Shown here piece by piece: positions 1 through 64,000 of a stretch of 64,000 nt of DNA; position 1 is the stretch's first letter; every line of letters begins with the position of its first letter. The stretch is from Cycloclasticus sp. 46_120_T64 (lineage in GTDB: Bacteria; Pseudomonadota; Gammaproteobacteria; Methylococcales; Cycloclasticaceae). The position numbers were made by a program, and so were the translations under genes. A model generated the notes under the pieces. It worked only from the letters and a program-made list of their open reading frames with translations. It searched no databases and had not been told where the DNA came from. Location: positions 1 to 64,000 of the forward strand of contig MAAM01000006.1 of assembly GCA_002162695.1 (NCBI GenBank). The letters are read 5' to 3'.

Positions 1-162
1 GATCTTGTTGATCTTGTTGATCTTGTTGATCTTGTTGATCTTGTTGATCTTGTTGATCTTGTTGATCTTGTTGATCTTGTTGATCTTGTTGATCTTGTTG
101 ATCTTGTTGATCTTGTTGGTCTTGTTGGTCTTGTTGGTCTTGTTGGTCTTGTTGGTCTTGTT
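1..162. repeat. 9-bp coding minisatellite, 18 full units
   Basis: On the + strand the sequence is 13 perfect copies of GATCTTGTT (1-117) followed by five copies of GGTCTTGTT (118-162), and the array continues off the left edge. The unit is three codons long, so copy-number change keeps the frame of the overlapping minus-strand gene, where each unit encodes Asp-Gln-Gln. The A/G difference is a silent GAT/GAC change in Asp, so the array has two homogeneous blocks. This is typical of recent slipped-strand expansion. Confidence 0.95.
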
Positions 163-592
163 GGTCTTCGGTGTTGGATGCTGCTAGCTCATCATCATCC
201 TTAAAATCAGTTGCCCGCTCACGTTTATTTTGCTGCTGCGCTAATTTGTCGACAAAGCTATCCGGTTTAAGCTTGAAATACTCCTGCGCCGTCGCCACTC
301 CTTCACAGATATCAAGTAAGACTTGATCAGTCAATGCCGGCTGTTGTTTACAGTACATCGCTATGTTCAGCGCATCTAACTTTTTTAATAGGGTGGTTTT
401 TATTCGTGTTTCTGGCCAACTGAGTCTTTCGGGTCGGGGCAGCTCCCCTGCCAGCAATGCAAGCCGCCATTGCAAAATACCATCAACCCGCTCTAGCAAT
501 TCACCGTGCGCTAAGGTGATAACCGTACTATACAAAGACTCCGGCAACTGATCTAACAGCTGATAACGCTCATCCATGAAAACCAAGCTCAT
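1..592 (-). CDS. RavA-partner protein, N-terminal part (probable VWA/ViaA-like), with Asp-Gln-Gln repeat
   Basis: This reading frame opens with an ATG at 592-590, 19 bases after the ravA stop, and runs without a stop to the window edge, so its C-terminus is missing. The first ~140 residues form a mostly helical, Leu-rich domain that I do not recognise. After a charged stretch ([13 protein letters not shown]) comes an Asp-Gln-Gln tract (about 19 Asp in ~55 residues) that reaches position 1. In E. coli, ravA is followed by viaA, which encodes a von Willebrand factor A partner. Position directly behind ravA is the only reason for the ViaA-like label, because the VWA domain itself would lie outside the window. 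The opposite strand reads as a Leu/Ile repeat over the tract and is a shadow. The frame is certain enough; the function is inference. Confidence 0.6.
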
Positions 593-611
593 AAGGTTGG
601 CATGACGAAAT

Positions 612-2138
612 TTATGCCGCTATGGTTGGTAGACCACGATAAGCACTCAGTACAACGTCTAAGCGGCCGACTAAGCTTTGTGCCGATACAATCGATTGAT
701 CCAAACTGACACCTGCCGTTACGATAAATTCTGACTCAAGCCAAATATGTTCAACGACTGAAACCTGCAGCTCATCGATTTGTTGTTGCAGCTTTTGCTC
801 GAACTGCTGAATACTCTGCTGCAAGCTAAATACCTCGGCTAAACGAGCCTCAATAAATACTTTGGTATGTCGTTTAGCCACCATACACGGGATATTTTTA
901 TGTTCAATCAATAACCGATTTTCTGGGTCTGCGATATATCGATCAATATGCTGCCAACGTCCCTCGATATGTGATTGCTGGTAACGATCATCGAAAAACA
1001 GCGTCGATAACTCATCTCGGGTATAACCTTCACCGGCATGGGTTCTATCGTCTTGATCTGGCGGCGAAAGATAAAGCGCTAAGCCGTCTCTATTAGCTTT
1101 TTTCAGGAAAGATTCCTCACGGCTTTGTTCACCTTTTACGGTGTTATAAAGCTTCGCGCCCTGATCATCTAATACCTGTTCTTCGCTATGTGCATCGTCT
1201 TGAAATACTTGCTCCCAAGTGACCACCAATTTATCCAGCCTAAGGGAGTTAAAACCACTACCGATGCCAACTTGAGATTTCAACCAATCGGCAATTAATT
1301 GTTTTTGCCTCGGTTCATCCCATAAACAGTGCTGTAACAACCAACAATCCCAAATACTCACAGTCGATTGTTGATTAGTAAAAGCGGCTACTTTCAATAG
1401 CTTAACGACTTTTCGCCAACGTCTATCGGATACATATAAAGAAATTTCTGCAACGTATAAACGCAATGCGTGTAATAAGTCGAGGACCCCATCAGACAGC
1501 ACTAATTTATCTGCGCCTTGCTGGATCTCGCTAAGCAGTTCGGCATTCAGTTGATCCTCATGATGCGGTGCTTGCAAAGGCGCATCAGACAGATTAAGTA
1601 GCGCAGTGAAATTGTCGGCGGAAACGGCTGTTACTTGATAGCGGCACAAAAAACGGTCATACAAGGCGGCTAGGCTTTCATCCGCTGGTAATTCATTACT
1701 CGCACCAATCACCGAAATGAGTGGAATATGCTCACGCTTATCACCATTATCAAACTCACGTTCATTTAATACGGTTAATAAGGAATTGAGAATGGCACTA
1801 TTCGCTTTGAATATTTCATCGATGAAGGCAATCGTCGCCGATGGTAAATAGTGTTTGGTGAGCCGTTGGTAACGATCATTTTCTAAGGACTTGATCGATA
1901 AGGGGCCGAACAATTCCTCTGGCACAGAGAAACGGGTTAATAGGCGTTCGAAATATTCGCCTTCTTTAAAGGCTAAATGTAGCCGCTGAGCTAAGACACT
2001 TTTAGCGGTACCATGCGCACCCAACAGCAGGGTATGCTCCCCCGCTATCGCCGACAATAACGCCAGTTTTAGCGGGGTTTCACGTTCAATGAGTCCAGTA
2101 CTTAGGGCTTCAAAAAGTCGCTGAAGCCTTTCCTTCAT
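612..2138 (-). CDS. ravA: MoxR-family AAA+ ATPase RavA
   Basis: The 508-residue product matches RavA closely in length (E. coli about 498) and motif order. Walker A is GAHGTAKS at residues 40-47, Walker B is AFIDEI at 104-109, and the sensor segment GASNELPA begins near 145. The segment FSVPEELFGPLSI before Walker B is characteristic of the RavA branch of MoxR ATPases. The C-terminal ~200 residues form the discontinuous RavA-type triple-helix and beta region. RavA works with a VWA protein as a chaperone-like machine and in E. coli is linked to respiratory Fe-S enzymes. Here its ATG overlaps the stop of the DmsBC-like gene (ATGA at 2135-2138), so it is translationally coupled to a nitrate reductase operon. 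A role in assembling or inserting cofactors into that reductase is inference. Confidence 0.85.
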   Translation of the reverse strand: MKERLQRLFEALSTGLIERETPLKLALLSAIAGEHTLLLGAHGTAKSVLAQRLHLAFKEGEYFERLLTRFSVPEELFGPLSIKSLENDRYQRLTKHYLPSATIAFIDEIFKANSAILNSLLTVLNEREFDNGDKREHIPLISVIGASNELPADESLAALYDRFLCRYQVTAVSADNFTALLNLSDAPLQAPHHEDQLNAELLSEIQQGADKLVLSDGVLDLLHALRLYVAEISLYVSDRRWRKVVKLLKVAAFTNQQSTVSIWDCWLLQHCLWDEPRQKQLIADWLKSQVGIGSGFNSLRLDKLVVTWEQVFQDDAHSEEQVLDDQGAKLYNTVKGEQSREESFLKKANRDGLALYLSPPDQDDRTHAGEGYTRDELSTLFFDDRYQQSHIEGRWQHIDRYIADPENRLLIEHKNIPCMVAKRHTKVFIEARLAEVFSLQQSIQQFEQKLQQQIDELQVSVVEHIWLESEFIVTAGVSLDQSIVSAQSLVGRLDVVLSAYRGLPTIAA

Positions 2139-4021
2139 TTATTATCTTTCCAAATGAAAATTGACTTAACTTGCTCAATCGCTTCTTTCAAGGTAGTTGT
2201 TTTAATTGTTTCAATCAGTTCGCCAACTTTGAACTCACGGTGACGATCATACTCAACACCCACTTGCTGCATCTCCGCCAAGCCCGTTTCTTTAGCATGT
2301 TCTTGGAAACCTTCATTTTTCCAGAAAAATGCACCCGGCATGGTCGTTGGAATAACCAAGGCGAAAAACAATGAGCGCTTAATAATCGCAGCGGCCGTTA
2401 AGGTAACAGCCAATACCAACCAAGCAACTAACGATGGTGCAAAGACGATGGTAGCCGCTAGTACAATGGATACAAACAACAACGCATTGCTCAAGTAAAA
2501 TGGCCAAGCAAATCTAGTTATTTGCACATACCAAGACGCTTGTGCCTCACCCTCGCCTGCTTGTAAGTCTTGCGCATGAAACATATGCCCAACAGACTCG
2601 ATAATTAGGCCGATTACAATAACAGTGGCCAACGTCGTTAATATCACCGGTGAAGCCTCACCCGCTATCAGTAGTACCAACGCCATCACCAAGGAACTCA
2701 CCGTTAAGCAGGTAGCAATAAAGCTGCTAGCCGTTTGCCAATGATCCCAATAAGGGCGCGCCTTGATTCGATACAGTTTATACATGTAGTACACGCCCAA
2801 CGGACCACTCAGCACCCCTAATCCCGCGAAGAAATTGGCGATAAGGCTAATATCGAAGAAATTGAAGAAGGTAAAACCCAATAAACTACTGAAAAATAGA
2901 CTCACCCCAGCAATTTCACGACTCACCGGTGAATGTCGTAAATTATAGAAACCCCGATAAAAACGATGTGGCTTACCCAAGTGCATATTCAGTTTGAACA
3001 AGCCAAACGACATCAATACAGTCAGCACGATCAATAACGGAGTAAAGCTAGCCGAGGCTTTAATCGCCGAAAACGCAGCGAAGCCAAACAAATCACCTAA
3101 GATAAGCAGTAAAAACCCACCTACCGCAGCCTGAGCAACCAAGGTAAACGCCACGTGTGAACTTTCATGAGTGAGTAATAATTTCGCCCAATTCCATTCC
3201 TTTTTAGTGCCGTTTTTTGGGTCCAGTACCGGCTTATAAACGCCAGCTGCTTCGTCTTTATGGTATTTCAGCGGCATAGAGTCTGTCCGCGTCATATCTC
3301 GCTTATTTTGCTGTGTTTGTTGGAAGCGAATATTTGGATTGGTGATGTCAGTACGAGGAAACCCAGGAATCTCGGTGAGACTTTGCTCACGGTTTTCCGG
3401 TACATTTTCAATTACCCCAAAGTCCAAGGCATTACCTAGGCAAGCTGATACACACGCCGGTTTTAGGCCGACTTCCAGCCTATCCACACACATATTACAT
3501 TTGCTAACTTCACCCTTAACAGGATCCAGTTGCGGTGCGTTATATGGGCAGACCCATGTGCAATAACCACAACCAAAACAAATATCCGGGTCTTGCAATA
3601 CCGCACCGTATTCTGCGTACTTGGTATAAGCGCGTGTCGGGCAACCTTTTAAACAAACAGGGTCATCGCAATGATTACAGGCCATTGAAATATTAAGCCG
3701 CTGATACTCAGGGTAAGTACCACCCTCGACATACCCCACCGAACGGAACGCAATATGCGCGGGGTTATCATTTTTTTCACTACAGGCCGCTTCACAGGCA
3801 TGACAACCAATACAGTTATCGGCGTTTAAATAAAAGCCATGTTGCTTATAACGATTAGGGTTTTCACCCAAATCGGCATCACCATTAATATTTAGGCTAA
3901 CGTTATGTAGCTCATTACCTTCGGCGGTTAATTCAATTGAATTACCGTATTGGTTCTCAGTTTTGGTTTCTTTATCCCAGAGTAACGCATATTTCGGCTC
4001 ATCACTTCTAACTTCAAACAT
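2135..4021 (-). CDS. DmsB-DmsC-type fusion: four-cluster ferredoxin subunit joined to a membrane quinol anchor
   Basis: A single 628-residue chain joins two parts that are separate genes in DMSO-reductase-type enzymes. Residues ~65-200 hold four Cys groups for [4Fe-4S] clusters (Cys 70/73/76/80, 115/118/123/127, 148/151/154/158 and 175/178/190/194), as in DmsB/NrfC. Residues ~280-590 contain about eight hydrophobic helices resembling the DmsC anchor. There is no signal peptide, so the Fe-S domain should face the cytoplasm next to the catalytic subunit encoded 15 bp upstream. The likely role is to carry electrons from membrane quinol to the nitrate reductase. No NasB/NasC-type NADH reductase is present in the operon, which supports that reading. 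The fusion and the family are clear; the electron donor is inferred. Confidence 0.8.
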   Translation of the reverse strand: MFEVRSDEPKYALLWDKETKTENQYGNSIELTAEGNELHNVSLNINGDADLGENPNRYKQHGFYLNADNCIGCHACEAACSEKNDNPAHIAFRSVGYVEGGTYPEYQRLNISMACNHCDDPVCLKGCPTRAYTKYAEYGAVLQDPDICFGCGYCTWVCPYNAPQLDPVKGEVSKCNMCVDRLEVGLKPACVSACLGNALDFGVIENVPENREQSLTEIPGFPRTDITNPNIRFQQTQQNKRDMTRTDSMPLKYHKDEAAGVYKPVLDPKNGTKKEWNWAKLLLTHESSHVAFTLVAQAAVGGFLLLILGDLFGFAAFSAIKASASFTPLLIVLTVLMSFGLFKLNMHLGKPHRFYRGFYNLRHSPVSREIAGVSLFFSSLLGFTFFNFFDISLIANFFAGLGVLSGPLGVYYMYKLYRIKARPYWDHWQTASSFIATCLTVSSLVMALVLLIAGEASPVILTTLATVIVIGLIIESVGHMFHAQDLQAGEGEAQASWYVQITRFAWPFYLSNALLFVSIVLAATIVFAPSLVAWLVLAVTLTAAAIIKRSLFFALVIPTTMPGAFFWKNEGFQEHAKETGLAEMQQVGVEYDRHREFKVGELIETIKTTTLKEAIEQVKSIFIWKDNK

Positions 4022-4036
4022 ATTCTATACACCCAT

Positions 4037-6241
4037 TTAAAAGCTGCGCATTTCTTTACTGAGCTGCGCCGCTGCTTTTTGATCTTGCAAAATTTCAATT
4101 TTCATAGCTGACTGCTTATACGCAGGCTGACGTGAATGTGGGTCCAATAGGCCCAAGGTCAAGCGGTTAACGCAGTCGAAAAAGTGGAAGGGAATAAATA
4201 CCATATTGCGTGGAACACGCTGCGTTAGCATCGCCATCACCACCGCATCACCACGTCGGGAGACGCAACGTACGTATTCACCCTGACTAATACCCATCTC
4301 ATACGCCGCATCAGGATTAATCTCCATAAACGGAATCGGACTATATTTATTGGTATTACCCAATTTTCCGGTTTTAGTACGGGTATGGAAGTGTTCGACT
4401 AAACGCCCAGTATTCAACCAAAATGGAAAGTCTTCGTCCGGTACTTCGTTATTATCGATGAACGGCAAGGGAATTAATTTTGCCATACCATCGGCATAGC
4501 TAAAGCTTCCATCCTCGGTATATAAACGCTTACCACCGGGTGGTGGCGTTTCTTTCGCCGCAACCTGTTGCTCAGTATAAGGCCATTGAATACCACGACT
4601 TTTTTCAATCAAGTCGTGATCCATGCCTGAAATATCTACTAAGCGGCCTTTCGATAACTCGCGCATTTCATTAAAGACGTCCGCAGGCTTTTCAGGGAAA
4701 TTCATCTCATTGCTTTTTTCAAACTGCTTGGCTAACAGATTAAAAATATCTAAATCAGCTTTTGACTCGCCCGGCGCATCGGTGACTTTACGTACAATGT
4801 TCACACGGCGTTCGGTATTGGTAAACACCCCTTCTTTTTCAGCCCACGTTGCTGCCGGTAAATAAAGGTGTGCGTACTGCGTTGTTTCAACATCGACGTA
4901 TGAATCTTGCACCACGAGGAAATCGAGTTTTTCTAAAATTTTGCGTGTGCGCTCGGTATTCGGCATCGAGGTCATTGGGTTAGTTGCTACTAACCATAAA
5001 CCCTTGATATGCCCAGCCTCAATTGCCGGAAAGATGTCGGTTTGTGCCAAGCCTCGTTTTTTTGGAAAAAACTCGGGGTCCACATTCCAAAACTTACCAA
5101 TTTCTTCACGATGCTCAGGGTTCTCCAACGCTCGATAACCAGGCAAGCCTGAACATGAAGACCACTCGCGTGTTCCCATCGCATTACACTGGCCAGTAAT
5201 CGACAGGCTAGTGCCACCAGGTTTACCAATATTTCCGGTAATTAGGTTGAGGTTGTTAATACCCACAACCCCGTCAGAACCATGTGTACTTTGGTTAATG
5301 CCCATGGTCCAAATACTCATCGCCGAATCGGCTTTCGCATACACCCGCGCAACGTGGCGAATCATATCTTCATTGATACCGCAGATGGCGGATGCCGATG
5401 CAGGATCATACTTTTGAACTTCCGCTTCAAGCTGTTCAAAACCAACGGTATTCGCGGCGATATAGTCCCTATCTTCTAGGTTCTCATTTAAAATCACGTA
5501 CATTAACGCATTCTGCAAGACCACGTCCGTGCCTGGGGTAATCGCCAAGTGAATATCGGCTTTTTGCGCCAACATGGTCACTCGTGGGTCAATTACAATT
5601 ATCGGGAAGTCACGTTTTTCACGAGCTTCTTGCAAACGCCAATAGATAATGGGGTGCTGCTCGGGTAAATTCGAGCCCCAAGCCATCAGACAATCAGTGT
5701 GCTCAAAATCATCGTAACAACCCGGTGGGCCATCAGAACCAAACGAGCGTTTATAACCGGATACCGCAGATGCCATACAGAGCGTGGTATTGCCATCGTA
5801 GTTATTGGTGCCAATCACTCCACGGGTTAATTTACCTAGGGTATAAAACTCTTCCGTCAACAGTTGTCCGGTAGAGACGACCGCAAACGAATCACGACCA
5901 TAAGTCTGTTGAATTTGACGAATTTTATCCGCCATCGTTTCAGCGGCTGAATCCCAGCTTATTTCACGGTAACCCTGATGAATCGAGTCACGAATCAGTG
6001 GTTTATCACCCCGCCCACTAGATTCAAATAATTCATGCTCAAAGATCCCTTTAACACAGAGCTTCCCTTGATTTACGTGTGCATCACCGACCCCACGTGA
6101 ACCAACGACTTTGCCATCGCTATTGGTGCCTATTTCCATAGAACAACCAACGGAGCAGTAGCCACACGTGGCATACGTCCACTTTACAATTTTCTTATCC
6201 GCAATTTTAATGGGATTTTTTTTATTCCGGCCAAATAACAT
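4037..6241 (-). CDS. nasA: Assimilatory nitrate reductase catalytic subunit (Mo-bisMGD)
   Basis: The 734-residue protein belongs to the molybdopterin oxidoreductase family. Residues 26, 29, 33 and 62 give the N-terminal [4Fe-4S] motif (CGYCSVGC ... GKLCVKG). The motif LCMASAV places a Cys at 155 where Nap/Nas enzymes ligate molybdenum. The C-terminal molybdopterin-dinucleotide domain begins near residue 590 (the GRLVEHFHTRTKTGKL segment). There is no twin-arginine signal, so the enzyme is cytoplasmic and assimilatory in type. It is shorter than Klebsiella NasA (about 866 residues) and lacks the C-terminal [2Fe-2S] extension seen there. Genes for nirBD lie upstream and a DmsBC-like electron carrier lies 15 bp downstream. 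Start chosen at the ATG with AGGT just upstream. Other formate-dehydrogenase-like functions are possible in principle, but nirBD and the nitrate transporter make nitrate the clear substrate. Confidence 0.87.
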   Translation of the reverse strand: MLFGRNKKNPIKIADKKIVKWTYATCGYCSVGCSMEIGTNSDGKVVGSRGVGDAHVNQGKLCVKGIFEHELFESSGRGDKPLIRDSIHQGYREISWDSAAETMADKIRQIQQTYGRDSFAVVSTGQLLTEEFYTLGKLTRGVIGTNNYDGNTTLCMASAVSGYKRSFGSDGPPGCYDDFEHTDCLMAWGSNLPEQHPIIYWRLQEAREKRDFPIIVIDPRVTMLAQKADIHLAITPGTDVVLQNALMYVILNENLEDRDYIAANTVGFEQLEAEVQKYDPASASAICGINEDMIRHVARVYAKADSAMSIWTMGINQSTHGSDGVVGINNLNLITGNIGKPGGTSLSITGQCNAMGTREWSSCSGLPGYRALENPEHREEIGKFWNVDPEFFPKKRGLAQTDIFPAIEAGHIKGLWLVATNPMTSMPNTERTRKILEKLDFLVVQDSYVDVETTQYAHLYLPAATWAEKEGVFTNTERRVNIVRKVTDAPGESKADLDIFNLLAKQFEKSNEMNFPEKPADVFNEMRELSKGRLVDISGMDHDLIEKSRGIQWPYTEQQVAAKETPPPGGKRLYTEDGSFSYADGMAKLIPLPFIDNNEVPDEDFPFWLNTGRLVEHFHTRTKTGKLGNTNKYSPIPFMEINPDAAYEMGISQGEYVRCVSRRGDAVVMAMLTQRVPRNMVFIPFHFFDCVNRLTLGLLDPHSRQPAYKQSAMKIEILQDQKAAAQLSKEMRSF

Positions 6242-6248
6242 ATAAAAC

Positions 6249-7169
6249 CTAATTAACTAAACTAACCAATAATTCATTTTTACTAACGAGCACAGAGTCC
6301 CCACCAACACGAAGGGTAATAGAGCGCCCAGTACGTTTATCCATTTCAACTTGTAACAAACTCCTACGCGACTCAGCCGCACCTCGGTCTATCGCAAAGC
6401 TGTAGGTACCATCTCGAACGTCATCGTGTGACGCAATATAGGCGGCAAATACTGGCATTGCTGAACCAATCGGTGGGTCTTCATTTAAGCCGATGCTTGG
6501 ACCGACTAAACGACCATGGAAATTACTATCGCTGGAGGTCGTTTTAGCACTAAACAATAGAATCTCCTGAGCCGCCATCGTAGGCGCACTCGACTGACTC
6601 CAAGCATTGAGATCAAAACGAGCTTTTTCCACAGCTTGTTGCGATTTCAACGGCACAATCAAATAAGGCAGCTCATCAGACACTAACCGCGTGTGATAAC
6701 TTGAATGTTCAATATCACTTTCATCGATTGATAATAGCTGCGCTAATTCACTGCCTGTTGGCGCGTAACGATCGACAACCGGTGAACTCTGTAAGGTAAA
6801 TTGCACAAACTTACTGCCATCATCGGTGGTTGAAATATTAGCCGTAACATCTTGCGACTTTTGTTTCAGCTGAATGCTGGTATAAGAACCTTCAAGTACA
6901 ACCTGCCCCGTTTCAACTAATACGTGGGCGGTGGCTAAAATGGGGTGTCCAGCAAACTCAACCTCACCCTTCGGCGAAAAGATTCTAAGTTTGAATGTTT
7001 GACTATCATCCGTTGAATAGATGAACACCGTTTCCGATAAATTTAATTCCCGCGCTATACGAGCTAATGCCTCTTCAGGCAAAGTATCTGCATGTGGAAA
7101 AACCGCGATTTGCGCGCCCTGAAATGCGGTATTAGTAAATACATCTAAGGTGTAATAAATCGAATTCAT
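6249..7169 (-). CDS. PhzF-family isomerase-like protein
   Basis: The 306-residue product has the two-lobed PhzF/diaminopimelate-epimerase-like fold signature: an N-terminal FTNTAFQGAQIAVF segment, the conserved LNLSETVF with the presumed catalytic Glu near residue 46, and the EVEFAGHPILATAHVL motif. Family members include the phenazine-pathway isomerase PhzF and many proteins of unknown reaction. The usual Gly-Asn-Pro of the first motif is Gly-Ala-Gln here. The gene sits 20 bp after nirD and 8 bp before the nitrate reductase, inside the nitrate operon, where a PhzF relative is not expected. No phenazine genes are present. The family call is firm, the reaction is unknown. Confidence 0.8.
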   Translation of the reverse strand: MNSIYYTLDVFTNTAFQGAQIAVFPHADTLPEEALARIARELNLSETVFIYSTDDSQTFKLRIFSPKGEVEFAGHPILATAHVLVETGQVVLEGSYTSIQLKQKSQDVTANISTTDDGSKFVQFTLQSSPVVDRYAPTGSELAQLLSIDESDIEHSSYHTRLVSDELPYLIVPLKSQQAVEKARFDLNAWSQSSAPTMAAQEILLFSAKTTSSDSNFHGRLVGPSIGLNEDPPIGSAMPVFAAYIASHDDVRDGTYSFAIDRGAAESRRSLLQVEMDKRTGRSITLRVGGDSVLVSKNELLVSLVN

Positions 7170-7189
7170 TTTAGCCGCCCTCGTTTTAT

Positions 7190-7546
7190 TTAACTTGATA
7201 AGCCGATTAGTACACGGCCCTCCGTTACTTTAGTTGGGTAAGCAGCAATTGAAACACCTTCATCTTCCAAGCACTGCCCTGTCTTCAGATTGAAATGTTC
7301 TTTGTAAATAGGCGAGGCTACAACTAGCTCATCCCCTACACTACCAATAATACCACGCGATAAAACATTTGCACCACTAAATGGATCCAAGTTATTCAGC
7401 GCAAATACCTGGTCAATTTGTTTAATATAAAAGAGCGCAATTTGAGTTTCTTCGTGTAATACCGCGGCACCCATATTATTATCGGGAAGATCGTGCAAGG
7501 CGCACACATCAACCCAGTTCAAATCTAATTCTGTAGCTGTTTGCAT
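7190..7546 (-). CDS. nirD: Nitrite reductase small subunit NirD
   Basis: The 118-residue protein has the NirD signature NNLDPFSGANVLSRGIIG followed by VASPIYKEHFNLKTGQCLEDE. NirD has a Rieske-like fold without the cluster-binding Cys/His pairs, and none are present here. It partners with NirB, encoded 9 bp upstream, in NADH-dependent reduction of nitrite to ammonium in the cytoplasm. A good ribosome-binding site (AGGAT) precedes the ATG. Confidence 0.93.
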   Translation of the reverse strand: MQTATELDLNWVDVCALHDLPDNNMGAAVLHEETQIALFYIKQIDQVFALNNLDPFSGANVLSRGIIGSVGDELVVASPIYKEHFNLKTGQCLEDEGVSIAAYPTKVTEGRVLIGLSS

Positions 7547-7555
7547 AGTTATATC

Positions 7556-10084
7556 CTAATCTGCTGACGTTGATGTAAGCTCGTCTTGTCTAGCTGGGCG
7601 TAATTGATCACGTTCAGGAACAAAAACGATTTGACTATCTGGCTTATCGGTATTGATGAAAGTACTGAACTGCTTGGTTCGTTCTTCACTCTCAACCGTT
7701 CTTTTCCACTCACATTCGTAAGCATCTACCACTGTTTGCATCTCTTGCTCGAATGTTTCAGCCAAACCTAATGAGTCTTCGATAACCACTTCACGTAGGT
7801 AGTCCAAACCACCCTCTAAGTTCATCATCCAAGTCGATGTACGCTGTAAACGGTCAGCCGTTTTAACGTAGAACATCAGGAACCTATCGATGTACTTGAT
7901 CATCGTTTCAAAATCCAAACCGGTGGCGAATAGATCTGCGTGGCGAGGTTTCATACCGCCATTACCACAGACATATAGATTCCAGCCATTTTCGGTGGCA
8001 ATAACACCCACGTCCTTACTTTGCGCCTCGGCACATTCACGGGTACAACCCGAAACCGCTAACTTTATTTTATGCGGTGAACGCAAACCTTTATAGCGAT
8101 TTTCTATATCAATCGCCGCACTCACACTATCCGCCAAACCATAACGACACCAGGTATCACCCACACAGGACTTAACCGTCCGTAAAGACTTACCGTAGGC
8201 GTGACCTGTTTCAAAACCGGCATCGATCAGTTCTTTCCAAATAACCGGCAACTGTTCTTGTCTTGCACCAAATAAATCGACCCGCTGACCACCGGTAATT
8301 TTGGTATATAGGTTATATTTCTTACCCACTTGACCGAGCACAATCAATTTATCTGGGGTGATTTCCCCACCGGTAATACGCGGCACAATTGAATAAGTAC
8401 CATTTTTTTGCATGTTCGCTAAATAACGGTCGTTGGTATCTTGCAAAGCTGCGTGCGGCTGATCAAGCACGTATTCATTCCAGCACGAAGCCAGAATAGA
8501 GCCGACGGTTGGCTTACAAATATCACAACCATAACCCTTGCCATGTTTATCGAGCATCTCATCGAAGGTTTTAATCCCTTCAACACGAACCATGTGGTAC
8601 AGCTCCTGACGGGTAAAGGCAAAGTGTTCACATAGATCGGTATTTACATCCATACCCATCTTTTCTAATTCTTTATTCAGTACTTGCCCAACTAAGGCAG
8701 CACAACCACCGCAACCAGTCGCCGCTTTAGTGCACTCTTTTAGTGCACCCATGGTAGTAGAACCATCTGACACAGCTTGACAAATATCACCTTTAGAGAC
8801 GTCATAACATGAACAAATCTGCGCAGCATCAGGCAAAGCCTCAACCCCAAGGCCAGTAGCGCCCGAACCATCGCGTTGCGGCAGAATTAATGAATCCGGG
8901 TATTCTGGTAGCGGAATATCGTTTAATTTCAGTTGTAATAAGTTACCGTAATCAACCGTATCACCAATTAACACCGCACCCAATAAACGCGTATTGTCTT
9001 CACTCACTACAATCTTTTTATAAACGTCGTCAGCACCATTTACATAGGTGTAGACTTTCGCCTTATCAGTAACGCCATGAGCATCACCAATACTGGCCAC
9101 ATCGACGCCCATTAGCTTCAGTTTGGTGCTCATATCGGCACCGGTAAAAGCATTATCTTTTTGCGCCAAGTGATCAGCAACAACTTGAGCCATTTGGTAG
9201 CCTGGAGCTACAAGACCAAAGATCTTACCGTCCCATAAAGCACATTCGCCAATCGCGTAAATATCGTCATCAGAGGTTAGGCAACTATCGTTTACCACAA
9301 TACCACCGCGCTCGCCTAATGCTAGGCCACACTCTGCGGCAATATCATCTCTAGGGCGAATACCTGCTGAAAACAAAATCACGTCTGTTTCAATATGAGA
9401 ACCATCAGCAAAATTCATTCGGTGCACACATTCCTCACCATCGACGATATTTTGCGTGTTCTTCTGCGTATGGACGCTAACATCCAGCTCTTCAATTTTC
9501 TTACGTAGTACCGCACCAGCACCATCATCAATTTGCACCGCCATTAGACGTGGCGCAAATTCAACAACGTGGGTTTTCAACCCAAGATCCTTGAGGGCTT
9601 TTGCCGCTTCAAGACCTAACAAGCCACCACCAATAACCACACCAACTTTTGATGTTTCACCCGCTTCACTTATCTCAATTAAGTCATCAATAGTTCTATA
9701 AACAAAACAGTTATCACGTTCATGCCCAGGAATCGGCGGAACAAACGGAAATGAACCTGTCGCCAATACCAACTTATCATAGGAGATCGACACACCCTTC
9801 TCGGATGTAACGACCTTCGACTTACGATCGATATGCTTCGCACGATCACCCGTATGCACCGTGATATTATTATCTTCGAAGAAATTATCTTCAACGAGCG
9901 ACAAATCATCTTCGCTTTTGCCACTGAAAAATGAAGTTAACTGCACACGGTCGTAGGCCAACCGAGTTTCTTCACAAAAAGTTACTATCTGATAGTCTTG
10001 CATTACATCACTGTTGACCATGGACTGTAGGAACTTATGCCCTACCATGCCATTACCAATAACAACTAACGTCTTCTTACTCAT
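7556..10084 (-). CDS. nirB: NADH-dependent nitrite reductase large subunit NirB
   Basis: The 842-residue protein has the full NirB architecture: an N-terminal FAD/NADH domain starting with VVIGNGMVGHKF, a second dinucleotide fold near residue 145 (GVVIGGGLLGLEAA), BFD-like [2Fe-2S] Cys groups near 423-460 (CSCYDV ... CGGC), and the siroheme/[4Fe-4S] region with SCVGDTWCRYG near 638 and SGCTRECAEAQ near 678. It reduces nitrite to ammonium with NADH. I start at the ATG at 10084 because AGGAATTAG lies just upstream and the N-terminus then matches the family; an in-frame TTG at 10123 would add 13 residues that include the predicted sigma-54 promoter and transcript start. First gene of the leftward nitrate operon. 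Confidence 0.95.
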   Translation of the reverse strand: MSKKTLVVIGNGMVGHKFLQSMVNSDVMQDYQIVTFCEETRLAYDRVQLTSFFSGKSEDDLSLVEDNFFEDNNITVHTGDRAKHIDRKSKVVTSEKGVSISYDKLVLATGSFPFVPPIPGHERDNCFVYRTIDDLIEISEAGETSKVGVVIGGGLLGLEAAKALKDLGLKTHVVEFAPRLMAVQIDDGAGAVLRKKIEELDVSVHTQKNTQNIVDGEECVHRMNFADGSHIETDVILFSAGIRPRDDIAAECGLALGERGGIVVNDSCLTSDDDIYAIGECALWDGKIFGLVAPGYQMAQVVADHLAQKDNAFTGADMSTKLKLMGVDVASIGDAHGVTDKAKVYTYVNGADDVYKKIVVSEDNTRLLGAVLIGDTVDYGNLLQLKLNDIPLPEYPDSLILPQRDGSGATGLGVEALPDAAQICSCYDVSKGDICQAVSDGSTTMGALKECTKAATGCGGCAALVGQVLNKELEKMGMDVNTDLCEHFAFTRQELYHMVRVEGIKTFDEMLDKHGKGYGCDICKPTVGSILASCWNEYVLDQPHAALQDTNDRYLANMQKNGTYSIVPRITGGEITPDKLIVLGQVGKKYNLYTKITGGQRVDLFGARQEQLPVIWKELIDAGFETGHAYGKSLRTVKSCVGDTWCRYGLADSVSAAIDIENRYKGLRSPHKIKLAVSGCTRECAEAQSKDVGVIATENGWNLYVCGNGGMKPRHADLFATGLDFETMIKYIDRFLMFYVKTADRLQRTSTWMMNLEGGLDYLREVVIEDSLGLAETFEQEMQTVVDAYECEWKRTVESEERTKQFSTFINTDKPDSQIVFVPERDQLRPARQDELTSTSAD

Positions 10085-10123
10085 TCTAATTCCTAACCGG
10101 TTGACTGATTTCAAAAAGAGCAA

Positions 10124-10138
10124 GCATATTGCGTGCCA
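10124..10138 (-). promoter_or_regulatory. Sigma-54 promoter for nirB operon
   Basis: Read on the minus strand, TGGCAC-GCAAT-ATGC matches the -24/-12 consensus (TGGCAC-N5-TTGC) with the invariant GG and GC correctly spaced. Transcription would start near 10112, about 28 bases before the nirB ATG. Sigma-54 dependence implies an activator such as NtrC and expression under nitrogen limitation. Confidence 0.72.
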
Positions 10139-10204
10139 TATAAAAAAACAAGGGCAAAGCTATTAATTAACAGGCTTTAACCACACACACGACAATAGTT
10201 AACA

Positions 10205-10220
10205 CAATACCGCCGTATTG
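10205..10220. promoter_or_regulatory. Inverted repeat between nirB and the nitrate transporter gene
   Basis: CAATAC-CGCC-GTATTG is a perfect six-base inverted repeat with a four-base spacer. It lies upstream of both sigma-54 promoters, where a regulator could bind. I do not recognise which protein it would serve. Confidence 0.35.
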
Positions 10221-10240
10221 CTGTGCATAAACAGCCTTAC

Positions 10241-10257
10241 CGCACCATAATGAGGCA
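10241..10257. promoter_or_regulatory. Possible NtrC-like enhancer site
   Basis: The sequence CGCACC-ATAAT-GAGGCA matches 9 of the 12 fixed bases of the NtrC consensus TGCACC-N5-GGTGCA. It lies about 60-80 bp upstream of the transporter-side promoter and roughly 100 bp from the nirB-side promoter, a usual distance for a shared enhancer. The match is imperfect. Confidence 0.35.
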
Positions 10258-10318
10258 GCAGAAAGATAACCAACCCTCCACAAAGCCCGCACCTCGTAAA
10301 AATTAACACCACGACAAA

Positions 10319-10334
10319 TGGCACAATACTTGCT
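10319..10334 (+). promoter_or_regulatory. Sigma-54 promoter for nitrate transporter-kinase operon
   Basis: TGGCAC-AATAC-TTGCT is a full match to the -24/-12 consensus with correct five-base spacing. Transcription would begin near 10345, about 27 bases before the transporter ATG at 10372. Paired with the opposing sigma-54 promoter, it suggests coordinated nitrogen control of uptake and reduction. Confidence 0.8.
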
Positions 10335-10371
10335 TTAAAAGTCGCAATCATAAACCAGAGATGTACAAAAT

Positions 10372-11838
10372 ATGTCAGAGAAATTAAAACTACTATCTTT
10401 AAAAGGCAATATGCGAATCCTGCACACCACCTGGTTCGCTTTCTTCATTAGTTTCATGGTCTGGTTTAACCACGCCCCCCTAATGGCTGTCATACGAGAA
10501 GTTTTTAATTTAAGTAAACAAGAAGTTTCCGTACTGCTAATCCTCAATGTTGCATTAACCATACCCGCGCGTATCGTCGTCGGCATGCTCGTGGATAGTT
10601 ACGGCCCCCGACGCTTATTCTCCGGAATCCTGGTGTTATCTAGCTTTTTATGTCTATTTTTTGCTTGGGCCCAAACTTTCCAACAGCTCGCTCTCGCAAG
10701 GTTCCTACTTGGTTTCGTCGGCGCCGGTTTCGTCGTTGGCATACGCATGATTGGCGAATGGTTTCCAGCACGCCAGACAGGCATCGCTCAGGGCATTTAT
10801 GGTGGCTGGGGCAATTTTGGTTCTGCCGCTTCTGCAATCATCTTACCTAGCCTCGCCCTATGGATCGGTGGTGAAGATGGTTGGCGCTACGCTCTCAGCA
10901 TTACAGCTGTTATCGCATTTTCATACGGCATTTTTTATTACCTAAACGTTACCGACACACCTAAAGGATCTACCTACTTCAAACCCAAAAAAGTGGGTGG
11001 CATGGAGGTTACCAGTAAGGCAGACCTCGTACTTTATATTTTAATGAATCTACCGGTTTACGGCGCACTGGCGTTATTGACTTGGAAACTATCTCCTAGC
11101 GGCATGGCATGGCTCAGCGAACAAACAGCGTTAATCGCTTATATCGCCATTGCCTGCGTGTACACCTACCAAGTGAAACAAATCATCAAAGTTAACAAAG
11201 ACATCTTCACTAAAGAAGTCCCTGAGCTATTTCGCTACAAATTCAAGCAGGTCGCCATCTTAGACCTCGCCTACATGGTTACATTTGGTTCAGAATTAGC
11301 TTTAGTTTCAATGCTGCCACTATTTTATGTCGATATGTTTGACCTATCGCCGATTACAGCCGGCCTATTAGCCGCTATTTACCCAGTAATGAATTTAGTA
11401 GCACGACCAGGCGGTGGTATTTTAAGTGATCGAATCGGCCGTAGAAAATCGCTGATTATCCTATTCAGCGGCATCACCGTTACTTTCTTATTATTAGGCC
11501 AAGTAACCGAAGACTGGGCGGTCATTCTCGTCGTGTCATCCACCATCTTATGCGGTCTTTTTTCCAAGGCAGGCTCCGGTGCTGTTTACGCGATGGTTCC
11601 ACTTATCCAGCGTCGAATGACGGGCCAAGTAGCCGGCATGGTTGGTGCTTACGGTAATGTAGGCGGACTCGTCTTTTTAACCGTCCTATCATTCGTTTCC
11701 CCACAGATATTTTTCATGGTTATTGCCGCCACAGCTGCCGCAGTATTACTCTGCATGATATTCTTACTAGACGAACCTAAGGGACAAACAGCTGAAATTC
11801 TTGAAGATGGTACCGTACAGCTGATAGACGTAACATAA
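10372..11838 (+). CDS. narK: Nitrate/nitrite MFS transporter, NarK/NasA family
   Basis: The 488-residue protein has about 12 hydrophobic helices and both Gly-rich nitrate signature segments of the NNP family: GGWGNFGSAAS near residue 143 and GAYGNVGG near residue 425. The early FNHAPL and the loop motif DSYGPRR also fit major-facilitator nitrate porters. It would import nitrate for the reductase encoded by the divergent operon. It is followed after 11 bp by the phosphatase/kinase gene, and the pair shares the sigma-54 promoter at 10319. The ribosome-binding site is weak (AGAG about ten bases upstream). Confidence 0.92.
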   Translation: MSEKLKLLSLKGNMRILHTTWFAFFISFMVWFNHAPLMAVIREVFNLSKQEVSVLLILNVALTIPARIVVGMLVDSYGPRRLFSGILVLSSFLCLFFAWAQTFQQLALARFLLGFVGAGFVVGIRMIGEWFPARQTGIAQGIYGGWGNFGSAASAIILPSLALWIGGEDGWRYALSITAVIAFSYGIFYYLNVTDTPKGSTYFKPKKVGGMEVTSKADLVLYILMNLPVYGALALLTWKLSPSGMAWLSEQTALIAYIAIACVYTYQVKQIIKVNKDIFTKEVPELFRYKFKQVAILDLAYMVTFGSELALVSMLPLFYVDMFDLSPITAGLLAAIYPVMNLVARPGGGILSDRIGRRKSLIILFSGITVTFLLLGQVTEDWAVILVVSSTILCGLFSKAGSGAVYAMVPLIQRRMTGQVAGMVGAYGNVGGLVFLTVLSFVSPQIFFMVIAATAAAVLLCMIFLLDEPKGQTAEILEDGTVQLIDVT

Positions 11839-11849
11839 TAGGAGATACT

Positions 11850-13556
11850 ATGCAGGCAGACTCGTTGATCGATATTGGCCAGTCATCAGACAAAGGCATC
11901 AAAGATGAAAATCAAGATAGCTACGGCGTTCTATCTCCTGAATCGCCTGCATTAGAACAAAAAGGTATCGCTATCGTAATCGCTGACGGGGTCAGCGGTT
12001 GCGATGCCGGCAAACTGGCTAGCGAATCATGCGTCAAAAGCCTACTCAGTGATTATTACTGCACCCCCGACTCATGGACCGTTAAAACATCGGTACAAAA
12101 AGTACTCATTGCAACTAATCAATGGATGCTGGGTATGGCTCAACAAGGCGGCCATAACCACAAAGGCCTTGCCACCACGATGAGCGCACTAATCGTTAAA
12201 TCATCGACCGTACACCAATTTCATATTGGCGATACCCGCATCTACCGCTTACGTGATAGCAAACTAGAACAACTCACCGATGACCACCGGTTCTGGGTCT
12301 CGAAGGAAAAAAACTACCTTACCCGTGCGATGGGTATCGATCTGCACTTAGAGATTGACTACAGTAATTACCTGCTAGAAGAAGGTGATACTTTCTTATT
12401 CACAACCGATGGAGTTCATGAATTCATTACCGACGATGACATGCAGGCTAAAATCGAGGAGAACCCGCATAATTTAGATCGTGCAGCCCGAAAAATAACC
12501 GCCTTAGCAATGAAGCAGGGTAGTGACGACAACGTAACCTGCCAAGTCGTTCGCTTCAATCAATTACCACAAATAAACGAACAGGAAGTCTACCGAAAAC
12601 TCAGCGAACTCCCCTTCCCTCCCGACTTAAATGCCGGCATGCTACTCGATGGCTACCGCATAGAGCGCGAACTACACGCTAGCGCACGTACCCAGCTATA
12701 TCTTGCAACCGACCAAGAAACCGGCGATCAGGTTGTCTTAAAAACACCTTCAATTAATTATGTCGACGACCCCAGCTATTTAGATATGTTTGTTCATGAA
12801 GAATGGATTGGTCGTCGCCTCGATAATAATCACGTACTTAAAATAGTCGAACAAACAAGAAGCAGGAACTTCCTGTACTACGTCACCGAATATATTGAAG
12901 GACAAACACTTAGACATTGGATGAGTGACAACCCCCAGGCTAACATTCATGATGTCAGAGGGATCATTAGGCAAATAGCCCGTGGTTTACGCGCATTCCA
13001 CAACAAGGAAATGATTCACCAGGACTTAAAACCAGAAAACATCATCATCGATACACAAGGGACCGTCAAAATCATCGACTTCGGCTCCACAAAGGTCGCA
13101 GGAATTGAGGAAATAGCCAGCCCCGTACATAGGCTAAGTATCCTAGGAACTCAGCACTACACCGCACCTGAATACCTCCTAGGGCAAACAGCAAGCCACC
13201 ACTCGGATGCTTTTTCGCTAGCTGTTATTTGCTACGAAATGCTAACGGGCAAACTGCCTTATGGAGAGAAATACGGGGAAAAGGCATTAAGTAAACTTCA
13301 TTACAAATCAATATCCGAATACAACAGCGACGTGCCCTTATGGGTAGACGGCGCACTAAGGAAATCACTTAGCAAGAATTCGGCTCATCGATATGATGAC
13401 ATCGCTGAATTAATTCACGACTTAGCACATCCTAATAAACAATTCACCAACCCTCAGCAAAAACCACTATTAGAACGAAACCCGCTGATATTCTGGAAAA
13501 CAATCGCTATCACAAGCCTCATGATTAACATCGTACAGGTTATTTTAGAACGCTAA
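11850..13556 (+). CDS. PP2C-type phosphatase / Ser-Thr protein kinase fusion
   Basis: The 568-residue protein has an N-terminal PP2C phosphatase (metal-binding motifs SDKGIKDENQD, IADGVSG, GDTRIYRL, TTDGVHEFI and GSDDNVT, residues ~5-235) followed by a Hanks-type kinase domain (~265-525). The kinase catalytic loop is HQDLKPEN near residue 389 and the DFG motif is near 409. A single C-terminal helix (about 548-565) suggests membrane attachment. A good GGAG site precedes the ATG, 11 bp after the transporter stop. Pseudomonads carry a similar Ser-Thr kinase gene beside their nitrate assimilation genes, so the placement is conserved. A natural target would be the transporter or a nitrogen regulator, but that is inference. 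Confidence 0.88.
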   Translation: MQADSLIDIGQSSDKGIKDENQDSYGVLSPESPALEQKGIAIVIADGVSGCDAGKLASESCVKSLLSDYYCTPDSWTVKTSVQKVLIATNQWMLGMAQQGGHNHKGLATTMSALIVKSSTVHQFHIGDTRIYRLRDSKLEQLTDDHRFWVSKEKNYLTRAMGIDLHLEIDYSNYLLEEGDTFLFTTDGVHEFITDDDMQAKIEENPHNLDRAARKITALAMKQGSDDNVTCQVVRFNQLPQINEQEVYRKLSELPFPPDLNAGMLLDGYRIERELHASARTQLYLATDQETGDQVVLKTPSINYVDDPSYLDMFVHEEWIGRRLDNNHVLKIVEQTRSRNFLYYVTEYIEGQTLRHWMSDNPQANIHDVRGIIRQIARGLRAFHNKEMIHQDLKPENIIIDTQGTVKIIDFGSTKVAGIEEIASPVHRLSILGTQHYTAPEYLLGQTASHHSDAFSLAVICYEMLTGKLPYGEKYGEKALSKLHYKSISEYNSDVPLWVDGALRKSLSKNSAHRYDDIAELIHDLAHPNKQFTNPQQKPLLERNPLIFWKTIAITSLMINIVQVILER

Positions 13557-13566
13557 GACTAACGCC

Positions 13567-13657
13567 GGGTACTGGGTACTGGGTACTGGGTACTGGGTAC
13601 TGGGTACTGGGTACTGGGTACTGGGTACTGGGTACTGGGTATTGGGTATTGGGTATT
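13567..13657. repeat. Heptanucleotide tandem repeat, 13 copies
   Basis: Thirteen head-to-tail 7-bp units follow the kinase stop by 10 bases: ten GGGTACT then three GGGTATT. The array is non-coding and lies between the convergent kinase gene and the CuMMO operon terminator. Seven is not a multiple of three, so it could not expand safely in a gene. It looks like a slippage-prone minisatellite. Confidence 0.95.
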
Positions 13658-13691
13658 GGCTATGATTAAGCCATTATTTTCAGGCAAAAAA

Positions 13692-13741
13692 AAGAACCTT
13701 TACCAGAACCCGGTTAACTAACCGAGGAAGTAAAGGCTCTT
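13692..13741 (-). terminator. Intrinsic terminator of the CuMMO operon
   Basis: A long hairpin has outer arms AAGA-CCTTTAC and GTAAAGG-TCTT (one mismatch) and an inner CGGTT/AACCG stem. On the minus strand it is followed by a run of eight U. It lies about 60 bases after the pmoD stop and ends the leftward operon. Confidence 0.8.
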
Positions 13742-13799
13742 AATCCATACAACATATTACAGTCATTACAGAAGACCTTAAGCTGATATGTCGAATAAA

Positions 13800-14417
13800 T
13801 TACTTACTACGCGATAAAAATTTATTTGAAATTACCAATAAAATTACCATCAAAGTGAATAAGTAAAAAACCCAACTATATTCTTCAAAAACACTAGCCT
13901 CATTGAGTTCCTCTTTAGACTTAATTGAGAACTCTAAAAAACCAGCCCTGTGCTTGTGCTCTTCCGTGTGCATATGTGACTCAGCAGCTTGCAAACTAGC
14001 TGAAATTCGATAAATACCTGGCACTAGGTCAGACAAATCGAAATTAGCGCTCCCTGTCTCATACATCTTAGCTGGGATTGATATGAACGAATCAAACGTT
14101 TCATTAGTCTTCATTTCAATATCAATTTTAACCGGAACAGTTCGCAGTACCTCGTCAATAATGTCTAATACAAAAATCGTATTAGCCGTTGCAGCAATAT
14201 CCTTACAGAGTTCCTCACGGTTACTTTCGGTCGGTTGGTATGCAGTAAAGTGCATCATATGACCTTCAGCGCGAAAAGAACATTCATCTTTCTCAGCTGC
14301 CCTCCCACCGTGAGCATACGCAGCAGGTGACATTGACATTGACATTAACGCAATCAGTAGCCCTATTAAAGCGACCACACCAGGTCTAAAAAACAGACCT
14401 GATGTAGTAGCATTCAT
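13800..14417 (-). CDS. pmoD: PmoD/AmoD-like periplasmic copper protein of the CuMMO operon
   Basis: From the ATG at 14417 the product is 205 residues with a signal peptide (cleavage likely after AYA, residue 35). The core has the family segments HMMHFTAYQP (~53-62), a Cys at 71, and TIFVLDIIDEVLRTVPV (~80-96), the pattern I associate with PmoD/AmoD. Two Cys (46 and 71) and Met/His residues could bind copper, and a His-rich loop (HMHTEEHKH) follows. A C-terminal membrane helix ends in SRSK. PmoD proteins bind copper and are needed for particulate monooxygenase function in methanotrophs. The frame could open 30 residues earlier inside pmoB, but only the internal Met gives a clean signal peptide. 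Last gene of the operon. Confidence 0.8.
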   Translation of the reverse strand: MNATTSGLFFRPGVVALIGLLIALMSMSMSPAAYAHGGRAAEKDECSFRAEGHMMHFTAYQPTESNREELCKDIAATANTIFVLDIIDEVLRTVPVKIDIEMKTNETFDSFISIPAKMYETGSANFDLSDLVPGIYRISASLQAAESHMHTEEHKHRAGFLEFSIKSKEELNEASVFEEYSWVFYLFTLMVILLVISNKFLSRSK

Positions 14418-14436
14418 AGTTTTGGCTATAAGATTA

Positions 14437-15684
14437 TTACTTGTCAAAGAAAGTAGGCAATATTTGCCCATAGATTTCTGAAGTATATCTATTACCTTCT
14501 TCATCAAAGAAGAAGATTAAAGCACCATAACTACTGTCTGGATCATTCAGCAAGCTGCTCAATCTTTCAGTTTCCCAAGCAACATCAGTCGCCTCCATTC
14601 TCAAACGACGGCTTTCACCCGGTTGAATAGGAGAATCGTCAGATAAAATCAATCCTTTATTAGGTACTAATTCCGCAGGATAACCTTCATCAACACCCGC
14701 CATAGCAATTGGTAACTTCTTGTTAACAAACCTAAGGTTTGAAGACATGAACTCACCAATTTGAATTACCTTGCCAGTGTTATTGGTGATTGTCGCGTCA
14801 ATGGTTATTGTACGACCTGGTAAATAGTATTCAGACGTATGGTTTTTAACTTCAACTAAACCTTCTTCAGGGTTTGGTACATATTGCACCTCTACCTTAC
14901 CGCCCTGTAAAGGAACCGTACGTGGATAGGTTTTCTCAGTAATTTGATTAGCTACAATCAGTACTGTGATGATGAACACTAGCAGAATACCGCCGACCAT
15001 CATGTCAGTTCTAGTAATTAGCGCAGACCAATTATTATCTTTAACCCATAAGAAGCGATTAATCAATAAAGGACGTCTAACCCACCAAGCCAACCATAAC
15101 ACCGCAAGAATAGCCCAGAAAGCGTGCCATTTGACAACGTTTTCAACGCCATACGTTTCTAGATCTTCAATCACAATACCTGTTCTGGTTTCAACACCAT
15201 AAAGAAAATCATTAGCATCGCCAGCGATATTCATCCAGATACCAGGACCCACAAGACCACCAGCAGACTCAACGTTGAACATTGGGTGAACATGGTGACG
15301 ACCTGGGATACGTGCTTTAAGGACAACCTTAAAGTCATATACACGGCCAACTTCTACGCCTGTTGATTGAATCATAGGAACATCATTCAACCAAGTTCCA
15401 ACCCTAACAAAAACAGGACCTGGAGTCGCGTTAGCTAAGAACACGGTATCAGGCATGTTAATTTGTTCAGGCCAGCGAGAGAAAAAATGAACCTTACCGC
15501 TCATCGTTACTTCTTCGTTAACTTGCACAGTTGAATCATTTTCTATTGACCATTTAATGTCATACCAATGAAGAGTTTTCATGCGTAGGAATGGTTCTTG
15601 GTTTCTTTCACCGTGCGCCAAGGCAAGCCCAGCAACGCTGAATAAAACCAACATCATTACTACTTTAATGTATAAGCGCGTCAT
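14437..15684 (-). CDS. pmoB: Copper membrane monooxygenase subunit B (PmoB/AmoB type)
   Basis: From the ATG at 15684 (GAGG nine bases upstream) the product is 415 residues. A signal peptide ends ALA at residue 23, leaving His24 as the mature N-terminus (HGERNQEPFLRM), the position of the CuB ligand His33 in Methylococcus PmoB. The other CuB ligands are His131 and His133 in GRHHVHPMFNV. Two membrane helices follow (about 190-208 and 232-250) and a second cupredoxin-like domain makes up the C-terminus. The chain is full length. Together with PmoA and PmoC it forms the membrane hydroxylase. All CuB ligands are intact, so the subunit should be functional. Confidence 0.95.
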   Translation of the reverse strand: MTRLYIKVVMMLVLFSVAGLALAHGERNQEPFLRMKTLHWYDIKWSIENDSTVQVNEEVTMSGKVHFFSRWPEQINMPDTVFLANATPGPVFVRVGTWLNDVPMIQSTGVEVGRVYDFKVVLKARIPGRHHVHPMFNVESAGGLVGPGIWMNIAGDANDFLYGVETRTGIVIEDLETYGVENVVKWHAFWAILAVLWLAWWVRRPLLINRFLWVKDNNWSALITRTDMMVGGILLVFIITVLIVANQITEKTYPRTVPLQGGKVEVQYVPNPEEGLVEVKNHTSEYYLPGRTITIDATITNNTGKVIQIGEFMSSNLRFVNKKLPIAMAGVDEGYPAELVPNKGLILSDDSPIQPGESRRLRMEATDVAWETERLSSLLNDPDSSYGALIFFFDEEGNRYTSEIYGQILPTFFDK

Positions 15685-15685
15685 T

Positions 15686-16495
15686 TTATTTTGCCTCATC
15701 TTTATCTGCCTCTAGACCTACAAAAGTTTTCAATTGATTTGGGATAGTACCTAAGTTACTTAGGAACTGACCAATTCTCCACCACATGTAAAATAAGATC
15801 ATACATACGAAAGCCGAGAAGAAAGTAGACACTAAAGTAGACTCACCACCGAAGGTTCTAAGCGTTCCACGTTCAATAAAACGTAAATACTCAGGCGTCG
15901 CAGTACGAGTAAACGAATAGCCAATAACGTCAGCAACATTCACTAGCTGCTCTATATGAACAACAGGTACGTGATATGGAGCTAGAATTGGCCAGTTAGC
16001 TGGTGCAAAAGCCATTGCTACAGCTCCGCCGCCGAAAACACTTGCTAGAAAGACGTTTCTAAACAACATATAGAACAAGTCCATTAACATAAGTCCAGGC
16101 AATACGATCGCAGGCCAAACCAAGCTATATGGGAAGTACGCCCATAAATGGAAACCAGAAATACGACTAACCCATTCGCCAATCACCAAACATAATCCAC
16201 AAACTGTACCCGCAATTGGTAAACCTAGTTTATGCATTAATGGATAAGATAAAGCAGCTGGAATAATAACAAGAATCATCGGGGTTAAGGTAACCCAGTA
16301 CATTCTATCCTTCCAATCTACCCAAAAATCCCAATCTCCGGCGGTTAACATAAAGTGGATATGAAATGCCGCAGTAACCGCAAACAACAACACAACAACA
16401 ACAATCCAGTCAAAATTCCGCACAATCTTTGCTGCATCAGAATTTGGAACTGATATAGCCTTAAGAAGCTTAGCTTCTTCAGCAGTTAAACTCAT
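15686..16495 (-). CDS. pmoA: Copper membrane monooxygenase subunit A (PmoA/AmoA type)
   Basis: The 269-residue, highly hydrophobic protein has about seven membrane helices and family segments such as the early HFMLTAGDWDFWVDWKDR and the later FMLFRNVF-like and FIERGTLRTFGG stretches. The last of these (RGTLRTFG) and GDWDFW are hallmark motifs of PmoA/AmoA proteins. Length fits AmoA (about 275) and PmoA (about 247). The gene overlaps the alternative upstream start of pmoB but not its preferred start. AGGAAT lies upstream of the ATG. The sequence would allow phylogenetic placement against methane, ammonia and hydrocarbon monooxygenases, which I cannot compute here. Confidence 0.95.
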   Translation of the reverse strand: MSLTAEEAKLLKAISVPNSDAAKIVRNFDWIVVVVLLFAVTAAFHIHFMLTAGDWDFWVDWKDRMYWVTLTPMILVIIPAALSYPLMHKLGLPIAGTVCGLCLVIGEWVSRISGFHLWAYFPYSLVWPAIVLPGLMLMDLFYMLFRNVFLASVFGGGAVAMAFAPANWPILAPYHVPVVHIEQLVNVADVIGYSFTRTATPEYLRFIERGTLRTFGGESTLVSTFFSAFVCMILFYMWWRIGQFLSNLGTIPNQLKTFVGLEADKDEAK

Positions 16496-16522
16496 AGTTT
16501 ATTCCTATAATATATTAAAAAA

Positions 16523-16547
16523 CCCTTAAGCCAAGACGACTTAAGGG
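16523..16547 (-). terminator. Intrinsic terminator between pmoC2 and pmoA
   Basis: On the minus strand CCCTTAAG and CTTAAGGG form a perfect eight-base stem with a nine-base loop, followed directly by six U. It sits inside the operon, 17 bases after the pmoC2 stop and 27 bases before the pmoA ATG. It would terminate part of the transcripts and let pmoC2 be made in excess of pmoAB. Confidence 0.75.
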
Positions 16548-16564
16548 ATGTGAAGTATGAAAAA

Positions 16565-17344
16565 TTAAGAGGTTAACTCGCCTTTTTCATTTAACACTTT
16601 TGGTAGTAGATCGCTAGACATATAACCTAGAATCTGAACCAATAAACCACCTAGAGCGATAATTGACCAACCAAAGAAAACAAACCCCCAGTGTAATGGC
16701 ACAGTAAAGTACTCCTCCATCAACCAGAAGGCATGCCCCCATTCGTTATAACCAACTGTTGGTAACAACATAAATGGACCACAAACTACTAGAAGTAAAG
16801 GCACTGAGATCTTTTCAGCGAAAAATGGTAGGCGTGTAATAGCGTAGAAAAACAAACTAAAACCAATAATAATAAATACAGGCATACACATATAAAACAA
16901 GAAAATATGACTAGGTGTAAAGCTTGTATCTCTTACCACTGTTTGGTGCCATGACGCATCTTGCTCAGCATAAAAACTACCTGCAAAATAGAATGAAAAA
17001 GCATATACCACTAGCATGCTAATCCAGAACATCATTTTATTTAGCTCTTCTCTCTTAGAAAGCTGATTTAGGTGCGTATCACGTGTCAACCACAAATAAC
17101 CTACAAAAACAAAAAACAAAATAGGTTCAATAATCAACTGAGCCCAAAACACCTTCATCCAATACACATCAAAAAGTGGATCAGACGCATCCAAACCATA
17201 ATCCCATGCAGCCCACTGCTGATACCAACGAGCGGTCAGCATAATGGCAGTAATAGCTAAAAGGCCAAGAATCATTGGCTTGAAGTTAATTTTCCACGGT
17301 TCAATCTTTTCTGATTTCACCACATCGTTCTGTACAACAGACAT
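16565..17344 (-). CDS. pmoC: Copper membrane monooxygenase subunit C, operon copy
   Basis: The ATG at 17344 has a perfect AAGGAG seven bases upstream and gives 259 residues; the open frame extends 14 residues further without a ribosome site. About six membrane helices are visible. The CuC ligands are Asp129, His133 and His146 (spacing 4 and 13, as in Methylococcus Asp156/His160/His173) and the CuD ligands Asn200, His204 and His218 (spacing 4 and 14). It is highly similar to the upstream copy from residue 39 on, while the N-terminal ~15 and C-terminal ~20 residues differ. It directly precedes pmoA and is the likely partner in the complex. Confidence 0.95.
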   Translation of the reverse strand: MSVVQNDVVKSEKIEPWKINFKPMILGLLAITAIMLTARWYQQWAAWDYGLDASDPLFDVYWMKVFWAQLIIEPILFFVFVGYLWLTRDTHLNQLSKREELNKMMFWISMLVVYAFSFYFAGSFYAEQDASWHQTVVRDTSFTPSHIFLFYMCMPVFIIIGFSLFFYAITRLPFFAEKISVPLLLVVCGPFMLLPTVGYNEWGHAFWLMEEYFTVPLHWGFVFFGWSIIALGGLLVQILGYMSSDLLPKVLNEKGELTS

Positions 17345-17452
17345 ACTATTCTCCTTATATTTATAATAGTAACCGAACTGTAACACCAGATAATAATCAC
17401 CTCAAGAACATTTAATGAGCTGAATGATATGCTGTGGTTTCGATAAGTCTGA

Positions 17453-17488
17453 AATTAGCCCCTAAACCCTATTGTTCAGGGGCTAATT
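17453..17488. other. Strong stem-loop between the two pmoC genes
   Basis: AATTAGCCCCT and AGGGGCTAATT form an 11-base perfect stem around a 14-base loop. No U-run follows on either strand, so it is not a classic terminator. It lies in the 270-base gap between pmoC1 and pmoC2 and could protect or process the pmoC1 message. Confidence 0.6.
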
Positions 17489-17614
17489 AGCAAACATCAA
17501 ATAATTCAGCGTTTATAACTCCAGTAAAAACAATGCATTTTCTCGGCATTTAGTGCTGTTTAGTAATAACTATATATATAAGTAGATTAAAGAAGCTTAG
17601 TATGTTGAAAGGAG

Positions 17615-18391
17615 TTATTTAATTAACTTCCCTTGCTCGTCTGTTACCTTGCCAAGAAGCTCTACCAAGTAGCCCATAACTTGTAATAACAAACCGCCTA
17701 GAGCAATAATTGACCAGCCAAAAAACACAAAGCCCCAGTGTAAAGGTACCGTGAAGTATTCTTCCATTAGCCAAAAAGCGTGCCCCCATTCGTTATACCC
17801 AACTGTAGGCAACAACATAAATGGGCCACAGACTACCAAAATTAATGGAATTGATATCTTTTCAGCAAAAAATGGAATTCGTGTAATCGCATAAGTAAAT
17901 AAACTAAAACCAATAATTATATATACCGGCATACATAAATAGAATACGAAAATATGGCTCGGAGTGAAGCTAGTATCTCTGACGACTGTTTGATGCCAAG
18001 ATGCATCGCCTTCAGCAAAAATGCTACCTGCAAAGTAAAATGCGAAACCATACACAACCAAACAAGACAGCCAAAGCATGAGTCTTTCTAGTTCTAGCCT
18101 AGGTGTTAAATTGTTGAGGTGCTTATCCCTAGTAAGCCAAAGGTAACCTACTAATGCGACAAAAATTATAGGTTCTATGATAATTTGCGCCCAGAAAACG
18201 CTCATCCAGTAAGTATCAAAATCCGGGTTTGTCGCATCTAAACCATACTCCCAAGCGGCCCACTGCTGATACCAACGCGCCGTAAAGAATATTATACTTA
18301 GTATCACCAAACCTACCGCCATAGGCTTTAGGTTCATTTTAAAAGGCTTCGCTGCCTGCGAAGCGAGTACTTCTTCCTCAATTGCCGCCAT
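17615..18391 (-). CDS. pmoC: Copper membrane monooxygenase subunit C, upstream extra copy
   Basis: I choose the ATG at 18391 because AAGGAG lies seven bases before it; the ATG at 18397 would be only one base from that site. The 258-residue product keeps every predicted copper ligand (Asp129, His133, His146, Asn200, His204, His218). It has its own sigma-70-like promoter at 18457-18485 and a 5' stem-loop. Additional pmoC or amoC copies are known in methanotrophs and ammonia oxidisers, usually unlinked or in extra operons; here the extra copy heads the cluster in tandem. It differs from the second copy mainly at the ends and in helix 3. Confidence 0.94.
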   Translation of the reverse strand: MAAIEEEVLASQAAKPFKMNLKPMAVGLVILSIIFFTARWYQQWAAWEYGLDATNPDFDTYWMSVFWAQIIIEPIIFVALVGYLWLTRDKHLNNLTPRLELERLMLWLSCLVVYGFAFYFAGSIFAEGDASWHQTVVRDTSFTPSHIFVFYLCMPVYIIIGFSLFTYAITRIPFFAEKISIPLILVVCGPFMLLPTVGYNEWGHAFWLMEEYFTVPLHWGFVFFGWSIIALGGLLLQVMGYLVELLGKVTDEQGKLIK

Positions 18392-18422
18392 TGTCATTCT
18401 CCTTAATTATTTTTTATAGTGC

Positions 18423-18454
18423 ACCCAACCAACCAAACAAAGGTTTGGTTGGGT
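18423..18454 (-). other. 5' stem-loop of the pmoC1 transcript
   Basis: ACCCAACCAA pairs with TTGGTTGGGT, with an alternative eight-base inner stem (AACCAAAC/GTTTGGTT). The hairpin begins at the predicted transcription start and ends about 30 bases before the pmoC1 start codon. A 5'-terminal hairpin often stabilises an mRNA. Confidence 0.55.
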
Positions 18455-18456
18455 AA

Positions 18457-18485
18457 AAAATAGCTTAATTATTGTCATCTGTCAA
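18457..18485 (-). promoter_or_regulatory. Sigma-70-like promoter of the CuMMO operon
   Basis: On the minus strand a perfect -35 TTGACA (18485-18480) and a -10 TATTTT (18462-18457, four of six) are 17 bases apart. The start of transcription would fall near 18450, at the edge of the 5' stem-loop. Confidence 0.55.
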
Positions 18486-18563
18486 TAGGCGCTCCAAGCC
18501 GATTTTTATAGCCAACAGCAAATCTAAACACCGATAAAGTTCTTCTAAAGAGCCAGATCTTAT

Positions 18564-18592
18564 TGATTTCTAAGACAAAATGAATTATAACT
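18564..18592 (+). promoter_or_regulatory. Sigma-70-like promoter of the divergent acyl-CoA dehydrogenase
   Basis: TTGATT and TATAAC are separated by exactly 17 bases, four and five of six matches to consensus. The ATG at 18622 lies 29 bases downstream, preceded by AAAGGAT. It is about 80 bases from, and back to back with, the pmo promoter. Confidence 0.5.
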
Positions 18593-18621
18593 ATCGTTTG
18601 ATTGTTTAAAGGATATAAAAG

Positions 18622-19770
18622 ATGGAGCACGATTTAGAAAGCGAACAAATGATTTTGGATGCCGTTGATAAGTTTTTAGTTAAAATCAAACCATCCGTTC
18701 GCCAATTAGAAGCAGACGACGAATACCCTGAAGAAATTGTTGAACAAATGAAAGAAATGGGACTTTTTGGCGCTGTTATCGATCAAGAATATGGTGGTCT
18801 CGGACTATCTGTTAGTACCTACGCAAAAATCGTTGAAAAAATTGCCTGCGTATGGATGTCTTTAACCGGCGTCTTTAATTCACACTTAATTATGGCCATG
18901 TCTGTACAACGCTTTGGCACCGAACAACAAAAAAGAAAATGGTTACCCAAATTTGCTACTGGTGAAGTCCGTGGCGCGTTAGCACTCACTGAACCGAATT
19001 GTGGAACAGACCTACAAGCTGTAAAGACAACCGCCGTACTTGAAGGTGATGAATACGTCATCAATGGCGCAAAAACTTGGATTACCAATAGCCTACACGG
19101 CAGTTGCTTCGCGTTACTGGTTAAAACTGATCCCACTGCCAAGCCTGCACACAAAGGTATGAGCTTGTTCATCGCCCCTAAGGGTGAAGGCTTCGTCATG
19201 GGTAACAAACTAAAAAAGCTGGGTTATAAGGGTATCGATACCGCTGAGTTCTTTTTAGAAGACTACCGCCTGCCGAAAGAAAACCTGATCAGCCTAGAAG
19301 AAGGTCACGGCTTACAACACGCACTGGGTGCGCTAGCATTAGGCCGCATTAACGTCGCATCACGCGGTATTGGTGTCGCCTCTGCTGCGCTTAATGATTC
19401 TATTGAGTACTCACAGCAGCGTAAAACATTTGGCAAGCCTATTTGCCAGCACCAAGCTATTCAGTTTTACCTTGCTGACATGGCAACACGTGTAGAGGCA
19501 GCCCGCCTACTCGTTCAATCTGCCGCTACCGCGTTTGATAAAGGCGAACGCTGCGATATGGAAGCAGGGATGGCAAAACTCTACGCCACCGAAGCGGCTA
19601 TGAGTAATTCTGCCGAAGCCCTACGAATTCACGGTGCCTATGGTTACTCCACCGAGTTCAACGTAGAACGTTATTACCGAGACGCTCCATTATTAGCGAT
19701 TGGCGAAGGCACTAATGAATTACAACGTATCATCATTGCCAAACAATTAGTCGAGCAAAATCCGATTTAA
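18622..19770 (+). CDS. Acyl-CoA dehydrogenase
   Basis: The 382-residue protein has the three-domain acyl-CoA dehydrogenase fold with ALTEPNCGTDLQAV (FAD/substrate region, ~115-130), WITNS near 144, and the C-terminal segment HGAYGYSTEFNVERYYRDA. The catalytic Glu is in GEGTNELQR at about residue 362, the position used by short- and medium-chain enzymes. It introduces the 2,3 double bond of an acyl-CoA and passes electrons to ETF. It is transcribed divergently from the CuMMO operon with a back-to-back promoter. That placement suggests, but does not prove, that it handles an acyl-CoA derived from the monooxygenase product. Confidence 0.87.
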   Translation: MEHDLESEQMILDAVDKFLVKIKPSVRQLEADDEYPEEIVEQMKEMGLFGAVIDQEYGGLGLSVSTYAKIVEKIACVWMSLTGVFNSHLIMAMSVQRFGTEQQKRKWLPKFATGEVRGALALTEPNCGTDLQAVKTTAVLEGDEYVINGAKTWITNSLHGSCFALLVKTDPTAKPAHKGMSLFIAPKGEGFVMGNKLKKLGYKGIDTAEFFLEDYRLPKENLISLEEGHGLQHALGALALGRINVASRGIGVASAALNDSIEYSQQRKTFGKPICQHQAIQFYLADMATRVEAARLLVQSAATAFDKGERCDMEAGMAKLYATEAAMSNSAEALRIHGAYGYSTEFNVERYYRDAPLLAIGEGTNELQRIIIAKQLVEQNPI

Positions 19771-19779
19771 CCTTTTAAT

Positions 19780-19812
19780 ACGCCGAGTACTTATATATTA
19801 AGTACTCGGCGT
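19780..19812 (+). terminator. Terminator after acyl-CoA dehydrogenase
   Basis: ACGCCGAGTACTT and AAGTACTCGGCGT make a perfect 13-base stem with a seven-base loop, beginning 10 bases after the stop codon. The U-run is short (GUUU). Confidence 0.75.
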
Positions 19813-19910
19813 GTTTAGCTAATATCGCCTAATTAATAAATATCCACTCTGGCTTAAACCAGATTTACCTTACAATACCCACTTTCATTCTCACCAAACA
19901 CAACACGCTA

Positions 19911-20768
19911 ATGTCTAATCAACAATTTGAAGGAACTAGTAACTACGTTGCTACCGAAGAACTTAAAATGGCAGTTAATGCTGCGCTGACCCTAGAACGC
20001 CCATTATTAATTAAAGGCGAACCAGGAACAGGTAAAACCCAACTTGCGTTAGAAGTTGCAAAGTCACTCGATGCTCCGCTTATTGAATGGCACATAAAAT
20101 CAACGACTAAAGCACACCAAGGCTTATACGAATATGATGCCGTTTCCCGTCTACGAGATTCACAACTAGGTGATGAACGTGTACACGACATTTCAAACTA
20201 CATCGTCAAAGGTAAAATCTGGGAAGCCTTTCATTCAGAAAAACGTGCGATTTTATTGATTGATGAAATCGATAAGGCCGATATCGAATTTCCTAATGAC
20301 TTATTACAAGAACTCGACCGTATGGAGTTTTTCGTTTACGAAACTCAAGAGTTGGTTAAAGCAAAACATAGACCGCTAATCATTATTACCAGCAATAATG
20401 AAAAAGAACTACCGGATGCTTTTTTAAGACGTTGTTTTTTCCATTACATCCGTTTCCCAGAAATGGAAACCATGCGAGAAATTGTTGAGGTACATTACCC
20501 AGATCTTAAAAAGGACTTATTAGCCGAGGCGCTTGGTCTGTTCTTCCAAGTCAGAGAAGCTAATGGCCTGAAGAAAAAACCCTCCACCTCTGAACTATTA
20601 GATTGGATTAAACTATTATTATCTGAGGATTTAACCGCTGAGGCATTGCGCGAGCAAAGCACCACTAATATCCTGCCTAAAATGCACGGTGCCCTGTTGA
20701 AAAACGAACAAGATGTTCATCTGTTTGAGCGCTTAGCCTTTTTAAATAAACGCAAACAAAATAGTTAA
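19911..20768 (+). CDS. MoxR-family AAA+ ATPase
   Basis: The 285-residue protein has Walker A GEPGTGKT near residues 37-44, Walker B ILLIDEIDKAD near 115, and a sensor region IITSNNEKELPDAFLRRC near 155. This is the compact MoxR form that pairs with CoxE-like VWA proteins. MoxR ATPases with VWA partners act as chaperones for metalloenzymes such as methanol dehydrogenase, CO dehydrogenase and NO reductase. The VWA partner gene starts 10 bp downstream. It is a different branch from the RavA at 612-2138. The client is unknown; the CuMMO is the nearest metalloenzyme. Confidence 0.87.
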   Translation: MSNQQFEGTSNYVATEELKMAVNAALTLERPLLIKGEPGTGKTQLALEVAKSLDAPLIEWHIKSTTKAHQGLYEYDAVSRLRDSQLGDERVHDISNYIVKGKIWEAFHSEKRAILLIDEIDKADIEFPNDLLQELDRMEFFVYETQELVKAKHRPLIIITSNNEKELPDAFLRRCFFHYIRFPEMETMREIVEVHYPDLKKDLLAEALGLFFQVREANGLKKKPSTSELLDWIKLLLSEDLTAEALREQSTTNILPKMHGALLKNEQDVHLFERLAFLNKRKQNS

Positions 20769-20778
20769 TTAATTCACG

Positions 20779-22008
20779 ATGTTCATCCATTTCTTTTTCG
20801 ACTTACGCAAAGCAGGCATTCCGGTCACGATTGGCGAGTTACTATCTCTACTCAGCGCCCTACAAGTAAAAATAGCCTCCTTTAATATTAACCAGTTCTA
20901 TTATTTGTCTCGTACCGCCTTGGTCAAAGACGAACGTTTCTATGATCGTTTTGACCAAGTGTTCAGTTCAACCTTTAAAGGGCTTGAGACTGACAGCCTC
21001 GAAGAGGTTTTAGGACAAATACCCGAGGAATGGCTGCAAAAGAAGGCTGAAAAATTCCTTAGCGATGAAGAGAAAAAGAAAATTGAGTCTCTCGGTGGCT
21101 GGGAGGAACTCATGGAAACCTTAAAAAAGCGTCTCGAAGAGCAAAAAGAAGAACACCATGGCGGCAATAAATGGATTGGAACCGGTGGCACCTCACCTTT
21201 TGGTGCCTATGGCTACAACCCAGAAGGGGTTCGCATTGGTCAACACGAATCGAGACACCGTAGTGCGGCAAAGGTCTGGGATAAACGAGAGTTTCGTAAC
21301 TTAGACGATAGTGTCGAACTTAATACGCGTAATATCAAGGTAGCTCTACGCCGCTTAAGAAAATTTGCCCGCCAAGGTTCACCGGATGTCTTAGATATGG
21401 ATGACACCATTCGCTCCACAGCGGCCAATGCGGGCTACCTTGACCTTAAGATGGTACCTGAACGTCACAACGCCATTAAAGTGCTACTACTGCTCGATGT
21501 AGGCGGCTCGATGGATGATCATATTCGTATCTGTGAGGAATTATTCTCTGCCGCAAAAACTGAATTCAAACACCTAGAATATTATTATTTCCATAATTTC
21601 ACCTACGAGCACCTTTGGAAAGACAATACTCGACGGCACACTAACGTCACCACCACCATGGATATCATTAATCGATACCCTAGCGACTATAAATTAATTT
21701 TTGTCGGTGACGCCAGCATGAGTCCATACGAAATCACCTACCCAGGCGGCTCTGTCGAACACTGGAATAAAGAAACCGGCGCAACCTGGTTCCAGCGGCT
21801 GACTAATGCCTTCCCACATACCGTATGGCTGAACCCCGACGCCGAAAAAAATTGGGATCGAAAGCCCTCCAATCAGATCACCCGAGAACTGATGAATGAT
21901 CGGATGTATCCGCTAACACTCGCCGGTTTAGACACCGCGATTAAGACCCTATTAAAAGCCCCCAAGCCGACTATTCCTGTCGCTGAACTAGACACTGAAG
22001 AGTCCTAA
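20779..22008 (+). CDS. CoxE-like VWA-domain protein, partner of MoxR
   Basis: The 409-residue protein has an N-terminal helical region with a charged Glu/Lys-rich stretch (~95-125), a Gly-rich linker (GGNKWIGTGGTSPFGAYGYN) and a C-terminal VWA fold. The metal-binding MIDAS motif appears as LLLDVGGSMDD near residue 238, a slightly altered DxSxS (Gly in place of the first Ser). A Thr and an Asp (VGDASMSP) in the second half complete the site. It should act with the ATPase encoded just upstream. A strong terminator follows. Confidence 0.82.
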   Translation: MFIHFFFDLRKAGIPVTIGELLSLLSALQVKIASFNINQFYYLSRTALVKDERFYDRFDQVFSSTFKGLETDSLEEVLGQIPEEWLQKKAEKFLSDEEKKKIESLGGWEELMETLKKRLEEQKEEHHGGNKWIGTGGTSPFGAYGYNPEGVRIGQHESRHRSAAKVWDKREFRNLDDSVELNTRNIKVALRRLRKFARQGSPDVLDMDDTIRSTAANAGYLDLKMVPERHNAIKVLLLLDVGGSMDDHIRICEELFSAAKTEFKHLEYYYFHNFTYEHLWKDNTRRHTNVTTTMDIINRYPSDYKLIFVGDASMSPYEITYPGGSVEHWNKETGATWFQRLTNAFPHTVWLNPDAEKNWDRKPSNQITRELMNDRMYPLTLAGLDTAIKTLLKAPKPTIPVAELDTEES

Positions 22009-22028
22009 GCGCTAAAGCTACCGCTAAA

Positions 22029-22060
22029 AAAAGGGCGTGCATTTAATGGCACGCCCTTTT
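22029..22060. terminator. Bidirectional terminator
   Basis: AAAAGGGCGTGC and GCACGCCCTTTT form a perfect 12-base stem with an eight-base loop. A-rich and T-rich flanks serve both strands, between the convergent VWA and PEBP genes. Confidence 0.85.
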
Positions 22061-22079
22061 CTTATTACACCAACGAGAG

Positions 22080-22631
22080 TTAACGCCCGTAATAGCCAAC
22101 CAGCGATGCCTTAGCAATCGTATGGAAACCTAGGTAGAAACCAACTAAAGCAGGAGTAGCATCCGCCTGCAGACCCAAACTAGCAACTTTCAGCGCGTGT
22201 ACAGTGAAAATATATTGATGTGATGCCGTTCCCTCTGGAGGACAAGGACCACCATAACCCGCCGTACCAAAATCAGTTGGGTTTTGAATGCTGCCCTTAG
22301 GTGCGATAGCCGCCGCTATATTACCGGCATTAGCTTTTAAACCTGTTTCACTCGCCGCAATATCATAAACCTGCCAATGCCACCAGCCACTACCCGTAGG
22401 TGCATCAGGGTCATACATGGTTACGACAAAACTTTTTGTACCCTCGGGGGCATTCTGCCAATTCAACGCCGGCGAGATATTTTCACCCTTGCAGCCAAAA
22501 CCTGAAAACACCTGTTTATTAGTCAACTGCCCCTGAATATCTGGACTCGTTAATACGAAGCCATCCGCTTGCACCGATGCAGTCACACTAACTAATAAAG
22601 CGATGCATAATGCTCTTGTTATACGTTTCAT
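22080..22631 (-). CDS. Secreted PEBP (YbhB/YbcL) family protein
   Basis: The 183-residue protein begins with a signal peptide (cleavage after VQA, ~22). The mature part has the phosphatidylethanolamine-binding-protein signatures: FTSPD-like FVLTSPDIQG, FGCKGENISPAL, MYDPDAPTGSGWWHW and YGGPCPPEG. Members bind small anions or phospholipid headgroups; the bacterial role is poorly known. AAGGAG precedes the ATG. The gene is not obviously part of an operon with its neighbours, although a flavin reductase-like gene lies 13 bp upstream. Confidence 0.85.
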   Translation of the reverse strand: MKRITRALCIALLVSVTASVQADGFVLTSPDIQGQLTNKQVFSGFGCKGENISPALNWQNAPEGTKSFVVTMYDPDAPTGSGWWHWQVYDIAASETGLKANAGNIAAAIAPKGSIQNPTDFGTAGYGGPCPPEGTASHQYIFTVHALKVASLGLQADATPALVGFYLGFHTIAKASLVGYYGR

Positions 22632-22644
22632 TCCTTTCTCCTTA

Positions 22645-23262
22645 TTATTTATCTTTCGTTATCGAACCTAGTTTCATATCGAATAATGAATCGACATGAC
22701 AATAACTATGCCCGCCTAAACGACCAATCAGGTCTAGGGCCTTCATATCGACATATCGACCATCAAAGAGCTGATCCGCGATATGACAATACACGACCTC
22801 CGCTATCACCAAACCACACTCTTTCGGACTACCTTTATTTATCTCTACAACCTGTTTTAAGCGACACTCCAAACTCACCGGCGACTCCAGCACCCGTGGT
22901 GGACTAATACGTTCACACGCCGCCTCAGTTAAGCCAGCCACGGTAAATTCATTTACATCCTTGGGGTAATCTAGCGCCGTCAAGTTCATCGCCTCGGCAA
23001 TATCTCGGTTCACCATATTAACCACGAATTCCCCCGTCTGTTCTATATTTAACAGGCTATCTTTTTCCTTAGCTCCAGAGAACCGAGCAATCGATACACT
23101 GATCGTTGGCGGATCATAACAAACACCATTAAAAAATGAAAATGGTGCTAAATTCACCTCACCCGCAGGCGATTTTGAGGAAATAAAAGCAATCGGCCGA
23201 GGAATAATCACTGCTTTCAGAATATTGTAAAACTTCTGCTGGTTTTTAGGATCAATTTCCAT
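22645..23262 (-). CDS. Flavin reductase-like (flavoredoxin/DIM6) protein
   Basis: The 205-residue protein has the split-barrel FMN-binding fold typical of the flavin reductase-like family: the segments VIIPRPIAFISSKSP, NLAPFSFFNGVCYDPPTISVS and GEFVVNMV. Such proteins reduce flavin with NAD(P)H or bind FMN as flavoredoxins. It sits between the PEBP gene and the terminator of the acyl-CoA operon, so it is probably transcribed separately from the latter. The partner enzyme is unknown. Confidence 0.82.
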   Translation of the reverse strand: MEIDPKNQQKFYNILKAVIIPRPIAFISSKSPAGEVNLAPFSFFNGVCYDPPTISVSIARFSGAKEKDSLLNIEQTGEFVVNMVNRDIAEAMNLTALDYPKDVNEFTVAGLTEAACERISPPRVLESPVSLECRLKQVVEINKGSPKECGLVIAEVVYCHIADQLFDGRYVDMKALDLIGRLGGHSYCHVDSLFDMKLGSITKDK

Positions 23263-23305
23263 ACTTAGCCCCTAGTTTAATTAAGATAATTTACAGGCAA
23301 AAAAA

Positions 23306-23325
23306 AGGCCTCACGAATGAGGCCT
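23306..23325 (-). terminator. Intrinsic terminator of the acyl-CoA operon
   Basis: AGGCCTC and GAGGCCT form a seven-base stem with a six-base loop, followed on the minus strand by eight U. It begins about 18 bases after the last gene of the operon. Confidence 0.85.
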
Positions 23326-23343
23326 CTTAACGATCAATTCAGC

Positions 23344-24147
23344 TTATTGTGCTGAAGGAAAGTTTGGTGCTCTTTTTTCACGAATAGCAGCCACGCCTTC
23401 TTTAGCATCGTCGCCAAGGAAGTTAAGCATTTCTTCACGTAAAGATGCTTCAAAAATTGGCGATGCCATTTTCATCCAGCCATTCAAGGTGTTTTTAGTA
23501 CCGTTAATCGCAGACTGACTACCTTTTGCTAATTGGTTAGCCACTCTAAAGGCTTCATCCATTAACTCAGCATGAGGAACACATAAGCTAACCATGCCCA
23601 TACGTTCAGCTTCTTCACCGTTGATGAATTCAGCTGTCATTAGGTAGTATTTAGCTTTAGCCATACCACATAATAAAGGCCAAATAATAGCCGCGTGATC
23701 GCCAGCAGCAACGCCTAGTTTAACGTGACCATCGGTGAATTTACCGTGTTCTTTAGAGATAACGCTGATATCTGCAAGCATCGCAACCACAAGGCCAGCA
23801 CCAACGGCAACGCCGTTAATCGCAGAGATAACAGGCTTTTCGAAGTTAATGATGTTGTATACCAAATCAGCCGCTTCAGTTCTAACACCTTCAAGCGCTT
23901 TAGGGTTACCGACCATACCAGAAACCCATTCTAAATCACCACCCGCTGAGAATGCACGATCGCCCGCACCAGTAACAACAACGTTCTTAACTGAATCATC
24001 ATCTTGGATCACAGCCCAAATTTTGGTTAATTCCCAGTGCAAACGCGCATTAGTCGCATTCATAACTTCTGGGCGGTTAATGGTCATCAATAAAACGCCA
24101 TTTTCTTTATGATCAAACAGTAGGTGTTGAAAATCTTCGTATTTCAT
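23344..24147 (-). CDS. Crotonase-family protein lacking the canonical hydratase glutamates
   Basis: The 267-residue protein has the crotonase fold, with the oxyanion-hole segment AFSAGGDL near residue 67 and GVAVGAGLVVAMLADI near 112. In rat enoyl-CoA hydratase the catalytic Glu144 is in GGGCELAM and Glu164 in PEILLG; here the aligned positions are Val (GAGLVVAM) and His (GHVKLG). The segment AAGDHAAIIWPLLCG is shared by a subgroup found with unusual acyl-CoA pathways. It may be an isomerase, hydrolase or retro-Claisen type enzyme, or a hydratase with a different base. It is the last gene of the operon, 46 bp after the synthetase. Confidence 0.78.
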   Translation of the reverse strand: MKYEDFQHLLFDHKENGVLLMTINRPEVMNATNARLHWELTKIWAVIQDDDSVKNVVVTGAGDRAFSAGGDLEWVSGMVGNPKALEGVRTEAADLVYNIINFEKPVISAINGVAVGAGLVVAMLADISVISKEHGKFTDGHVKLGVAAGDHAAIIWPLLCGMAKAKYYLMTAEFINGEEAERMGMVSLCVPHAELMDEAFRVANQLAKGSQSAINGTKNTLNGWMKMASPIFEASLREEMLNFLGDDAKEGVAAIREKRAPNFPSAQ

Positions 24148-24193
24148 TTTTATATCCTTAATTATTAATAATCAAATAACCCCCTTAATGGGA

Positions 24194-25870
24194 TTATTTT
24201 TCTAGCTCTTTTTTCATCATGTCACGCATCACAAACTTCTGAATTTTTCCAGATCCTGTCATTGGAAAATCTTCAACAAATTTGATATAACGCGGGACTT
24301 TGTAATGAGCAATTTTACCTTTACAGTAAGCCTTTAATTCGTCATCGCTCATTGATTCACCGCTGTTTAATTTGATCCAAGCACACAGCTCCTCACCAAA
24401 TTTATCATCCGGTACACCAATAACCTGAACATCTGAAATTTGCGGGTGACAATACAAAAACTCTTCAAGTTCTTTAGGGTAAATATTCTCCCCTCCACGG
24501 ATCACCATATCTTTCGAACGGCCAACAATTTTCACATAGCCTTCAGCATCCATTGTGGCTAAATCACCCGTATGCATCCAACCTGCACTGTCGATAGATT
24601 CAGCCGTTTTTTCAACGTCATCCCAATAACCCACCATCACGTTGTAACCACGTGCGCAGAACTCGCCTACTTCACCAATCGCTACAACATTATTCTCCGC
24701 ATCGACAATTCTGCCTTCTACGTGTGGATTTACTCTACCCACCGTAGTCACGCTACGTTCGAATGAATCACCCATGCGTGTTTGTGTAGCCACCGGACTA
24801 AGCTCAGTCATACCGTATGCAATGGTGATATTCTTCATATGCATTTTTTCGATAACCTGTTTCATAACCGCTTCTGGGCATGGCGCTGCCGCCATGATGC
24901 CGCCTTTTAACGAGGTTAAATCAAAGCTTGAGAAGTTATCTAAACCTAGCATCGCAATGTACATGGTAGGAACACCATAAACAGCCGCACAACGTTCATC
25001 TTGAATGGCTTGCAATACCGCTTCAGGTTCAAAATATTCACCGGCTAAAATAGCCGTTGCACCTTTTGCTAATGACATCAAAGTGCCAATAACCATACCA
25101 AAACAATGGTACATAGGAACGGGGATACAAATAGCATCGCCTTCATTAATACCCATAACGGTGCCAGTTTGAATGGCGTTATTAACGATATTATGATGAC
25201 TCAGCGTTGCACCCTTCGGTGAACCTGTTGTGCCACTGGTGAACTGAATATTGATAGGATCATCAAATTGTAGTTTACCAATTAATTGCTGAAGTTTTTC
25301 TCTGGATGCTGCGCTCGCTTTTTGTTGAATCTCTGCGTAATTAAACATTCCAGGTGTTTTTTCATCACCCAAACGAATGACTATTTTCAACGTCGGTAAA
25401 ACTTTAGACTCTAGTTTACCCGCCTCACAGCTTGCTAATTCTGGTGCTAATTCCGCCAAAATATCCAAATACTGACTGGTTTTGAATACCGGTGATAAAA
25501 CCAGCGCCTTACAAGCCACTTTATTTAACGCATACTCTAATTCACTGGTGCGGTAGGCAGGGTTCAAACTGACTAATACTAAACCGGCTTTAGCCGAAGC
25601 AAATTGAGTGACCACCCATTCAGCATTATTTTGTGACCAAATACCGATACGATCACCCGGTTCAAGACCTAGCTCAATAAAACCAGCTGCTAAAGAATCA
25701 ACTTGTTCCTTATATTCGTTATAGCTCCAACGAATATTTTGATGCCTCGATACAAAACCAGTTTGATCCCCTAAACGACCTGCTACTTCATCAAACAAGG
25801 TACCGATGGTTTTACCAACCAACGGTACGCTTGATGTTCCACTGTCATAACTTAATACTTTTGAACTCAC
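24194..25870 (-). CDS. AMP-forming acyl-CoA synthetase
   Basis: The 558-residue protein contains the AMP-binding signature [18 protein letters not shown] near residues 208-225, the YGMTE motif near 355, [12 protein letters not shown] near 427, the hinge [13 protein letters not shown] near 452 and the catalytic Lys segment TGSGKIQKF near 540. It resembles ACSF2-type medium-chain synthetases. It activates a carboxylic acid to its CoA thioester using ATP in the cytoplasm. The start is a GTG at 25870 with AGGGG upstream. It would provide the entry step of the operon's pathway; the acid is unknown. Confidence 0.88.
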
Positions 25871-25887
25871 TTAAAAACCCCTATTTA

Positions 25888-26796
25888 TTACACTGGATCC
25901 CATGAGAAAACGGTTGGTGAACGATCCAAGGCATAGAAATCACTTTTCAGTGCTGGAATGGCGTGTTCAGCAATCAATTCAGGCGTCCAACCATCTGTAC
26001 GCTGTAATGAACGTAATGGACGTGATTGCCCCATTAAGAAAATTTCGTTATTACGTACTGCGAAGATTTGGCCCGTAACTTCACTCGCCGTATCACTCGC
26101 AAGATAAACGGCCATATTGGCAATTTTATCCGGTGTCATTTGCTTGATTTTTGCAACACGTGCTTCTTGCTCTGGTGTATTTGTTGGGATTGAACCAATC
26201 ATACGACTCCAAGCAAAAGGAGAAATACAGTTAGAACGTACATTGTAACGTTCCATGTCTAAAGCAATACTCTTAGACAACGCAGCAATACCCGCTTTAG
26301 CCGCCGCATAGTTTGCTTGACCGAAGTTACCAATTAAGCCCGAAGTCGACGTCATAAACACAAAGTTTCCGCTTTCTTGTTTACGGAAATGTGGCGCTGC
26401 GAAATGTGCAGTATTAAAACTACCATTCAAATGAACATTAATAACCGCATTCCAGTCTTCAGGCGTCATTTTATGGAAAATTTTATCGCGAAGAATACCG
26501 GCATTGTTAACCACCGTATCAATACGACCGAAGTTATCAATCGCAGTTTGTACCATCGCTTCAGCGCCTTCTAAGCTCGCTACGTTATCGCCATTGATAA
26601 CCGCTTCGCCACCCGCTGCACGAATAGTTGCTACCACTTCTTCAGCAGGACTTTCGCCAGTTTCTTCACCACTAACACCTGCGCCTAAGTCATTAACAAC
26701 AACTTTAGCACCGTGTTCAGCCATCATAATCGCCATTGCGCGGCCAATACCACGACCAGCACCTGTAATTAATACAACCTTATCTTTTACCATCAT
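25888..26796 (-). CDS. SDR-family dehydrogenase, probable 3-hydroxyacyl-CoA dehydrogenase
   Basis: The 302-residue protein has the NAD-binding motif TGAGRGIG near residue 11, NNAG near 95 and the catalytic Ser/Tyr-x3-Lys (TSTSG and YAAAK) near 150-165. The insert after the first strand (GAGVSGEETGESPAEEVV) and the length resemble the hydroxyacyl-CoA dehydrogenase domain of peroxisomal type-2 multifunctional enzymes. A C-terminal tail of ~60 residues ends in FSWDPV. In an operon with dehydrogenases and crotonases it most plausibly oxidises a 3-hydroxyacyl-CoA. AAGGAG precedes the tandem ATG codons. Confidence 0.82.
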   Translation of the reverse strand: MMVKDKVVLITGAGRGIGRAMAIMMAEHGAKVVVNDLGAGVSGEETGESPAEEVVATIRAAGGEAVINGDNVASLEGAEAMVQTAIDNFGRIDTVVNNAGILRDKIFHKMTPEDWNAVINVHLNGSFNTAHFAAPHFRKQESGNFVFMTSTSGLIGNFGQANYAAAKAGIAALSKSIALDMERYNVRSNCISPFAWSRMIGSIPTNTPEQEARVAKIKQMTPDKIANMAVYLASDTASEVTGQIFAVRNNEIFLMGQSRPLRSLQRTDGWTPELIAEHAIPALKSDFYALDRSPTVFSWDPV

Positions 26797-26827
26797 TTTT
26801 AAATCTCCTTAATCTATTATTTATGTC

Positions 26828-27628
26828 TTATTTGCCTTTGAACTCAGGCTTACGCTTGTCAAAAATCGCATTCATTGCTTCGCGATGATCTTCCGTACGG
26901 TGAGAAACCGCCTGCATAACCGCCGCCATTTGTAAGTGTGTTTCTAGTTCTGTACGTTGGCCTTCACGCATGAGTTGTTTAGCCATACGAACTGAAATAG
27001 GTGGGTTAACTGCCACACGTTTAGCCAACTTAATCGCTTCATCCATTAAGTCTTCATCAGCAACAACCTTAGAAACCAAACCGCAAGCTAATGCTTCTTG
27101 TGCGCTGATTGGGTCGCCGGTATAAGCCATTTCAGAGGCCTTAGCTAATCCAACGGCACGAGGTAATAACCAAGAACCGCCATCACCAGGAATAATACCC
27201 AGCTTTACAAAACTTTCTGCAAAACGTGCGCTTTCAGCGGCAATTCGCATATCACACATGCAGGTTAAATCACAGCCCGCACCAATCGCAGGGCCATTAA
27301 CCGCCGCAATAATAGGCACATCTAATTTATCAAACGCTAACGGTAAACGCTGAATACCTTCACGGTACCAAGTTGCCAATTCATGTGGAGTTTTGTCTGA
27401 TTCGGTCATTTCCTCACGAATTTTCTTAACATTACCACCCGATGAAAATGCAGGGCCATTGCCGGTTAGAATAATGACTCTAATACTCAGGTCTTTTTGA
27501 GCATCTTCTGCTAACTGCACCAATTCTTCGATCATGTTCGCATCTGAAATGGCATTTCTGGTATCAATACGATCCATCCGCCAAATGGCAATACCGTCTT
27601 TAACTTCGCTAATTACTGATTTAGTCAC
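26828..27628 (-). CDS. Crotonase-family protein (enoyl-CoA hydratase/isomerase)
   Basis: I start at the GTG at 27628 because AAAGGAT lies six bases before it and the longer frame would run into the upstream gene; the product is 266 residues. The oxyanion motif FSSGGNV and the segment GPAIGAGCDLTCMCDM place it in the crotonase family. The Glu144 position is Asp and the Glu164 position is Phe (ESFVKLGIIPGDGG), so it deviates from classical hydratases; the Asp in PGDGG is typical of isomerase-like members. It follows the small acyl-CoA dehydrogenase subunit by 14 bp. Confidence 0.82.
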   Translation of the reverse strand: MTKSVISEVKDGIAIWRMDRIDTRNAISDANMIEELVQLAEDAQKDLSIRVIILTGNGPAFSSGGNVKKIREEMTESDKTPHELATWYREGIQRLPLAFDKLDVPIIAAVNGPAIGAGCDLTCMCDMRIAAESARFAESFVKLGIIPGDGGSWLLPRAVGLAKASEMAYTGDPISAQEALACGLVSKVVADEDLMDEAIKLAKRVAVNPPISVRMAKQLMREGQRTELETHLQMAAVMQAVSHRTEDHREAMNAIFDKRKPEFKGK

Positions 27629-27642
27629 AATATAATCCTTTG

Positions 27643-28680
27643 TTATGAACCCGTTTGAGTTGTTAACCAACTCCATAAGTTATCTGTTTTTAATTGCAGG
27701 CAATGTTCACCTAATTTAGCTGACCACTGTGTTTCACTACCGTATTCATCACGCCAAGACCATAATCGACGTGTACTCAGTTGCAAGGGATACTCTTGGG
27801 TAAAACCAATTGCCGCGTGTACCGCGTGCGCCGTTTTTGCTGCATAACCCGCAGACTCGCTGGTAGTTATTTTTGCACTGGCGATGAGTTCCCATTCTTC
27901 TGTAGAACCTAAGTGCTTAATCGCCGCGTCAACTGCGCAGATAGACGCGCTGGTCATTTCAGCTTGCACCGCGAGTTGCAGCTGCACGGCTTGGAATTTA
28001 CCAATTTGGCGACCAAACTGTGAACGTTCATTGGCGTATTCAACCGTACGCTCTAGCACGCTACGTAATGCACCTGCCATTTGCGCTGCACGGCCTAGGG
28101 CTAACCAACTACGAACCTGCTCAGTTGAAATATTATTCAACGGTTTCGATGAAGCTAATAAGCTCGCATCAAAACTTACATCATCACGTGCCTCACCCGC
28201 CATATTATTACCTTCAACAAGGCTAAATTGGCCGGCTTTAATGTTCACTAACTGGGTTTTACCGTCTACTTCAAACGCAACCACCAAACCTTTTGCATAA
28301 CGCGCCCAAGGCACACCACACAACTCAATTCTGCTATTACCATTGACTATCGCTGGTAATACTACTGGAATCAGTAATTCATCCTCTAACTCCAAACCAG
28401 CTTCAGCTGCTAAGTAAAGACCTGTTAATGACTCAACAACCGGCAATGGAACATTGTAGTAACCGGCCAAGCGCATTAATAACATGCCACCCGCTAGGCC
28501 TAAACCAGCACCGTCATTATCTTCAGATAACATCGTACGCAACCAACCATCTGCCAAGAAATCAGCCCATAGTTTTTCAGGAAACTTCCCCGATTCCATC
28601 GTGACGTGCGCGTCACTGTCAGCAAAACCTTCGAATAAACGTGTTGCTGATTCCTCAATAAGAACTGCTAATTCACTCAT
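27643..28680 (-). CDS. Acyl-CoA dehydrogenase-like subunit, small (probable heteromer partner)
   Basis: The 345-residue protein is shorter than typical acyl-CoA dehydrogenases (about 380). The C-terminal helical domain is clear (ERTVEYANERSQFGRQIGKFQAVQ near 212-235), but the helix that carries the isovaleryl-type catalytic Glu reads ALGRAAQMAG, and no YEGT-type Glu appears at the C-terminus. Its start overlaps the stop of the next larger subunit by four bases. Such pairs form alpha2beta2 enzymes in steroid side-chain and pimelate degradation, where one subunit lacks the base. I infer the same here. Confidence 0.82.
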   Translation of the reverse strand: MSELAVLIEESATRLFEGFADSDAHVTMESGKFPEKLWADFLADGWLRTMLSEDNDGAGLGLAGGMLLMRLAGYYNVPLPVVESLTGLYLAAEAGLELEDELLIPVVLPAIVNGNSRIELCGVPWARYAKGLVVAFEVDGKTQLVNIKAGQFSLVEGNNMAGEARDDVSFDASLLASSKPLNNISTEQVRSWLALGRAAQMAGALRSVLERTVEYANERSQFGRQIGKFQAVQLQLAVQAEMTSASICAVDAAIKHLGSTEEWELIASAKITTSESAGYAAKTAHAVHAAIGFTQEYPLQLSTRRLWSWRDEYGSETQWSAKLGEHCLQLKTDNLWSWLTTQTGS

Positions 28681-29825
28681 CGTAAGCCCAACCCTCTAGC
28701 AATAATGCCTCGTAAAATTTCACGCGTTCCACCTCGTAATGAAAATGATGGCGCTTTCAAGATAGCGTCGGATAACATTCTCTCAACACCATCTTCTGCA
28801 CTAGAGCGAGGCTCTATATCTAAAATCAAACGCATCGCTTCCGGTAACTCTTGTTCAAACGAGGTACCTAAGTCTTTAACAACAGACGCTTCATTAATGG
28901 GTAATTTACCTTCCTGTAATTGGTTCGCAACAGAGAGTGACATTTGGCGTAGAACCATCAAACGAGCAACAAACTCGCCAATAACCTTCGATGATTGTTT
29001 GCTTAGACCCGCCTGACGAATTTCCTTAATAGAGGCTTCTAGCAACTGGTAACTACTGAGGAAACGTTCCGGCCCGCTGCGCTCAAATGCTAGCTCCGCC
29101 ATCACTTGGCTCCAACCTTCATTCAAGTTGCCGACCACCCGGTTATCAGGCACAAACACATTATCAAAAAAGATTTCGTTAAAGTGTTTTTCACCCGCGA
29201 GGGTAACAATTGGCCTAACCGTCATGCCTTCAGCATTAAGATCCACGATAAACTGACTTAAACCCGCATGACGATTATCTGATGGTGGTGCGGTACGCAC
29301 CAAGGTAATCATCTGGTGACAAGCGTGTGCCCAACTGGTCCAAATTTTTGAACCATTGACAATCCAACCACCATCGACTTTTTCAGCTTTGGTTTTAATC
29401 GATGCCAAATCAGAACCACTATTAGGCTCGCTCATGCCAATCGCAAAAAAACATTCACCCTTTACAACTTTAGGTAAAAACGCCTGACGTTGCTCTTCGG
29501 TACCAAAACGCAATAATAATGGCCCACTTTGACGATCAGCCACCCAATGAGCACCCACCGGTGCGCCAGCAGCCAATAATTCTTCAATCACTACATAACG
29601 TTCAAGGTAACTTTTACCACCGCCACCGTACTCCGTTGGCCAAGTCATCCCCAACCAACCTTTCGCGGCAATAGCCCGGCTGAATTCAGGGTCGCATACC
29701 GACCAAGAATCGATCACATCTGACGCTTTAAAAGCACCATAGCCAGCTAAAAACTCTCTGACTTCTTGGCGCAGTGTTGCTTCTTTTTCAGCCGTTATAA
29801 CCGGCTCAAAGTTTAGTTTTTTCAC
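28677..29825 (-). CDS. Acyl-CoA dehydrogenase, large catalytic subunit of a probable heteromer
   Basis: The 382-residue protein has the FAD/substrate segment GMSEPNSGSDLASIKT near 128 and WTSWAH near 163. The likely catalytic Glu is in LAFERSG near residue 245, the isovaleryl/long-chain position, and the C-terminal GGTREILRGIIARGLG is the usual end for this branch, with no Glu before the Gly-Thr. It is translationally coupled (ATGA) to the small subunit gene. Together they resemble ChsE-like or PimCD-like heterotetramers acting on bulky or carboxylated acyl-CoAs. Confidence 0.85.
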   Translation of the reverse strand: MKKLNFEPVITAEKEATLRQEVREFLAGYGAFKASDVIDSWSVCDPEFSRAIAAKGWLGMTWPTEYGGGGKSYLERYVVIEELLAAGAPVGAHWVADRQSGPLLLRFGTEEQRQAFLPKVVKGECFFAIGMSEPNSGSDLASIKTKAEKVDGGWIVNGSKIWTSWAHACHQMITLVRTAPPSDNRHAGLSQFIVDLNAEGMTVRPIVTLAGEKHFNEIFFDNVFVPDNRVVGNLNEGWSQVMAELAFERSGPERFLSSYQLLEASIKEIRQAGLSKQSSKVIGEFVARLMVLRQMSLSVANQLQEGKLPINEASVVKDLGTSFEQELPEAMRLILDIEPRSSAEDGVERMLSDAILKAPSFSLRGGTREILRGIIARGLGLR

Positions 29826-29855
29826 TTTATTCCCTTAGTTTTAATTACTCAGCTG

Positions 29856-30614
29856 TTAAACGGCGGTATATCCTCCGTCAACAACCATTTCAGAGCCATT
29901 CATAAACGAGGAATCATCACTAGCAAGGTGTAAAACCGCATAAGATACTTCTTTAGGTTGTGCTGCACGACCTAAAATAGTTGAACCTAAAATTGCTTTT
30001 ACCGTCTCTTCATCACCACTGTGTAAAAGGTCTTTGGTCATCGGCGTATCAATAACACCCGGATGAACTGAGTTCACACGAATATTGTATTGTGCATAAT
30101 CCACCGCAGTCGCCTTAGTAAACAACCTAACCGCGCCTTTAGTCGCTTGATAAGCCGCCGCCATTGGTGCACCGATGATGCCGTAAATTGAAGAAATATT
30201 GATAATAGAACCCGCACCCGCTTTTTGCATAGCCGGTAAAATAGCCTTGGTACCAAAAAACACGCCCTTAACATTAATATCAAAGGTACGATCCCACTCT
30301 TCTTCAGTTGTTTCTTCTAACTGCTTAAGAATAAGAATACCAGCATTATTAACCAGTACATCGATCTGCCCATGAGTAGCGACAATTTTATCAACGACGC
30401 TAGTCCAATCAGCATGCTTAGTCACATTCAGTGGATAAAACTCAGCTTTACCACCACTTGCTTTAATACTATCAACCGTTGCTTGACCTTCAGCTTCATT
30501 CATATCGGTGACGATAACCGTTGCACCTTCAGCTGCCAATAATTCGCAGTGAGTGCGCCCCATACCCATAGCACCGCCGGTGACTAGGATGATTTTCCCG
30601 TTAACTCTGCCCAT
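29856..30614 (-). CDS. SDR-family alcohol dehydrogenase, resembling cyclopentanol dehydrogenase CpnA
   Basis: The ATG at 30614 has GGAG six bases upstream; an earlier ATG at 30626 has no ribosome site. The 252-residue product starts MGRVNGKIILVTGGAMGMG, with NNAG near 85 and catalytic Ser/Tyr-x3-Lys (SSIYG, YQATK) near 140-156. From memory, this N-terminus and the segments NSVHPGVIDTPMT and ILGRAAQP are very close to CpnA, the cyclopentanol dehydrogenase of Comamonas. It would oxidise a secondary or cyclic alcohol, or act as a hydroxyacyl-CoA dehydrogenase. A search is needed to settle this. Confidence 0.78.
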   Translation of the reverse strand: MGRVNGKIILVTGGAMGMGRTHCELLAAEGATVIVTDMNEAEGQATVDSIKASGGKAEFYPLNVTKHADWTSVVDKIVATHGQIDVLVNNAGILILKQLEETTEEEWDRTFDINVKGVFFGTKAILPAMQKAGAGSIINISSIYGIIGAPMAAAYQATKGAVRLFTKATAVDYAQYNIRVNSVHPGVIDTPMTKDLLHSGDEETVKAILGSTILGRAAQPKEVSYAVLHLASDDSSFMNGSEMVVDGGYTAV

Positions 30615-30695
30615 ATTATTCTCCATTTATTATTAATATTATGATGCCCCTACATAAGCTATGCATACACATAGTTATGCAGAGGTTTATTTCTT

Positions 30696-31868
30696 TTAGT
30701 ACGACTTAGGCATACCTAATACATGCTGACCGATAAAGCTCAAGATCATATTGGTTGAAATTGGAGCGATTAAATACAAACGTGCTTCGCGCCATTTACG
30801 TTCAATATCGTATTCACAAGCAAAGGCAAATCCACCGTGTGTTTGCATACAAGCTTCACCTGCATTCCACGCCGCTTCGGCACATAGCATTTTTGCCATG
30901 TTTGCTTCAGCACCACAAGGTTTACCCGCTTCAAATAAAGCGGCGGCTTTACGCGCCATTAATTCTGCGGCTTCAATTTCTGCATACGCTCTAGCAATCG
31001 GGAATTGAATACCTTGGTTTTTACCAATCGGTCCACCGAAAATTTTGCGTTCTTTTGAATAATTGGTTGCACGTTCAATAAAGAAACGAGCATCACCAAT
31101 ACTTTCACCGGCAATAATCACTCGCTCAGCATTCATCCCACTCATCACATATCGGAAACCTTTGCCTTCTTCACCAATCAGTGAATCGGCAGGGATTTCC
31201 ATATTGTCAAAGAATACTTCAGTGGTGTTATGGTTAATCATCGCGTCAATTGGGCGAATTTCCATACCATTACCAACCACTTCGCGCATATCCACCAAGA
31301 AGATAGATAAACCATCGGTTGGTTTTTCAACTTCATCTAGCGGCGTCGTACGCGCCAGCAACAACATAAGGTCTGACTGTAATGCACGACTAGTCCATAC
31401 TTTTTGACCGTTAACGATATATTTATCGCCCTGTTTAACCGCTCTAGTACGTAGTTTTGTGGTGTCAGAACCTGAGGTAGGCTCAGTCACCCCAAAGGCT
31501 TGCAGGCGAAGTTCACCAGAAGCAATTTTAGGTAAGTACTTTTCTTTTTGCGCGTCACTTCCGTGACGTAAAACAGCACCCATAATGTACATTTGTGCGT
31601 GACAAGCTGATGCTGAACCACCCGATTTATGGATAGTTTCCATAATGACCGCAGCAGCTCGCAAAGGCAGGCCAACACCGCCGTACTCTTCAGGAATCAG
31701 CGCTGATAAGAAACCAGACTCTGTTAAAGCATTAACAAATTCTTCTGGGTATGCGCTTTCTTTATCGAGTTTACGCCAGTATTCACCCGGGAAGTCTTCA
31801 CAAATTTTACTAACTGCATCACGAATATCTTGATAATCGTCGCCTAAAGGTATTGATAATTCATTCAT
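30696..31868 (-). CDS. Acyl-CoA dehydrogenase
   Basis: The ATG at 31868 gives 390 residues; the open frame goes 14 codons further into the upstream gene without a ribosome site. The motif GVTEPTSGSDTTKLRT is near residue 125 and VWTSRA near 157. The C-terminus reads REARLYLIAPISTN where many enzymes have a catalytic YEGT, so the base is probably the Glu of NAERVIIAGE near 245, as in isovaleryl-CoA dehydrogenase. It lies 13 bp behind the CoA transferase gene, in the same operon. Confidence 0.85.
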   Translation of the reverse strand: MNELSIPLGDDYQDIRDAVSKICEDFPGEYWRKLDKESAYPEEFVNALTESGFLSALIPEEYGGVGLPLRAAAVIMETIHKSGGSASACHAQMYIMGAVLRHGSDAQKEKYLPKIASGELRLQAFGVTEPTSGSDTTKLRTRAVKQGDKYIVNGQKVWTSRALQSDLMLLLARTTPLDEVEKPTDGLSIFLVDMREVVGNGMEIRPIDAMINHNTTEVFFDNMEIPADSLIGEEGKGFRYVMSGMNAERVIIAGESIGDARFFIERATNYSKERKIFGGPIGKNQGIQFPIARAYAEIEAAELMARKAAALFEAGKPCGAEANMAKMLCAEAAWNAGEACMQTHGGFAFACEYDIERKWREARLYLIAPISTNMILSFIGQHVLGMPKSY

Positions 31869-31881
31869 CGTTGTAATCTCT

Positions 31882-33030
31882 TTATTTTTTATAAGTATCG
31901 TTATCAGCACCCAGTGCTGGCGCTACATTTTGCAAGGGAGGACGTGTACCATTAAATTTAATCGGTAAGCCAACAAGCTTCATCGCGTCGCCAACTGATT
32001 CCTGAACAATGCCCAGCGCTTGAGTTTGTGGGTCAGCCAACACTTCATCAGCCAATTGAATGGGAGAGTTTGGAATACCCACCACATCTAATTTTTCACG
32101 CCAATGAGCACGTGTTTCTTTTATTAAAATCTCAGTCATTAATCGAATAAGTTCTGGCTTATTTTCAAAACGATCAGGGTTGGTTTTGAAACGATCTTCA
32201 TTTGCCCAAGCAGGATTCCCCATCACGCCTTTTAACTGTTCAAACAACTTATTATTAGGTGCGGCAACCACTAAGTAACCATCAGAACATTCAAACGCTT
32301 GGTAAGGTGCAATACCTTGCACGCCAGAACCCTGAGGTGTTGGTAGGTCACCTGTCGCGTGGTAACCCGCCATATGGTAAGTCATCCAGCTTAAAGCTGT
32401 TTCATACAATGCCGTATCAACAACACAGCCTTCGCCTGTCTTCTGACGACTAAACAACGCCGCGATAATCGCAATCGAGCACCACATGCCTGTGCCCATA
32501 TCAATCGCAGACGTGCCAATACGAACAGGAGGACGACCTTCTTCACCGTTTAAGCTCATCAAACCGCTGTATGCTTGCATTAATGGGTCGTAACCTGGTT
32601 TATCGGCCATCGGCCCGGTTTCGCCAAACGCCCAAATATTACAATAAATTAGTTTAGGGTTTTCTGCACAAATATCTGTTGAACCTAAACCTAAAGAAGC
32701 CACTTTACCGGGTCGCATGTTTTGTAATACCACATCCGCCTTAGTCACCATTTCATTTCTTAACCACGCCTTATCTTTAGGGTCGCTTAAATCAACGGTG
32801 ACCGATTTTTTATCACGGTTTAATGCTTGAAACATAGCCGATGTTCCGTTCCAGAACGGAGGGCCCCAATGACGACAATCATCGCCACGGCCTTCCGGCT
32901 CAACCTTAATTACTTCAGCGCCCATTGCAGCCAGGATCCAAGTACCAAAAGGTGCTGCTACACTGGTGCCAATTTCATATACTCGAATACCTTTTAGTGG
33001 TAATTCGGCTTGGTGATTTTCTGATGTCAT
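31882..33030 (-). CDS. CaiB/BaiF-type (class III) CoA transferase
   Basis: The 382-residue protein has the family start LPLKGIRVYEIGTSVAAPF, the segment GAEVIKVEPEGRGDDCR, NRDKKSVTVDL and the GYDPLMQAYSGLMS motif whose Asp I take as the catalytic nucleophile. Class III transferases move CoA between acids and can substitute for ATP-dependent activation; some are racemases. It is the first gene of the nine-gene leftward operon, with the promoter and operator-like repeat within about 150 bases upstream. Together with the synthetase the operon has two ways of making its CoA thioester. Confidence 0.87.
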   Translation of the reverse strand: MTSENHQAELPLKGIRVYEIGTSVAAPFGTWILAAMGAEVIKVEPEGRGDDCRHWGPPFWNGTSAMFQALNRDKKSVTVDLSDPKDKAWLRNEMVTKADVVLQNMRPGKVASLGLGSTDICAENPKLIYCNIWAFGETGPMADKPGYDPLMQAYSGLMSLNGEEGRPPVRIGTSAIDMGTGMWCSIAIIAALFSRQKTGEGCVVDTALYETALSWMTYHMAGYHATGDLPTPQGSGVQGIAPYQAFECSDGYLVVAAPNNKLFEQLKGVMGNPAWANEDRFKTNPDRFENKPELIRLMTEILIKETRAHWREKLDVVGIPNSPIQLADEVLADPQTQALGIVQESVGDAMKLVGLPIKFNGTRPPLQNVAPALGADNDTYKK

Positions 33031-33120
33031 GTTTTAAATAAACCGTTTGCTTATTAACCCTTTAACAGGTTGTTTTCTAAAGCGCTGACCTTACTTTCAG
33101 CCAACGCAGGGATCTACTTA

Positions 33121-33141
33121 TTAGATAATGAACCTATCTAA
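33121..33141. promoter_or_regulatory. Operator-like inverted repeat of the acyl-CoA operon
   Basis: TTAGATA-N7-TATCTAA is a perfect 21-base inverted repeat. It begins eight bases downstream of the predicted -10 element, covering the transcription start, where a repressor of the TetR or similar type would block initiation. No regulator gene is adjacent. Confidence 0.55.
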
Positions 33142-33149
33142 CAACCGTT

Positions 33150-33177
33150 ATTTTATATTCTTTTATAATTAAATCAA
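33150..33177 (-). promoter_or_regulatory. Sigma-70-like promoter of the acyl-CoA operon
   Basis: On the minus strand TTGATT (33177-33172) and TAAAAT (33155-33150) are 16 bases apart, four and five of six matches. It points at the CoA transferase gene about 120 bases downstream. Confidence 0.45.
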
Positions 33178-33191
33178 CACATTCCGAACGA

Positions 33192-33308
33192 ATGAGTAAA
33201 CGAACAAAACAAGAAAATTTCACCCTGGCTACCAAGCTATTAATGGCAAGCAATGAAAGTCTATTAACAAAAATAATTAACCGCAGCGAAAACCAACAAA
33301 CCGTTTAA
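33192..33308 (+). CDS. Possible 38-residue small protein
   Basis: An ATG-TAA frame encodes a basic, Lys/Asn/Thr-rich peptide beginning MSKRTKQENF. TATAAT occurs 23 bases before the ATG, but I see no matching -35 and no ribosome-binding site. The stop lies six bases before the terminator hairpin. It may be real or chance. Confidence 0.2.
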   Translation: MSKRTKQENFTLATKLLMASNESLLTKIINRSENQQTV

Positions 33309-33314
33309 ACAAAA

Positions 33315-33349
33315 AAAAGACCGGTCAATGCAAGATTGGCCGGTCTTTT
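33315..33349. terminator. Bidirectional intrinsic terminator
   Basis: AAAAGACCGG and CCGGTCTTTT form the base of a stem that continues inward through CAAT/ATTG past one T-G pair. Eight A on the left give a U8 run for the leftward MMPL transcript. Confidence 0.85.
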
Positions 33350-33401
33350 CATTATGAAGTGGCAGGAAACCTAAGGTCTCCCCTGCCTCAAACTATTAGT
33401 A

Positions 33402-35846
33402 CTAACTAGTTTGAACCCCTTCATCATCAGCTTTTTCAGCCTTTGCTGCTTGAATCTTCTTCACCTTCGATCCTAACAACCACCGAGCCAACGCTGGCAA
33501 TACTAAGATGGCTCCCAACATATTCACCAAGAACATAAAGGTTAACAAAATACCCATATCAGCCTGGAATTGTAAAGAAGCAAAAATCCAAGTACATACA
33601 CCTGCACCCAAAGTCATACCGGTGAAGATAACCGGTTTACCGGTTAAACGCATGGCTTTATAAAAGGCCATCTCCAAGGTATCACCCGTTTCGAGGAATT
33701 CACTCATCCGACTGTAGATATAAATAGCGTAATCAACCCCAACACCAACACCCAGAGCAACCACTGGCAGAGTATTAACCTTAAGCCCAATGCCCATGAT
33801 AGCCATCAAGGCATAACAAAGCAGTGAAACAAAAGCTAGCGGTAAAATCACACATAAGGTGCCACCAAGAGACCTAAACGTTAATAAAGTCAGTGCGATA
33901 ACAGCAGCATATACCCATATCATCAATGGCATTTGCGCAGCTTTCACCGCATCGTTGGTTGCCGCAATAATACCGACGTTACCACTGGCTAAACGAATAT
34001 GAAAACGATCATCCGGTAAGCTCGCTTGGTAAGCATTAATACCGGCAATAATATCATTTACAGTTTTCGCTTTATGATCCAAGGTGTAAACATTAATCGG
34101 CATATTGGCACAAGGCGCATCCATAAACTCATCACCGCCAGCACCCATATGGTAAAGACTTGCTCCCATTGAACTAGCATTACGAGAAATAGAATACCAA
34201 CGCGGGCTACCTTCACTGTTCGCCGCGAGAATCACCTTCTGCTTATCCACCAAGGAAACAACCGATTGCACCCCAGGTAGGTTACGAATATGCCAAGACA
34301 AACGATCCATCTCATCCATAATTTCATAATCGACACAGGCGTTATCAACCGACTCAATCATCACCGTTAACTTATCCACACCCACCGAAAAGCGCTCAGT
34401 AATAACTCGACTGTCTATGTTATAACGCGCATTTTCGCGTAACTCAGAAACACCCGCTTGCGAGTCACCAACATCAAGGTCATCTTGCTTGCTCAATCCC
34501 CACGCAGTTAAACCAACCACAATCGAAATAATAACCAGCGATGGACCTGTGCGAGTTAATTTAGACAAGGCTCTCCATAAAAAATCACGACTTTCATCAG
34601 ACTTCTGATGTTTTGCACGATATTTTTCTGGATTTTTCAATGTCACATATGACAGCAAAATCGGCAGTAGAACAAGGTTTGTAATAATAATAACCGCTAC
34701 ACCTAAACTAGCTGCAATCGCCATTTCCTGAATAATTCCGATAGGAATAAGCAGCACAGTTAAGAAACCGATAACATCACTCACTAAGGCAACACTACCC
34801 GGAACGATTAATCGACGGAACGTACGCTTAGAAGCTTCCATTCCAGAAATACCGTGTGGATGCGCAGGCGCAGGTACAACTGGACGCCCTTGTTCATCTT
34901 CATCACCACCGTAAAGAATCTCCCCCATCCAGCCGCTGATCATCTGCACACCATGACTCACGCCAATAGCAAACACCAGAAACGGCACTAGGATACTCAT
35001 AGGGTCCAAACCAAATCCCAATAACGGCAATAAACCTAACTGCCAAACAACCGCTACCGTCGCACTCACCAAGGGTAAGAATGTTAACGCCAAAGAGTGT
35101 GAGTAAAACCAAAGTAATACCGCAGTAATCAGGAAGGTAACGATAAAGAACTTAACAACATCCCGTGCACCATCGGCAATATCACCGGTAGATTTAGCAA
35201 AACCAATAATATTAACTCTAATATCATCCGTCTCTACGGTCGCTCTGATCTTTGCTTCGAGGTCAGCCGCTACCTTTTGATAGTCTAAAGGTTGACGGGT
35301 TTTAGGGTCGATATCGATCAATTCGGCACGAATCAAGGCACCCGAAAAATCATTCGCTACTAGGTTACCTAAACGCCCTGACTTAATAATGTTATTGCGA
35401 ATAATCGGGAACCATTCCTCGGTTGCCCTAAATTCAGCCGGCACCACATTACCGCCCTGAAAGCCATCCTCAACCACCTCAATAAAACGTACATTGGGTG
35501 TCAAAATGGAGGTCACCGAACTTCTAGCAACACCCGGAAGAAAGAACATTTCTTCGTTAGCTTTCTTTAATGCCGCGAAGAAATCGGCGTTAAACATATC
35601 CCCTTCTTTCTGCGTGACGGCAACAATCAACTGATTACCACCACCAAATTCAGCGCTATAGTGCTGCAAGGTTTTAATATACTCATGCTCGGTAGGTAAT
35701 AATTTCTCAAAACCAGCATCCATGCGTAACTTTAAGCCGTTATAGCCCATAAACGCCGTTAATAGTAGAAGTACTATTAAGATCATCACACGGTTAGAGA
35801 ACAAGACATTCTCTACCCATAATGGTTTTTTATTCTGTTCACTCAT
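33402..35846 (-). CDS. RND-superfamily MMPL-type membrane transporter
   Basis: The 814-residue protein has a short cytoplasmic N-terminus, a helix at ~20-38, a large periplasmic loop, five to six clustered helices (about 225-420), a second periplasmic loop after a helix near 440, and a final helix bundle (about 635-790). The repeat-halved pattern and segments such as GVGVDYAIYIYSRM are typical of MMPL/HAE3-type RND proteins. These move hydrophobic molecules or lipids in the inner membrane. The gene follows a YCF48-like gene and shares its neighbourhood with DUF1302 and DUF1329 genes, a set repeatedly found in hydrocarbon, steroid and terpene degraders. Substrate unknown. Confidence 0.87.
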   Translation of the reverse strand: MSEQNKKPLWVENVLFSNRVMILIVLLLLTAFMGYNGLKLRMDAGFEKLLPTEHEYIKTLQHYSAEFGGGNQLIVAVTQKEGDMFNADFFAALKKANEEMFFLPGVARSSVTSILTPNVRFIEVVEDGFQGGNVVPAEFRATEEWFPIIRNNIIKSGRLGNLVANDFSGALIRAELIDIDPKTRQPLDYQKVAADLEAKIRATVETDDIRVNIIGFAKSTGDIADGARDVVKFFIVTFLITAVLLWFYSHSLALTFLPLVSATVAVVWQLGLLPLLGFGLDPMSILVPFLVFAIGVSHGVQMISGWMGEILYGGDEDEQGRPVVPAPAHPHGISGMEASKRTFRRLIVPGSVALVSDVIGFLTVLLIPIGIIQEMAIAASLGVAVIIITNLVLLPILLSYVTLKNPEKYRAKHQKSDESRDFLWRALSKLTRTGPSLVIISIVVGLTAWGLSKQDDLDVGDSQAGVSELRENARYNIDSRVITERFSVGVDKLTVMIESVDNACVDYEIMDEMDRLSWHIRNLPGVQSVVSLVDKQKVILAANSEGSPRWYSISRNASSMGASLYHMGAGGDEFMDAPCANMPINVYTLDHKAKTVNDIIAGINAYQASLPDDRFHIRLASGNVGIIAATNDAVKAAQMPLMIWVYAAVIALTLLTFRSLGGTLCVILPLAFVSLLCYALMAIMGIGLKVNTLPVVALGVGVGVDYAIYIYSRMSEFLETGDTLEMAFYKAMRLTGKPVIFTGMTLGAGVCTWIFASLQFQADMGILLTFMFLVNMLGAILVLPALARWLLGSKVKKIQAAKAEKADDEGVQTS

Positions 35847-35911
35847 AATCTAACTCCTTAGAGTAATTTTATCTTCCATAAAAATGGAGTAATCAAAGGC
35901 ACAAATCCACA

Positions 35912-36928
35912 TTACTGACTCGCACCAATCGTCAATTTCTTAACACCCGCTGAACCGAATAAAAGCAATTCATTACCCTCCACTAGCTGACCTGACATAA
36001 AGCCATCAAAGCCTGGGTAAGCTTGTTTTTTAGTCGAGGTTTCGCCTGGACTCAAGGTTAATATAGTGCCACCGGCTCCTAGAAACACGACATCACCATC
36101 TGCTAAAGCAAGGCAATCATATATATTAGTTACCACGCCGGTTTCAATTTTCTTCCAGCTTTCACCAGTATCCACAGAGTGATAAACATTGCCTCGTAGG
36201 CCATAAATGTATAAATCATCACCAATCGTTTTAGCGCCAAAATAAGAGCCCACATAAGGTGAATCAACTAATGTCCAACGAGACTCTTCATCCATTGCCG
36301 CTGGGTCAAATAACAATATGGTACCTAATTCACCAGCGATGAATAGTTTATCGCCAAAAGGGATCAAGCTATTAAAGTTAGGTTCCGGCTCCATCTCCAA
36401 ATCCATCAACTTCTCGTACAAGGCTTCGGTAGACACCATCTGCCAATTCTCACCACCATCAACCGTTTTAAGCATCAAGCCATAAGCACCCGAGGCAAAA
36501 CCGTTGTTTTCATCTGAAAAATAGACGTCTAATAAGGGTTTAGGAATATCTCCACCCGGAATTGGATCCTCATATTGAAGCTGCCAATTCTGACCGCCAT
36601 CCTTGGTGTGTAAAATAACTGCGTCATGCCCAGTCGCCCAACCTAGATTCTCATTTAGAAAAAACACATTGGTCAGCAGTATCTGTACCGGTGATGTTGC
36701 TTGATTCCAAGTATTTCCATCCTTTGAATAAACAATATGCCCATACAGGCCGACACCAACATAGCCTGCATCAGCCGCTAGCTTTTCAGAATCCGTTAGT
36801 AACACCTTACTCGACAGTTCTGACATCAGCGCAGGCTTCTGAATAGAAACAGCCGCAGCAGGCAAGGCACAAGTAAGCAGCGAAAGTGCGATAAATTTAC
36901 GCGATTTTTTAACAATATTTAAAATCAT
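35912..36928 (-). CDS. YCF48/BNR-repeat-like periplasmic protein
   Basis: The 338-residue protein starts with a signal peptide (cleavage near residue 27). Repeated segments of the type WxxATGHDAVILHTKDGGQNW and GLMLKTVDGGENWQ and VYHSVDTGESWKK mark a beta-propeller of BNR/YCF48 type. In plants and cyanobacteria YCF48 is a photosystem II assembly factor; in heterotrophs such proteins accompany MMPL transporters with unknown function. It lies 65 bp upstream of the MMPL gene on the same strand and likely shares its transcript. Confidence 0.82.
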   Translation of the reverse strand: MILNIVKKSRKFIALSLLTCALPAAAVSIQKPALMSELSSKVLLTDSEKLAADAGYVGVGLYGHIVYSKDGNTWNQATSPVQILLTNVFFLNENLGWATGHDAVILHTKDGGQNWQLQYEDPIPGGDIPKPLLDVYFSDENNGFASGAYGLMLKTVDGGENWQMVSTEALYEKLMDLEMEPEPNFNSLIPFGDKLFIAGELGTILLFDPAAMDEESRWTLVDSPYVGSYFGAKTIGDDLYIYGLRGNVYHSVDTGESWKKIETGVVTNIYDCLALADGDVVFLGAGGTILTLSPGETSTKKQAYPGFDGFMSGQLVEGNELLLFGSAGVKKLTIGASQ

Positions 36929-36990
36929 ATAGGTACCGTCTTATCTAATTTTTTGAAATATAACCATCATGGTTATGCCACGTTTGCATA

Positions 36991-37017
36991 AAAATGGCTG
37001 GGAAACCCAGCCATTTT
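36991..37017 (-). terminator. Intrinsic terminator after first DUF1329 gene
   Basis: AAAATGGCTGGG and CCCAGCCATTTT make a perfect 12-base stem with an AAA loop. On the minus strand it is followed by a U-run and lies 17 bases after the DUF1329 stop. The same hairpin recurs at 40456-40482. Confidence 0.85.
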
Positions 37018-37034
37018 TAATACATCACTATGAT

Positions 37035-38429
37035 CTAGCGAATTCCGTTTCGTCTTACCGTAGACGGCGTGTAATGCTTATCACCGGCTCTCCAAGCGAA
37101 ATCAGGACCGTTCTTCTTGTCCCACATTAACGCAATCATACGTCCAGCTTGCATATCGTACTGAACTTCAGCGGCTGCATTCATGAAAGCAACGTCATAG
37201 TAATTAACGTCATGAGATTCCCAGAAGCGCCAGATTTGATCACGACGATCATAACCATCAACCGCCATAATCCACCATGAATCTTCATCTAAGAAGAAAG
37301 TACGACGCGCATAAGCGTGGTTAGTACCTTCTTTAAGCGTCGCTTCAACTACCCATACACGGTGTAATTCATAACGCGCATAGTCTTGGTTTAAACGACC
37401 TTCAGCGGTAATAACCTTGTCAGGCGTTGCATCTTTATCGTGCAGTTTATAGGCGTTATAAGGAATATAAACCTCTTTACGACCCGCTAAAGTCCAATCA
37501 AAACGATCAGTTGGACCATTCCAGCCCCACTTTTGATCGGTTGTAGCCAAGCCATCACTCGCTGTTAAAGGATTATCATATAACACCTGAGGCGCACGTT
37601 TAACACGACGCTGACCAGGGCTATAAACCCAAGCCTTACGCTGAACTTTTGACGTATCATGCGGATCCCTAACTAACAACACCTGACCCGCTACCTTAGC
37701 CGGTGCAAGAATTGTTTGGTAAAAACGCAAACCATCGGCATTTTTATCAAAGTCAGCATCTGAAATTTCTGGATCACTCCATTTATTTCTAGTTTGAATA
37801 TTGAGCTTATTAATAACGTAATCGCCTGATGAAGTCACAGGGATCGTTGTTTCATAAGAATTCAACCAAGGCACCAAAGGACGTGTCAGGTTATTTAAGA
37901 ATGCTTCATTACCATTATGAGGCACTGGAAAAGCCCATGCTGCACGTGCATCGTTGTACCCCAATCCACCCGTGGCACCAACAACAGCTTCCGCATTTTT
38001 AGCGTTCTTTAAAGCCGCATCATAAATATACGGTTTAAAAACAGCTGAACGTCTCGTTGGGTAGATATTCATGAAGTAATCAGGGTAGGTCTCAAACATA
38101 TGTTGTTGACCCGCTGTTAACTTATCCGCGTGCTCCTTATAGTTAGCGGCAGTAATTTTAAATAACACCTTATCTGCTGCAAAAGGATCCGCGTGGTAAT
38201 CACCTGCTTTAAAATCAGCAGGAACCGCAAGCGGCTCATTTTTCCACTCAGGAATGGTCCCCTCAGCATTACCCGCACGTATAGCGCCCGCTGGGGTTAG
38301 TTCCGTACCCGTTAAACCTAATTTAGCAAACTCTTCTGCCGTTGTTTTTGCCTGTACTGAGCCAGCCGCACCTACAAGCATCATAGCGCCTGCAAATGTG
38401 ACCGCTTTTTTCATTGTATTAACTTTCAT
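37035..38429 (-). CDS. DUF1329 outer-membrane-associated protein, copy 1
   Basis: The 464-residue protein begins with a signal peptide (cleavage near VQA, ~27) and has the DUF1329 segments LGLTGTELTPAGA, GNAEGTIPEW, the KVQRKAWVYSPGQRRVKRAP stretch and YELHRVWVVEATLKEGTNH. The fold belongs to the LolA-like lipoprotein-carrier group and is usually found with DUF1302 proteins. AAGAGGT precedes the ATG at 38429. It is separated by nine bases from the DUF1302 gene upstream. A close second copy lies at 40504-41901. Confidence 0.85.
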   Translation of the reverse strand: MKVNTMKKAVTFAGAMMLVGAAGSVQAKTTAEEFAKLGLTGTELTPAGAIRAGNAEGTIPEWKNEPLAVPADFKAGDYHADPFAADKVLFKITAANYKEHADKLTAGQQHMFETYPDYFMNIYPTRRSAVFKPYIYDAALKNAKNAEAVVGATGGLGYNDARAAWAFPVPHNGNEAFLNNLTRPLVPWLNSYETTIPVTSSGDYVINKLNIQTRNKWSDPEISDADFDKNADGLRFYQTILAPAKVAGQVLLVRDPHDTSKVQRKAWVYSPGQRRVKRAPQVLYDNPLTASDGLATTDQKWGWNGPTDRFDWTLAGRKEVYIPYNAYKLHDKDATPDKVITAEGRLNQDYARYELHRVWVVEATLKEGTNHAYARRTFFLDEDSWWIMAVDGYDRRDQIWRFWESHDVNYYDVAFMNAAAEVQYDMQAGRMIALMWDKKNGPDFAWRAGDKHYTPSTVRRNGIR

Positions 38430-38438
38430 ATTTACCTC

Positions 38439-40073
38439 TTAAAAACTGTATTTAAATGTTGCTGCTACGTTATCTCTATCACCAAATGTACCATCTTCAC
38501 TGATCCATTTTGTTGCCGCGATATTAAGTGACATTGTGCTTTGGTAATCAAATGTTACCGCAACTTTAACAACACGCTGCTCTTCAGTAATCGCACCATT
38601 ATTGAACGGCATTCTACCTTCAAGGTCATGTTTAAACACAAACACAGGATTAACATTCAAGTTCCAAAACAAGTTGTTATAAGTAAACGAAGCAACCGCA
38701 GTATAACCATACGCTAAATGATTAATTGGGCGATCTAATTGATCGACACCATCTGCATGAGGTCTTCCAGCATCGCTGAAGTTGTTATTTAAATCATCAA
38801 TCCAAATCATCGCATAATCAAAAATAAATGCTTGCTTATCCGATCCAAACGCTGGCTTACCACCCACATATGTAAACGCACCTAAAAAGGTTGTCACATC
38901 AGATGCTTCAATTCCACAACCCGCCAAAGGCGTAGTATCTGGAAAGACGTTAACACCTCCGTTAGCTAAACCATGACTATTTCGGCAATAACGTGTATCA
39001 AAGAAGTCTGGTTTGTAATTTAGCTCTGTTTGGAAAGAAATACCGGTACTACCGACTTCACCATTTAACGATACAGCAAATGTATCTTGGTCTTCTGCAT
39101 AAACAGTACGGTAGGTGCCGTTATTAAACGCTTGCATATACGGTAAATGTGCATGCGTTCTGGTGTAGTAGAAACCTAGATCCATTTCATCATAGTCTTC
39201 TAAAATAGTATGCAAAGAAACACCATACTGACCACCACGATCTGGGTTATCAGACGCTACATTGGTTCTACCACCTAGTGGAGCATTATCACCTTCGCCT
39301 TGGAAATCGAACGGGCTAAAGAATGTACCTACTGGCATAAACTCAGTCCTGCGCCAGTTCCATACATAAAACGCTTCAAGACTGGTGTTATCAGATAGCT
39401 CGTAGTTTGCGTAAACCATTTCCTGTGGTAATAAACGCTCTTTAACTTCTGAACCTGGCGTTGTACTTTTACCTAGATCGACTGGGTTAATCATTTGAGT
39501 AATACCACCACCGGCGAAATTACTCTCACCCCAGTTGATAACTTGTTTACCGACACGAACGTTTAAGCTGCGTCCATCAACATCAAAATTTTTGTAAACA
39601 AAAAAGTCATATAATCTGAAACGATTCGCTTCTTCACGAGACTCTTCAGGAACACCGTCCATTGTACCAGCCGCTGCATTCTCATTACATGAACCCGAAC
39701 TACAGGCATTTGCACCATCCATCAGCGCGAAGTCATAGGTATAACCTACACGAGTGAAAAACCCCATGTCTTTATAGTTAATCCCAATATCCGATAAAAC
39801 CGATATCGGCGCACTATAAATATCGCCAGAATTATCAAACACACTTTGACGACCGCTTGATGAAACGGTGCTTTTTGGGTTGGCGTTTTTCAATGCCATC
39901 GCTGCACTGAATGATACCGTGGTATCGACATAACCGGTCATTTCTCGGTTATCAAAATCTAACTGAAAGGCCGCTGCCTGAGATGACAGTGTTGCTGCCG
40001 CAGCTAAGGTAATTAATTTACCCGCTGTTTTTAAGCTTTTACGCTTATTAAAATTATTTTTTGTAGTTTTCAT
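38439..40073 (-). CDS. DUF1302 outer-membrane beta-barrel protein
   Basis: From the ATG at 40073 (GGAG eight bases upstream) the product is 544 residues with a signal peptide ending SSQAAA, near residue 35. The mature start FQLDFDNREMTGYVDTTVSF and the many alternating hydrophobic strands with a C-terminal Phe are typical of DUF1302 barrels. The segment VGKQVINWGESNF is a family hallmark. These proteins are induced on hydrophobic substrates and thought to act in uptake. The first 16 codons of the longer frame are ignored because the internal ATG has the ribosome site. Confidence 0.85.
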   Translation of the reverse strand: MKTTKNNFNKRKSLKTAGKLITLAAAATLSSQAAAFQLDFDNREMTGYVDTTVSFSAAMALKNANPKSTVSSSGRQSVFDNSGDIYSAPISVLSDIGINYKDMGFFTRVGYTYDFALMDGANACSSGSCNENAAAGTMDGVPEESREEANRFRLYDFFVYKNFDVDGRSLNVRVGKQVINWGESNFAGGGITQMINPVDLGKSTTPGSEVKERLLPQEMVYANYELSDNTSLEAFYVWNWRRTEFMPVGTFFSPFDFQGEGDNAPLGGRTNVASDNPDRGGQYGVSLHTILEDYDEMDLGFYYTRTHAHLPYMQAFNNGTYRTVYAEDQDTFAVSLNGEVGSTGISFQTELNYKPDFFDTRYCRNSHGLANGGVNVFPDTTPLAGCGIEASDVTTFLGAFTYVGGKPAFGSDKQAFIFDYAMIWIDDLNNNFSDAGRPHADGVDQLDRPINHLAYGYTAVASFTYNNLFWNLNVNPVFVFKHDLEGRMPFNNGAITEEQRVVKVAVTFDYQSTMSLNIAATKWISEDGTFGDRDNVAATFKYSF

Positions 40074-40157
40074 TTGCTCTCCTATTTGTAAGCCCCACAA
40101 CATTAACATACTTTTAGCCACAAGAATATAACGCTAGTTAGAACCAAGCAATAAAAC

Positions 40158-40169
40158 AAACGATCGTTT
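40158..40169. promoter_or_regulatory. Palindromic operator candidate upstream of DUF1302 gene
   Basis: The perfect palindrome AAAC-GATC-GTTT, preceded by C, resembles the PsrA-type box (C/G)AAAC-N2-4-GTTT(G/C), except for T at the last position. It lies about 85 bases upstream of the start codon. PsrA-like TetR repressors respond to fatty acids. Confidence 0.4.
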
Positions 40170-40455
40170 TCTTAGTTTAAATTAAAAGGCTTACATTACA
40201 TCACGTTACAGATATAACATAACAATAATCATACGTGTATAAATTGATTTCAATGATGAGAAGAACAGCAATCCCTGACTACGCACATTTCACTTGTTGC
40301 TATAAAACAACGTATCAACAGCCATCAAATTGACCTCTTAATATCTCCATCTCGACACCAGCCTAGCTAGCTGAATTTGTTTTGAATTATTACGGAAACC
40401 CAGGATCAATCAAATAGATTTAAATCTATCAAGCCACCCTTTATTTTTGGCAAAA

Positions 40456-40482
40456 AAAATGGCTGGGAAACCCAGCCATTTT
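40456..40482 (-). terminator. Intrinsic terminator after second DUF1329 gene
   Basis: The same 12-base stem and AAA loop as at 36991-37017, followed on the minus strand by a U8 run. It lies 21 bases after the DUF1329 copy 2 stop. Confidence 0.87.
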
Positions 40483-40503
40483 TCCATCCAGCCTTATTGT
40501 AGA

Positions 40504-41901
40504 CTAACGTATACCGTTTCGTCTAACGGTAGAAGGCGTGAAGTATTTATCCGCTGCTCGCCACGTTAGATCAGGGCCTTTCGCCTTATCAAAACCCAAG
40601 GCAATCATCCGTCCCGCTTGCATATCGTATTGAACCTCAGCCGCCGTGTTCATAAAGGCTGCATCGTAGTACATGACGTCGTGTGATTCCCAGTAACGCC
40701 AGATATTTCCACGTCGATCATAGCCATCGGAAAGCATAATCCACCATGAGTCTTCATCTAAGAAGAAAGTTCGATGACCGTAAGCATGATTAGTACCTTC
40801 TTTCAACGTAGCCTCAACCACCCAAACACGGTGTAATTCATAGCGAGAGTAATCTTGGTTTATACGACCACTGTCAGTAATCACTTTATCGGGTGTTGCA
40901 TCAGCTGCATGTAATTTATACGCATTATAAGGTATATAAATTTCTTTACGACCTAATAGCTTCCACTCAAAACGATCAGTCGGACCATTAAAACCAAACT
41001 TTTGATCGGTTGTTGCCAAGCCATCACTCGCCGTCAAAGGGTTATCATACAAAATTTGTGGTGCACGTTTCACACGACGCTGACCCGGACTATACACCCA
41101 CGCTTTACGTTTCTTGTCTGAAAACTCATGTGGGTCACGAACCAATACCACTTGACCAGCCACTTTTGCGGGCTCAATAATAGTTTGGTAGAAACGCATA
41201 CCATCAACAGATTGGTCAAAATCGGCATCTGAAACAGAGGAGTCACTCCATCGGTTACCAATCTGAATATTCAGTTTATTAATCACATAATCACCCGATG
41301 AGGTCACCGGAATAGTCGTCTGCCTTGAATCAATCCAAGGAAGCTGAGGGCGTGTAATATTATTTAAAAACGCCTCATTGCCATCTTTTGGAATGGGGAA
41401 TGCCCACGATGCACGTGCATTGGTGTAACCCAAACCACCACTAGAGCCTAAGTTAACTTCGGCATTAGCCGCATTCTTTAATGCCGACTCATTTACGTAT
41501 GAATTAAATACCGCAGAACGTCGAGACGGATAGATATTCATGAAAAAGTCAGGATATGTTACAAACATATGCTGCTGACCGGCGGTTAACTTGTCTGCAT
41601 GCTCTTTGTAATTACTCGCGGTAATTTTAAACAACACGTCATCAGCCGCGAATGGATCGGGGTGATACATACCTACTTTAAAGTTAGCGGGAGGAATAAT
41701 CGCTTCATTTTTCCACTCTGGAATGGTTCCTTCTGCGTTACCCGCACGAATAGCGCCCGCTGGGGTTAACTCGGTACCACTCACGCCTAATTTAGCGAGC
41801 TCTTCAGCGCTTACTTTTGCTAAAGCCGCCCCTGACACACCTGCTAGCAGCAATACACTACCGCAAACAATCGCTGTTTTATTTATTCCTGTTTTCGTCA
41901 T
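40504..41901 (-). CDS. DUF1329 outer-membrane-associated protein, copy 2
   Basis: The ATG at 41901, with AGGAG eight bases upstream, opens a 465-residue protein with a signal peptide (cleavage near ALA, ~28). The open frame extends 48 codons upstream but those do not resemble the family. Copy 2 aligns with copy 1 almost residue for residue without gaps, sharing GTELTPAGAIRAGNAEGT and the C-terminal KGPDLTWRAADKYFTPSTVRRNGIR-like end. The conserved downstream hairpin shows that gene and terminator were duplicated together. It is separately transcribed, with its own operator-like repeat. Confidence 0.86.
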   Translation of the reverse strand: MTKTGINKTAIVCGSVLLLAGVSGAALAKVSAEELAKLGVSGTELTPAGAIRAGNAEGTIPEWKNEAIIPPANFKVGMYHPDPFAADDVLFKITASNYKEHADKLTAGQQHMFVTYPDFFMNIYPSRRSAVFNSYVNESALKNAANAEVNLGSSGGLGYTNARASWAFPIPKDGNEAFLNNITRPQLPWIDSRQTTIPVTSSGDYVINKLNIQIGNRWSDSSVSDADFDQSVDGMRFYQTIIEPAKVAGQVVLVRDPHEFSDKKRKAWVYSPGQRRVKRAPQILYDNPLTASDGLATTDQKFGFNGPTDRFEWKLLGRKEIYIPYNAYKLHAADATPDKVITDSGRINQDYSRYELHRVWVVEATLKEGTNHAYGHRTFFLDEDSWWIMLSDGYDRRGNIWRYWESHDVMYYDAAFMNTAAEVQYDMQAGRMIALGFDKAKGPDLTWRAADKYFTPSTVRRNGIR

Positions 41902-42383
41902 AAATATACTCCTAAAGATATTATTTTTGATACAGCATACTTGTAAGTCAATCCCTTCACCAAGAACACCGGTTATATCGTATATAACTGTGTTTTCATC
42001 CATGATGTTAATGATGAGCCTAACACGATATAAAACTAATACCAAGCGTTTGCTAGCTGATGCTGACTCTTAATCTAGCTTGACCTTTTATAGCCAATAA
42101 CTCAGCTCAGCCCCTAAGATAATGCCAGCCTTTCATCCACCCAATCAAGATAGTTACTCATTGCTCATCAAGCCAGTGCACATCGGCCTAAAACCCACCT
42201 AGCTCAAGCAACTTAGGTATGAATAACAAGGTTCTTTCCAGCCCATACGCCATTGTTTCCCGACACTTAATATAAAGTATCATTTTTGATTACCCGTATC
42301 GCTATGGTTATATCACTCTCATACGTTTAGCTTAAATAACGAAAACAGGCTAGAATATTTTTTTTACCTATCTATAAGCAGCT
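41902..42383. other. Divergent intergenic region between DUF1329 copy 2 and aminotransferase gene
   Basis: This 482-base gap separates two divergent genes. It holds the inverted repeat listed at 41972-41988. The remainder is AT-rich without an ORF or RNA I can support. Confidence 0.6.
41972..41988. promoter_or_regulatory. Operator-like inverted repeat upstream of DUF1329 copy 2
   Basis: GTTATAT-CGT-ATATAAC is a perfect seven-base inverted repeat with a three-base spacer. It lies about 70 bases before the start codon of DUF1329 copy 2. The sequence differs from the palindrome upstream of the DUF1302 gene. Confidence 0.4.
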
Positions 42384-43520
42384 ATGAGCAACGATTTTAG
42401 TAGTGAATTCAATTTAGACGATGATGTGATGTACCTTAACCACGCCGCCGTAGCACCTTGGCCGGTACGCGCCGAACAAGCGGTTAATGCATTTTGCCGA
42501 GAGAATGTAACCATCGGCTCCAAAAAATACGCTAACTGGCTAAAAGTTGAGTCTCGGCTCAAAAGCCAATTAGCTGAGCTTATCCACGCTAGTTCAGTTG
42601 ATGAAATTGCCCTCGTTAAAAACACATCCGAAGCGCTATCGTTCGTTGCCTATGGCTTGAGTTGGTCCGCTGGCGACAATATTGTGACCAGTGATGAGGA
42701 ATTCCCTTCTAATATGATCCCGTGGGAGTCACTGGCCGAGCAAGGTGTTACGGTTAAAAAAACGCCGTTAAAAAATGCGAGTGATCCAACCGCTAAACTG
42801 ATTGAGCAAATTGATGTTAATACCCGCTTACTAACCATAAGCTCGGTACAGTATGCTTCGGGTTTACGGGTAGACCTAGAACGTTTAGGTGAAGCTTGCC
42901 AACAAAAGGGGGTGCTATTTTGTATTGACGCCATTCAATCTGTAGGTGCGTTTGAGGTTGATGTTCAACGTTATCAAGCGGACTTTATGATGGCTGATGG
43001 ACACAAGTGGTTGCTCGGGCCTGAAGGCCTAGGCTTTTTTTATTGCCGCAAACAAACCATCGATAAACTCAAGCTAACTCAGTTTGGCTGGCATATGGTG
43101 GAAGACATGGGTAATTACGACACGCCATTATGGGAAACGGCCGCTTCAGCTAGACGCTTTGAATGCGGTAGCCCCAATATGCTGAGCATTCATGCGTTAT
43201 CAGCCAGCATCAGCCTATTACTTGAAATAGGTATGCCTCGCGTTGAAAAAAACGTGATCTCACGTGCCGATTACATCATCAACAAAGTTCAACAGCAACC
43301 GCAGCTAAAGCTACTCACCCAAGCCGAGCCCGATGGGAATAACATTGTTGTTTTCAATACGCTTGAGGCAAAACTCGATGAATTATTTAGCTATTTAACC
43401 GAGCATGGCGTTGTTTGCGCCAAGCGTGGCGGCGGGATCCGTTTTTCAGCACACTTTTATACACCCAATGCGGTAATAGACCGTGCGTTTGCGCTGATCG
43501 ATCGTTTTTTCGAGTTATAA
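42384..43520 (+). CDS. Class V aminotransferase-fold PLP enzyme (cysteine desulfurase-like)
   Basis: The 378-residue protein begins YLNHAAVAPWP, has the cofactor region KNTSEALSF near residue 78, the FCIDAIQSVGAF segment with the PLP-binding Asp near 183, and the Schiff-base Lys in ADGHKWLLGPEG near residue 210. The C-terminal region with CAKRGGGIRFSAHFYTP is like the isopenicillin-N-epimerase/NifS branch. A Cys (VVCAKRG) exists but not in the classic SufS context, so desulfurase activity is uncertain. It is a single gene, not in an operon. Confidence 0.8.
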   Translation: MSNDFSSEFNLDDDVMYLNHAAVAPWPVRAEQAVNAFCRENVTIGSKKYANWLKVESRLKSQLAELIHASSVDEIALVKNTSEALSFVAYGLSWSAGDNIVTSDEEFPSNMIPWESLAEQGVTVKKTPLKNASDPTAKLIEQIDVNTRLLTISSVQYASGLRVDLERLGEACQQKGVLFCIDAIQSVGAFEVDVQRYQADFMMADGHKWLLGPEGLGFFYCRKQTIDKLKLTQFGWHMVEDMGNYDTPLWETAASARRFECGSPNMLSIHALSASISLLLEIGMPRVEKNVISRADYIINKVQQQPQLKLLTQAEPDGNNIVVFNTLEAKLDELFSYLTEHGVVCAKRGGGIRFSAHFYTPNAVIDRAFALIDRFFEL

Positions 43521-43570
43521 ACGCGGTTGCTAACAAAGGTAGAAATTGGGGCCTTTCCTTACCCACCCCA

Positions 43571-46492
43571 CTAAATAGGCTCCCCTCTCTCTAGCAACTC
43601 CAATACACCCTTAAACTCAACCGGCTGACTAAACAAATACCCTTGAGCAATGTCACAACCCGAGGCTTTTAAGTGCTGATATTGGGCCTCCGTTTCGATA
43701 CCTTCGGCAACGACGGTAAGCTTCAACTGCTTAGCCAAGGTGATAATCGCATCGACGATCGCCGCATCATTGGCATCATCATTGATGTCTTTGACAAAAG
43801 CTCGGTCTATTTTCAAAATATCAATTGGGTAACGCTTTAAATAAGCCAACGATGAATAGCCCGTCCCAAAATCATCCATCGCGATATCAATACCCATCTT
43901 TTTAATTTGCGCCAAGGTGTTTATGGTTAAATCGGCATCCGACATCATCAGGCTTTCGGTAATTTCAAACTCAAGGTGCTCGGCTGATATATCAAATTTT
44001 TGTATTGCACGTTGAATCGTATCAATCAGTTTATTATTACCAAATTGCCGTTCAGACAGGTTAACCGCTACTTTCCCCGGGTTATACCCCAGTTTTAACC
44101 AGCTTTTAATCGCTCGGCAGGCCTCAAAAATCACCCACTCACCCACCTCAACCATCAAACCTGACTCTTCAAGTACCGGAATAAATTCGACTGGTGAAAC
44201 CAGGCCTACCCCAGGTTTATGCCAGCGAATAAGGGCTTCTAGGCCTATCATTTCACGCGTACGCATCTCTATTTTCGGCTGATAGTGAAGTTCAAATTGC
44301 CCATGCTCTACGGCTTTTCTCAAACTCTGCGAAAGTTCAGCGAACTTCTCTCCATTAACACCTATTTCCATCGAGTAAAAACAAAACCCATTACGCCCTG
44401 ACTGCTTTGCTATATACATCGCTGAATCCGCACAATTTAATAAGCCGCCTCGATCCCGTGCATCCATAGGGAACTGGCTAATACCAATACTTCCACCCAC
44501 AAATAATTCTTTTTCTTGATACAGAATAACTCGACTTAACTCTCGCAAAATAATACGTGCAACTCGCTCAAGTCCATCATTACCCTTCACATCATCGATA
44601 ATCAAGGTGAACTCATCGCCCCCCAACCGCGCGACCACATCTGATTCTCTAACAACATTTTTCACCCGCTGGGCAATTTCTTTAAGCACCACATCCCCAG
44701 CCTCATGCCCCCATGAATCATTGATATGTTTAAAGCGATCAAGGTCGATAAAAAACAACGCAAACCCATGCCCGTTACGCTTACTTCTGACGATAGCCTC
44801 ATCTAAATAAATATAAAATAAGCTCCTGTTCGGTAACGTGGTTAACGCATCATAATTAGCTAACTGATATAACTTTTCTTCCGCGAGTTTTCGTTCTGTG
44901 ACATCTTCAAACAACCAAATTGAGTCCTTATCGTCACCAAGACCCGTGCTTTTGCCCGATAACTTACACCAAAACACCGAGCCATCTGCACGCATTAAGC
45001 GTTGTTCAGCGTGATAAACTTTCCCAGCCTTCAAAGCTGGGTATGCTTCATCACCTAATTCATAATAAGCGTCTTTATTTGGGTATAAGAACAAACTATT
45101 CTGCCCAAGAAAGTTCTCCGTCGAGTAGTTGAACATCGACAGAATTTTATTATTCACCCGCACATACTGACGCTCATGTAACCAAGCTATGCCAATATCG
45201 GCGTTATCAATAATCATTTCCTGTTCTTGAATCACTTTTTCATTATTGCCAACAAAGCCATTAAATTCTTCCCATACCGATTTAAATTCAGCCGTCACTC
45301 CTGCTTCCAAGGGTAGACGCGCTGATAACTCACCACTGGTCAGGCGCTTCATAGTGTTATTCAAGCTTTCGATAGGCGTTTTTATTTGTCGAGTAATAAG
45401 CATTATCAACACAACTAGAATAAATATAAAAATAGTCAATAAGGTGAATAACAATAAGGAACTCAACATAGAGAGTTCCTCGTTCGTTTCAATGCTATCA
45501 GCAACCAATATTTCACTAATGGAATACATGTCAGTCAATTCACCCTGAATTGAAACCAACACCTTTTTAAAACTTATGGATGCTTCAGCTAAACGTTCAT
45601 CATTCGAAAAACGCTCCTTTATTAACCGAGTTAACGGTGCATCATTCGATAACAGCGCTGTCACCACGGCTAAATTAGCCGATAATTGCACAGCCTTCAG
45701 CTGCAAACCATGATTGCGTCCACTTATTTTTTTTACTCTTTCGATCGCTTTTTTTACTTGCGCCAAGTTCTGCGATAAGTCATGGCTATTGATCTCGAGT
45801 AACTGATCTATATTATCGACATACAATAATATAGAGACATTATTTGTCAGCTCGGCCAGCTTCATCCCAAGGGTTAAGTCGGCATTGAGTAACTCATGAT
45901 TGCTCGGCCTATTTGAGCGCTGATTCATCACATCCATCAGCGCAACCTTGCCACTAAAGCCCTCCCTGAAAATAATCAATGCCTCAACTGCAACCTGAGT
46001 ATCCTGTCTAAAGCCCCGTAGTTTTTGCATACTGCTGAGTTTATTAAGCTGTAAGTCATGCAGGCTGATTAACTTATCGGATAACACCGTATAGAGAGCA
46101 TCAAGCCTTAATTTTATCGCTAATAATTGAGAGTCATTCTGTACTAGGCCATATAAAACATTGAGGTGTCGACTCGTATTAACAGCAAGCTGCTCCATAG
46201 CCACGGATGCTCCCTCCGCCCCCTTGCTTTGCCTAATGCGAGACTCAAGAATCGCATAATTAACCAAATCCGCTTCAATATCTCGCTGCAAGGCAATAAT
46301 AGGCAAGACCTCAGCGGTAAAAACGCCTTGGTAGTGTGAAACCAAACGATTAGTCAACACATAGGTCAGCATCGTTAAAGCACTGCCGCTCACCAGTATG
46401 TTAACGACAAACTTACTAAGCTCTTTTATCGAACGCCCATGCAGACTGAGTTCAATCTTTTTTTTCAGTTTGTCAATCAACAACATCCTCAT
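43571..46492 (-). CDS. Membrane sensor with HAMP, PAS, GGDEF and EAL domains (c-di-GMP turnover)
   Basis: The 973-residue protein has an N-terminal membrane helix (~25-45), a long helical periplasmic sensor (~50-345), a second membrane helix (~348-370), a HAMP-like linker, a PAS domain (~425-540), a GGDEF domain with intact LGGDEF near residue 624, and an EAL domain with EALIRWHKPG near residue 750 and the later DDFGTGYSSLAYLKRYPID. Both catalytic motifs look intact, so it could make and degrade c-di-GMP. The ATG overlaps the stop of a periplasmic binding protein gene (ATGA), so the two are translationally coupled and probably form a ligand-sensing pair. Confidence 0.9.
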   Translation of the reverse strand: MRMLLIDKLKKKIELSLHGRSIKELSKFVVNILVSGSALTMLTYVLTNRLVSHYQGVFTAEVLPIIALQRDIEADLVNYAILESRIRQSKGAEGASVAMEQLAVNTSRHLNVLYGLVQNDSQLLAIKLRLDALYTVLSDKLISLHDLQLNKLSSMQKLRGFRQDTQVAVEALIIFREGFSGKVALMDVMNQRSNRPSNHELLNADLTLGMKLAELTNNVSILLYVDNIDQLLEINSHDLSQNLAQVKKAIERVKKISGRNHGLQLKAVQLSANLAVVTALLSNDAPLTRLIKERFSNDERLAEASISFKKVLVSIQGELTDMYSISEILVADSIETNEELSMLSSLLLFTLLTIFIFILVVLIMLITRQIKTPIESLNNTMKRLTSGELSARLPLEAGVTAEFKSVWEEFNGFVGNNEKVIQEQEMIIDNADIGIAWLHERQYVRVNNKILSMFNYSTENFLGQNSLFLYPNKDAYYELGDEAYPALKAGKVYHAEQRLMRADGSVFWCKLSGKSTGLGDDKDSIWLFEDVTERKLAEEKLYQLANYDALTTLPNRSLFYIYLDEAIVRSKRNGHGFALFFIDLDRFKHINDSWGHEAGDVVLKEIAQRVKNVVRESDVVARLGGDEFTLIIDDVKGNDGLERVARIILRELSRVILYQEKELFVGGSIGISQFPMDARDRGGLLNCADSAMYIAKQSGRNGFCFYSMEIGVNGEKFAELSQSLRKAVEHGQFELHYQPKIEMRTREMIGLEALIRWHKPGVGLVSPVEFIPVLEESGLMVEVGEWVIFEACRAIKSWLKLGYNPGKVAVNLSERQFGNNKLIDTIQRAIQKFDISAEHLEFEITESLMMSDADLTINTLAQIKKMGIDIAMDDFGTGYSSLAYLKRYPIDILKIDRAFVKDINDDANDAAIVDAIITLAKQLKLTVVAEGIETEAQYQHLKASGCDIAQGYLFSQPVEFKGVLELLERGEPI

Positions 46493-47688
46493 TGGCTGTC
46501 GTAGTTAACGGCGATTTGTTTAAACTGCCCATCCACAAATTGATGCAACCAAATAGCTTGACTCGCTTGCCGGCTCGTTTGTTTTAACCGCAAGGGTACT
46601 GGACCAGTACTGGTATGTAACGGCCCAATCCTCTCAATGGCTCTTAGAATCGATGTTTTATTTATCTCACCCGGTATAGACTGAAGCACTTCAATAAATA
46701 TTTTTGCCACGATGTAACCCTCTAAGGAGGTTGAGCTAAAGTCCGTTGCTCCTCTCTGTTTTACATACGACTCGCGGTATTGTCTAGTAAGCGCATTATC
46801 AGCGTTCACATGAGGAACAACTGATGTGATATAAATCCCATCCGTATCCTTTTCCAATAACTCAGCCAACGGTTTGCTGCCGGTATATGAAATATGATAA
46901 TACTTGAGGTTTGGTAATTCCGCTTTCAATAAATTGATGAATAAACTTGATGCACCATAAGTACTAATCATAATGATCGCTTTAGGGGGCACTGTTGCGG
47001 TTAAAACATCGGCCACGGATTGTTCTACATTATGGGTGTTTTTTCTATAACGTGTATGTAACAACGGGCCGGCATTCTCAAGCCCATACTCTTTAAGCTT
47101 TTCGATCGCAACATCGTACGTCGTATCACCTGATGCATCCTTCTGTGTTAACAGCGCAATTTCATTCGGTTTTATGCCACTGTTTAAAATATGCTCAAGC
47201 ATCATGCCAATTTCCTGCTTATAACTCGCTCTATAGTTATAGACACAGCAGCCGACATTATCCTGCCTTAACACCGATGCGCCAGTAAACGCACCAAACA
47301 TCAAAACACCTCGTTTATTGATGATGGGGACCGTTAACATCGCCATTGGCGTGCCAATACTCCCCAAAATAGCATTAACGTGTTCCTCGTCAATGAGCTG
47401 ACGTACATTTCTCGCAGCCATTAGCGGCACATAACCGTCATCACGCGCTAGTAGGCGAACTTTCCTTCCCTGCACCCCACCCGAGGCATTAATTTCAGCA
47501 AAACCTAGCTCTAGGCCTCTTTTCATTTCTAAACCAATATCGGCACTTAAACCGGACATATCACCACTCATGCCGACTAAAATATCATCCTGTGCAAACA
47601 GCAGGGAGCCATAAAATGCGAGCGCAACCGCCAGTAAACACTGGCTAACTGAGCAGCGTAATTTTTCAACCACGGAATACATCACCAT
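46489..47688 (-). CDS. Periplasmic branched-chain amino acid/amide-type binding protein
   Basis: The 399-residue protein has a signal peptide (cleavage near LFA, ~32) and the mature start DDILVGMSGDMSGLSADIG, characteristic of type I LivJ/UrtA-like periplasmic binding proteins. GSIGTPMAMLTVP and the GYIVAKIFIEVLQ region near the end also fit. No ABC permease or ATPase genes are near. Instead the next gene, overlapping by four bases, is the GGDEF-EAL sensor. It most likely presents a bound ligand to that sensor's periplasmic domain, comparable to NspS with MbaA in Vibrio cholerae. The ligand is unknown. Confidence 0.83.
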   Translation of the reverse strand: MVMYSVVEKLRCSVSQCLLAVALAFYGSLLFAQDDILVGMSGDMSGLSADIGLEMKRGLELGFAEINASGGVQGRKVRLLARDDGYVPLMAARNVRQLIDEEHVNAILGSIGTPMAMLTVPIINKRGVLMFGAFTGASVLRQDNVGCCVYNYRASYKQEIGMMLEHILNSGIKPNEIALLTQKDASGDTTYDVAIEKLKEYGLENAGPLLHTRYRKNTHNVEQSVADVLTATVPPKAIIMISTYGASSLFINLLKAELPNLKYYHISYTGSKPLAELLEKDTDGIYITSVVPHVNADNALTRQYRESYVKQRGATDFSSTSLEGYIVAKIFIEVLQSIPGEINKTSILRAIERIGPLHTSTGPVPLRLKQTSRQASQAIWLHQFVDGQFKQIAVNYDSQ

Positions 47689-47872
47689 AAACTGCCGATC
47701 TCCAAAACCAAGTCGTTTTAATTATTTTTTTTAGTTAGACCCTCCCAAATACTACCCCAAGATTTGTATTATTCAAGTAACAAATTACTATTCCTTAGTT
47801 GATTGGCTGCTAAAAGATCGAAGGAAACGGATATAATATCGAGCTCTATTGCTCAGCACGGCTAAAATCCCC

Positions 47873-49072
47873 ATGCAAAATTCAACTACCGTTAAGGTCG
47901 GCTCTATTTCTATTGGCCATCAACACCCCATCGTTATTCAGTCAATGACTAATACCGATACCGCCGATATTGCTAAAACCGTCGAACAAGTGATGCAATT
48001 GGCCAAAGCAGGTTCGGAGTTAGTTCGCATCACAGTGAACAGCGAGGAAGCTGCGGCCGCCGTAGCCACCATCCGGCAGCAGCTCGATCAATTGGGTTGC
48101 GATACCCCCTTAGTCGGAGATTTTCACTTTAACGGACATAAACTACTAGAAAAATATCCCTGCTGCGCACAGGCACTCGCAAAATACCGCATCAATCCGG
48201 GTAACGTCGGCCGCGGCAGTAAACGCGACCCTCAATTTGCCCAAATGATTGAGTTTGCGATTAAATACGACAAACCTATCCGCATCGGCGTCAACTGGGG
48301 CAGCTTAGATCAATCTGTACTCGCTCGCTTAATGGATGAGAACTCACGCGCCGACATTCCACGCGGTTCGCTGGTGGTTATGCACGATGCGGTGATCACC
48401 TCCGCACTCGAAAGCGCAGAAAAAGCCATCGAACTCGGTTTAGCTAAGGATAAAATCATCCTATCGTGCAAAATGAGCGGGGTTCAAGACCTTATTTCGG
48501 TGTATCAGGATCTAGCCTCTCGATGCCAATACCCTCTACACCTTGGTTTAACCGAAGCCGGCATGGGTAGTAAGGGCATTGTCTCGTCCACCGCCGCTTT
48601 AGCCATATTATTACAACAAGGTATCGGCAATACGATTCGTATTTCATTAACCCCCGAGCCAGGTGGCGACCGTTGCCAGGAAGTCATCGTCGCGCAAGAA
48701 ATATTACAATCAATGTCCTTACGCGCATTCACCCCTGAAGTTATCTCTTGCCCCGGCTGTGGCCGAACCACCAGCGATTATTTCCAGCAATTAGCGCAAG
48801 ACATACAATCCTATTTACGTCATCAAATGCCTGTATGGAAAAACCAATACCCTGGGGTAGAAAGTATGAAGGTGGCTGTTATGGGCTGCGTGGTCAACGG
48901 CCCAGGAGAAAGTAAGAATGCCAATATAGGCATTAGCTTGCCCGGCACTGGGGAGAAACCCGTCGCACCGGTGTATATCGATGGCTTAAAAGATGTCACC
49001 CTGAAGGGTGATGATATTGCTCAGCAGTTTCAAGCAATCGTCGAACGCTACGTGGTCGACACTTACCGCTAG
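47873..49072 (+). CDS. ispG: 4-hydroxy-3-methylbut-2-enyl diphosphate synthase (IspG/GcpE)
   Basis: The product from the ATG at 47873 is 399 residues; an in-frame TTG at 47849 would add eight. Family motifs include [30 protein letters not shown], the cluster Cys pair SCPGCGRT and [10 protein letters not shown]. The enzyme makes HMBPP from MEcPP in the MEP isoprenoid pathway and carries a [4Fe-4S] cluster. It sits alone, ending at a strong terminator. Confidence 0.93.
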
Positions 49073-49097
49073 ACTTCCCTAGCATTAAAAACATATA

Positions 49098-49132
49098 TTA
49101 GCGGCTAGTGACTCTCCGTCACTAGCCGCTAA
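49098..49132. terminator. Bidirectional hairpin between ispG and cold-shock gene
   Basis: TTAGCGGCTAGTGA and TCACTAGCCGCTAA form a perfect 14-base stem with a seven-base loop, in the gap between the convergent genes. No long U-run is present on either side, but position and strength support termination. Confidence 0.8.
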
Positions 49133-49136
49133 ATCA

Positions 49137-49352
49137 TTATTCTAAACCTGTTACTTCTTCAGCTTGTAGTCCCTTATCGCCTTTGGTAATAGTGAACTCA
49201 ACGACTTGATTTTCTTTTAACGTACGAAACCCATCGCCTTGTATTGCTCTAAAATGAACAAATACATCTTCACCGCCTGCGTCTGGCTGAATAAACCCAA
49301 AACCCTTTGAGTTATTAAACCATTTAACAATACCTTTTACTTTTTCTGACAT
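49137..49352 (-). CDS. Cold-shock domain protein (CspA family)
   Basis: The 71-residue protein carries both RNA-binding motifs of the cold-shock fold: KGFGFIQP (RNP1) and DVFVHFRAI (RNP2), with the usual VKWFNNSKG start. It would act as a nucleic acid chaperone. A long upstream gap (about 175 bases to mazG) may be the structured leader typical of csp genes, but I could not confirm a cold box. Confidence 0.93.
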
Positions 49353-49527
49353 CTCTCATCCTTTAGTTAAATAAACAATATAAATCAGCTGGTTAATTGT
49401 TTTTCTTAAAGCCAAAACACCTAAATAACGTGTCATTCTTAACTCCACTGAACCTTGAGTATACTAAAAGCAATAAAAATATCCATAATTCTTTTTAGCC
49501 TACGGCGGCTAATGAGTTGCTCAGCCA

Positions 49528-50319
49528 CTATGACTCGGCCTTTTTCGCCTGCTCCCATAAGTGATCTAACTCGGCTAAACTACACTCTTCGAAGCTTAAA
49601 GCTGAATCTTTTAAGGCCCGTTCAATATACTCAAAGCGCGCACTAAAACGCCGGTTGGTTTGTCTTAAACTATGCTCAGGGTTAACCTTTAGATGTCTCG
49701 CTAAGTTGATACAGCTGAATAAAACATCGCCAAATTCCTCTTCTATACGCGGTTGATTAAGCTGCTGAATCTCATCTTTCAACTCAGCAATTTCTTCATC
49801 GAGTTTATCTACCACATCTTGCAGATTATCCCAGTCAAAACCCACCGCGGACGCTTGTTTCTGTAATTTCTCAGCCTGCCTCATCGCCGGCTGTTTAGAC
49901 CCTACACCGCTGAGCACACCTTGCTGTCCGGCTGATTTTTTTTCGACTCGCTTAAATTGTTCCCATGTCGGCGTCTTGGCCGCTACCGCCGATTCAAAAA
50001 CATGTGGGTGCCGCCGTACCATTTTTTCACACGCGGCCTCCACCACATCCGTAAAATTAAATGCCTGCTGCTCTTCGGCTAAGCGTGAGTGATACACCAC
50101 TTGAAATAATAAATCACCCAACTCATCCCGTAGGGCCGGCATATCTCGCTGCTCAATCGCTTCAGCTACCTCATAAGCCTCTTCTATGGTATACGGCATG
50201 ATGCTATTAAAATCTTGCGCCAAATGCCATTCACAGCCGGTCTCGTTATCGCGCAGCTCCGCGACGATGTCCAATAAGCCCTGTAGCTGTTTATTTCGAC
50301 GCATTTTTGTATTGTGCAT
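49528..50319 (-). CDS. mazG: Nucleoside triphosphate pyrophosphohydrolase MazG
   Basis: The 263-residue protein has two MazG domains; the N-terminal one carries the metal-binding EEAYEV ... DELGDLLFQ motif near residues 45-70, and the C-terminal one DEEIAELKDEI ... EEFGDVLF near 170-195. It hydrolyses NTPs to NMP and diphosphate. Two possible ATG codons (50319 and 50304) have no clear ribosome site; I keep the longer. Length matches E. coli MazG (about 263). Confidence 0.93.
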   Translation of the reverse strand: MHNTKMRRNKQLQGLLDIVAELRDNETGCEWHLAQDFNSIMPYTIEEAYEVAEAIEQRDMPALRDELGDLLFQVVYHSRLAEEQQAFNFTDVVEAACEKMVRRHPHVFESAVAAKTPTWEQFKRVEKKSAGQQGVLSGVGSKQPAMRQAEKLQKQASAVGFDWDNLQDVVDKLDEEIAELKDEIQQLNQPRIEEEFGDVLFSCINLARHLKVNPEHSLRQTNRRFSARFEYIERALKDSALSFEECSLAELDHLWEQAKKAES

Positions 50320-50367
50320 AAGCGAGTGATGTGAAATTATGATGACGGTTAAAATCGCCTTTATTCT

Positions 50368-51597
50368 ATGCTAAATATTATCTGGCTCAGCTTTTTCTTC
50401 ATCGCCTTCCTGAGCGGGCTTTATCAATTTTTTATGTTGGGCAATAGTGCCATTTTTAATGACATTACTCTCGCAACATTCACCCTGTCTAAAACAGCCT
50501 TTGAAATATCACTCGGGCTCACTGGGGTGTTATGTTTTTGGATGGGGATCATGAAAATAGGCGAAAAAAGTGGTTTCATTGATCTATTAACAAACTTTTT
50601 AAGCCCGCTACTAAAGCGTTTAATGCCCGATGTGCCGGATAAACACCCTGCGCTTGGCGCGATGGTGATGAACTTGTCAGCCAATATGTTAGGCCTAGAC
50701 AACGCGGCTACCCCGTTAGGCATCAAAGCCATGCAGCACCTGCAAACGCTAAACCCCGACAAAGACACCGCTAGTAATGCACAGATTTTATTCTTGGTGA
50801 TCAATACCTCGGCCGTTACTTTATTCCCCTTAAGTATTTTCACTTATCGCGCACAAATGGGGGCAGCCGACCCAACCGATGTCTTTATTCCAATATTAAT
50901 AGCCACTTACGCCTCGACCATTGCCGGGCTTATTGCCGTCGCCAGTGTGCAACGCATTCGTCTCTACGACCCCGTTATTCTCAGTTATTTGGCGGGCTTC
51001 AGCGGCTTCATCGGTGCCACTCTGTGGTATTTTTCACAGCTCGACCAAGCGATCATGCAGCAGCAGTCGGCGCTGCTGAGTAATTTCATTATTTTTAGTT
51101 TAATCATCCTGTTTATGGCGGGCGCACTAAAACGCCGAATCAATGTTTATGAACACTTTATTGACGGTGCCAAAGAAGGTTTTAGTACCGCGGTGATGAT
51201 TATTCCTTACCTCGTTGCAATGTTAGTGGCAATCGGTGTTTTCAGGGCCAGTGGTGCGATGGATTTGATCCTGCAAGCCTTACGCTCCGTACTCCAAATA
51301 TTTGCTATCGATGAACGTTTCGTTGACGCCCTCCCCACCGCCTTCATGAAACCACTTAGTGGCAGTGGCGCTCGCGCGATGATGGTTGAAACCATGCAAA
51401 CCCACGGTGCCGACTCATTTGCCGGCAGGCTCGCCTCTATCGTTCAAGGTAGCACCGAAACGACCTTTTACGTACTGGCGGTTTATTTTGGCGCCGTCGG
51501 CATTAAAAATGCCCGACACGCACTGGCCTGCGGTTTAATCGCCGATTTGGCGGGAATTATCGTCGCCATTTTGCTCGGCTACTTATTTTTTGGCTAA
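50368..51597 (+). CDS. Nucleoside recognition (SpmA/SpmB-type) membrane protein
   Basis: The 409-residue protein has about ten hydrophobic helices and two related Gate/nucleoside-recognition halves, with MGIMKIGEKSGFIDLL and LSANMLGLDNAATPLGIKAM in the first and SGSGARAMMVETM with VQGSTETTFYVLAVYFG in the second. These match the SpmA and SpmB proteins of spore formers fused in one chain. The function in non-sporulating bacteria is not known; transport is the usual guess. Confidence 0.83.
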   Translation: MLNIIWLSFFFIAFLSGLYQFFMLGNSAIFNDITLATFTLSKTAFEISLGLTGVLCFWMGIMKIGEKSGFIDLLTNFLSPLLKRLMPDVPDKHPALGAMVMNLSANMLGLDNAATPLGIKAMQHLQTLNPDKDTASNAQILFLVINTSAVTLFPLSIFTYRAQMGAADPTDVFIPILIATYASTIAGLIAVASVQRIRLYDPVILSYLAGFSGFIGATLWYFSQLDQAIMQQQSALLSNFIIFSLIILFMAGALKRRINVYEHFIDGAKEGFSTAVMIIPYLVAMLVAIGVFRASGAMDLILQALRSVLQIFAIDERFVDALPTAFMKPLSGSGARAMMVETMQTHGADSFAGRLASIVQGSTETTFYVLAVYFGAVGIKNARHALACGLIADLAGIIVAILLGYLFFG

Positions 51598-51633
51598 GAC
51601 AAAACTACCGTCATAACCATTAGCTTTGATAGA

Positions 51634-52548
51634 ATGGGCGGCTACATTGATCAACATGAAGTCGCCAATATGGCCAAAAACCGCCAATCTTTCGTTTCCA
51701 AACTTTACCCGGTACTCGCTAAATTCCCACTGCCGGTACTGTATGCCTTAGCCTACCCCATTTACCTATTAGGTTATTATTTGGTGGAAAAACGGCGTAA
51801 TGTCATTTTCTCCAATATGCAAAATTCTTTTCCGCAGAAGTCTGATGCTGAGTTACAACGTATGGCGAAACTATGTTTTAAGCGTTTAGTTTATGTGATG
51901 GTGGAGGCGATCAAATGCGGTGATTTAAGCGAGCAAGAGATCCAACGCCACGTCAGCATTAAAAACCCCGAACTCATCCAACAATACGCCGATAATAATC
52001 AATCAATATTAATGCTCGCGGCACACCATTGTAACTGGGAGTGGTTACTGGCCGCTTGTAGCCTGCAATTACCGTTTCCTATCGACGTCGTATACAAGCC
52101 TCTGCACGACCTTGCGGTGGACGAACATATGAAGAAGTCGCGTTCACGTTTTAACGCACGCCCTATTCCGAATAAAAACGCCTTAATTGAAATCATGCAG
52201 CGCCGCAAAGAAGTACGTGGTTTTGCGATGGTCGCCGATCAATCGCCGATGCGAAAAGAAGAAAAGTATTGGACGACCTTTTTAAACCAAGACAGCTCAT
52301 TTGCCGTTGGTGCGCAAAAAATTGCCCAGCTGACCAAGTACCCTACTATTTTTGTCGGTATGCGCCGCTTAGGCTTAGGCCAATATGAAGTCTATTTTGA
52401 AGAGCTCGCACAAGCGCCTTATAAAAAAGAAGGTTACGAGTTAACCGAACAATATGCTCGGGCGCTGGAGAAAATGATTCTCGAGCAACCCGAAGACTGG
52501 ATGTGGTCTAACCGTAAGTGGAAACGTAAACGCGGTATATACGAATAA
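51634..52548 (+). CDS. LpxL/HtrB-type lysophospholipid acyltransferase
   Basis: The 304-residue protein has the acyltransferase motif HHCNWEW near residue 130 (His-x4-Glu form), an early hydrophobic segment (~38-50), RRNVIFSNMQNSFPQ, and VADQSPMRKEE near 206. Such enzymes add a secondary acyl chain to lipid A from acyl-ACP; some acylate other lipids, such as ornithine or ladderane-like lipids. It is followed on the opposite strand by an acyl-AMP ligase with its own carrier domain, so a special lipid rather than lipid A is possible. A second in-frame ATG lies at 51670. Confidence 0.82.
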   Translation: MGGYIDQHEVANMAKNRQSFVSKLYPVLAKFPLPVLYALAYPIYLLGYYLVEKRRNVIFSNMQNSFPQKSDAELQRMAKLCFKRLVYVMVEAIKCGDLSEQEIQRHVSIKNPELIQQYADNNQSILMLAAHHCNWEWLLAACSLQLPFPIDVVYKPLHDLAVDEHMKKSRSRFNARPIPNKNALIEIMQRRKEVRGFAMVADQSPMRKEEKYWTTFLNQDSSFAVGAQKIAQLTKYPTIFVGMRRLGLGQYEVYFEELAQAPYKKEGYELTEQYARALEKMILEQPEDWMWSNRKWKRKRGIYE

Positions 52549-52556
52549 AAAGGCCC

Positions 52557-54518
52557 TTATTCGCTGACTTTCCCAGCAATAAAACTCGCTAGCTCTTCAA
52601 TGGTTGGGTAATCAAAAAAGTCGCCTAATTCCACCAAATCGGGGTATAACTCATCGATTCTTTCATGAATTTGTGCCAGTTTTAATGAGCTAGTACCAAT
52701 ATCAAAAATATTGTCACTCGGGGTTATTTTCTGATCAGCCACTACCTCATGACAAATTCCCAATAATACACGCTCAATTGGGCTACCCGCCGCACTGGAA
52801 GCCTCAGACTGTTGGGTGTTTAAGGCCTGTAGTTCGGCCATTTTTTCATCAAACCCACCGTCACTGAACTGCTCCGCCAATTTGAAACGCTGCACCTTGC
52901 CACTGGTCGTCTTCGGAACATTTTTTATCGGCAACACATGGGCTACGTCTAAACCAGATTGTTCACTCAGCTGGCGGCGAACATCGATGATGACGTCTTG
53001 GAACGCTTCCAGTTGCCCACGGTGCAAGACAAAAACAATCAGTTCATCGACCGCTTCCTCCGTATCTCGAACCCCACAAACGACGACCTTGCCTAATTCA
53101 ATGCCATCAACCTGTTCACAAACTGACTCTAAATCGGGGGCGTAATAATTCTGCCCGTTAACGATAATCAGGTCTTTCGTTCGCCCGGTTAATACTAACT
53201 GCCCTTCATTAATTAATCCCTGATCACCGGTATCTAACCAAGCTTCTGCATCGATGATTTTTTCATTCAATTCAGCTTCGTAGTAATAACCGGCCGTTAC
53301 GTTGTCACCTTTAATCAGTACTCGACCAACAATGTTTTCAGCAACGACGTGCCCCTGTGAATTGACAATTTTCAATTCGGTGCCGGTAATCGCGTAACCC
53401 AAACGAACCAACTCAATGCTTTGTTCATTCGCGTGTTCAACCGTTTGCGCCGGTGCATCTTCACTCAAAGAACTTCTTATCATATGTACGCTCGATAAGG
53501 GCTGTTGTAATTTAGGAAAACTCACCACCAAACAGGCTTCGGCTAAACCATATACGGTAAACATCGCCGTATCGGATAAACCAAAGGGTTTCATCACCGC
53601 ATTAAATTCACGGCATAAATCTGCTGAAATAGGTTCCGCACCATTAAAAATCAACCGTACGGCTGATAGGTCTAAACCTTGTTGATTTTCCGGTTTAAAG
53701 CGTTTTAGTACGTGTTTATAGCCAAAATTAGGCGATGCAATAACCGTCGTTTTCTTTTCGCTGACCTTTTCCAACCAAAGATTTGGCCTACGCACAAACA
53801 ACTCAGTTGGCATAATGTACTGATCAATATTGACCAATAAGGGGGTCAAGTGGAAACCAATAATGCCCATATCATGGGTTAATGGCATCCAACCAAAAAA
53901 ACTGTCTTTTTCATCGAAGGCACTGCATTCAATAATGCCATTCAGGTTGGTCACTAAATTTTTATGTGTGAGTACCACACCTTTTGGATCACCGGTAGAA
54001 CCCGATGAGAATTGAATAAACGAGGTTTGTTCAGGTTTAATATCAACGCTTTCACCCAGCTGAGCAAAGTCCTCGATACGATCCAGTCGAATCGAGTTTT
54101 TCTCAATCGCCTGATAGATCTCTTCTTTACCGTGTTCTTCGGCATACACCTTTAAGCGCTGCAAGGCCTTTCTAGAGGTGGCCATATACGGTGTTGCTAA
54201 CTTTTCAAAAACATTAAACACCTTCTGCCGATGGCCATCACTGGTACCAATGGCCAAGGGCACGGCGACAATACCGCCATACTGACAGGCCCAAAATGTA
54301 TCGATGAATTGTTCATTATCGGCTAAATGAATAATCAGTTCATCGCCTTCTGCCGCGCCCTTTTGCTGAAAATGATGCAGCAAACCCAAGGCACGCTGTT
54401 TTAACACGGGGTAACTCACCTCACGTTCCTGATCTTGACCGCTGATGTAAGTAATGCTCTTACTGCTGTCTTGGTTACGGTCTAATGCTTCAACTAGGGT
54501 TTGGGGGAATACACTCAT
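52557..54518 (-). CDS. Fatty acyl-AMP ligase with C-terminal acyl-carrier domain
   Basis: From the ATG at 54518 the product is 653 residues; four more codons back lies a TTG. The AMP-binding motif FSSGSTGDPKGVVLTH is near residues 170-185, VYGLAEA near 343, LDTGDQG near 433 and the C-terminal TTSGKVQR near 555. The adenylation domain resembles fatty acyl-AMP ligases. Residues ~580-653 form a carrier domain with DNIFDIGTSSLKL, whose Ser at about 611 would carry phosphopantetheine. It would load an acid onto its own carrier domain. The phosphopantetheinyl transferase gene 52 bp upstream should activate it. Confidence 0.87.
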   Translation of the reverse strand: MSVFPQTLVEALDRNQDSSKSITYISGQDQEREVSYPVLKQRALGLLHHFQQKGAAEGDELIIHLADNEQFIDTFWACQYGGIVAVPLAIGTSDGHRQKVFNVFEKLATPYMATSRKALQRLKVYAEEHGKEEIYQAIEKNSIRLDRIEDFAQLGESVDIKPEQTSFIQFSSGSTGDPKGVVLTHKNLVTNLNGIIECSAFDEKDSFFGWMPLTHDMGIIGFHLTPLLVNIDQYIMPTELFVRRPNLWLEKVSEKKTTVIASPNFGYKHVLKRFKPENQQGLDLSAVRLIFNGAEPISADLCREFNAVMKPFGLSDTAMFTVYGLAEACLVVSFPKLQQPLSSVHMIRSSLSEDAPAQTVEHANEQSIELVRLGYAITGTELKIVNSQGHVVAENIVGRVLIKGDNVTAGYYYEAELNEKIIDAEAWLDTGDQGLINEGQLVLTGRTKDLIIVNGQNYYAPDLESVCEQVDGIELGKVVVCGVRDTEEAVDELIVFVLHRGQLEAFQDVIIDVRRQLSEQSGLDVAHVLPIKNVPKTTSGKVQRFKLAEQFSDGGFDEKMAELQALNTQQSEASSAAGSPIERVLLGICHEVVADQKITPSDNIFDIGTSSLKLAQIHERIDELYPDLVELGDFFDYPTIEELASFIAGKVSE

Positions 54519-54570
54519 GATTTTTAGCAATTTCTCTATTCGGTATAGGTAACGGGTATTTTATCAGTGA

Positions 54571-55293
54571 TTATACGATCTGCGGTGGGAATTGCGGCTC
54601 AAAGCGATACCTTAACACTTGGCAAGATTCAGCCCTGACAATCACCGCAGCGCTCACTCGCTCCCCCAGTGCTAACGGTAGGCAACTCCACATTGCCGGC
54701 AGGCCATATTCAGCGGGGCAATCTTCCAGTTGATAAGCATCAGATAAATTAAAACCACAACGCGAAAGCCCCATGCCGAGTCCTCGGCCCGTGGCTTTGA
54801 TGAAGGCCTCTTTACAAGTCCAAATATGAAAAAACACCGCTTCATGTTGATGCGCTGCCAACGTTTGCCAGCGCTCTTTTTCCGCCATCGAAAAATGCCG
54901 TTTTACGATTCCCGCCATTTGTTCAACAGGCCGCCAGTGTTCGATATCCACACCGAGCCCATCATGAAGGCTGATCGCCACCAAAGCGGCATCCTGAGAG
55001 TGACTAATATTAAAAAAAAGCGGGGTGTTTTTTAACTGCGGTTTGCCATAACGATCACGGGTAAATTCGATACTATGCGGCTCTTGCTGCAGGTAAGTAG
55101 CCAACAAAAGACGCAACTGAATACGCATCGATAACGCTCGCTGCCGATGCTCTGGCCGACGTAAGCGATTCACCTTAAGCCACTCGTCTTCACTGAGCAT
55201 CGAGCGAGCCAGAGATTTTTCTTCGGCGAGCGGCTTTAGCTCGATTTGCCAGAGGTGAACTTCATTAACCCGCAGCGCTTGAATACTCTGCAT
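54571..55293 (-). CDS. Sfp-type 4'-phosphopantetheinyl transferase
   Basis: The 240-residue protein has the superfamily motifs PLFFNISHSQD near 90, LGVDIEHWRP near 113 and IWTCKEAFIKATGRGLG near 157, i.e. the Asp/Glu residues that bind magnesium in the Sfp type. It transfers phosphopantetheine from CoA to the Ser of carrier domains. It is encoded 52 bp upstream of the acyl-AMP ligase-carrier gene on the same strand, so that carrier is the probable substrate. Confidence 0.9.
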   Translation of the reverse strand: MQSIQALRVNEVHLWQIELKPLAEEKSLARSMLSEDEWLKVNRLRRPEHRQRALSMRIQLRLLLATYLQQEPHSIEFTRDRYGKPQLKNTPLFFNISHSQDAALVAISLHDGLGVDIEHWRPVEQMAGIVKRHFSMAEKERWQTLAAHQHEAVFFHIWTCKEAFIKATGRGLGMGLSRCGFNLSDAYQLEDCPAEYGLPAMWSCLPLALGERVSAAVIVRAESCQVLRYRFEPQFPPQIV

Positions 55294-55400
55294 TACCTAC
55301 CTTAATTGATCTAATGACACAGATTGACTATCGTCATATTAACCGCTGAGTCTACTATACTAAATGGAGAAACAGTCATTAAAGCCAACCCGGTGAGTTT

Positions 55401-57722
55401 ATGAGCGACACTGATTTAAACAAGGATGATTCACTACAGCCCAACACTGGCGACAATGGCAAGAGCAGCATCGACCCAACGGTATTTAACTGGACCTATC
55501 AGGCACTGAATGTCCTGTTTAAATTCCTAAAGCTGAAGATTATAGTGCATGGCGATGAGACTGCCTTACATGACGGTCAGATTTTTCTATTTAACCACTT
55601 TGCACGTTTTGAAGCGGTTATCCCGCAATACATCATTTATCAAAAAACCGGCCAATTATCGCGCTCAATCGCCTCTAAGGAATTATTCTCAGGGGATGAA
55701 CTAATCAGTCGTTACTTAATGAATTTGGGCGGCATCGCTAACGATACCGACGACTTAATGTATCTCGTATCGAAGGATATTCTACACGCTCACAAGCTCG
55801 TCGCCTTCCCCGAGGGAGGCATCGTCAAAGACCGCCGCGTATTGGACAAACAAGGTCGCTACCGAATATATTCCCGCTCCGATGATCGACGCCGGGAACT
55901 ACATACCGGCCCCGCTTTCATTGCACTCACCTTGGCCATATTCAAGTCGTCGGTACGCCAACTCGCCGGCGATAAAAAACTCTCCCAAATTAGCGCTTGG
56001 GCTACCGAGCTAGGCCTAAATAACGCCCAACAACTCATTGATATTAGCCAGCAGGAGACCTTGATTACCCCCTGCAACATCACCTTTTACCCGCTGCGCG
56101 TTAAAGGTAACACCATTACCAAAGTCTTGGACTTCCTACAAACTGACTTGAAACAACGCATTTCGGAAGAGTTATTAATTGAGGGGAATTTTTTACTGAA
56201 AGAAACCGATATGGATATTCAGCTATGCCCCCCCATCGTCGTAGAGAACTATTGGTCGCGCTGGGAAGATAGGGTTGCTTCTTTATTGGTGCAGCACTCC
56301 TCCCTATCATTAGCCGAACTATTCAATAGCGTACGCAAAGGAGAAAGCTGGGGCCAGCGGCTCTTTAATATCGCCCACCACCGTAATGCGCTTAAAATTC
56401 GTGACCAATATATGCATGCTATCTATGCCGCTGTGACCATCAACATCGCGCATATTGCTGCCAGCCTGTTGCTTCACTTTATACAACAAGGCAAGGTACA
56501 TATAAACCGAAAAAAGCTGCATCAATTACTCTACGTGTGCTGTAAGTTTCTACAAAAAACGCCCTCGTTAAACGTTCACCAGACGCTGAAAGACCCGAAT
56601 ATTTATCGTAATATCCTATTTAAAAACAGTGAAAGCTTTGATCAGTTCCTAAGAAGCATGTACAGCGCAGAGTTAATAAGTCGGCAAGGTGCTTATTATC
56701 AATTCACCGGGATACTCAATCCTGAAACAACCTTTGATTCCATTCGGCATAAAAACCCGCTCGTGGTCTATGCCAATGAAGTTGCCCCGATAGAAGCCGT
56801 GCAACACGCCATCCAAGATAGTTTATCGTTCAAATTTAATAAGCGCTTACACGACTTTGCAGAGATGTTATTCGATGACGAACTACGCGAACAACAATCC
56901 GACTTATCAGCCTTCCAACAACAAAAACACCAAGCGCTGCAGCCAACAGCCTCTATTATTGCATCGGGTCTCCCCTTTATTATTCGGCCCGACCCACAAA
57001 ACGGCGAGTGCGTCGTGCTGGTACACGGCTTATTATCAACCCCAGGCGAAATTCGCCCGCTCGCCGAGAAACTGGCTAAACAAGGTTACATCGTTATCGC
57101 ACCACGGTTAAAAGGGCACGGTACTAACCCTTGGGATCTACAACAACGCAGCTGGCAAGATTGGCGACAATCGGTACAGCAAGCAATCAAAATCGCTCAT
57201 TGTTATTCCAGCAAACTGCATCTGGTCGGCTTTTCCAGTGGCGCATTATTGTCGCTTATATTGGCCGCCAATAAAGTTAATAAAATAAGTTCCGTTAGCG
57301 CCTGTTCAACACCTATTGATTTTAAAGACCCGCTGATCAAGCTGGTTAAGATAACTCACGCAAGTAATAAGCTCATCAAATCGCTGACCGGTGCCGAAGG
57401 GTTTTTCCCATTTCAAGAAAATAAGCCTGAGCACCCGCATATTAACTACCGACATATACCGATCGCTGCGGTGAACCAATTATTACGCCTAATCAGCGCC
57501 AGTAAAACTAGGTTCAAAAAAATCAAATGCCCCGTGCTGCTGATACAAGCCGACAACGACCCCGTCATTGCCCCATCTAGCATGAGTTTTTTACTCAATG
57601 CTATCGATAAATCGGCCTTAACTTACCACTGGGTCAGTTCCAGCAGGCACGGGATTTTGTTTGAGAACAGCGATAACTGCCAGCAAATCATTAGTGACTT
57701 TATCTGCAAGCAAGTGAAATAG
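55401..57722 (+). CDS. PlsC-like acyltransferase / alpha-beta hydrolase fusion
   Basis: The 773-residue protein has an N-terminal glycerolipid acyltransferase-like domain (~40-290) with FNHFARFEA near residue 65, a variant of the His-x4-Asp motif in which the acid is Glu, and FPEGGIVKDRR near 140. After a helical middle region comes an alpha/beta hydrolase domain (~545-770) with VLVHGLLSTPGE near 551, the nucleophile elbow VGFSSGAL near 615, a catalytic Asp in ADNDPVI and His in SRHGI. It could transfer an acyl chain from the neighbouring carrier and trim or release it. It is divergent from the phosphopantetheinyl transferase gene, 107 bp apart. Confidence 0.83.
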   Translation: MSDTDLNKDDSLQPNTGDNGKSSIDPTVFNWTYQALNVLFKFLKLKIIVHGDETALHDGQIFLFNHFARFEAVIPQYIIYQKTGQLSRSIASKELFSGDELISRYLMNLGGIANDTDDLMYLVSKDILHAHKLVAFPEGGIVKDRRVLDKQGRYRIYSRSDDRRRELHTGPAFIALTLAIFKSSVRQLAGDKKLSQISAWATELGLNNAQQLIDISQQETLITPCNITFYPLRVKGNTITKVLDFLQTDLKQRISEELLIEGNFLLKETDMDIQLCPPIVVENYWSRWEDRVASLLVQHSSLSLAELFNSVRKGESWGQRLFNIAHHRNALKIRDQYMHAIYAAVTINIAHIAASLLLHFIQQGKVHINRKKLHQLLYVCCKFLQKTPSLNVHQTLKDPNIYRNILFKNSESFDQFLRSMYSAELISRQGAYYQFTGILNPETTFDSIRHKNPLVVYANEVAPIEAVQHAIQDSLSFKFNKRLHDFAEMLFDDELREQQSDLSAFQQQKHQALQPTASIIASGLPFIIRPDPQNGECVVLVHGLLSTPGEIRPLAEKLAKQGYIVIAPRLKGHGTNPWDLQQRSWQDWRQSVQQAIKIAHCYSSKLHLVGFSSGALLSLILAANKVNKISSVSACSTPIDFKDPLIKLVKITHASNKLIKSLTGAEGFFPFQENKPEHPHINYRHIPIAAVNQLLRLISASKTRFKKIKCPVLLIQADNDPVIAPSSMSFLLNAIDKSALTYHWVSSSRHGILFENSDNCQQIISDFICKQVK

Positions 57723-57760
57723 CGTAAAATACCTCTTTCTAGTCAAAGAATTTAAAAGCA

Positions 57761-59047
57761 ATGCGAGTACACCTTAAAACGCTGGGATGCCGGCTAAATG
57801 AAGCAGAAATAGAATCGTGGGCCAATGACTTTAGTCAACGTGGTCATCAACTGGTAAACGAAGACCAGGCCCCCGATGTTTTGGTATTAAACACCTGTGC
57901 GGTGACTCAAAGTGCGGTTCGCAAGTCGCGTCAATTAGTGCGTAAAACTCACACCAAAAACCCCAACGCTAAGCTCGTCGTTAGCGGCTGTTACGCCACC
58001 TTGAACAAGGACGAAACACTATCGCTGGATGGGGTTGATTTACTCGTCAACAATCAACAAAAAGATCAGCTCGTAGACCTCACCATCGAGCAACTTAGCG
58101 TAGAGACCATGCCCAGCATAGCCACTGAACCGAACGCCGTTGCTTTATTCTCTAGGGGCCGGCAACGAGCCTTCATCAAGGTTCAAGATGGTTGTCGTTA
58201 TCGCTGTAGTTTTTGTATCGTCACCATTGCCCGTGGTGATGAGAAAAGCCGGGCCATCGACGACATCATCAAAGAAATAAACAGCATCGAGCAACAAGGT
58301 ATCTGCGAAGTAGTCATAACAGGAGTTCACCTCGGTGGTTATGGTAGCGATACCAATAGCAATCTATACAGCCTGATCGAAGCCATCTTAGAACAAACAA
58401 CGATCCCTAGGATTCGTATGGGCTCACTCGAGCCATGGGACTTACCCAAGGGTTTCTTCAAATTATTTGCCAACCCTAGGTTAATGCCGCATATGCACTT
58501 ACCCATGCAAAGTGGCAGCGATGCGGTATTAAAACGCATGTCTAGGCGCTGTAAAACTGATGAATTTCGTAGTTTAGTCGCGGAAGCACGTGCGCTGGTC
58601 CCCAACCTCAACATCACCTCCGATATTATTGTCGGTTTTCCGGGTGAGACCGAGCTAGAGTGGCAACAGACCCTAGCCTTCGTCGACGAGATGCAGTTTG
58701 CCGACCTACATATTTTCAGTTATTCGCCGCGTGAAGGCACCAAAGCCGCGTCGATGCCCGAGCAAGTCCGAAATGAGCTGAAAAAACAGCGCAGCAAAGC
58801 CTTGCACCAGTTAGCTAGCAATCTCAAACAACAAAACATGCAAGGCTATATAGGCAGTCACTGCTCTATTTTATGGGAAGATAGTCACGATATTAACGAC
58901 GATGGCAGCTACACCCTATTTGGCTATACCCCCAATTACCTGCGGGTAAAAATCACTGGCAAAGACGTAAAACAGCTAAGCAACCAAATAAACTCCTGCC
59001 TGCTTAGTTCATTGGATAAGGGCGTATTTAACGCCGAATTAACCTAA
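57761..59047 (+). CDS. mtaB: tRNA-t6A37 methylthiotransferase MtaB
   Basis: The 428-residue protein has the methylthiotransferase N-terminal Cys set (Cys10, Cys46, Cys77) and the radical SAM motif CRYRCSFC (Cys145, 149, 152). The RQRAFIKVQDGC segment and the absence of MiaB-type features place it in the MtaB branch, which makes ms2t6A at tRNA position 37. The end overlaps the convergent cysZ gene by nine bases. Confidence 0.9.
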   Translation: MRVHLKTLGCRLNEAEIESWANDFSQRGHQLVNEDQAPDVLVLNTCAVTQSAVRKSRQLVRKTHTKNPNAKLVVSGCYATLNKDETLSLDGVDLLVNNQQKDQLVDLTIEQLSVETMPSIATEPNAVALFSRGRQRAFIKVQDGCRYRCSFCIVTIARGDEKSRAIDDIIKEINSIEQQGICEVVITGVHLGGYGSDTNSNLYSLIEAILEQTTIPRIRMGSLEPWDLPKGFFKLFANPRLMPHMHLPMQSGSDAVLKRMSRRCKTDEFRSLVAEARALVPNLNITSDIIVGFPGETELEWQQTLAFVDEMQFADLHIFSYSPREGTKAASMPEQVRNELKKQRSKALHQLASNLKQQNMQGYIGSHCSILWEDSHDINDDGSYTLFGYTPNYLRVKITGKDVKQLSNQINSCLLSSLDKGVFNAELT

Positions 59048-59770
59048 CTCACCTCGTTCAAACAGGATTTTTGTCGCCGCCGCGACCGCGATAGCTGGGG
59101 CAAATAGGTTCACCACAGGGATCGTGGTGGCTAATAAGCTGATCCCACCGAAGCTCATGGTGCTAAGCTTTGTTCGATTTAAAATCTGTTTTTGCTGCTG
59201 AAATAAAACATGATGGTTATCAAGTCCATACGCACTATATTCAAAGCTTAAAAACCAAGCGCTAAACATGAGCCACAGCGGTAAACTGATCATATTAACT
59301 CCCGGAATAAGTGTTAACAGCAGTAAAGGAACCGCTCTAAGCAAATAATACGACAACCTTCGTACTTCAGAAGCCAGCATTTTCGGCGCATCTTTAAAAA
59401 AAGACCCGCTTGTCGCCTCCGCAATTGGCCCTCCTTTCAAATGAGCTTCAACCGCCTGCGCTAATTTCCCATAAAAGGGTGCGGCGATGATATTAGCCAA
59501 TAAGGTAAAGCTATAAAAAACAATGCTCAATATACTCAGCAAAAACAGCGGTAAAACCAGCCAAGCCAACCACGCTAACCAACTCGGTAACAGCGCATCC
59601 AGCGCGGTCGATAAATAAGACCATAACAGCCAAGCCGCAAGACTAAACAAGGCCGTATTGATCAATAAAGGAATGATCACAAAACGCCTAAGACCCGGCT
59701 GACGTATGAGTGTAATACCCGCGATAAAACTACGAATAAGGTATAAAAATGATTGAGTATCAGGATTCAT
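59039..59770 (-). CDS. cysZ: CysZ/EI24-family membrane protein
   Basis: The 243-residue protein has four or five hydrophobic segments and the CysZ-family patterns RPGLRRFVIIPLLIN-like QPGLRRFVIIPLLIN and LANIIAAPFYGKLA near residue 90. CysZ is a sulfate uptake protein of the inner membrane in E. coli. No cys genes are adjacent. The family is clear, the transported ion is inferred. Confidence 0.83.
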   Translation of the reverse strand: MNPDTQSFLYLIRSFIAGITLIRQPGLRRFVIIPLLINTALFSLAAWLLWSYLSTALDALLPSWLAWLAWLVLPLFLLSILSIVFYSFTLLANIIAAPFYGKLAQAVEAHLKGGPIAEATSGSFFKDAPKMLASEVRRLSYYLLRAVPLLLLTLIPGVNMISLPLWLMFSAWFLSFEYSAYGLDNHHVLFQQQKQILNRTKLSTMSFGGISLLATTIPVVNLFAPAIAVAAATKILFERGELG

Positions 59771-59857
59771 GCTTTCAGTGTCATTTAATAAAGAAATAAA
59801 CCGTCTACTTTGATAAAATAGCCGCTCGAATTGTTATTTTAACGCAATGCAGAGCAA

Positions 59858-61450
59858 ATGGAATTAGCCTACGGCAACAAAGACAATAAGCGCATGAATA
59901 AAGCCAAAGTCATTACCGTGACCAGTGGCAAAGGTGGTGTTGGAAAATCCAGTACGGCAACTAACCTAGCTTTGTCTTTGTCCGCGCTAGATAACAAAGT
60001 GTGTATCTTTGACGCCGATGCCAGCTTGGCGAACATTAATATCCTGCTAGGCATCCAACCAAAATTCACCTTACAACACCTGCTCAACGGTGAAAAAACC
60101 TTAAGCGATATTACCATTAAGGGCCCACGTGGCTTAAACATCATACCCGGCGCTACCGGTATCGCCGAATATGCACATTTATCGGCCCAGCAAAAATCCA
60201 TTTTACTAACCGCGCTCGATCGCTTACAGCAACAATACGACTACCTCATTATTGATACCGCAGCCGGTATTGGTGACGATGTTTTAGACTTCGTCAAAGC
60301 CTCACAGTTTTCAATTATTATTATTACCCCTGAGCCGACATCATTAACCGATTCATTCTCCTTACTTAAGGTACTCAAGCGGGAAAACTACCAGCAACGC
60401 GCCCATGTGTTAGTCAATATGGCGATGGACTACCGCAGTGGCCAAAGTATTTACAAACGCTTTGAAGCCGCGGTAACAAAATATATCAACGCCGATATTT
60501 CATACCTAGGTTATGTCCAAGCCGATGAGACGATGATTTCATCCGTCAGTCTGCAGTGCCCCGCCGTTCTATTAAACCCCGACGCAGAGGCCAGCAAGTG
60601 TTTTGAAACAATCGCCAAGAGCATAGAAAGCCGCTTTAAAGAGCAACAAACGACCTCATTCAGCGATTTCTGGCGTCAGCTAAATCCAGCACAAGCGCCT
60701 TTACTTAGCGAGTCGAAAATCAACAACACTCTGAGCGACGACAGTGCAAGCACCGAGCAAGCGCAGGAGATGGATTTCAGCCAAGCCACCGCGTTTTGTA
60801 TTAATCAATTATCTAACAATGAAATAAGCGAGCAGCAACGCGCGGAATTTTTAAAGGCGATTGAAGTTCACCTCGAACTCGATCAACAGGTCGAAACAAC
60901 CGGCTCGGCCACACGAGACCTTTATCAGCACTTGGAACAAAATAACTTCCCAAAAGGCGAAATACGGGAGCTTATTAACACCCTAGAGCAAGTCTACCAG
61001 CAACGCTACTCAAGCAGCCTGTATAGCGCTGAGTCTGCCTCCCTAAGGTTATTAGCACAGTTCAACCCCGAGCAAGACTCTTTACGCTACATCCATGCGC
61101 AAATAGCTAGCAGTTTCAAACGCCAATTCAGCAGTGAAATTGTGCCATTTAGCGAACAACTCGACGTCTTTATTGAAGCAAACGAACTCAGTCAAACATC
61201 TTTTGATAATGTTGTAGCTAAGCTGTTATCGGCCTACCAGCAGAAATTTTCCAGCCATTACCCAACCCAGGCGGATAAAGATCTCGCCAGCGCGAAACAA
61301 TCTATCTCTGCATTAAAACAACAGCAACAGAAGCTAAACCTACAACTAAAGAAGACTGAGAAATTACTGGCAGAAAAAACCGCCGTACTCGATAAAATTC
61401 AGCAGCTATTACCCAGCACAGCGCCTGTAACAGCCGAACTTAACGGTTAA
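59858..61450 (+). CDS. ParA/MinD-family ATPase with long helical C-terminus
   Basis: The 530-residue protein starts with a deviant Walker A, TSGKGGVGKSS near residues 22-32, with FDADASLANINILLG and DYLIIDTAAGIGDDV, as in FlhG/MinD-like ATPases (~1-270). The remaining ~260 residues are unlike FlhG: they are Gln-, Glu- and Ser-rich, helical, and end in a predicted coiled coil (about 470-520, ALKQQQQKLNLQLKKTEKLL). I do not recognise that half. A shorter start at 59894 (MNKAKVITV) is possible. It probably positions a cell-pole or surface structure, but no client is shown here. It overlaps the convergent tatD gene by 11 bases. Confidence 0.8.
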   Translation: MELAYGNKDNKRMNKAKVITVTSGKGGVGKSSTATNLALSLSALDNKVCIFDADASLANINILLGIQPKFTLQHLLNGEKTLSDITIKGPRGLNIIPGATGIAEYAHLSAQQKSILLTALDRLQQQYDYLIIDTAAGIGDDVLDFVKASQFSIIIITPEPTSLTDSFSLLKVLKRENYQQRAHVLVNMAMDYRSGQSIYKRFEAAVTKYINADISYLGYVQADETMISSVSLQCPAVLLNPDAEASKCFETIAKSIESRFKEQQTTSFSDFWRQLNPAQAPLLSESKINNTLSDDSASTEQAQEMDFSQATAFCINQLSNNEISEQQRAEFLKAIEVHLELDQQVETTGSATRDLYQHLEQNNFPKGEIRELINTLEQVYQQRYSSSLYSAESASLRLLAQFNPEQDSLRYIHAQIASSFKRQFSSEIVPFSEQLDVFIEANELSQTSFDNVVAKLLSAYQQKFSSHYPTQADKDLASAKQSISALKQQQQKLNLQLKKTEKLLAEKTAVLDKIQQLLPSTAPVTAELNG

Positions 61451-62219
61451 ATAAACGCGCATAATTCGCACTGCTTTGCGCCGCAATTTGCTCCACACTA
61501 ACACCCCGCAACTCCGCCATTTTTTCGGCCACATACTTTACGTAGTTTGGATAATTCGGTTTACCGCGCATTGGAACCGGCGCTAGATAAGGCGAATCTG
61601 TTTCGATTAAAAAACGATCAGCCGGTACTTTTTTTGCTACCTCTTGCACTTGTTTAGCATTCTTAAAGGTGACAATGCCGGAGAAAGAAATATAAAAATT
61701 TAACGCCAACGCCGCTTCGGCCATCGACCAGTCTTCGGTAAAGCAGTGCATCACCCCACCAACCTCGGCGGCAGATTCTTCTTGCATAATTTTAATGGTA
61801 TCGGCTTGTGCTTCACGGGTATGAATAATTAACGGTTTATCACACTGCCGAGCTGCGGCGATATGTCGACGAAATCGCTGCCGCTGACACTCAATTGCGG
61901 CGCTATTATTCTCCAAACGTGCATAGTCCAAACCGGTTTCGCCAATCGCTACCACCTTATCTCGCACCGCCACATCGACTAATTCTTCTACACTAGGGTC
62001 ATAACCACCCTCTTCTGTTGGGTGTACTCCCACGGAGATCGAGATCATCGGCTGCTTAACAACCAAATCCCGCATCGCCGGATAGGCCTCCCAATTAATC
62101 GCCACACATAACAGATGATCGAGTGAGTCAGCCTGAGTAGCCTCGATATACGTCGCTAAATCATTCCCATATGGCGCTAAATCCACACGATCGAGGTGGC
62201 AATGAGAGTCTATAAACAT
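61440..62219 (-). CDS. tatD: TatD-family metal-dependent deoxyribonuclease
   Basis: The 259-residue protein begins MFIDSHCHLD, the metal-binding His-x-His of the TatD family, with VAIGETGLDY near 91, HTREAQADT near 128, HCFTED near 151 and ETDSPYLAP near 205. These are 3'-5' exonucleases. I use the ATG at 62219 (AGGT upstream); the longer frame adds 16 unconserved residues. It follows pilZ in the holB-pilZ-tatD order common in gammaproteobacteria. Confidence 0.93.
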   Translation of the reverse strand: MFIDSHCHLDRVDLAPYGNDLATYIEATQADSLDHLLCVAINWEAYPAMRDLVVKQPMISISVGVHPTEEGGYDPSVEELVDVAVRDKVVAIGETGLDYARLENNSAAIECQRQRFRRHIAAARQCDKPLIIHTREAQADTIKIMQEESAAEVGGVMHCFTEDWSMAEAALALNFYISFSGIVTFKNAKQVQEVAKKVPADRFLIETDSPYLAPVPMRGKPNYPNYVKYVAEKMAELRGVSVEQIAAQSSANYARLFNR

Positions 62220-62287
62220 AAATAACCTGCAGTTAAATAAAAAACGACCATTAAGGCCGCCAGTCAATGACTAAGATTCTCTTAGTC

Positions 62288-62644
62288 TCACATGGTATGC
62301 GTAGGGCGGCCTGAGTTTGCCGTTCCTGCCAAATAGGTTTCTATTTTAGCGCGGGCGGCACCACCGTCTTGATCATTAAATTGCACTCCAACCCCGTTCG
62401 AGCGTGAACCCTCTGCGCCAATCGGCGTCATCCAAATAATTGTACCCGCCACCGGAATTCGCTCGGTTTCCCCCATTAGGCTCAGCAGCATGAAAACTTC
62501 GTCACCTAATTTGTACTTCTTATTAGTCGGAATAAATAAACCACCGCCGGTGACATAATCCATAAACGCTGCATATAAGGCATTTTTATCCCTAATCGTT
62601 AGCGATAAAATCCCCTGACGCATATCATTCCCACTAGCACTCAT
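62288..62644 (-). CDS. pilZ: Type IV pilus assembly protein PilZ
   Basis: The 118-residue protein has the PilZ fold with GGGLFIPTNKKYKLGDEVF and the typical C-terminus ending THTM. It lacks the RxxxR c-di-GMP-binding motif, as the classical pilus-assembly PilZ of Pseudomonas does. It is needed for type IV pilus biogenesis. Its ATG follows the holB stop by two bases. Confidence 0.9.
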   Translation of the reverse strand: MSASGNDMRQGILSLTIRDKNALYAAFMDYVTGGGLFIPTNKKYKLGDEVFMLLSLMGETERIPVAGTIIWMTPIGAEGSRSNGVGVQFNDQDGGAARAKIETYLAGTANSGRPTHTM

Positions 62645-62646
62645 AG

Positions 62647-63642
62647 TTATCCCTTAGTAAGCGATAAGGAATAACAACACACCGCAAATTCTTCAAACAT
62701 CAATTGTTGGTTGACTTGCGTGGATTCTAATTCGCTTAATTGCATTAATTTATCTAATATTTGGTGAAGTTGTTTCAATTCTAGCTTAGCGGTCAAAATT
62801 TTCAACTCAATTGCTAAACTTGGTTTAATAAGCTTATCGCTCGAGCAACCATGAGCACACTTCAGCGCATCGGTAAACCAAGCGATCAACCATTGTAAAA
62901 CGGGCAGTTCTTTATGTGAAAAACACGCCTCAGCGAATAATAAGGGGTCTAGCTGGCCTTTAAATACACTAATTAACTGCTTAAACAAGGCGGTTTGTTT
63001 ATCTAGCGCCTCCAGCTGCGCAAGGTTTTGCGCAAGTAATGGCGCACCATTAGCCAAACTGAGGTATTCGGATGCCTGCTGACAACCGCTCAGTTCTAAC
63101 CATGAACAGGCTTGGTCACGATCGATAGTTTTTAAACTGAGCAACTGACAACGACTACGTATCGTCAGCGGGACTTTCGATAAATTATGCGCTATCAGGA
63201 TTAAACACGTATTGTCACTCGGTTCTTCTAGGGTTTTAAGTAAGCTGTTCGCCGCCTGATGTGGCATCGCATCAGCCGTATCAATAAGCACCACCCGAGG
63301 TTTTGTGTATTGTGCGCTAAGTGATAAGTTAGCCGATAATTCGCGAATGGCATCGATACGAATAGTGCTTTTACCGTCTTCCGGCTGTAGGTGGTAAAAA
63401 TCCGGATAGCTACCCGCGTTAAACAATAGACAAGAAGCACACTGCCCGCAGGCCATGCCCTCATTATTTGGCTGAAGGCAACACACCCTATTGGCAAATG
63501 AACACGCCAACTCAACCAAGCCGAGGCCTTCATCGGCGTGCAGCATTAAGGCGCTCGGTAAACGATCATGTTGCAGGTAACGATTTAATTTAGCCCAATA
63601 GTCCAACAACCATGGGTAGATATCAGCGTGTTGCTCAGCCAT
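62647..63642 (-). CDS. holB: DNA polymerase III delta' subunit
   Basis: The 331-residue protein has a degenerate Walker A region near the N-terminus (HADEGLGLVEL), a zinc-binding set (CCLQPNNEGMACGQCASC, ~50-70), and LKTLEEPSDNTCLIL near 135 with the sensor arginine RSRCQLL near 162. It is part of the clamp loader. Its ATG overlaps the tmk stop by eight bases. Confidence 0.92.
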   Translation of the reverse strand: MAEQHADIYPWLLDYWAKLNRYLQHDRLPSALMLHADEGLGLVELACSFANRVCCLQPNNEGMACGQCASCLLFNAGSYPDFYHLQPEDGKSTIRIDAIRELSANLSLSAQYTKPRVVLIDTADAMPHQAANSLLKTLEEPSDNTCLILIAHNLSKVPLTIRSRCQLLSLKTIDRDQACSWLELSGCQQASEYLSLANGAPLLAQNLAQLEALDKQTALFKQLISVFKGQLDPLLFAEACFSHKELPVLQWLIAWFTDALKCAHGCSSDKLIKPSLAIELKILTAKLELKQLHQILDKLMQLSELESTQVNQQLMFEEFAVCCYSLSLTKG

Positions 63643-64000
63643 GATTTAATAATTCATCCAGATAGGTCGCGATGTGTTGCTGAACTTGTTCCACCGTATG
63701 GGAGGCATCGACCACACAAAACCTTTCAGGTTCTGCCTTCGCTCGCTGTAAATAAACCGCTCTGACATTTTCAAAAAACACTTTTTGCTCTGACTCAAAA
63801 CGGTCTGGGGTACTGCGACTCGCGGCCCGCTTTAAACCGAGCTCCACCTGCAAATCCAAGAGGATCGTTTTATCCGGCGTTAAGCCCTTTTGTACAAAAC
63901 CTTCTAACCAGGCAATATCTTCCACCCCAAAAGCCCTACCGCCGCCTTGGTAAGCATAACTGGCATCGGTGAAACGATCACACACAACCCAGTGACCAGC
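63635..64000 (-). CDS. tmk: Thymidylate kinase, C-terminal part
   Basis: The frame enters from the right edge and ends at 63635. It contains DRFTDASYAYQGGGR, a hallmark of thymidylate kinase, and the lid/Arg region RAASRSTPDRFE followed by FFENVRAVYLQRA. The ATP-binding N-terminus is outside the window. The upstream codons read AGHWV before VCDRF, so the frame is open to the edge. Confidence 0.93.
   Translation of the reverse strand, partial: AGHWVVCDRFTDASYAYQGGGRAFGVEDIAWLEGFVQKGLTPDKTILLDLQVELGLKRAASRSTPDRFESEQKVFFENVRAVYLQRAKAEPERFCVVDASHTVEQVQQHIATYLDELLNHG

Follow-up and report, generated by a model that had tools for sequence, protein, structure and literature searches.

A copper membrane monooxygenase operon with two pmoC genes

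The window analysed here, a stretch of 64,000 nucleotides, stems from a 2.21 Mb, 99.97% complete Cycloclasticus genome. It carries an operon for a copper membrane monooxygenase (CuMMO) on the minus strand at 13800-18397, in the order pmoC-pmoC-pmoA-pmoB-pmoD. We refer to it as type A. The operon and its flanks comprise:

17615-18397, minus strand: pmoC1, first gene of the operon, 260 aa, PF04896 295.5 bits, CuC and CuD motifs
16565-17386, minus strand: pmoC2, 273 aa as listed from a GTG, PF04896 286.1 bits, CuC and CuD motifs
15686-16495, minus strand: pmoA, 269 aa, PF02461 276.8 bits
14437-15699, minus strand: pmoB, 420 aa, PF04744 440.6 bits, CuB ligands
13800-14507, minus strand: pmoD-like gene, listed with a TTG start
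18622-33030: separate conserved block outside the system, with acyl-CoA dehydrogenases, an AAA/VWA pair, enoyl-CoA hydratases, an acyl-CoA ligase, SDRs and a CaiB-type CoA transferase
4037-13556: opposite flank, likewise outside the system, with genes for nitrate assimilation (molybdopterin reductase, NirD, NirB, NarK) plus a PP2C-kinase fusion

The C, A and B subunits, all encoded in this one operon, matched their Pfam models over the cut-offs as expected for the CuMMO superfamily, and chance is excluded because the weakest of the four matches had an E value of 2.7e-82. The subunits were also aligned with solved pMMO and AMO chains. In ORF numbering, PmoB carries His29, His136 and His138, which we take to be the CuB ligands; likewise we take Asp131/His135/His148 of PmoC1 and Asp143/His147/His160 of PmoC2 to form CuC and Asn202/His206/His220 and Asn214/His218/His232, respectively, to form CuD. 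Reading frames, Pfam matches and motifs thus confirm the gene order and the three sets of copper ligands described in the earlier note, which had picked the correct PmoB histidines but numbered them 24, 131 and 133 by counting from the sixth residue. For pmoC2, an internal ATG, judged by eye, is a likelier start than the listed GTG, and the true start of the pmoD-like gene probably lies inside the listed ORF because the latter, when begun at its TTG, runs into the end of pmoB. The PmoD-like protein had no match at E 0.001 in the Pfam and NCBIfam search. It could be aligned with ten other PmoD-like genes, two cysteines being conserved in all 11 sequences and an HGG motif in ten. None of the five reading frames is interrupted, and the copper ligand motifs are intact, both PmoC copies included; the gene set is complete and probably working.

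PmoC2 is 72% identical to PmoC1, and the single PmoC proteins of six relatives are closer to PmoC2 than to PmoC1. When 52 loci with 48 different pmoA sequences were compared, all of them extending upstream of pmoC for 1.2 kb or more, the tandem was found in the window only; two pmoC genes in one operon are new here. The DNA identity of the two copies reaches 83% in codons 200-240. Pairs formed with relatives also show 83-90% in this region, so that conservation is a sufficient explanation and gene conversion, which we rejected, is not needed. The two PmoC proteins might be non-redundant and give rise to two hydroxylase forms, in which the ligands are kept and other parts of the active-site subunit are changed, the cell tuning substrate range or affinity for copper or oxygen by PmoC exchange; we regard this as unlikely.

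Genes adjacent to the operon

The earlier note had placed the operon beside genes of acyl-CoA metabolism and deduced the substrate from them. Such neighbours are indeed present from position 18622 onwards, but the other side is occupied by the PP2C-kinase fusion and the nitrate assimilation genes. There, NarK, NirB and NirD scored over cut-off, and the nearest models of the molybdopterin reductase were formate dehydrogenase (576 bits) and NasC (515 bits), both below cut-off. The acyl-CoA ligase and PmoA were sought in 18 genomes of the genus, and the flanks of the operon in seven other type A genomes were compared with three loci of the acyl-CoA block and with empty sites. The block is conserved in three genomes (G008, G004 and G017) without the operon at its side, G017 having no PmoA match at all, and in none of the seven other type A genomes (0/7) does the operon lie beside it. 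Since the block is separate, occurs without pmoA and is not located by the operon in relatives, we rejected the neighbourhood as evidence for the substrate, and the deduction made from it falls. The acyl-CoA genes seem to adjoin the operon by chance of position; the block would serve general acid catabolism and not be dedicated to the operon. This corrects a common shortcut: adjacent beta-oxidation genes say nothing about the substrate of the operon.

Two more specific proposals are affected by the same comparison. A pair of the AAA/VWA (MoxR-VWA) kind is also found near actinobacterial hmo genes. As a CuMMO maturation system in the window it was rejected because in G008, G017 and G004 the pair accompanies the acyl-CoA block. 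The second proposal, an option raised in the earlier note, is that the enzyme acts on a small alicyclic compound such as cyclopentane or cyclohexane and that the adjacent SDR and ligase finish the pathway. The best equivalog of the SDR at 29856-30626 is indeed a hydroxycyclohexanecarboxylate dehydrogenase, albeit with 255 bits and thus far below the cut-off of 400, and among the cyclohexane-type equivalogs listed for this SDR none scored over cut-off. With the SDR belonging to the separate block, we consider an alicyclic substrate very improbable.

Distribution in the genus and a second CuMMO operon

PmoA searches across the 18 genomes of the genus detected the type A operon in eight, the source genome included. 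PmoA of the window is 70-76% identical to its orthologues in the seven other genomes. Locus L111 of G011 is contained letter for letter in LWTL01000113.1 from the Cycloclasticus symbiont of Bathymodiolus heckerae (L070), and as G011 belongs to the same genus as the window, this supports the assignment of the window to Cycloclasticus. The site that holds the operon in most relatives is empty in the source genome, and this shifted position is new here. Together with the longest end branch among the type A rows (0.28 in the PmoC+A+B tree), the empty site could be taken to mean that the operon is a relic or a silent spare copy left after relocation. The five open frames and the intact copper ligand motifs, also in PmoC1 and PmoC2, speak against decay, and we judge this explanation distinctly improbable.

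The source genome contains a second, different CuMMO operon (type B) on contig C10. Its PmoA reached 357 bits with the Pfam AMO model as compared with 277 bits for type A. Type B would be an isoenzyme in its own right, which may serve a different substrate or a different range of concentrations.

Phylogenetic placement of the operon

Two trees were calculated, one from PmoA alone (57 rows) and one from PmoC, PmoA and PmoB combined (46 rows, 914 columns), both rooted with actinobacterial Hmo (L168, Mycolicibacterium chubuense NBB4) and both built without Haliea and ET-SHO/ET-HIRO sequences. In each, the window fell within the genus clade with support of 100/100, and in the combined tree this clade was nested in a clade of 18 rows (99/98). 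The comparison with methane and ammonia types that the earlier note had suggested thus separated the operon, in its own clade, from the methane-type and AOB rows; AU tests rejected a single clade of type A with the ten methane-type rows (p-AU 3.75e-43) and with the five AOB rows (p-AU 0.00182). To our knowledge, the window's clade in these trees holds no sequence with measured activity. Among the enzymes in the trees, the only one measured on alkanes is actinobacterial Hmo (L168, NBB4), which is distant from the window, with substrates as given in the part of PMC4678205 used here.

Automatic annotation might label the operon as an ammonia monooxygenase. PmoB exceeded the cut-off of the AmoB_BACT equivalog (505 versus 336 bits) as well as that of a joint methane/ammonia model (405.9 versus 394.9), PmoA came close with AmoA_BACT (285 bits, cut-off 290), and so did the PmoC pair with AmoC_BACT (318 and 309 bits, cut-off 319). 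However, the joint clade with AOB was rejected, and no HAO-type cytochrome was found in the three Cycloclasticus genomes searched (G000, G008 and G011) with a model that was positive in both ammonia oxidisers (2/2). An ammonia monooxygenase is therefore extremely improbable. The AmoB_BACT model can mislead as a call for ammonia oxidation, as pmoABC alone can for methane oxidation.

C1 and alcohol oxidation genes in the genome

Of the possible markers of C1 and ammonia metabolism, the search in the source genome covered HAO, fae, hps and PQQ-dependent alcohol dehydrogenases (PQQ-ADH). No fae was found with a model that was positive in two of 14 controls, in one of them over cut-off. For hps nothing exceeded the cut-off of 200; one partial match had 28.6 bits, and this model gives weak matches in 12 of the 14 controls. 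The earlier note had named co-expressed genes for methanol or hydroxylamine oxidation elsewhere in the genome as evidence against its view. HAO was not matched, and the two PQQ-ADHs that are present are both nearest to ethanol-type enzymes. The one on contig C8 scored 879 bits against the quinoprotein ethanol dehydrogenase 6zcv and at most 371 against chains named methanol dehydrogenase; for that on contig C14 the values were 430 (ethanol-type) and 364 bits. Methylcitrate cycle genes adjoin the C8 PQQ-ADH (PrpB, PrpC, AcnD and PrpF, over their cut-offs), and so does a PrpE-like ligase, whose top score was with the propionate model, yet below cut-off, and which exceeded the cut-off only of the general acetate--CoA ligase model. 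Among genomes at least 90% complete, an intact C8 PQQ-ADH accompanied type B pmoA (6/6 versus 0/4, p 0.005, post hoc and uncorrected for kinship). It does not follow the window's type A operon, and against any pmoA the association was not significant (6/8 versus 0/2 near-complete genomes, p 0.13).

These results bear on a conflict between two papers from 2024, in so far as their contents are used here. According to PMC11409719, methane oxidation is encoded in every Cycloclasticus that it examined, and the genus belongs in Methylococcales; PMC12510462 gives evidence against methane oxidation. Were Cycloclasticus a methanotroph, type A or type B would act on methane. Besides that claim, the higher score of type B PmoA on the Pfam AMO model fits such a role, as does a class III (glutathione-formaldehyde) dehydrogenase (724 bits, cut-off 544) that G008 encodes within 2-7 kb of its type A operon, which slightly reduces our confidence in C2+ substrates. 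This dehydrogenase can, however, be explained by a methanethiol oxidase (739 bits, cut-off 650) within the same 2-7 kb. An ethanol-type dehydrogenase may accept methanol, and type B could oxidise methane. Against methane stand the rejected clade with methane-type rows, the lack of fae and of hps over cut-off, the ethanol-type PQQ-ADHs and stable isotope probing cited in PMC11409719 itself, in which 13C-ethane and propane, not methane, were taken up. We consider a methane monooxygenase unlikely. The genome is near-complete, encodes two divergent CuMMO types and ethanol-type PQQ-ADHs, one of these beside propionate genes, and has no fae, hps or HAO over cut-off, a combination that favours C2+ alkanes.

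A predicted hydroxylase of C2+ alkanes

Because the operon falls in its own clade as backed by AU tests, because HAO, fae and hps did not score over cut-off and because ethanol-type PQQ-ADHs and propionate genes occur elsewhere in the genome, we propose, with a probability of roughly 0.78, that it encodes the Cycloclasticus particulate hydrocarbon monooxygenase (pHMO), a copper membrane hydroxylase of C2+ alkanes (ethane, propane, butane, pentane), with which these marine bacteria would begin to degrade short-chain petroleum compounds. The preference of the earlier note for a C2+ alkane over methane or ammonia is thus upheld on other grounds, whereas its alicyclic option is not. In the membrane, PmoC and PmoA would use O2 at the copper site of PmoC to hydroxylate C2-C5 n-alkanes or the corresponding alkenes, and PmoD would aid copper supply. 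The PQQ dehydrogenases, together with an aldehyde-oxidising enzyme, would act on the alcohol in the periplasm, and ligases such as the PrpE-like one would convert the resulting acid to an acyl-CoA for beta-oxidation; odd chains would yield propionyl-CoA for the methylcitrate cycle.

Comparison with known systems

This best reading agrees with published work on Cycloclasticus pHMO, so that the operon adds another member to a known kind of enzyme. Closest are the phmo operons of n-pentane MAGs from seeps and the open ocean (PMC12510462), which, in the part of that paper drawn on here, share with the window the genus, several divergent CuMMO operons per genome, a non-methanol PQQ-ADH and methylcitrate enzymes; the window operon differs by its two PmoC genes. 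According to the same part, Cycloclasticus phmo peptides were detected in n-pentane blooms, no PQQ-ADH grouped with methanol enzymes, PmoA was divided into the clades unknown, group X and group X-like, and the action of phmo on n-pentane had, by the paper's own statement, never been demonstrated.

Methylococcus-type pMMO (pmoCAB; PDB 3rgb, 7s4h) has the same subunits, copper ligand motifs and CAB order but forms a separate clade, and the window's genome is without fae and hps over cut-off. Bacterial amoCAB resembles the operon in subunits, ligand motifs and the AmoB_BACT score of PmoB, yet again is a separate clade, and the genome has no HAO match. Actinobacterial hmoCAB (L168, Mycolicibacterium chubuense NBB4) is, like the proposed pHMO, a non-methane CuMMO; an AMP-binding protein, an NDMA-dependent methanol dehydrogenase and a MoxR/VWA pair are annotated near the NBB4 genes, and its PmoA is only 37% identical over 75% of the query.

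Operon structure and host genome

The copper membrane monooxygenase (CuMMO) operon pmoC-pmoC-pmoA-pmoB-pmoD with its copper ligands, as reported in the earlier note, was confirmed by reading frames, gene order and ligand motifs. It consists of the following genes of the window:

17615-18397, minus strand, pmoC (PmoC1)
16565-17386, minus strand, pmoC (PmoC2)
15686-16495, minus strand, pmoA
14437-15699, minus strand, pmoB
13800-14507, minus strand, pmoD-like gene

The subunits were aligned with solved pMMO and AMO chains, and the ligand motifs of the sites that we take to be CuB, CuC and CuD were all present, with both PmoC copies retaining theirs. Pfam and NCBIfam profile searches gave no match for the PmoD-like protein, which could be aligned with 10 further PmoD-like genes. 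A PP2C phosphatase-Ser/Thr kinase fusion (11850-13556) lies between a nitrate transporter and the operon. The two PmoC copies share 72% identity; in all six relatives compared, the single PmoC resembles PmoC2 more closely than PmoC1. Among 52 loci whose sequence reaches 1.2 kb or more upstream of pmoC (48 distinct pmoA sequences), tandem pmoC was seen in the window only. A search of titles and abstracts found no report of tandem pmoC in one operon, which is weak evidence of absence.

The genome comprises 2.21 Mb in 15 contigs (completeness 99.97%), the window being bases 1-64000 of contig C14, and no 16S gene was found when it was searched. The organism is taken as a Cycloclasticus on sequence grounds, because locus L111 of the congeneric genome G011 (G-numbers denote genomes, L-numbers fetched loci) is contained letter for letter in LWTL01000113.1, from the Cycloclasticus symbiont of Bathymodiolus heckerae.

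CuMMO types and phylogenetic placement

The genome holds two PmoA matches with 44% identity to each other, one in the window (type A) and one on contig C10 (type B). A PmoA match was obtained in 12 of the 18 genomes of the genus, the window's included. In the PmoA tree, their sequences fall into type A (eight genomes), type B (eight) and a third type, C (two); these counts are lower bounds since several genomes without a match are incomplete. PmoA of the seven other type A genomes is 70-76% identical to that of the window. The type B operon pmoCABD (L003:10998-18479) is followed on C10 by multicopper-oxidase-like, cupredoxin-like, DedA-like and methyltransferase genes, some of them labelled by eye, an order that also holds at L160 of G008 and at L070 of the B. 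heckerae symbiont. The type C operon (L161:7698-12443 and L162:1732-6257, in G008 and G011) encodes a very divergent CuMMO and has two PmoD-like genes; its branch is long and its tree position uncertain.

A concatenated PmoC+PmoA+PmoB tree was computed from 46 rows and 914 columns, without Haliea or ET-SHO sequences. Type A forms a clade of seven rows (support 100/100), nested together with uncultured lineages in an 18-row clade (99/98) which type C joins at 86/86 on a long branch; to our knowledge, none of these 18 rows has a known activity. Methanotroph genera, their unnamed kin and a Beijerinckiaceae row make up a distinct clade (10 rows, 100/100), and the AOB rows a third. The earlier note had named grouping with methane or ammonia oxidisers as the outcome that would speak against it, and neither grouping holds: one clade of type A with the 10 methane-type rows was 156 log-likelihood units worse and was rejected (p-AU 3.75e-43), as was one clade with the five AOB rows (64 units worse, p-AU 0.0018).

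Ammonia, C1 and alcohol oxidation genes

PmoB exceeds the cut-off of the NCBIfam equivalog AmoB_BACT (505 vs 336 bits). A first search for HAO had no positive among its controls and was repeated with two ammonia oxidisers; the model matched both, and no HAO-type cytochrome was found in the window's genome, G008 or G011. Through the AmoB_BACT match, automatic annotation may call this organism, whose genome gave no HAO match, an ammonia oxidiser.

With regard to methane, fae had no match in the genome (the model matches 2 of 14 control genomes), and the only hps hit was partial, scoring 28.6 bits where the cut-off is 200; hits at this level also occur in 12 of the 14 controls. Two PQQ dehydrogenases exceed the methanol/ethanol family cut-off. 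Against solved structures, the one on contig C8 scored 879 bits with the quinoprotein ethanol dehydrogenase 6zcv, an enzyme of the PedE/PedH type from Pseudomonas putida, whereas chains named methanol dehydrogenase gave no more than 371 bits; the one on the window's contig scored 430 (ethanol-type) vs 364 bits (methanol dehydrogenase). Downstream of the type A operon of G008 lie genes for a methanethiol oxidase, a MauG/MbnH-like protein and a glutathione-formaldehyde (class III alcohol) dehydrogenase (L153:1714-6232). The methanethiol oxidase would explain the presence of this formaldehyde dehydrogenase without methane, but the C1-gene argument against methane is to that extent weaker.

The C8 enzyme is encoded in the following region:

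L166:6527-17530 (C8), PQQ-ADH of ethanol type, transcribed divergently from the MBL-fold gene and the propionate genes beside it

The adjoining prpB, prpC, acnD and prpF each score over the cut-off, and a PrpE-like ligase falls under the propionate cut-off. When the surroundings were examined in nine other genomes of the genus, the MBL-fold gene adjoined the PQQ-ADH in all nine, followed by prpE-prpB-prpC-acnD-prpF in six (G008, G011, G012, G016, G007, G004). Genome G015 has prpE to acnD with prpF not listed, the G017 stretch stops inside prpE, and the G009 contig ends at the MBL gene. The PQQ-ADH itself is shortened in G017 and interrupted by a stop in G004. An intact PQQ-ADH tracks type B pmoA, being present in 6/6 near-complete genomes with it vs 0/4 without, and in 7/8 vs 2/10 of all 18 genomes, both comparisons being post hoc and uncorrected for kinship.

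Genomic position of the operon

The acyl-CoA block beside the operon (18622-33030) recurs in G008, G004 and G017 with matched genes in identical order and 66-94% identity. G008 and G004 have an extra SDR; the G004 block includes one partial SDR, lists no second enoyl-CoA hydratase and has nothing that matches the window gene at 22080. G017 gave no PmoA match. The block's ligase is present in 10 of the 18 genomes (E 1e-100). Of the seven other type A genomes, G008 and G007 carry it on the same contig as the operon, at a distance of about 72 and 91 kb; G005, G004, G013 and G006 carry it on other contigs, and in G012 it was not found.

On one side, the relatives' operon is flanked by citMHS, mobB and moeA in 5/7 (G005, G013, G008, G004, G012), and on the opposite side by GTPase and DbpA genes in 4/7 (G005, G004, G006, G012), so that six of the seven show the citMHS/DbpA site, some flanks ending with the contig. 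G008 has different genes on the far side. In the window's genome the citMHS-to-DbpA stretch lies on contig C4 without an operon, as in G014. The operon of this genome is thus located elsewhere than in most relatives, and its adjacency to the acyl-CoA block is not conserved. As a caution, G007 also has its operon near acyl-CoA genes, though other ones (ETF-like and acyl-CoA genes, labelled by eye). The acyl-CoA neighbours, from which the substrate had been argued, thus lend it no support, the block occurring in G017, which gave no PmoA match, and not beside the operon in the relatives compared.

Lone PmoD-like genes were seen beside citMHS (L219:10278-10997, L220:280-840, L153:11835-12392). G011 has such a gene although its genome gave no PmoA match of type A; the gene is perhaps the footprint of a lost operon.

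Substrate and comparison with known pHMO

The operon is complete and probably encodes a pHMO of a kind known in Cycloclasticus, most likely a C2-C5 alkane hydroxylase (probability about 0.78). The C2+ alkane class proposed earlier is retained on better grounds, and the small alicyclic option is unsupported. In the consulted sections of PMC12510462, n-pentane oxidation by phmo is put forward as a hypothesis, no PQQ-ADH groups with methanol enzymes, several phmo copies are described in Cycloclasticus from n-pentane blooms, and phmo peptides were detected in these blooms.
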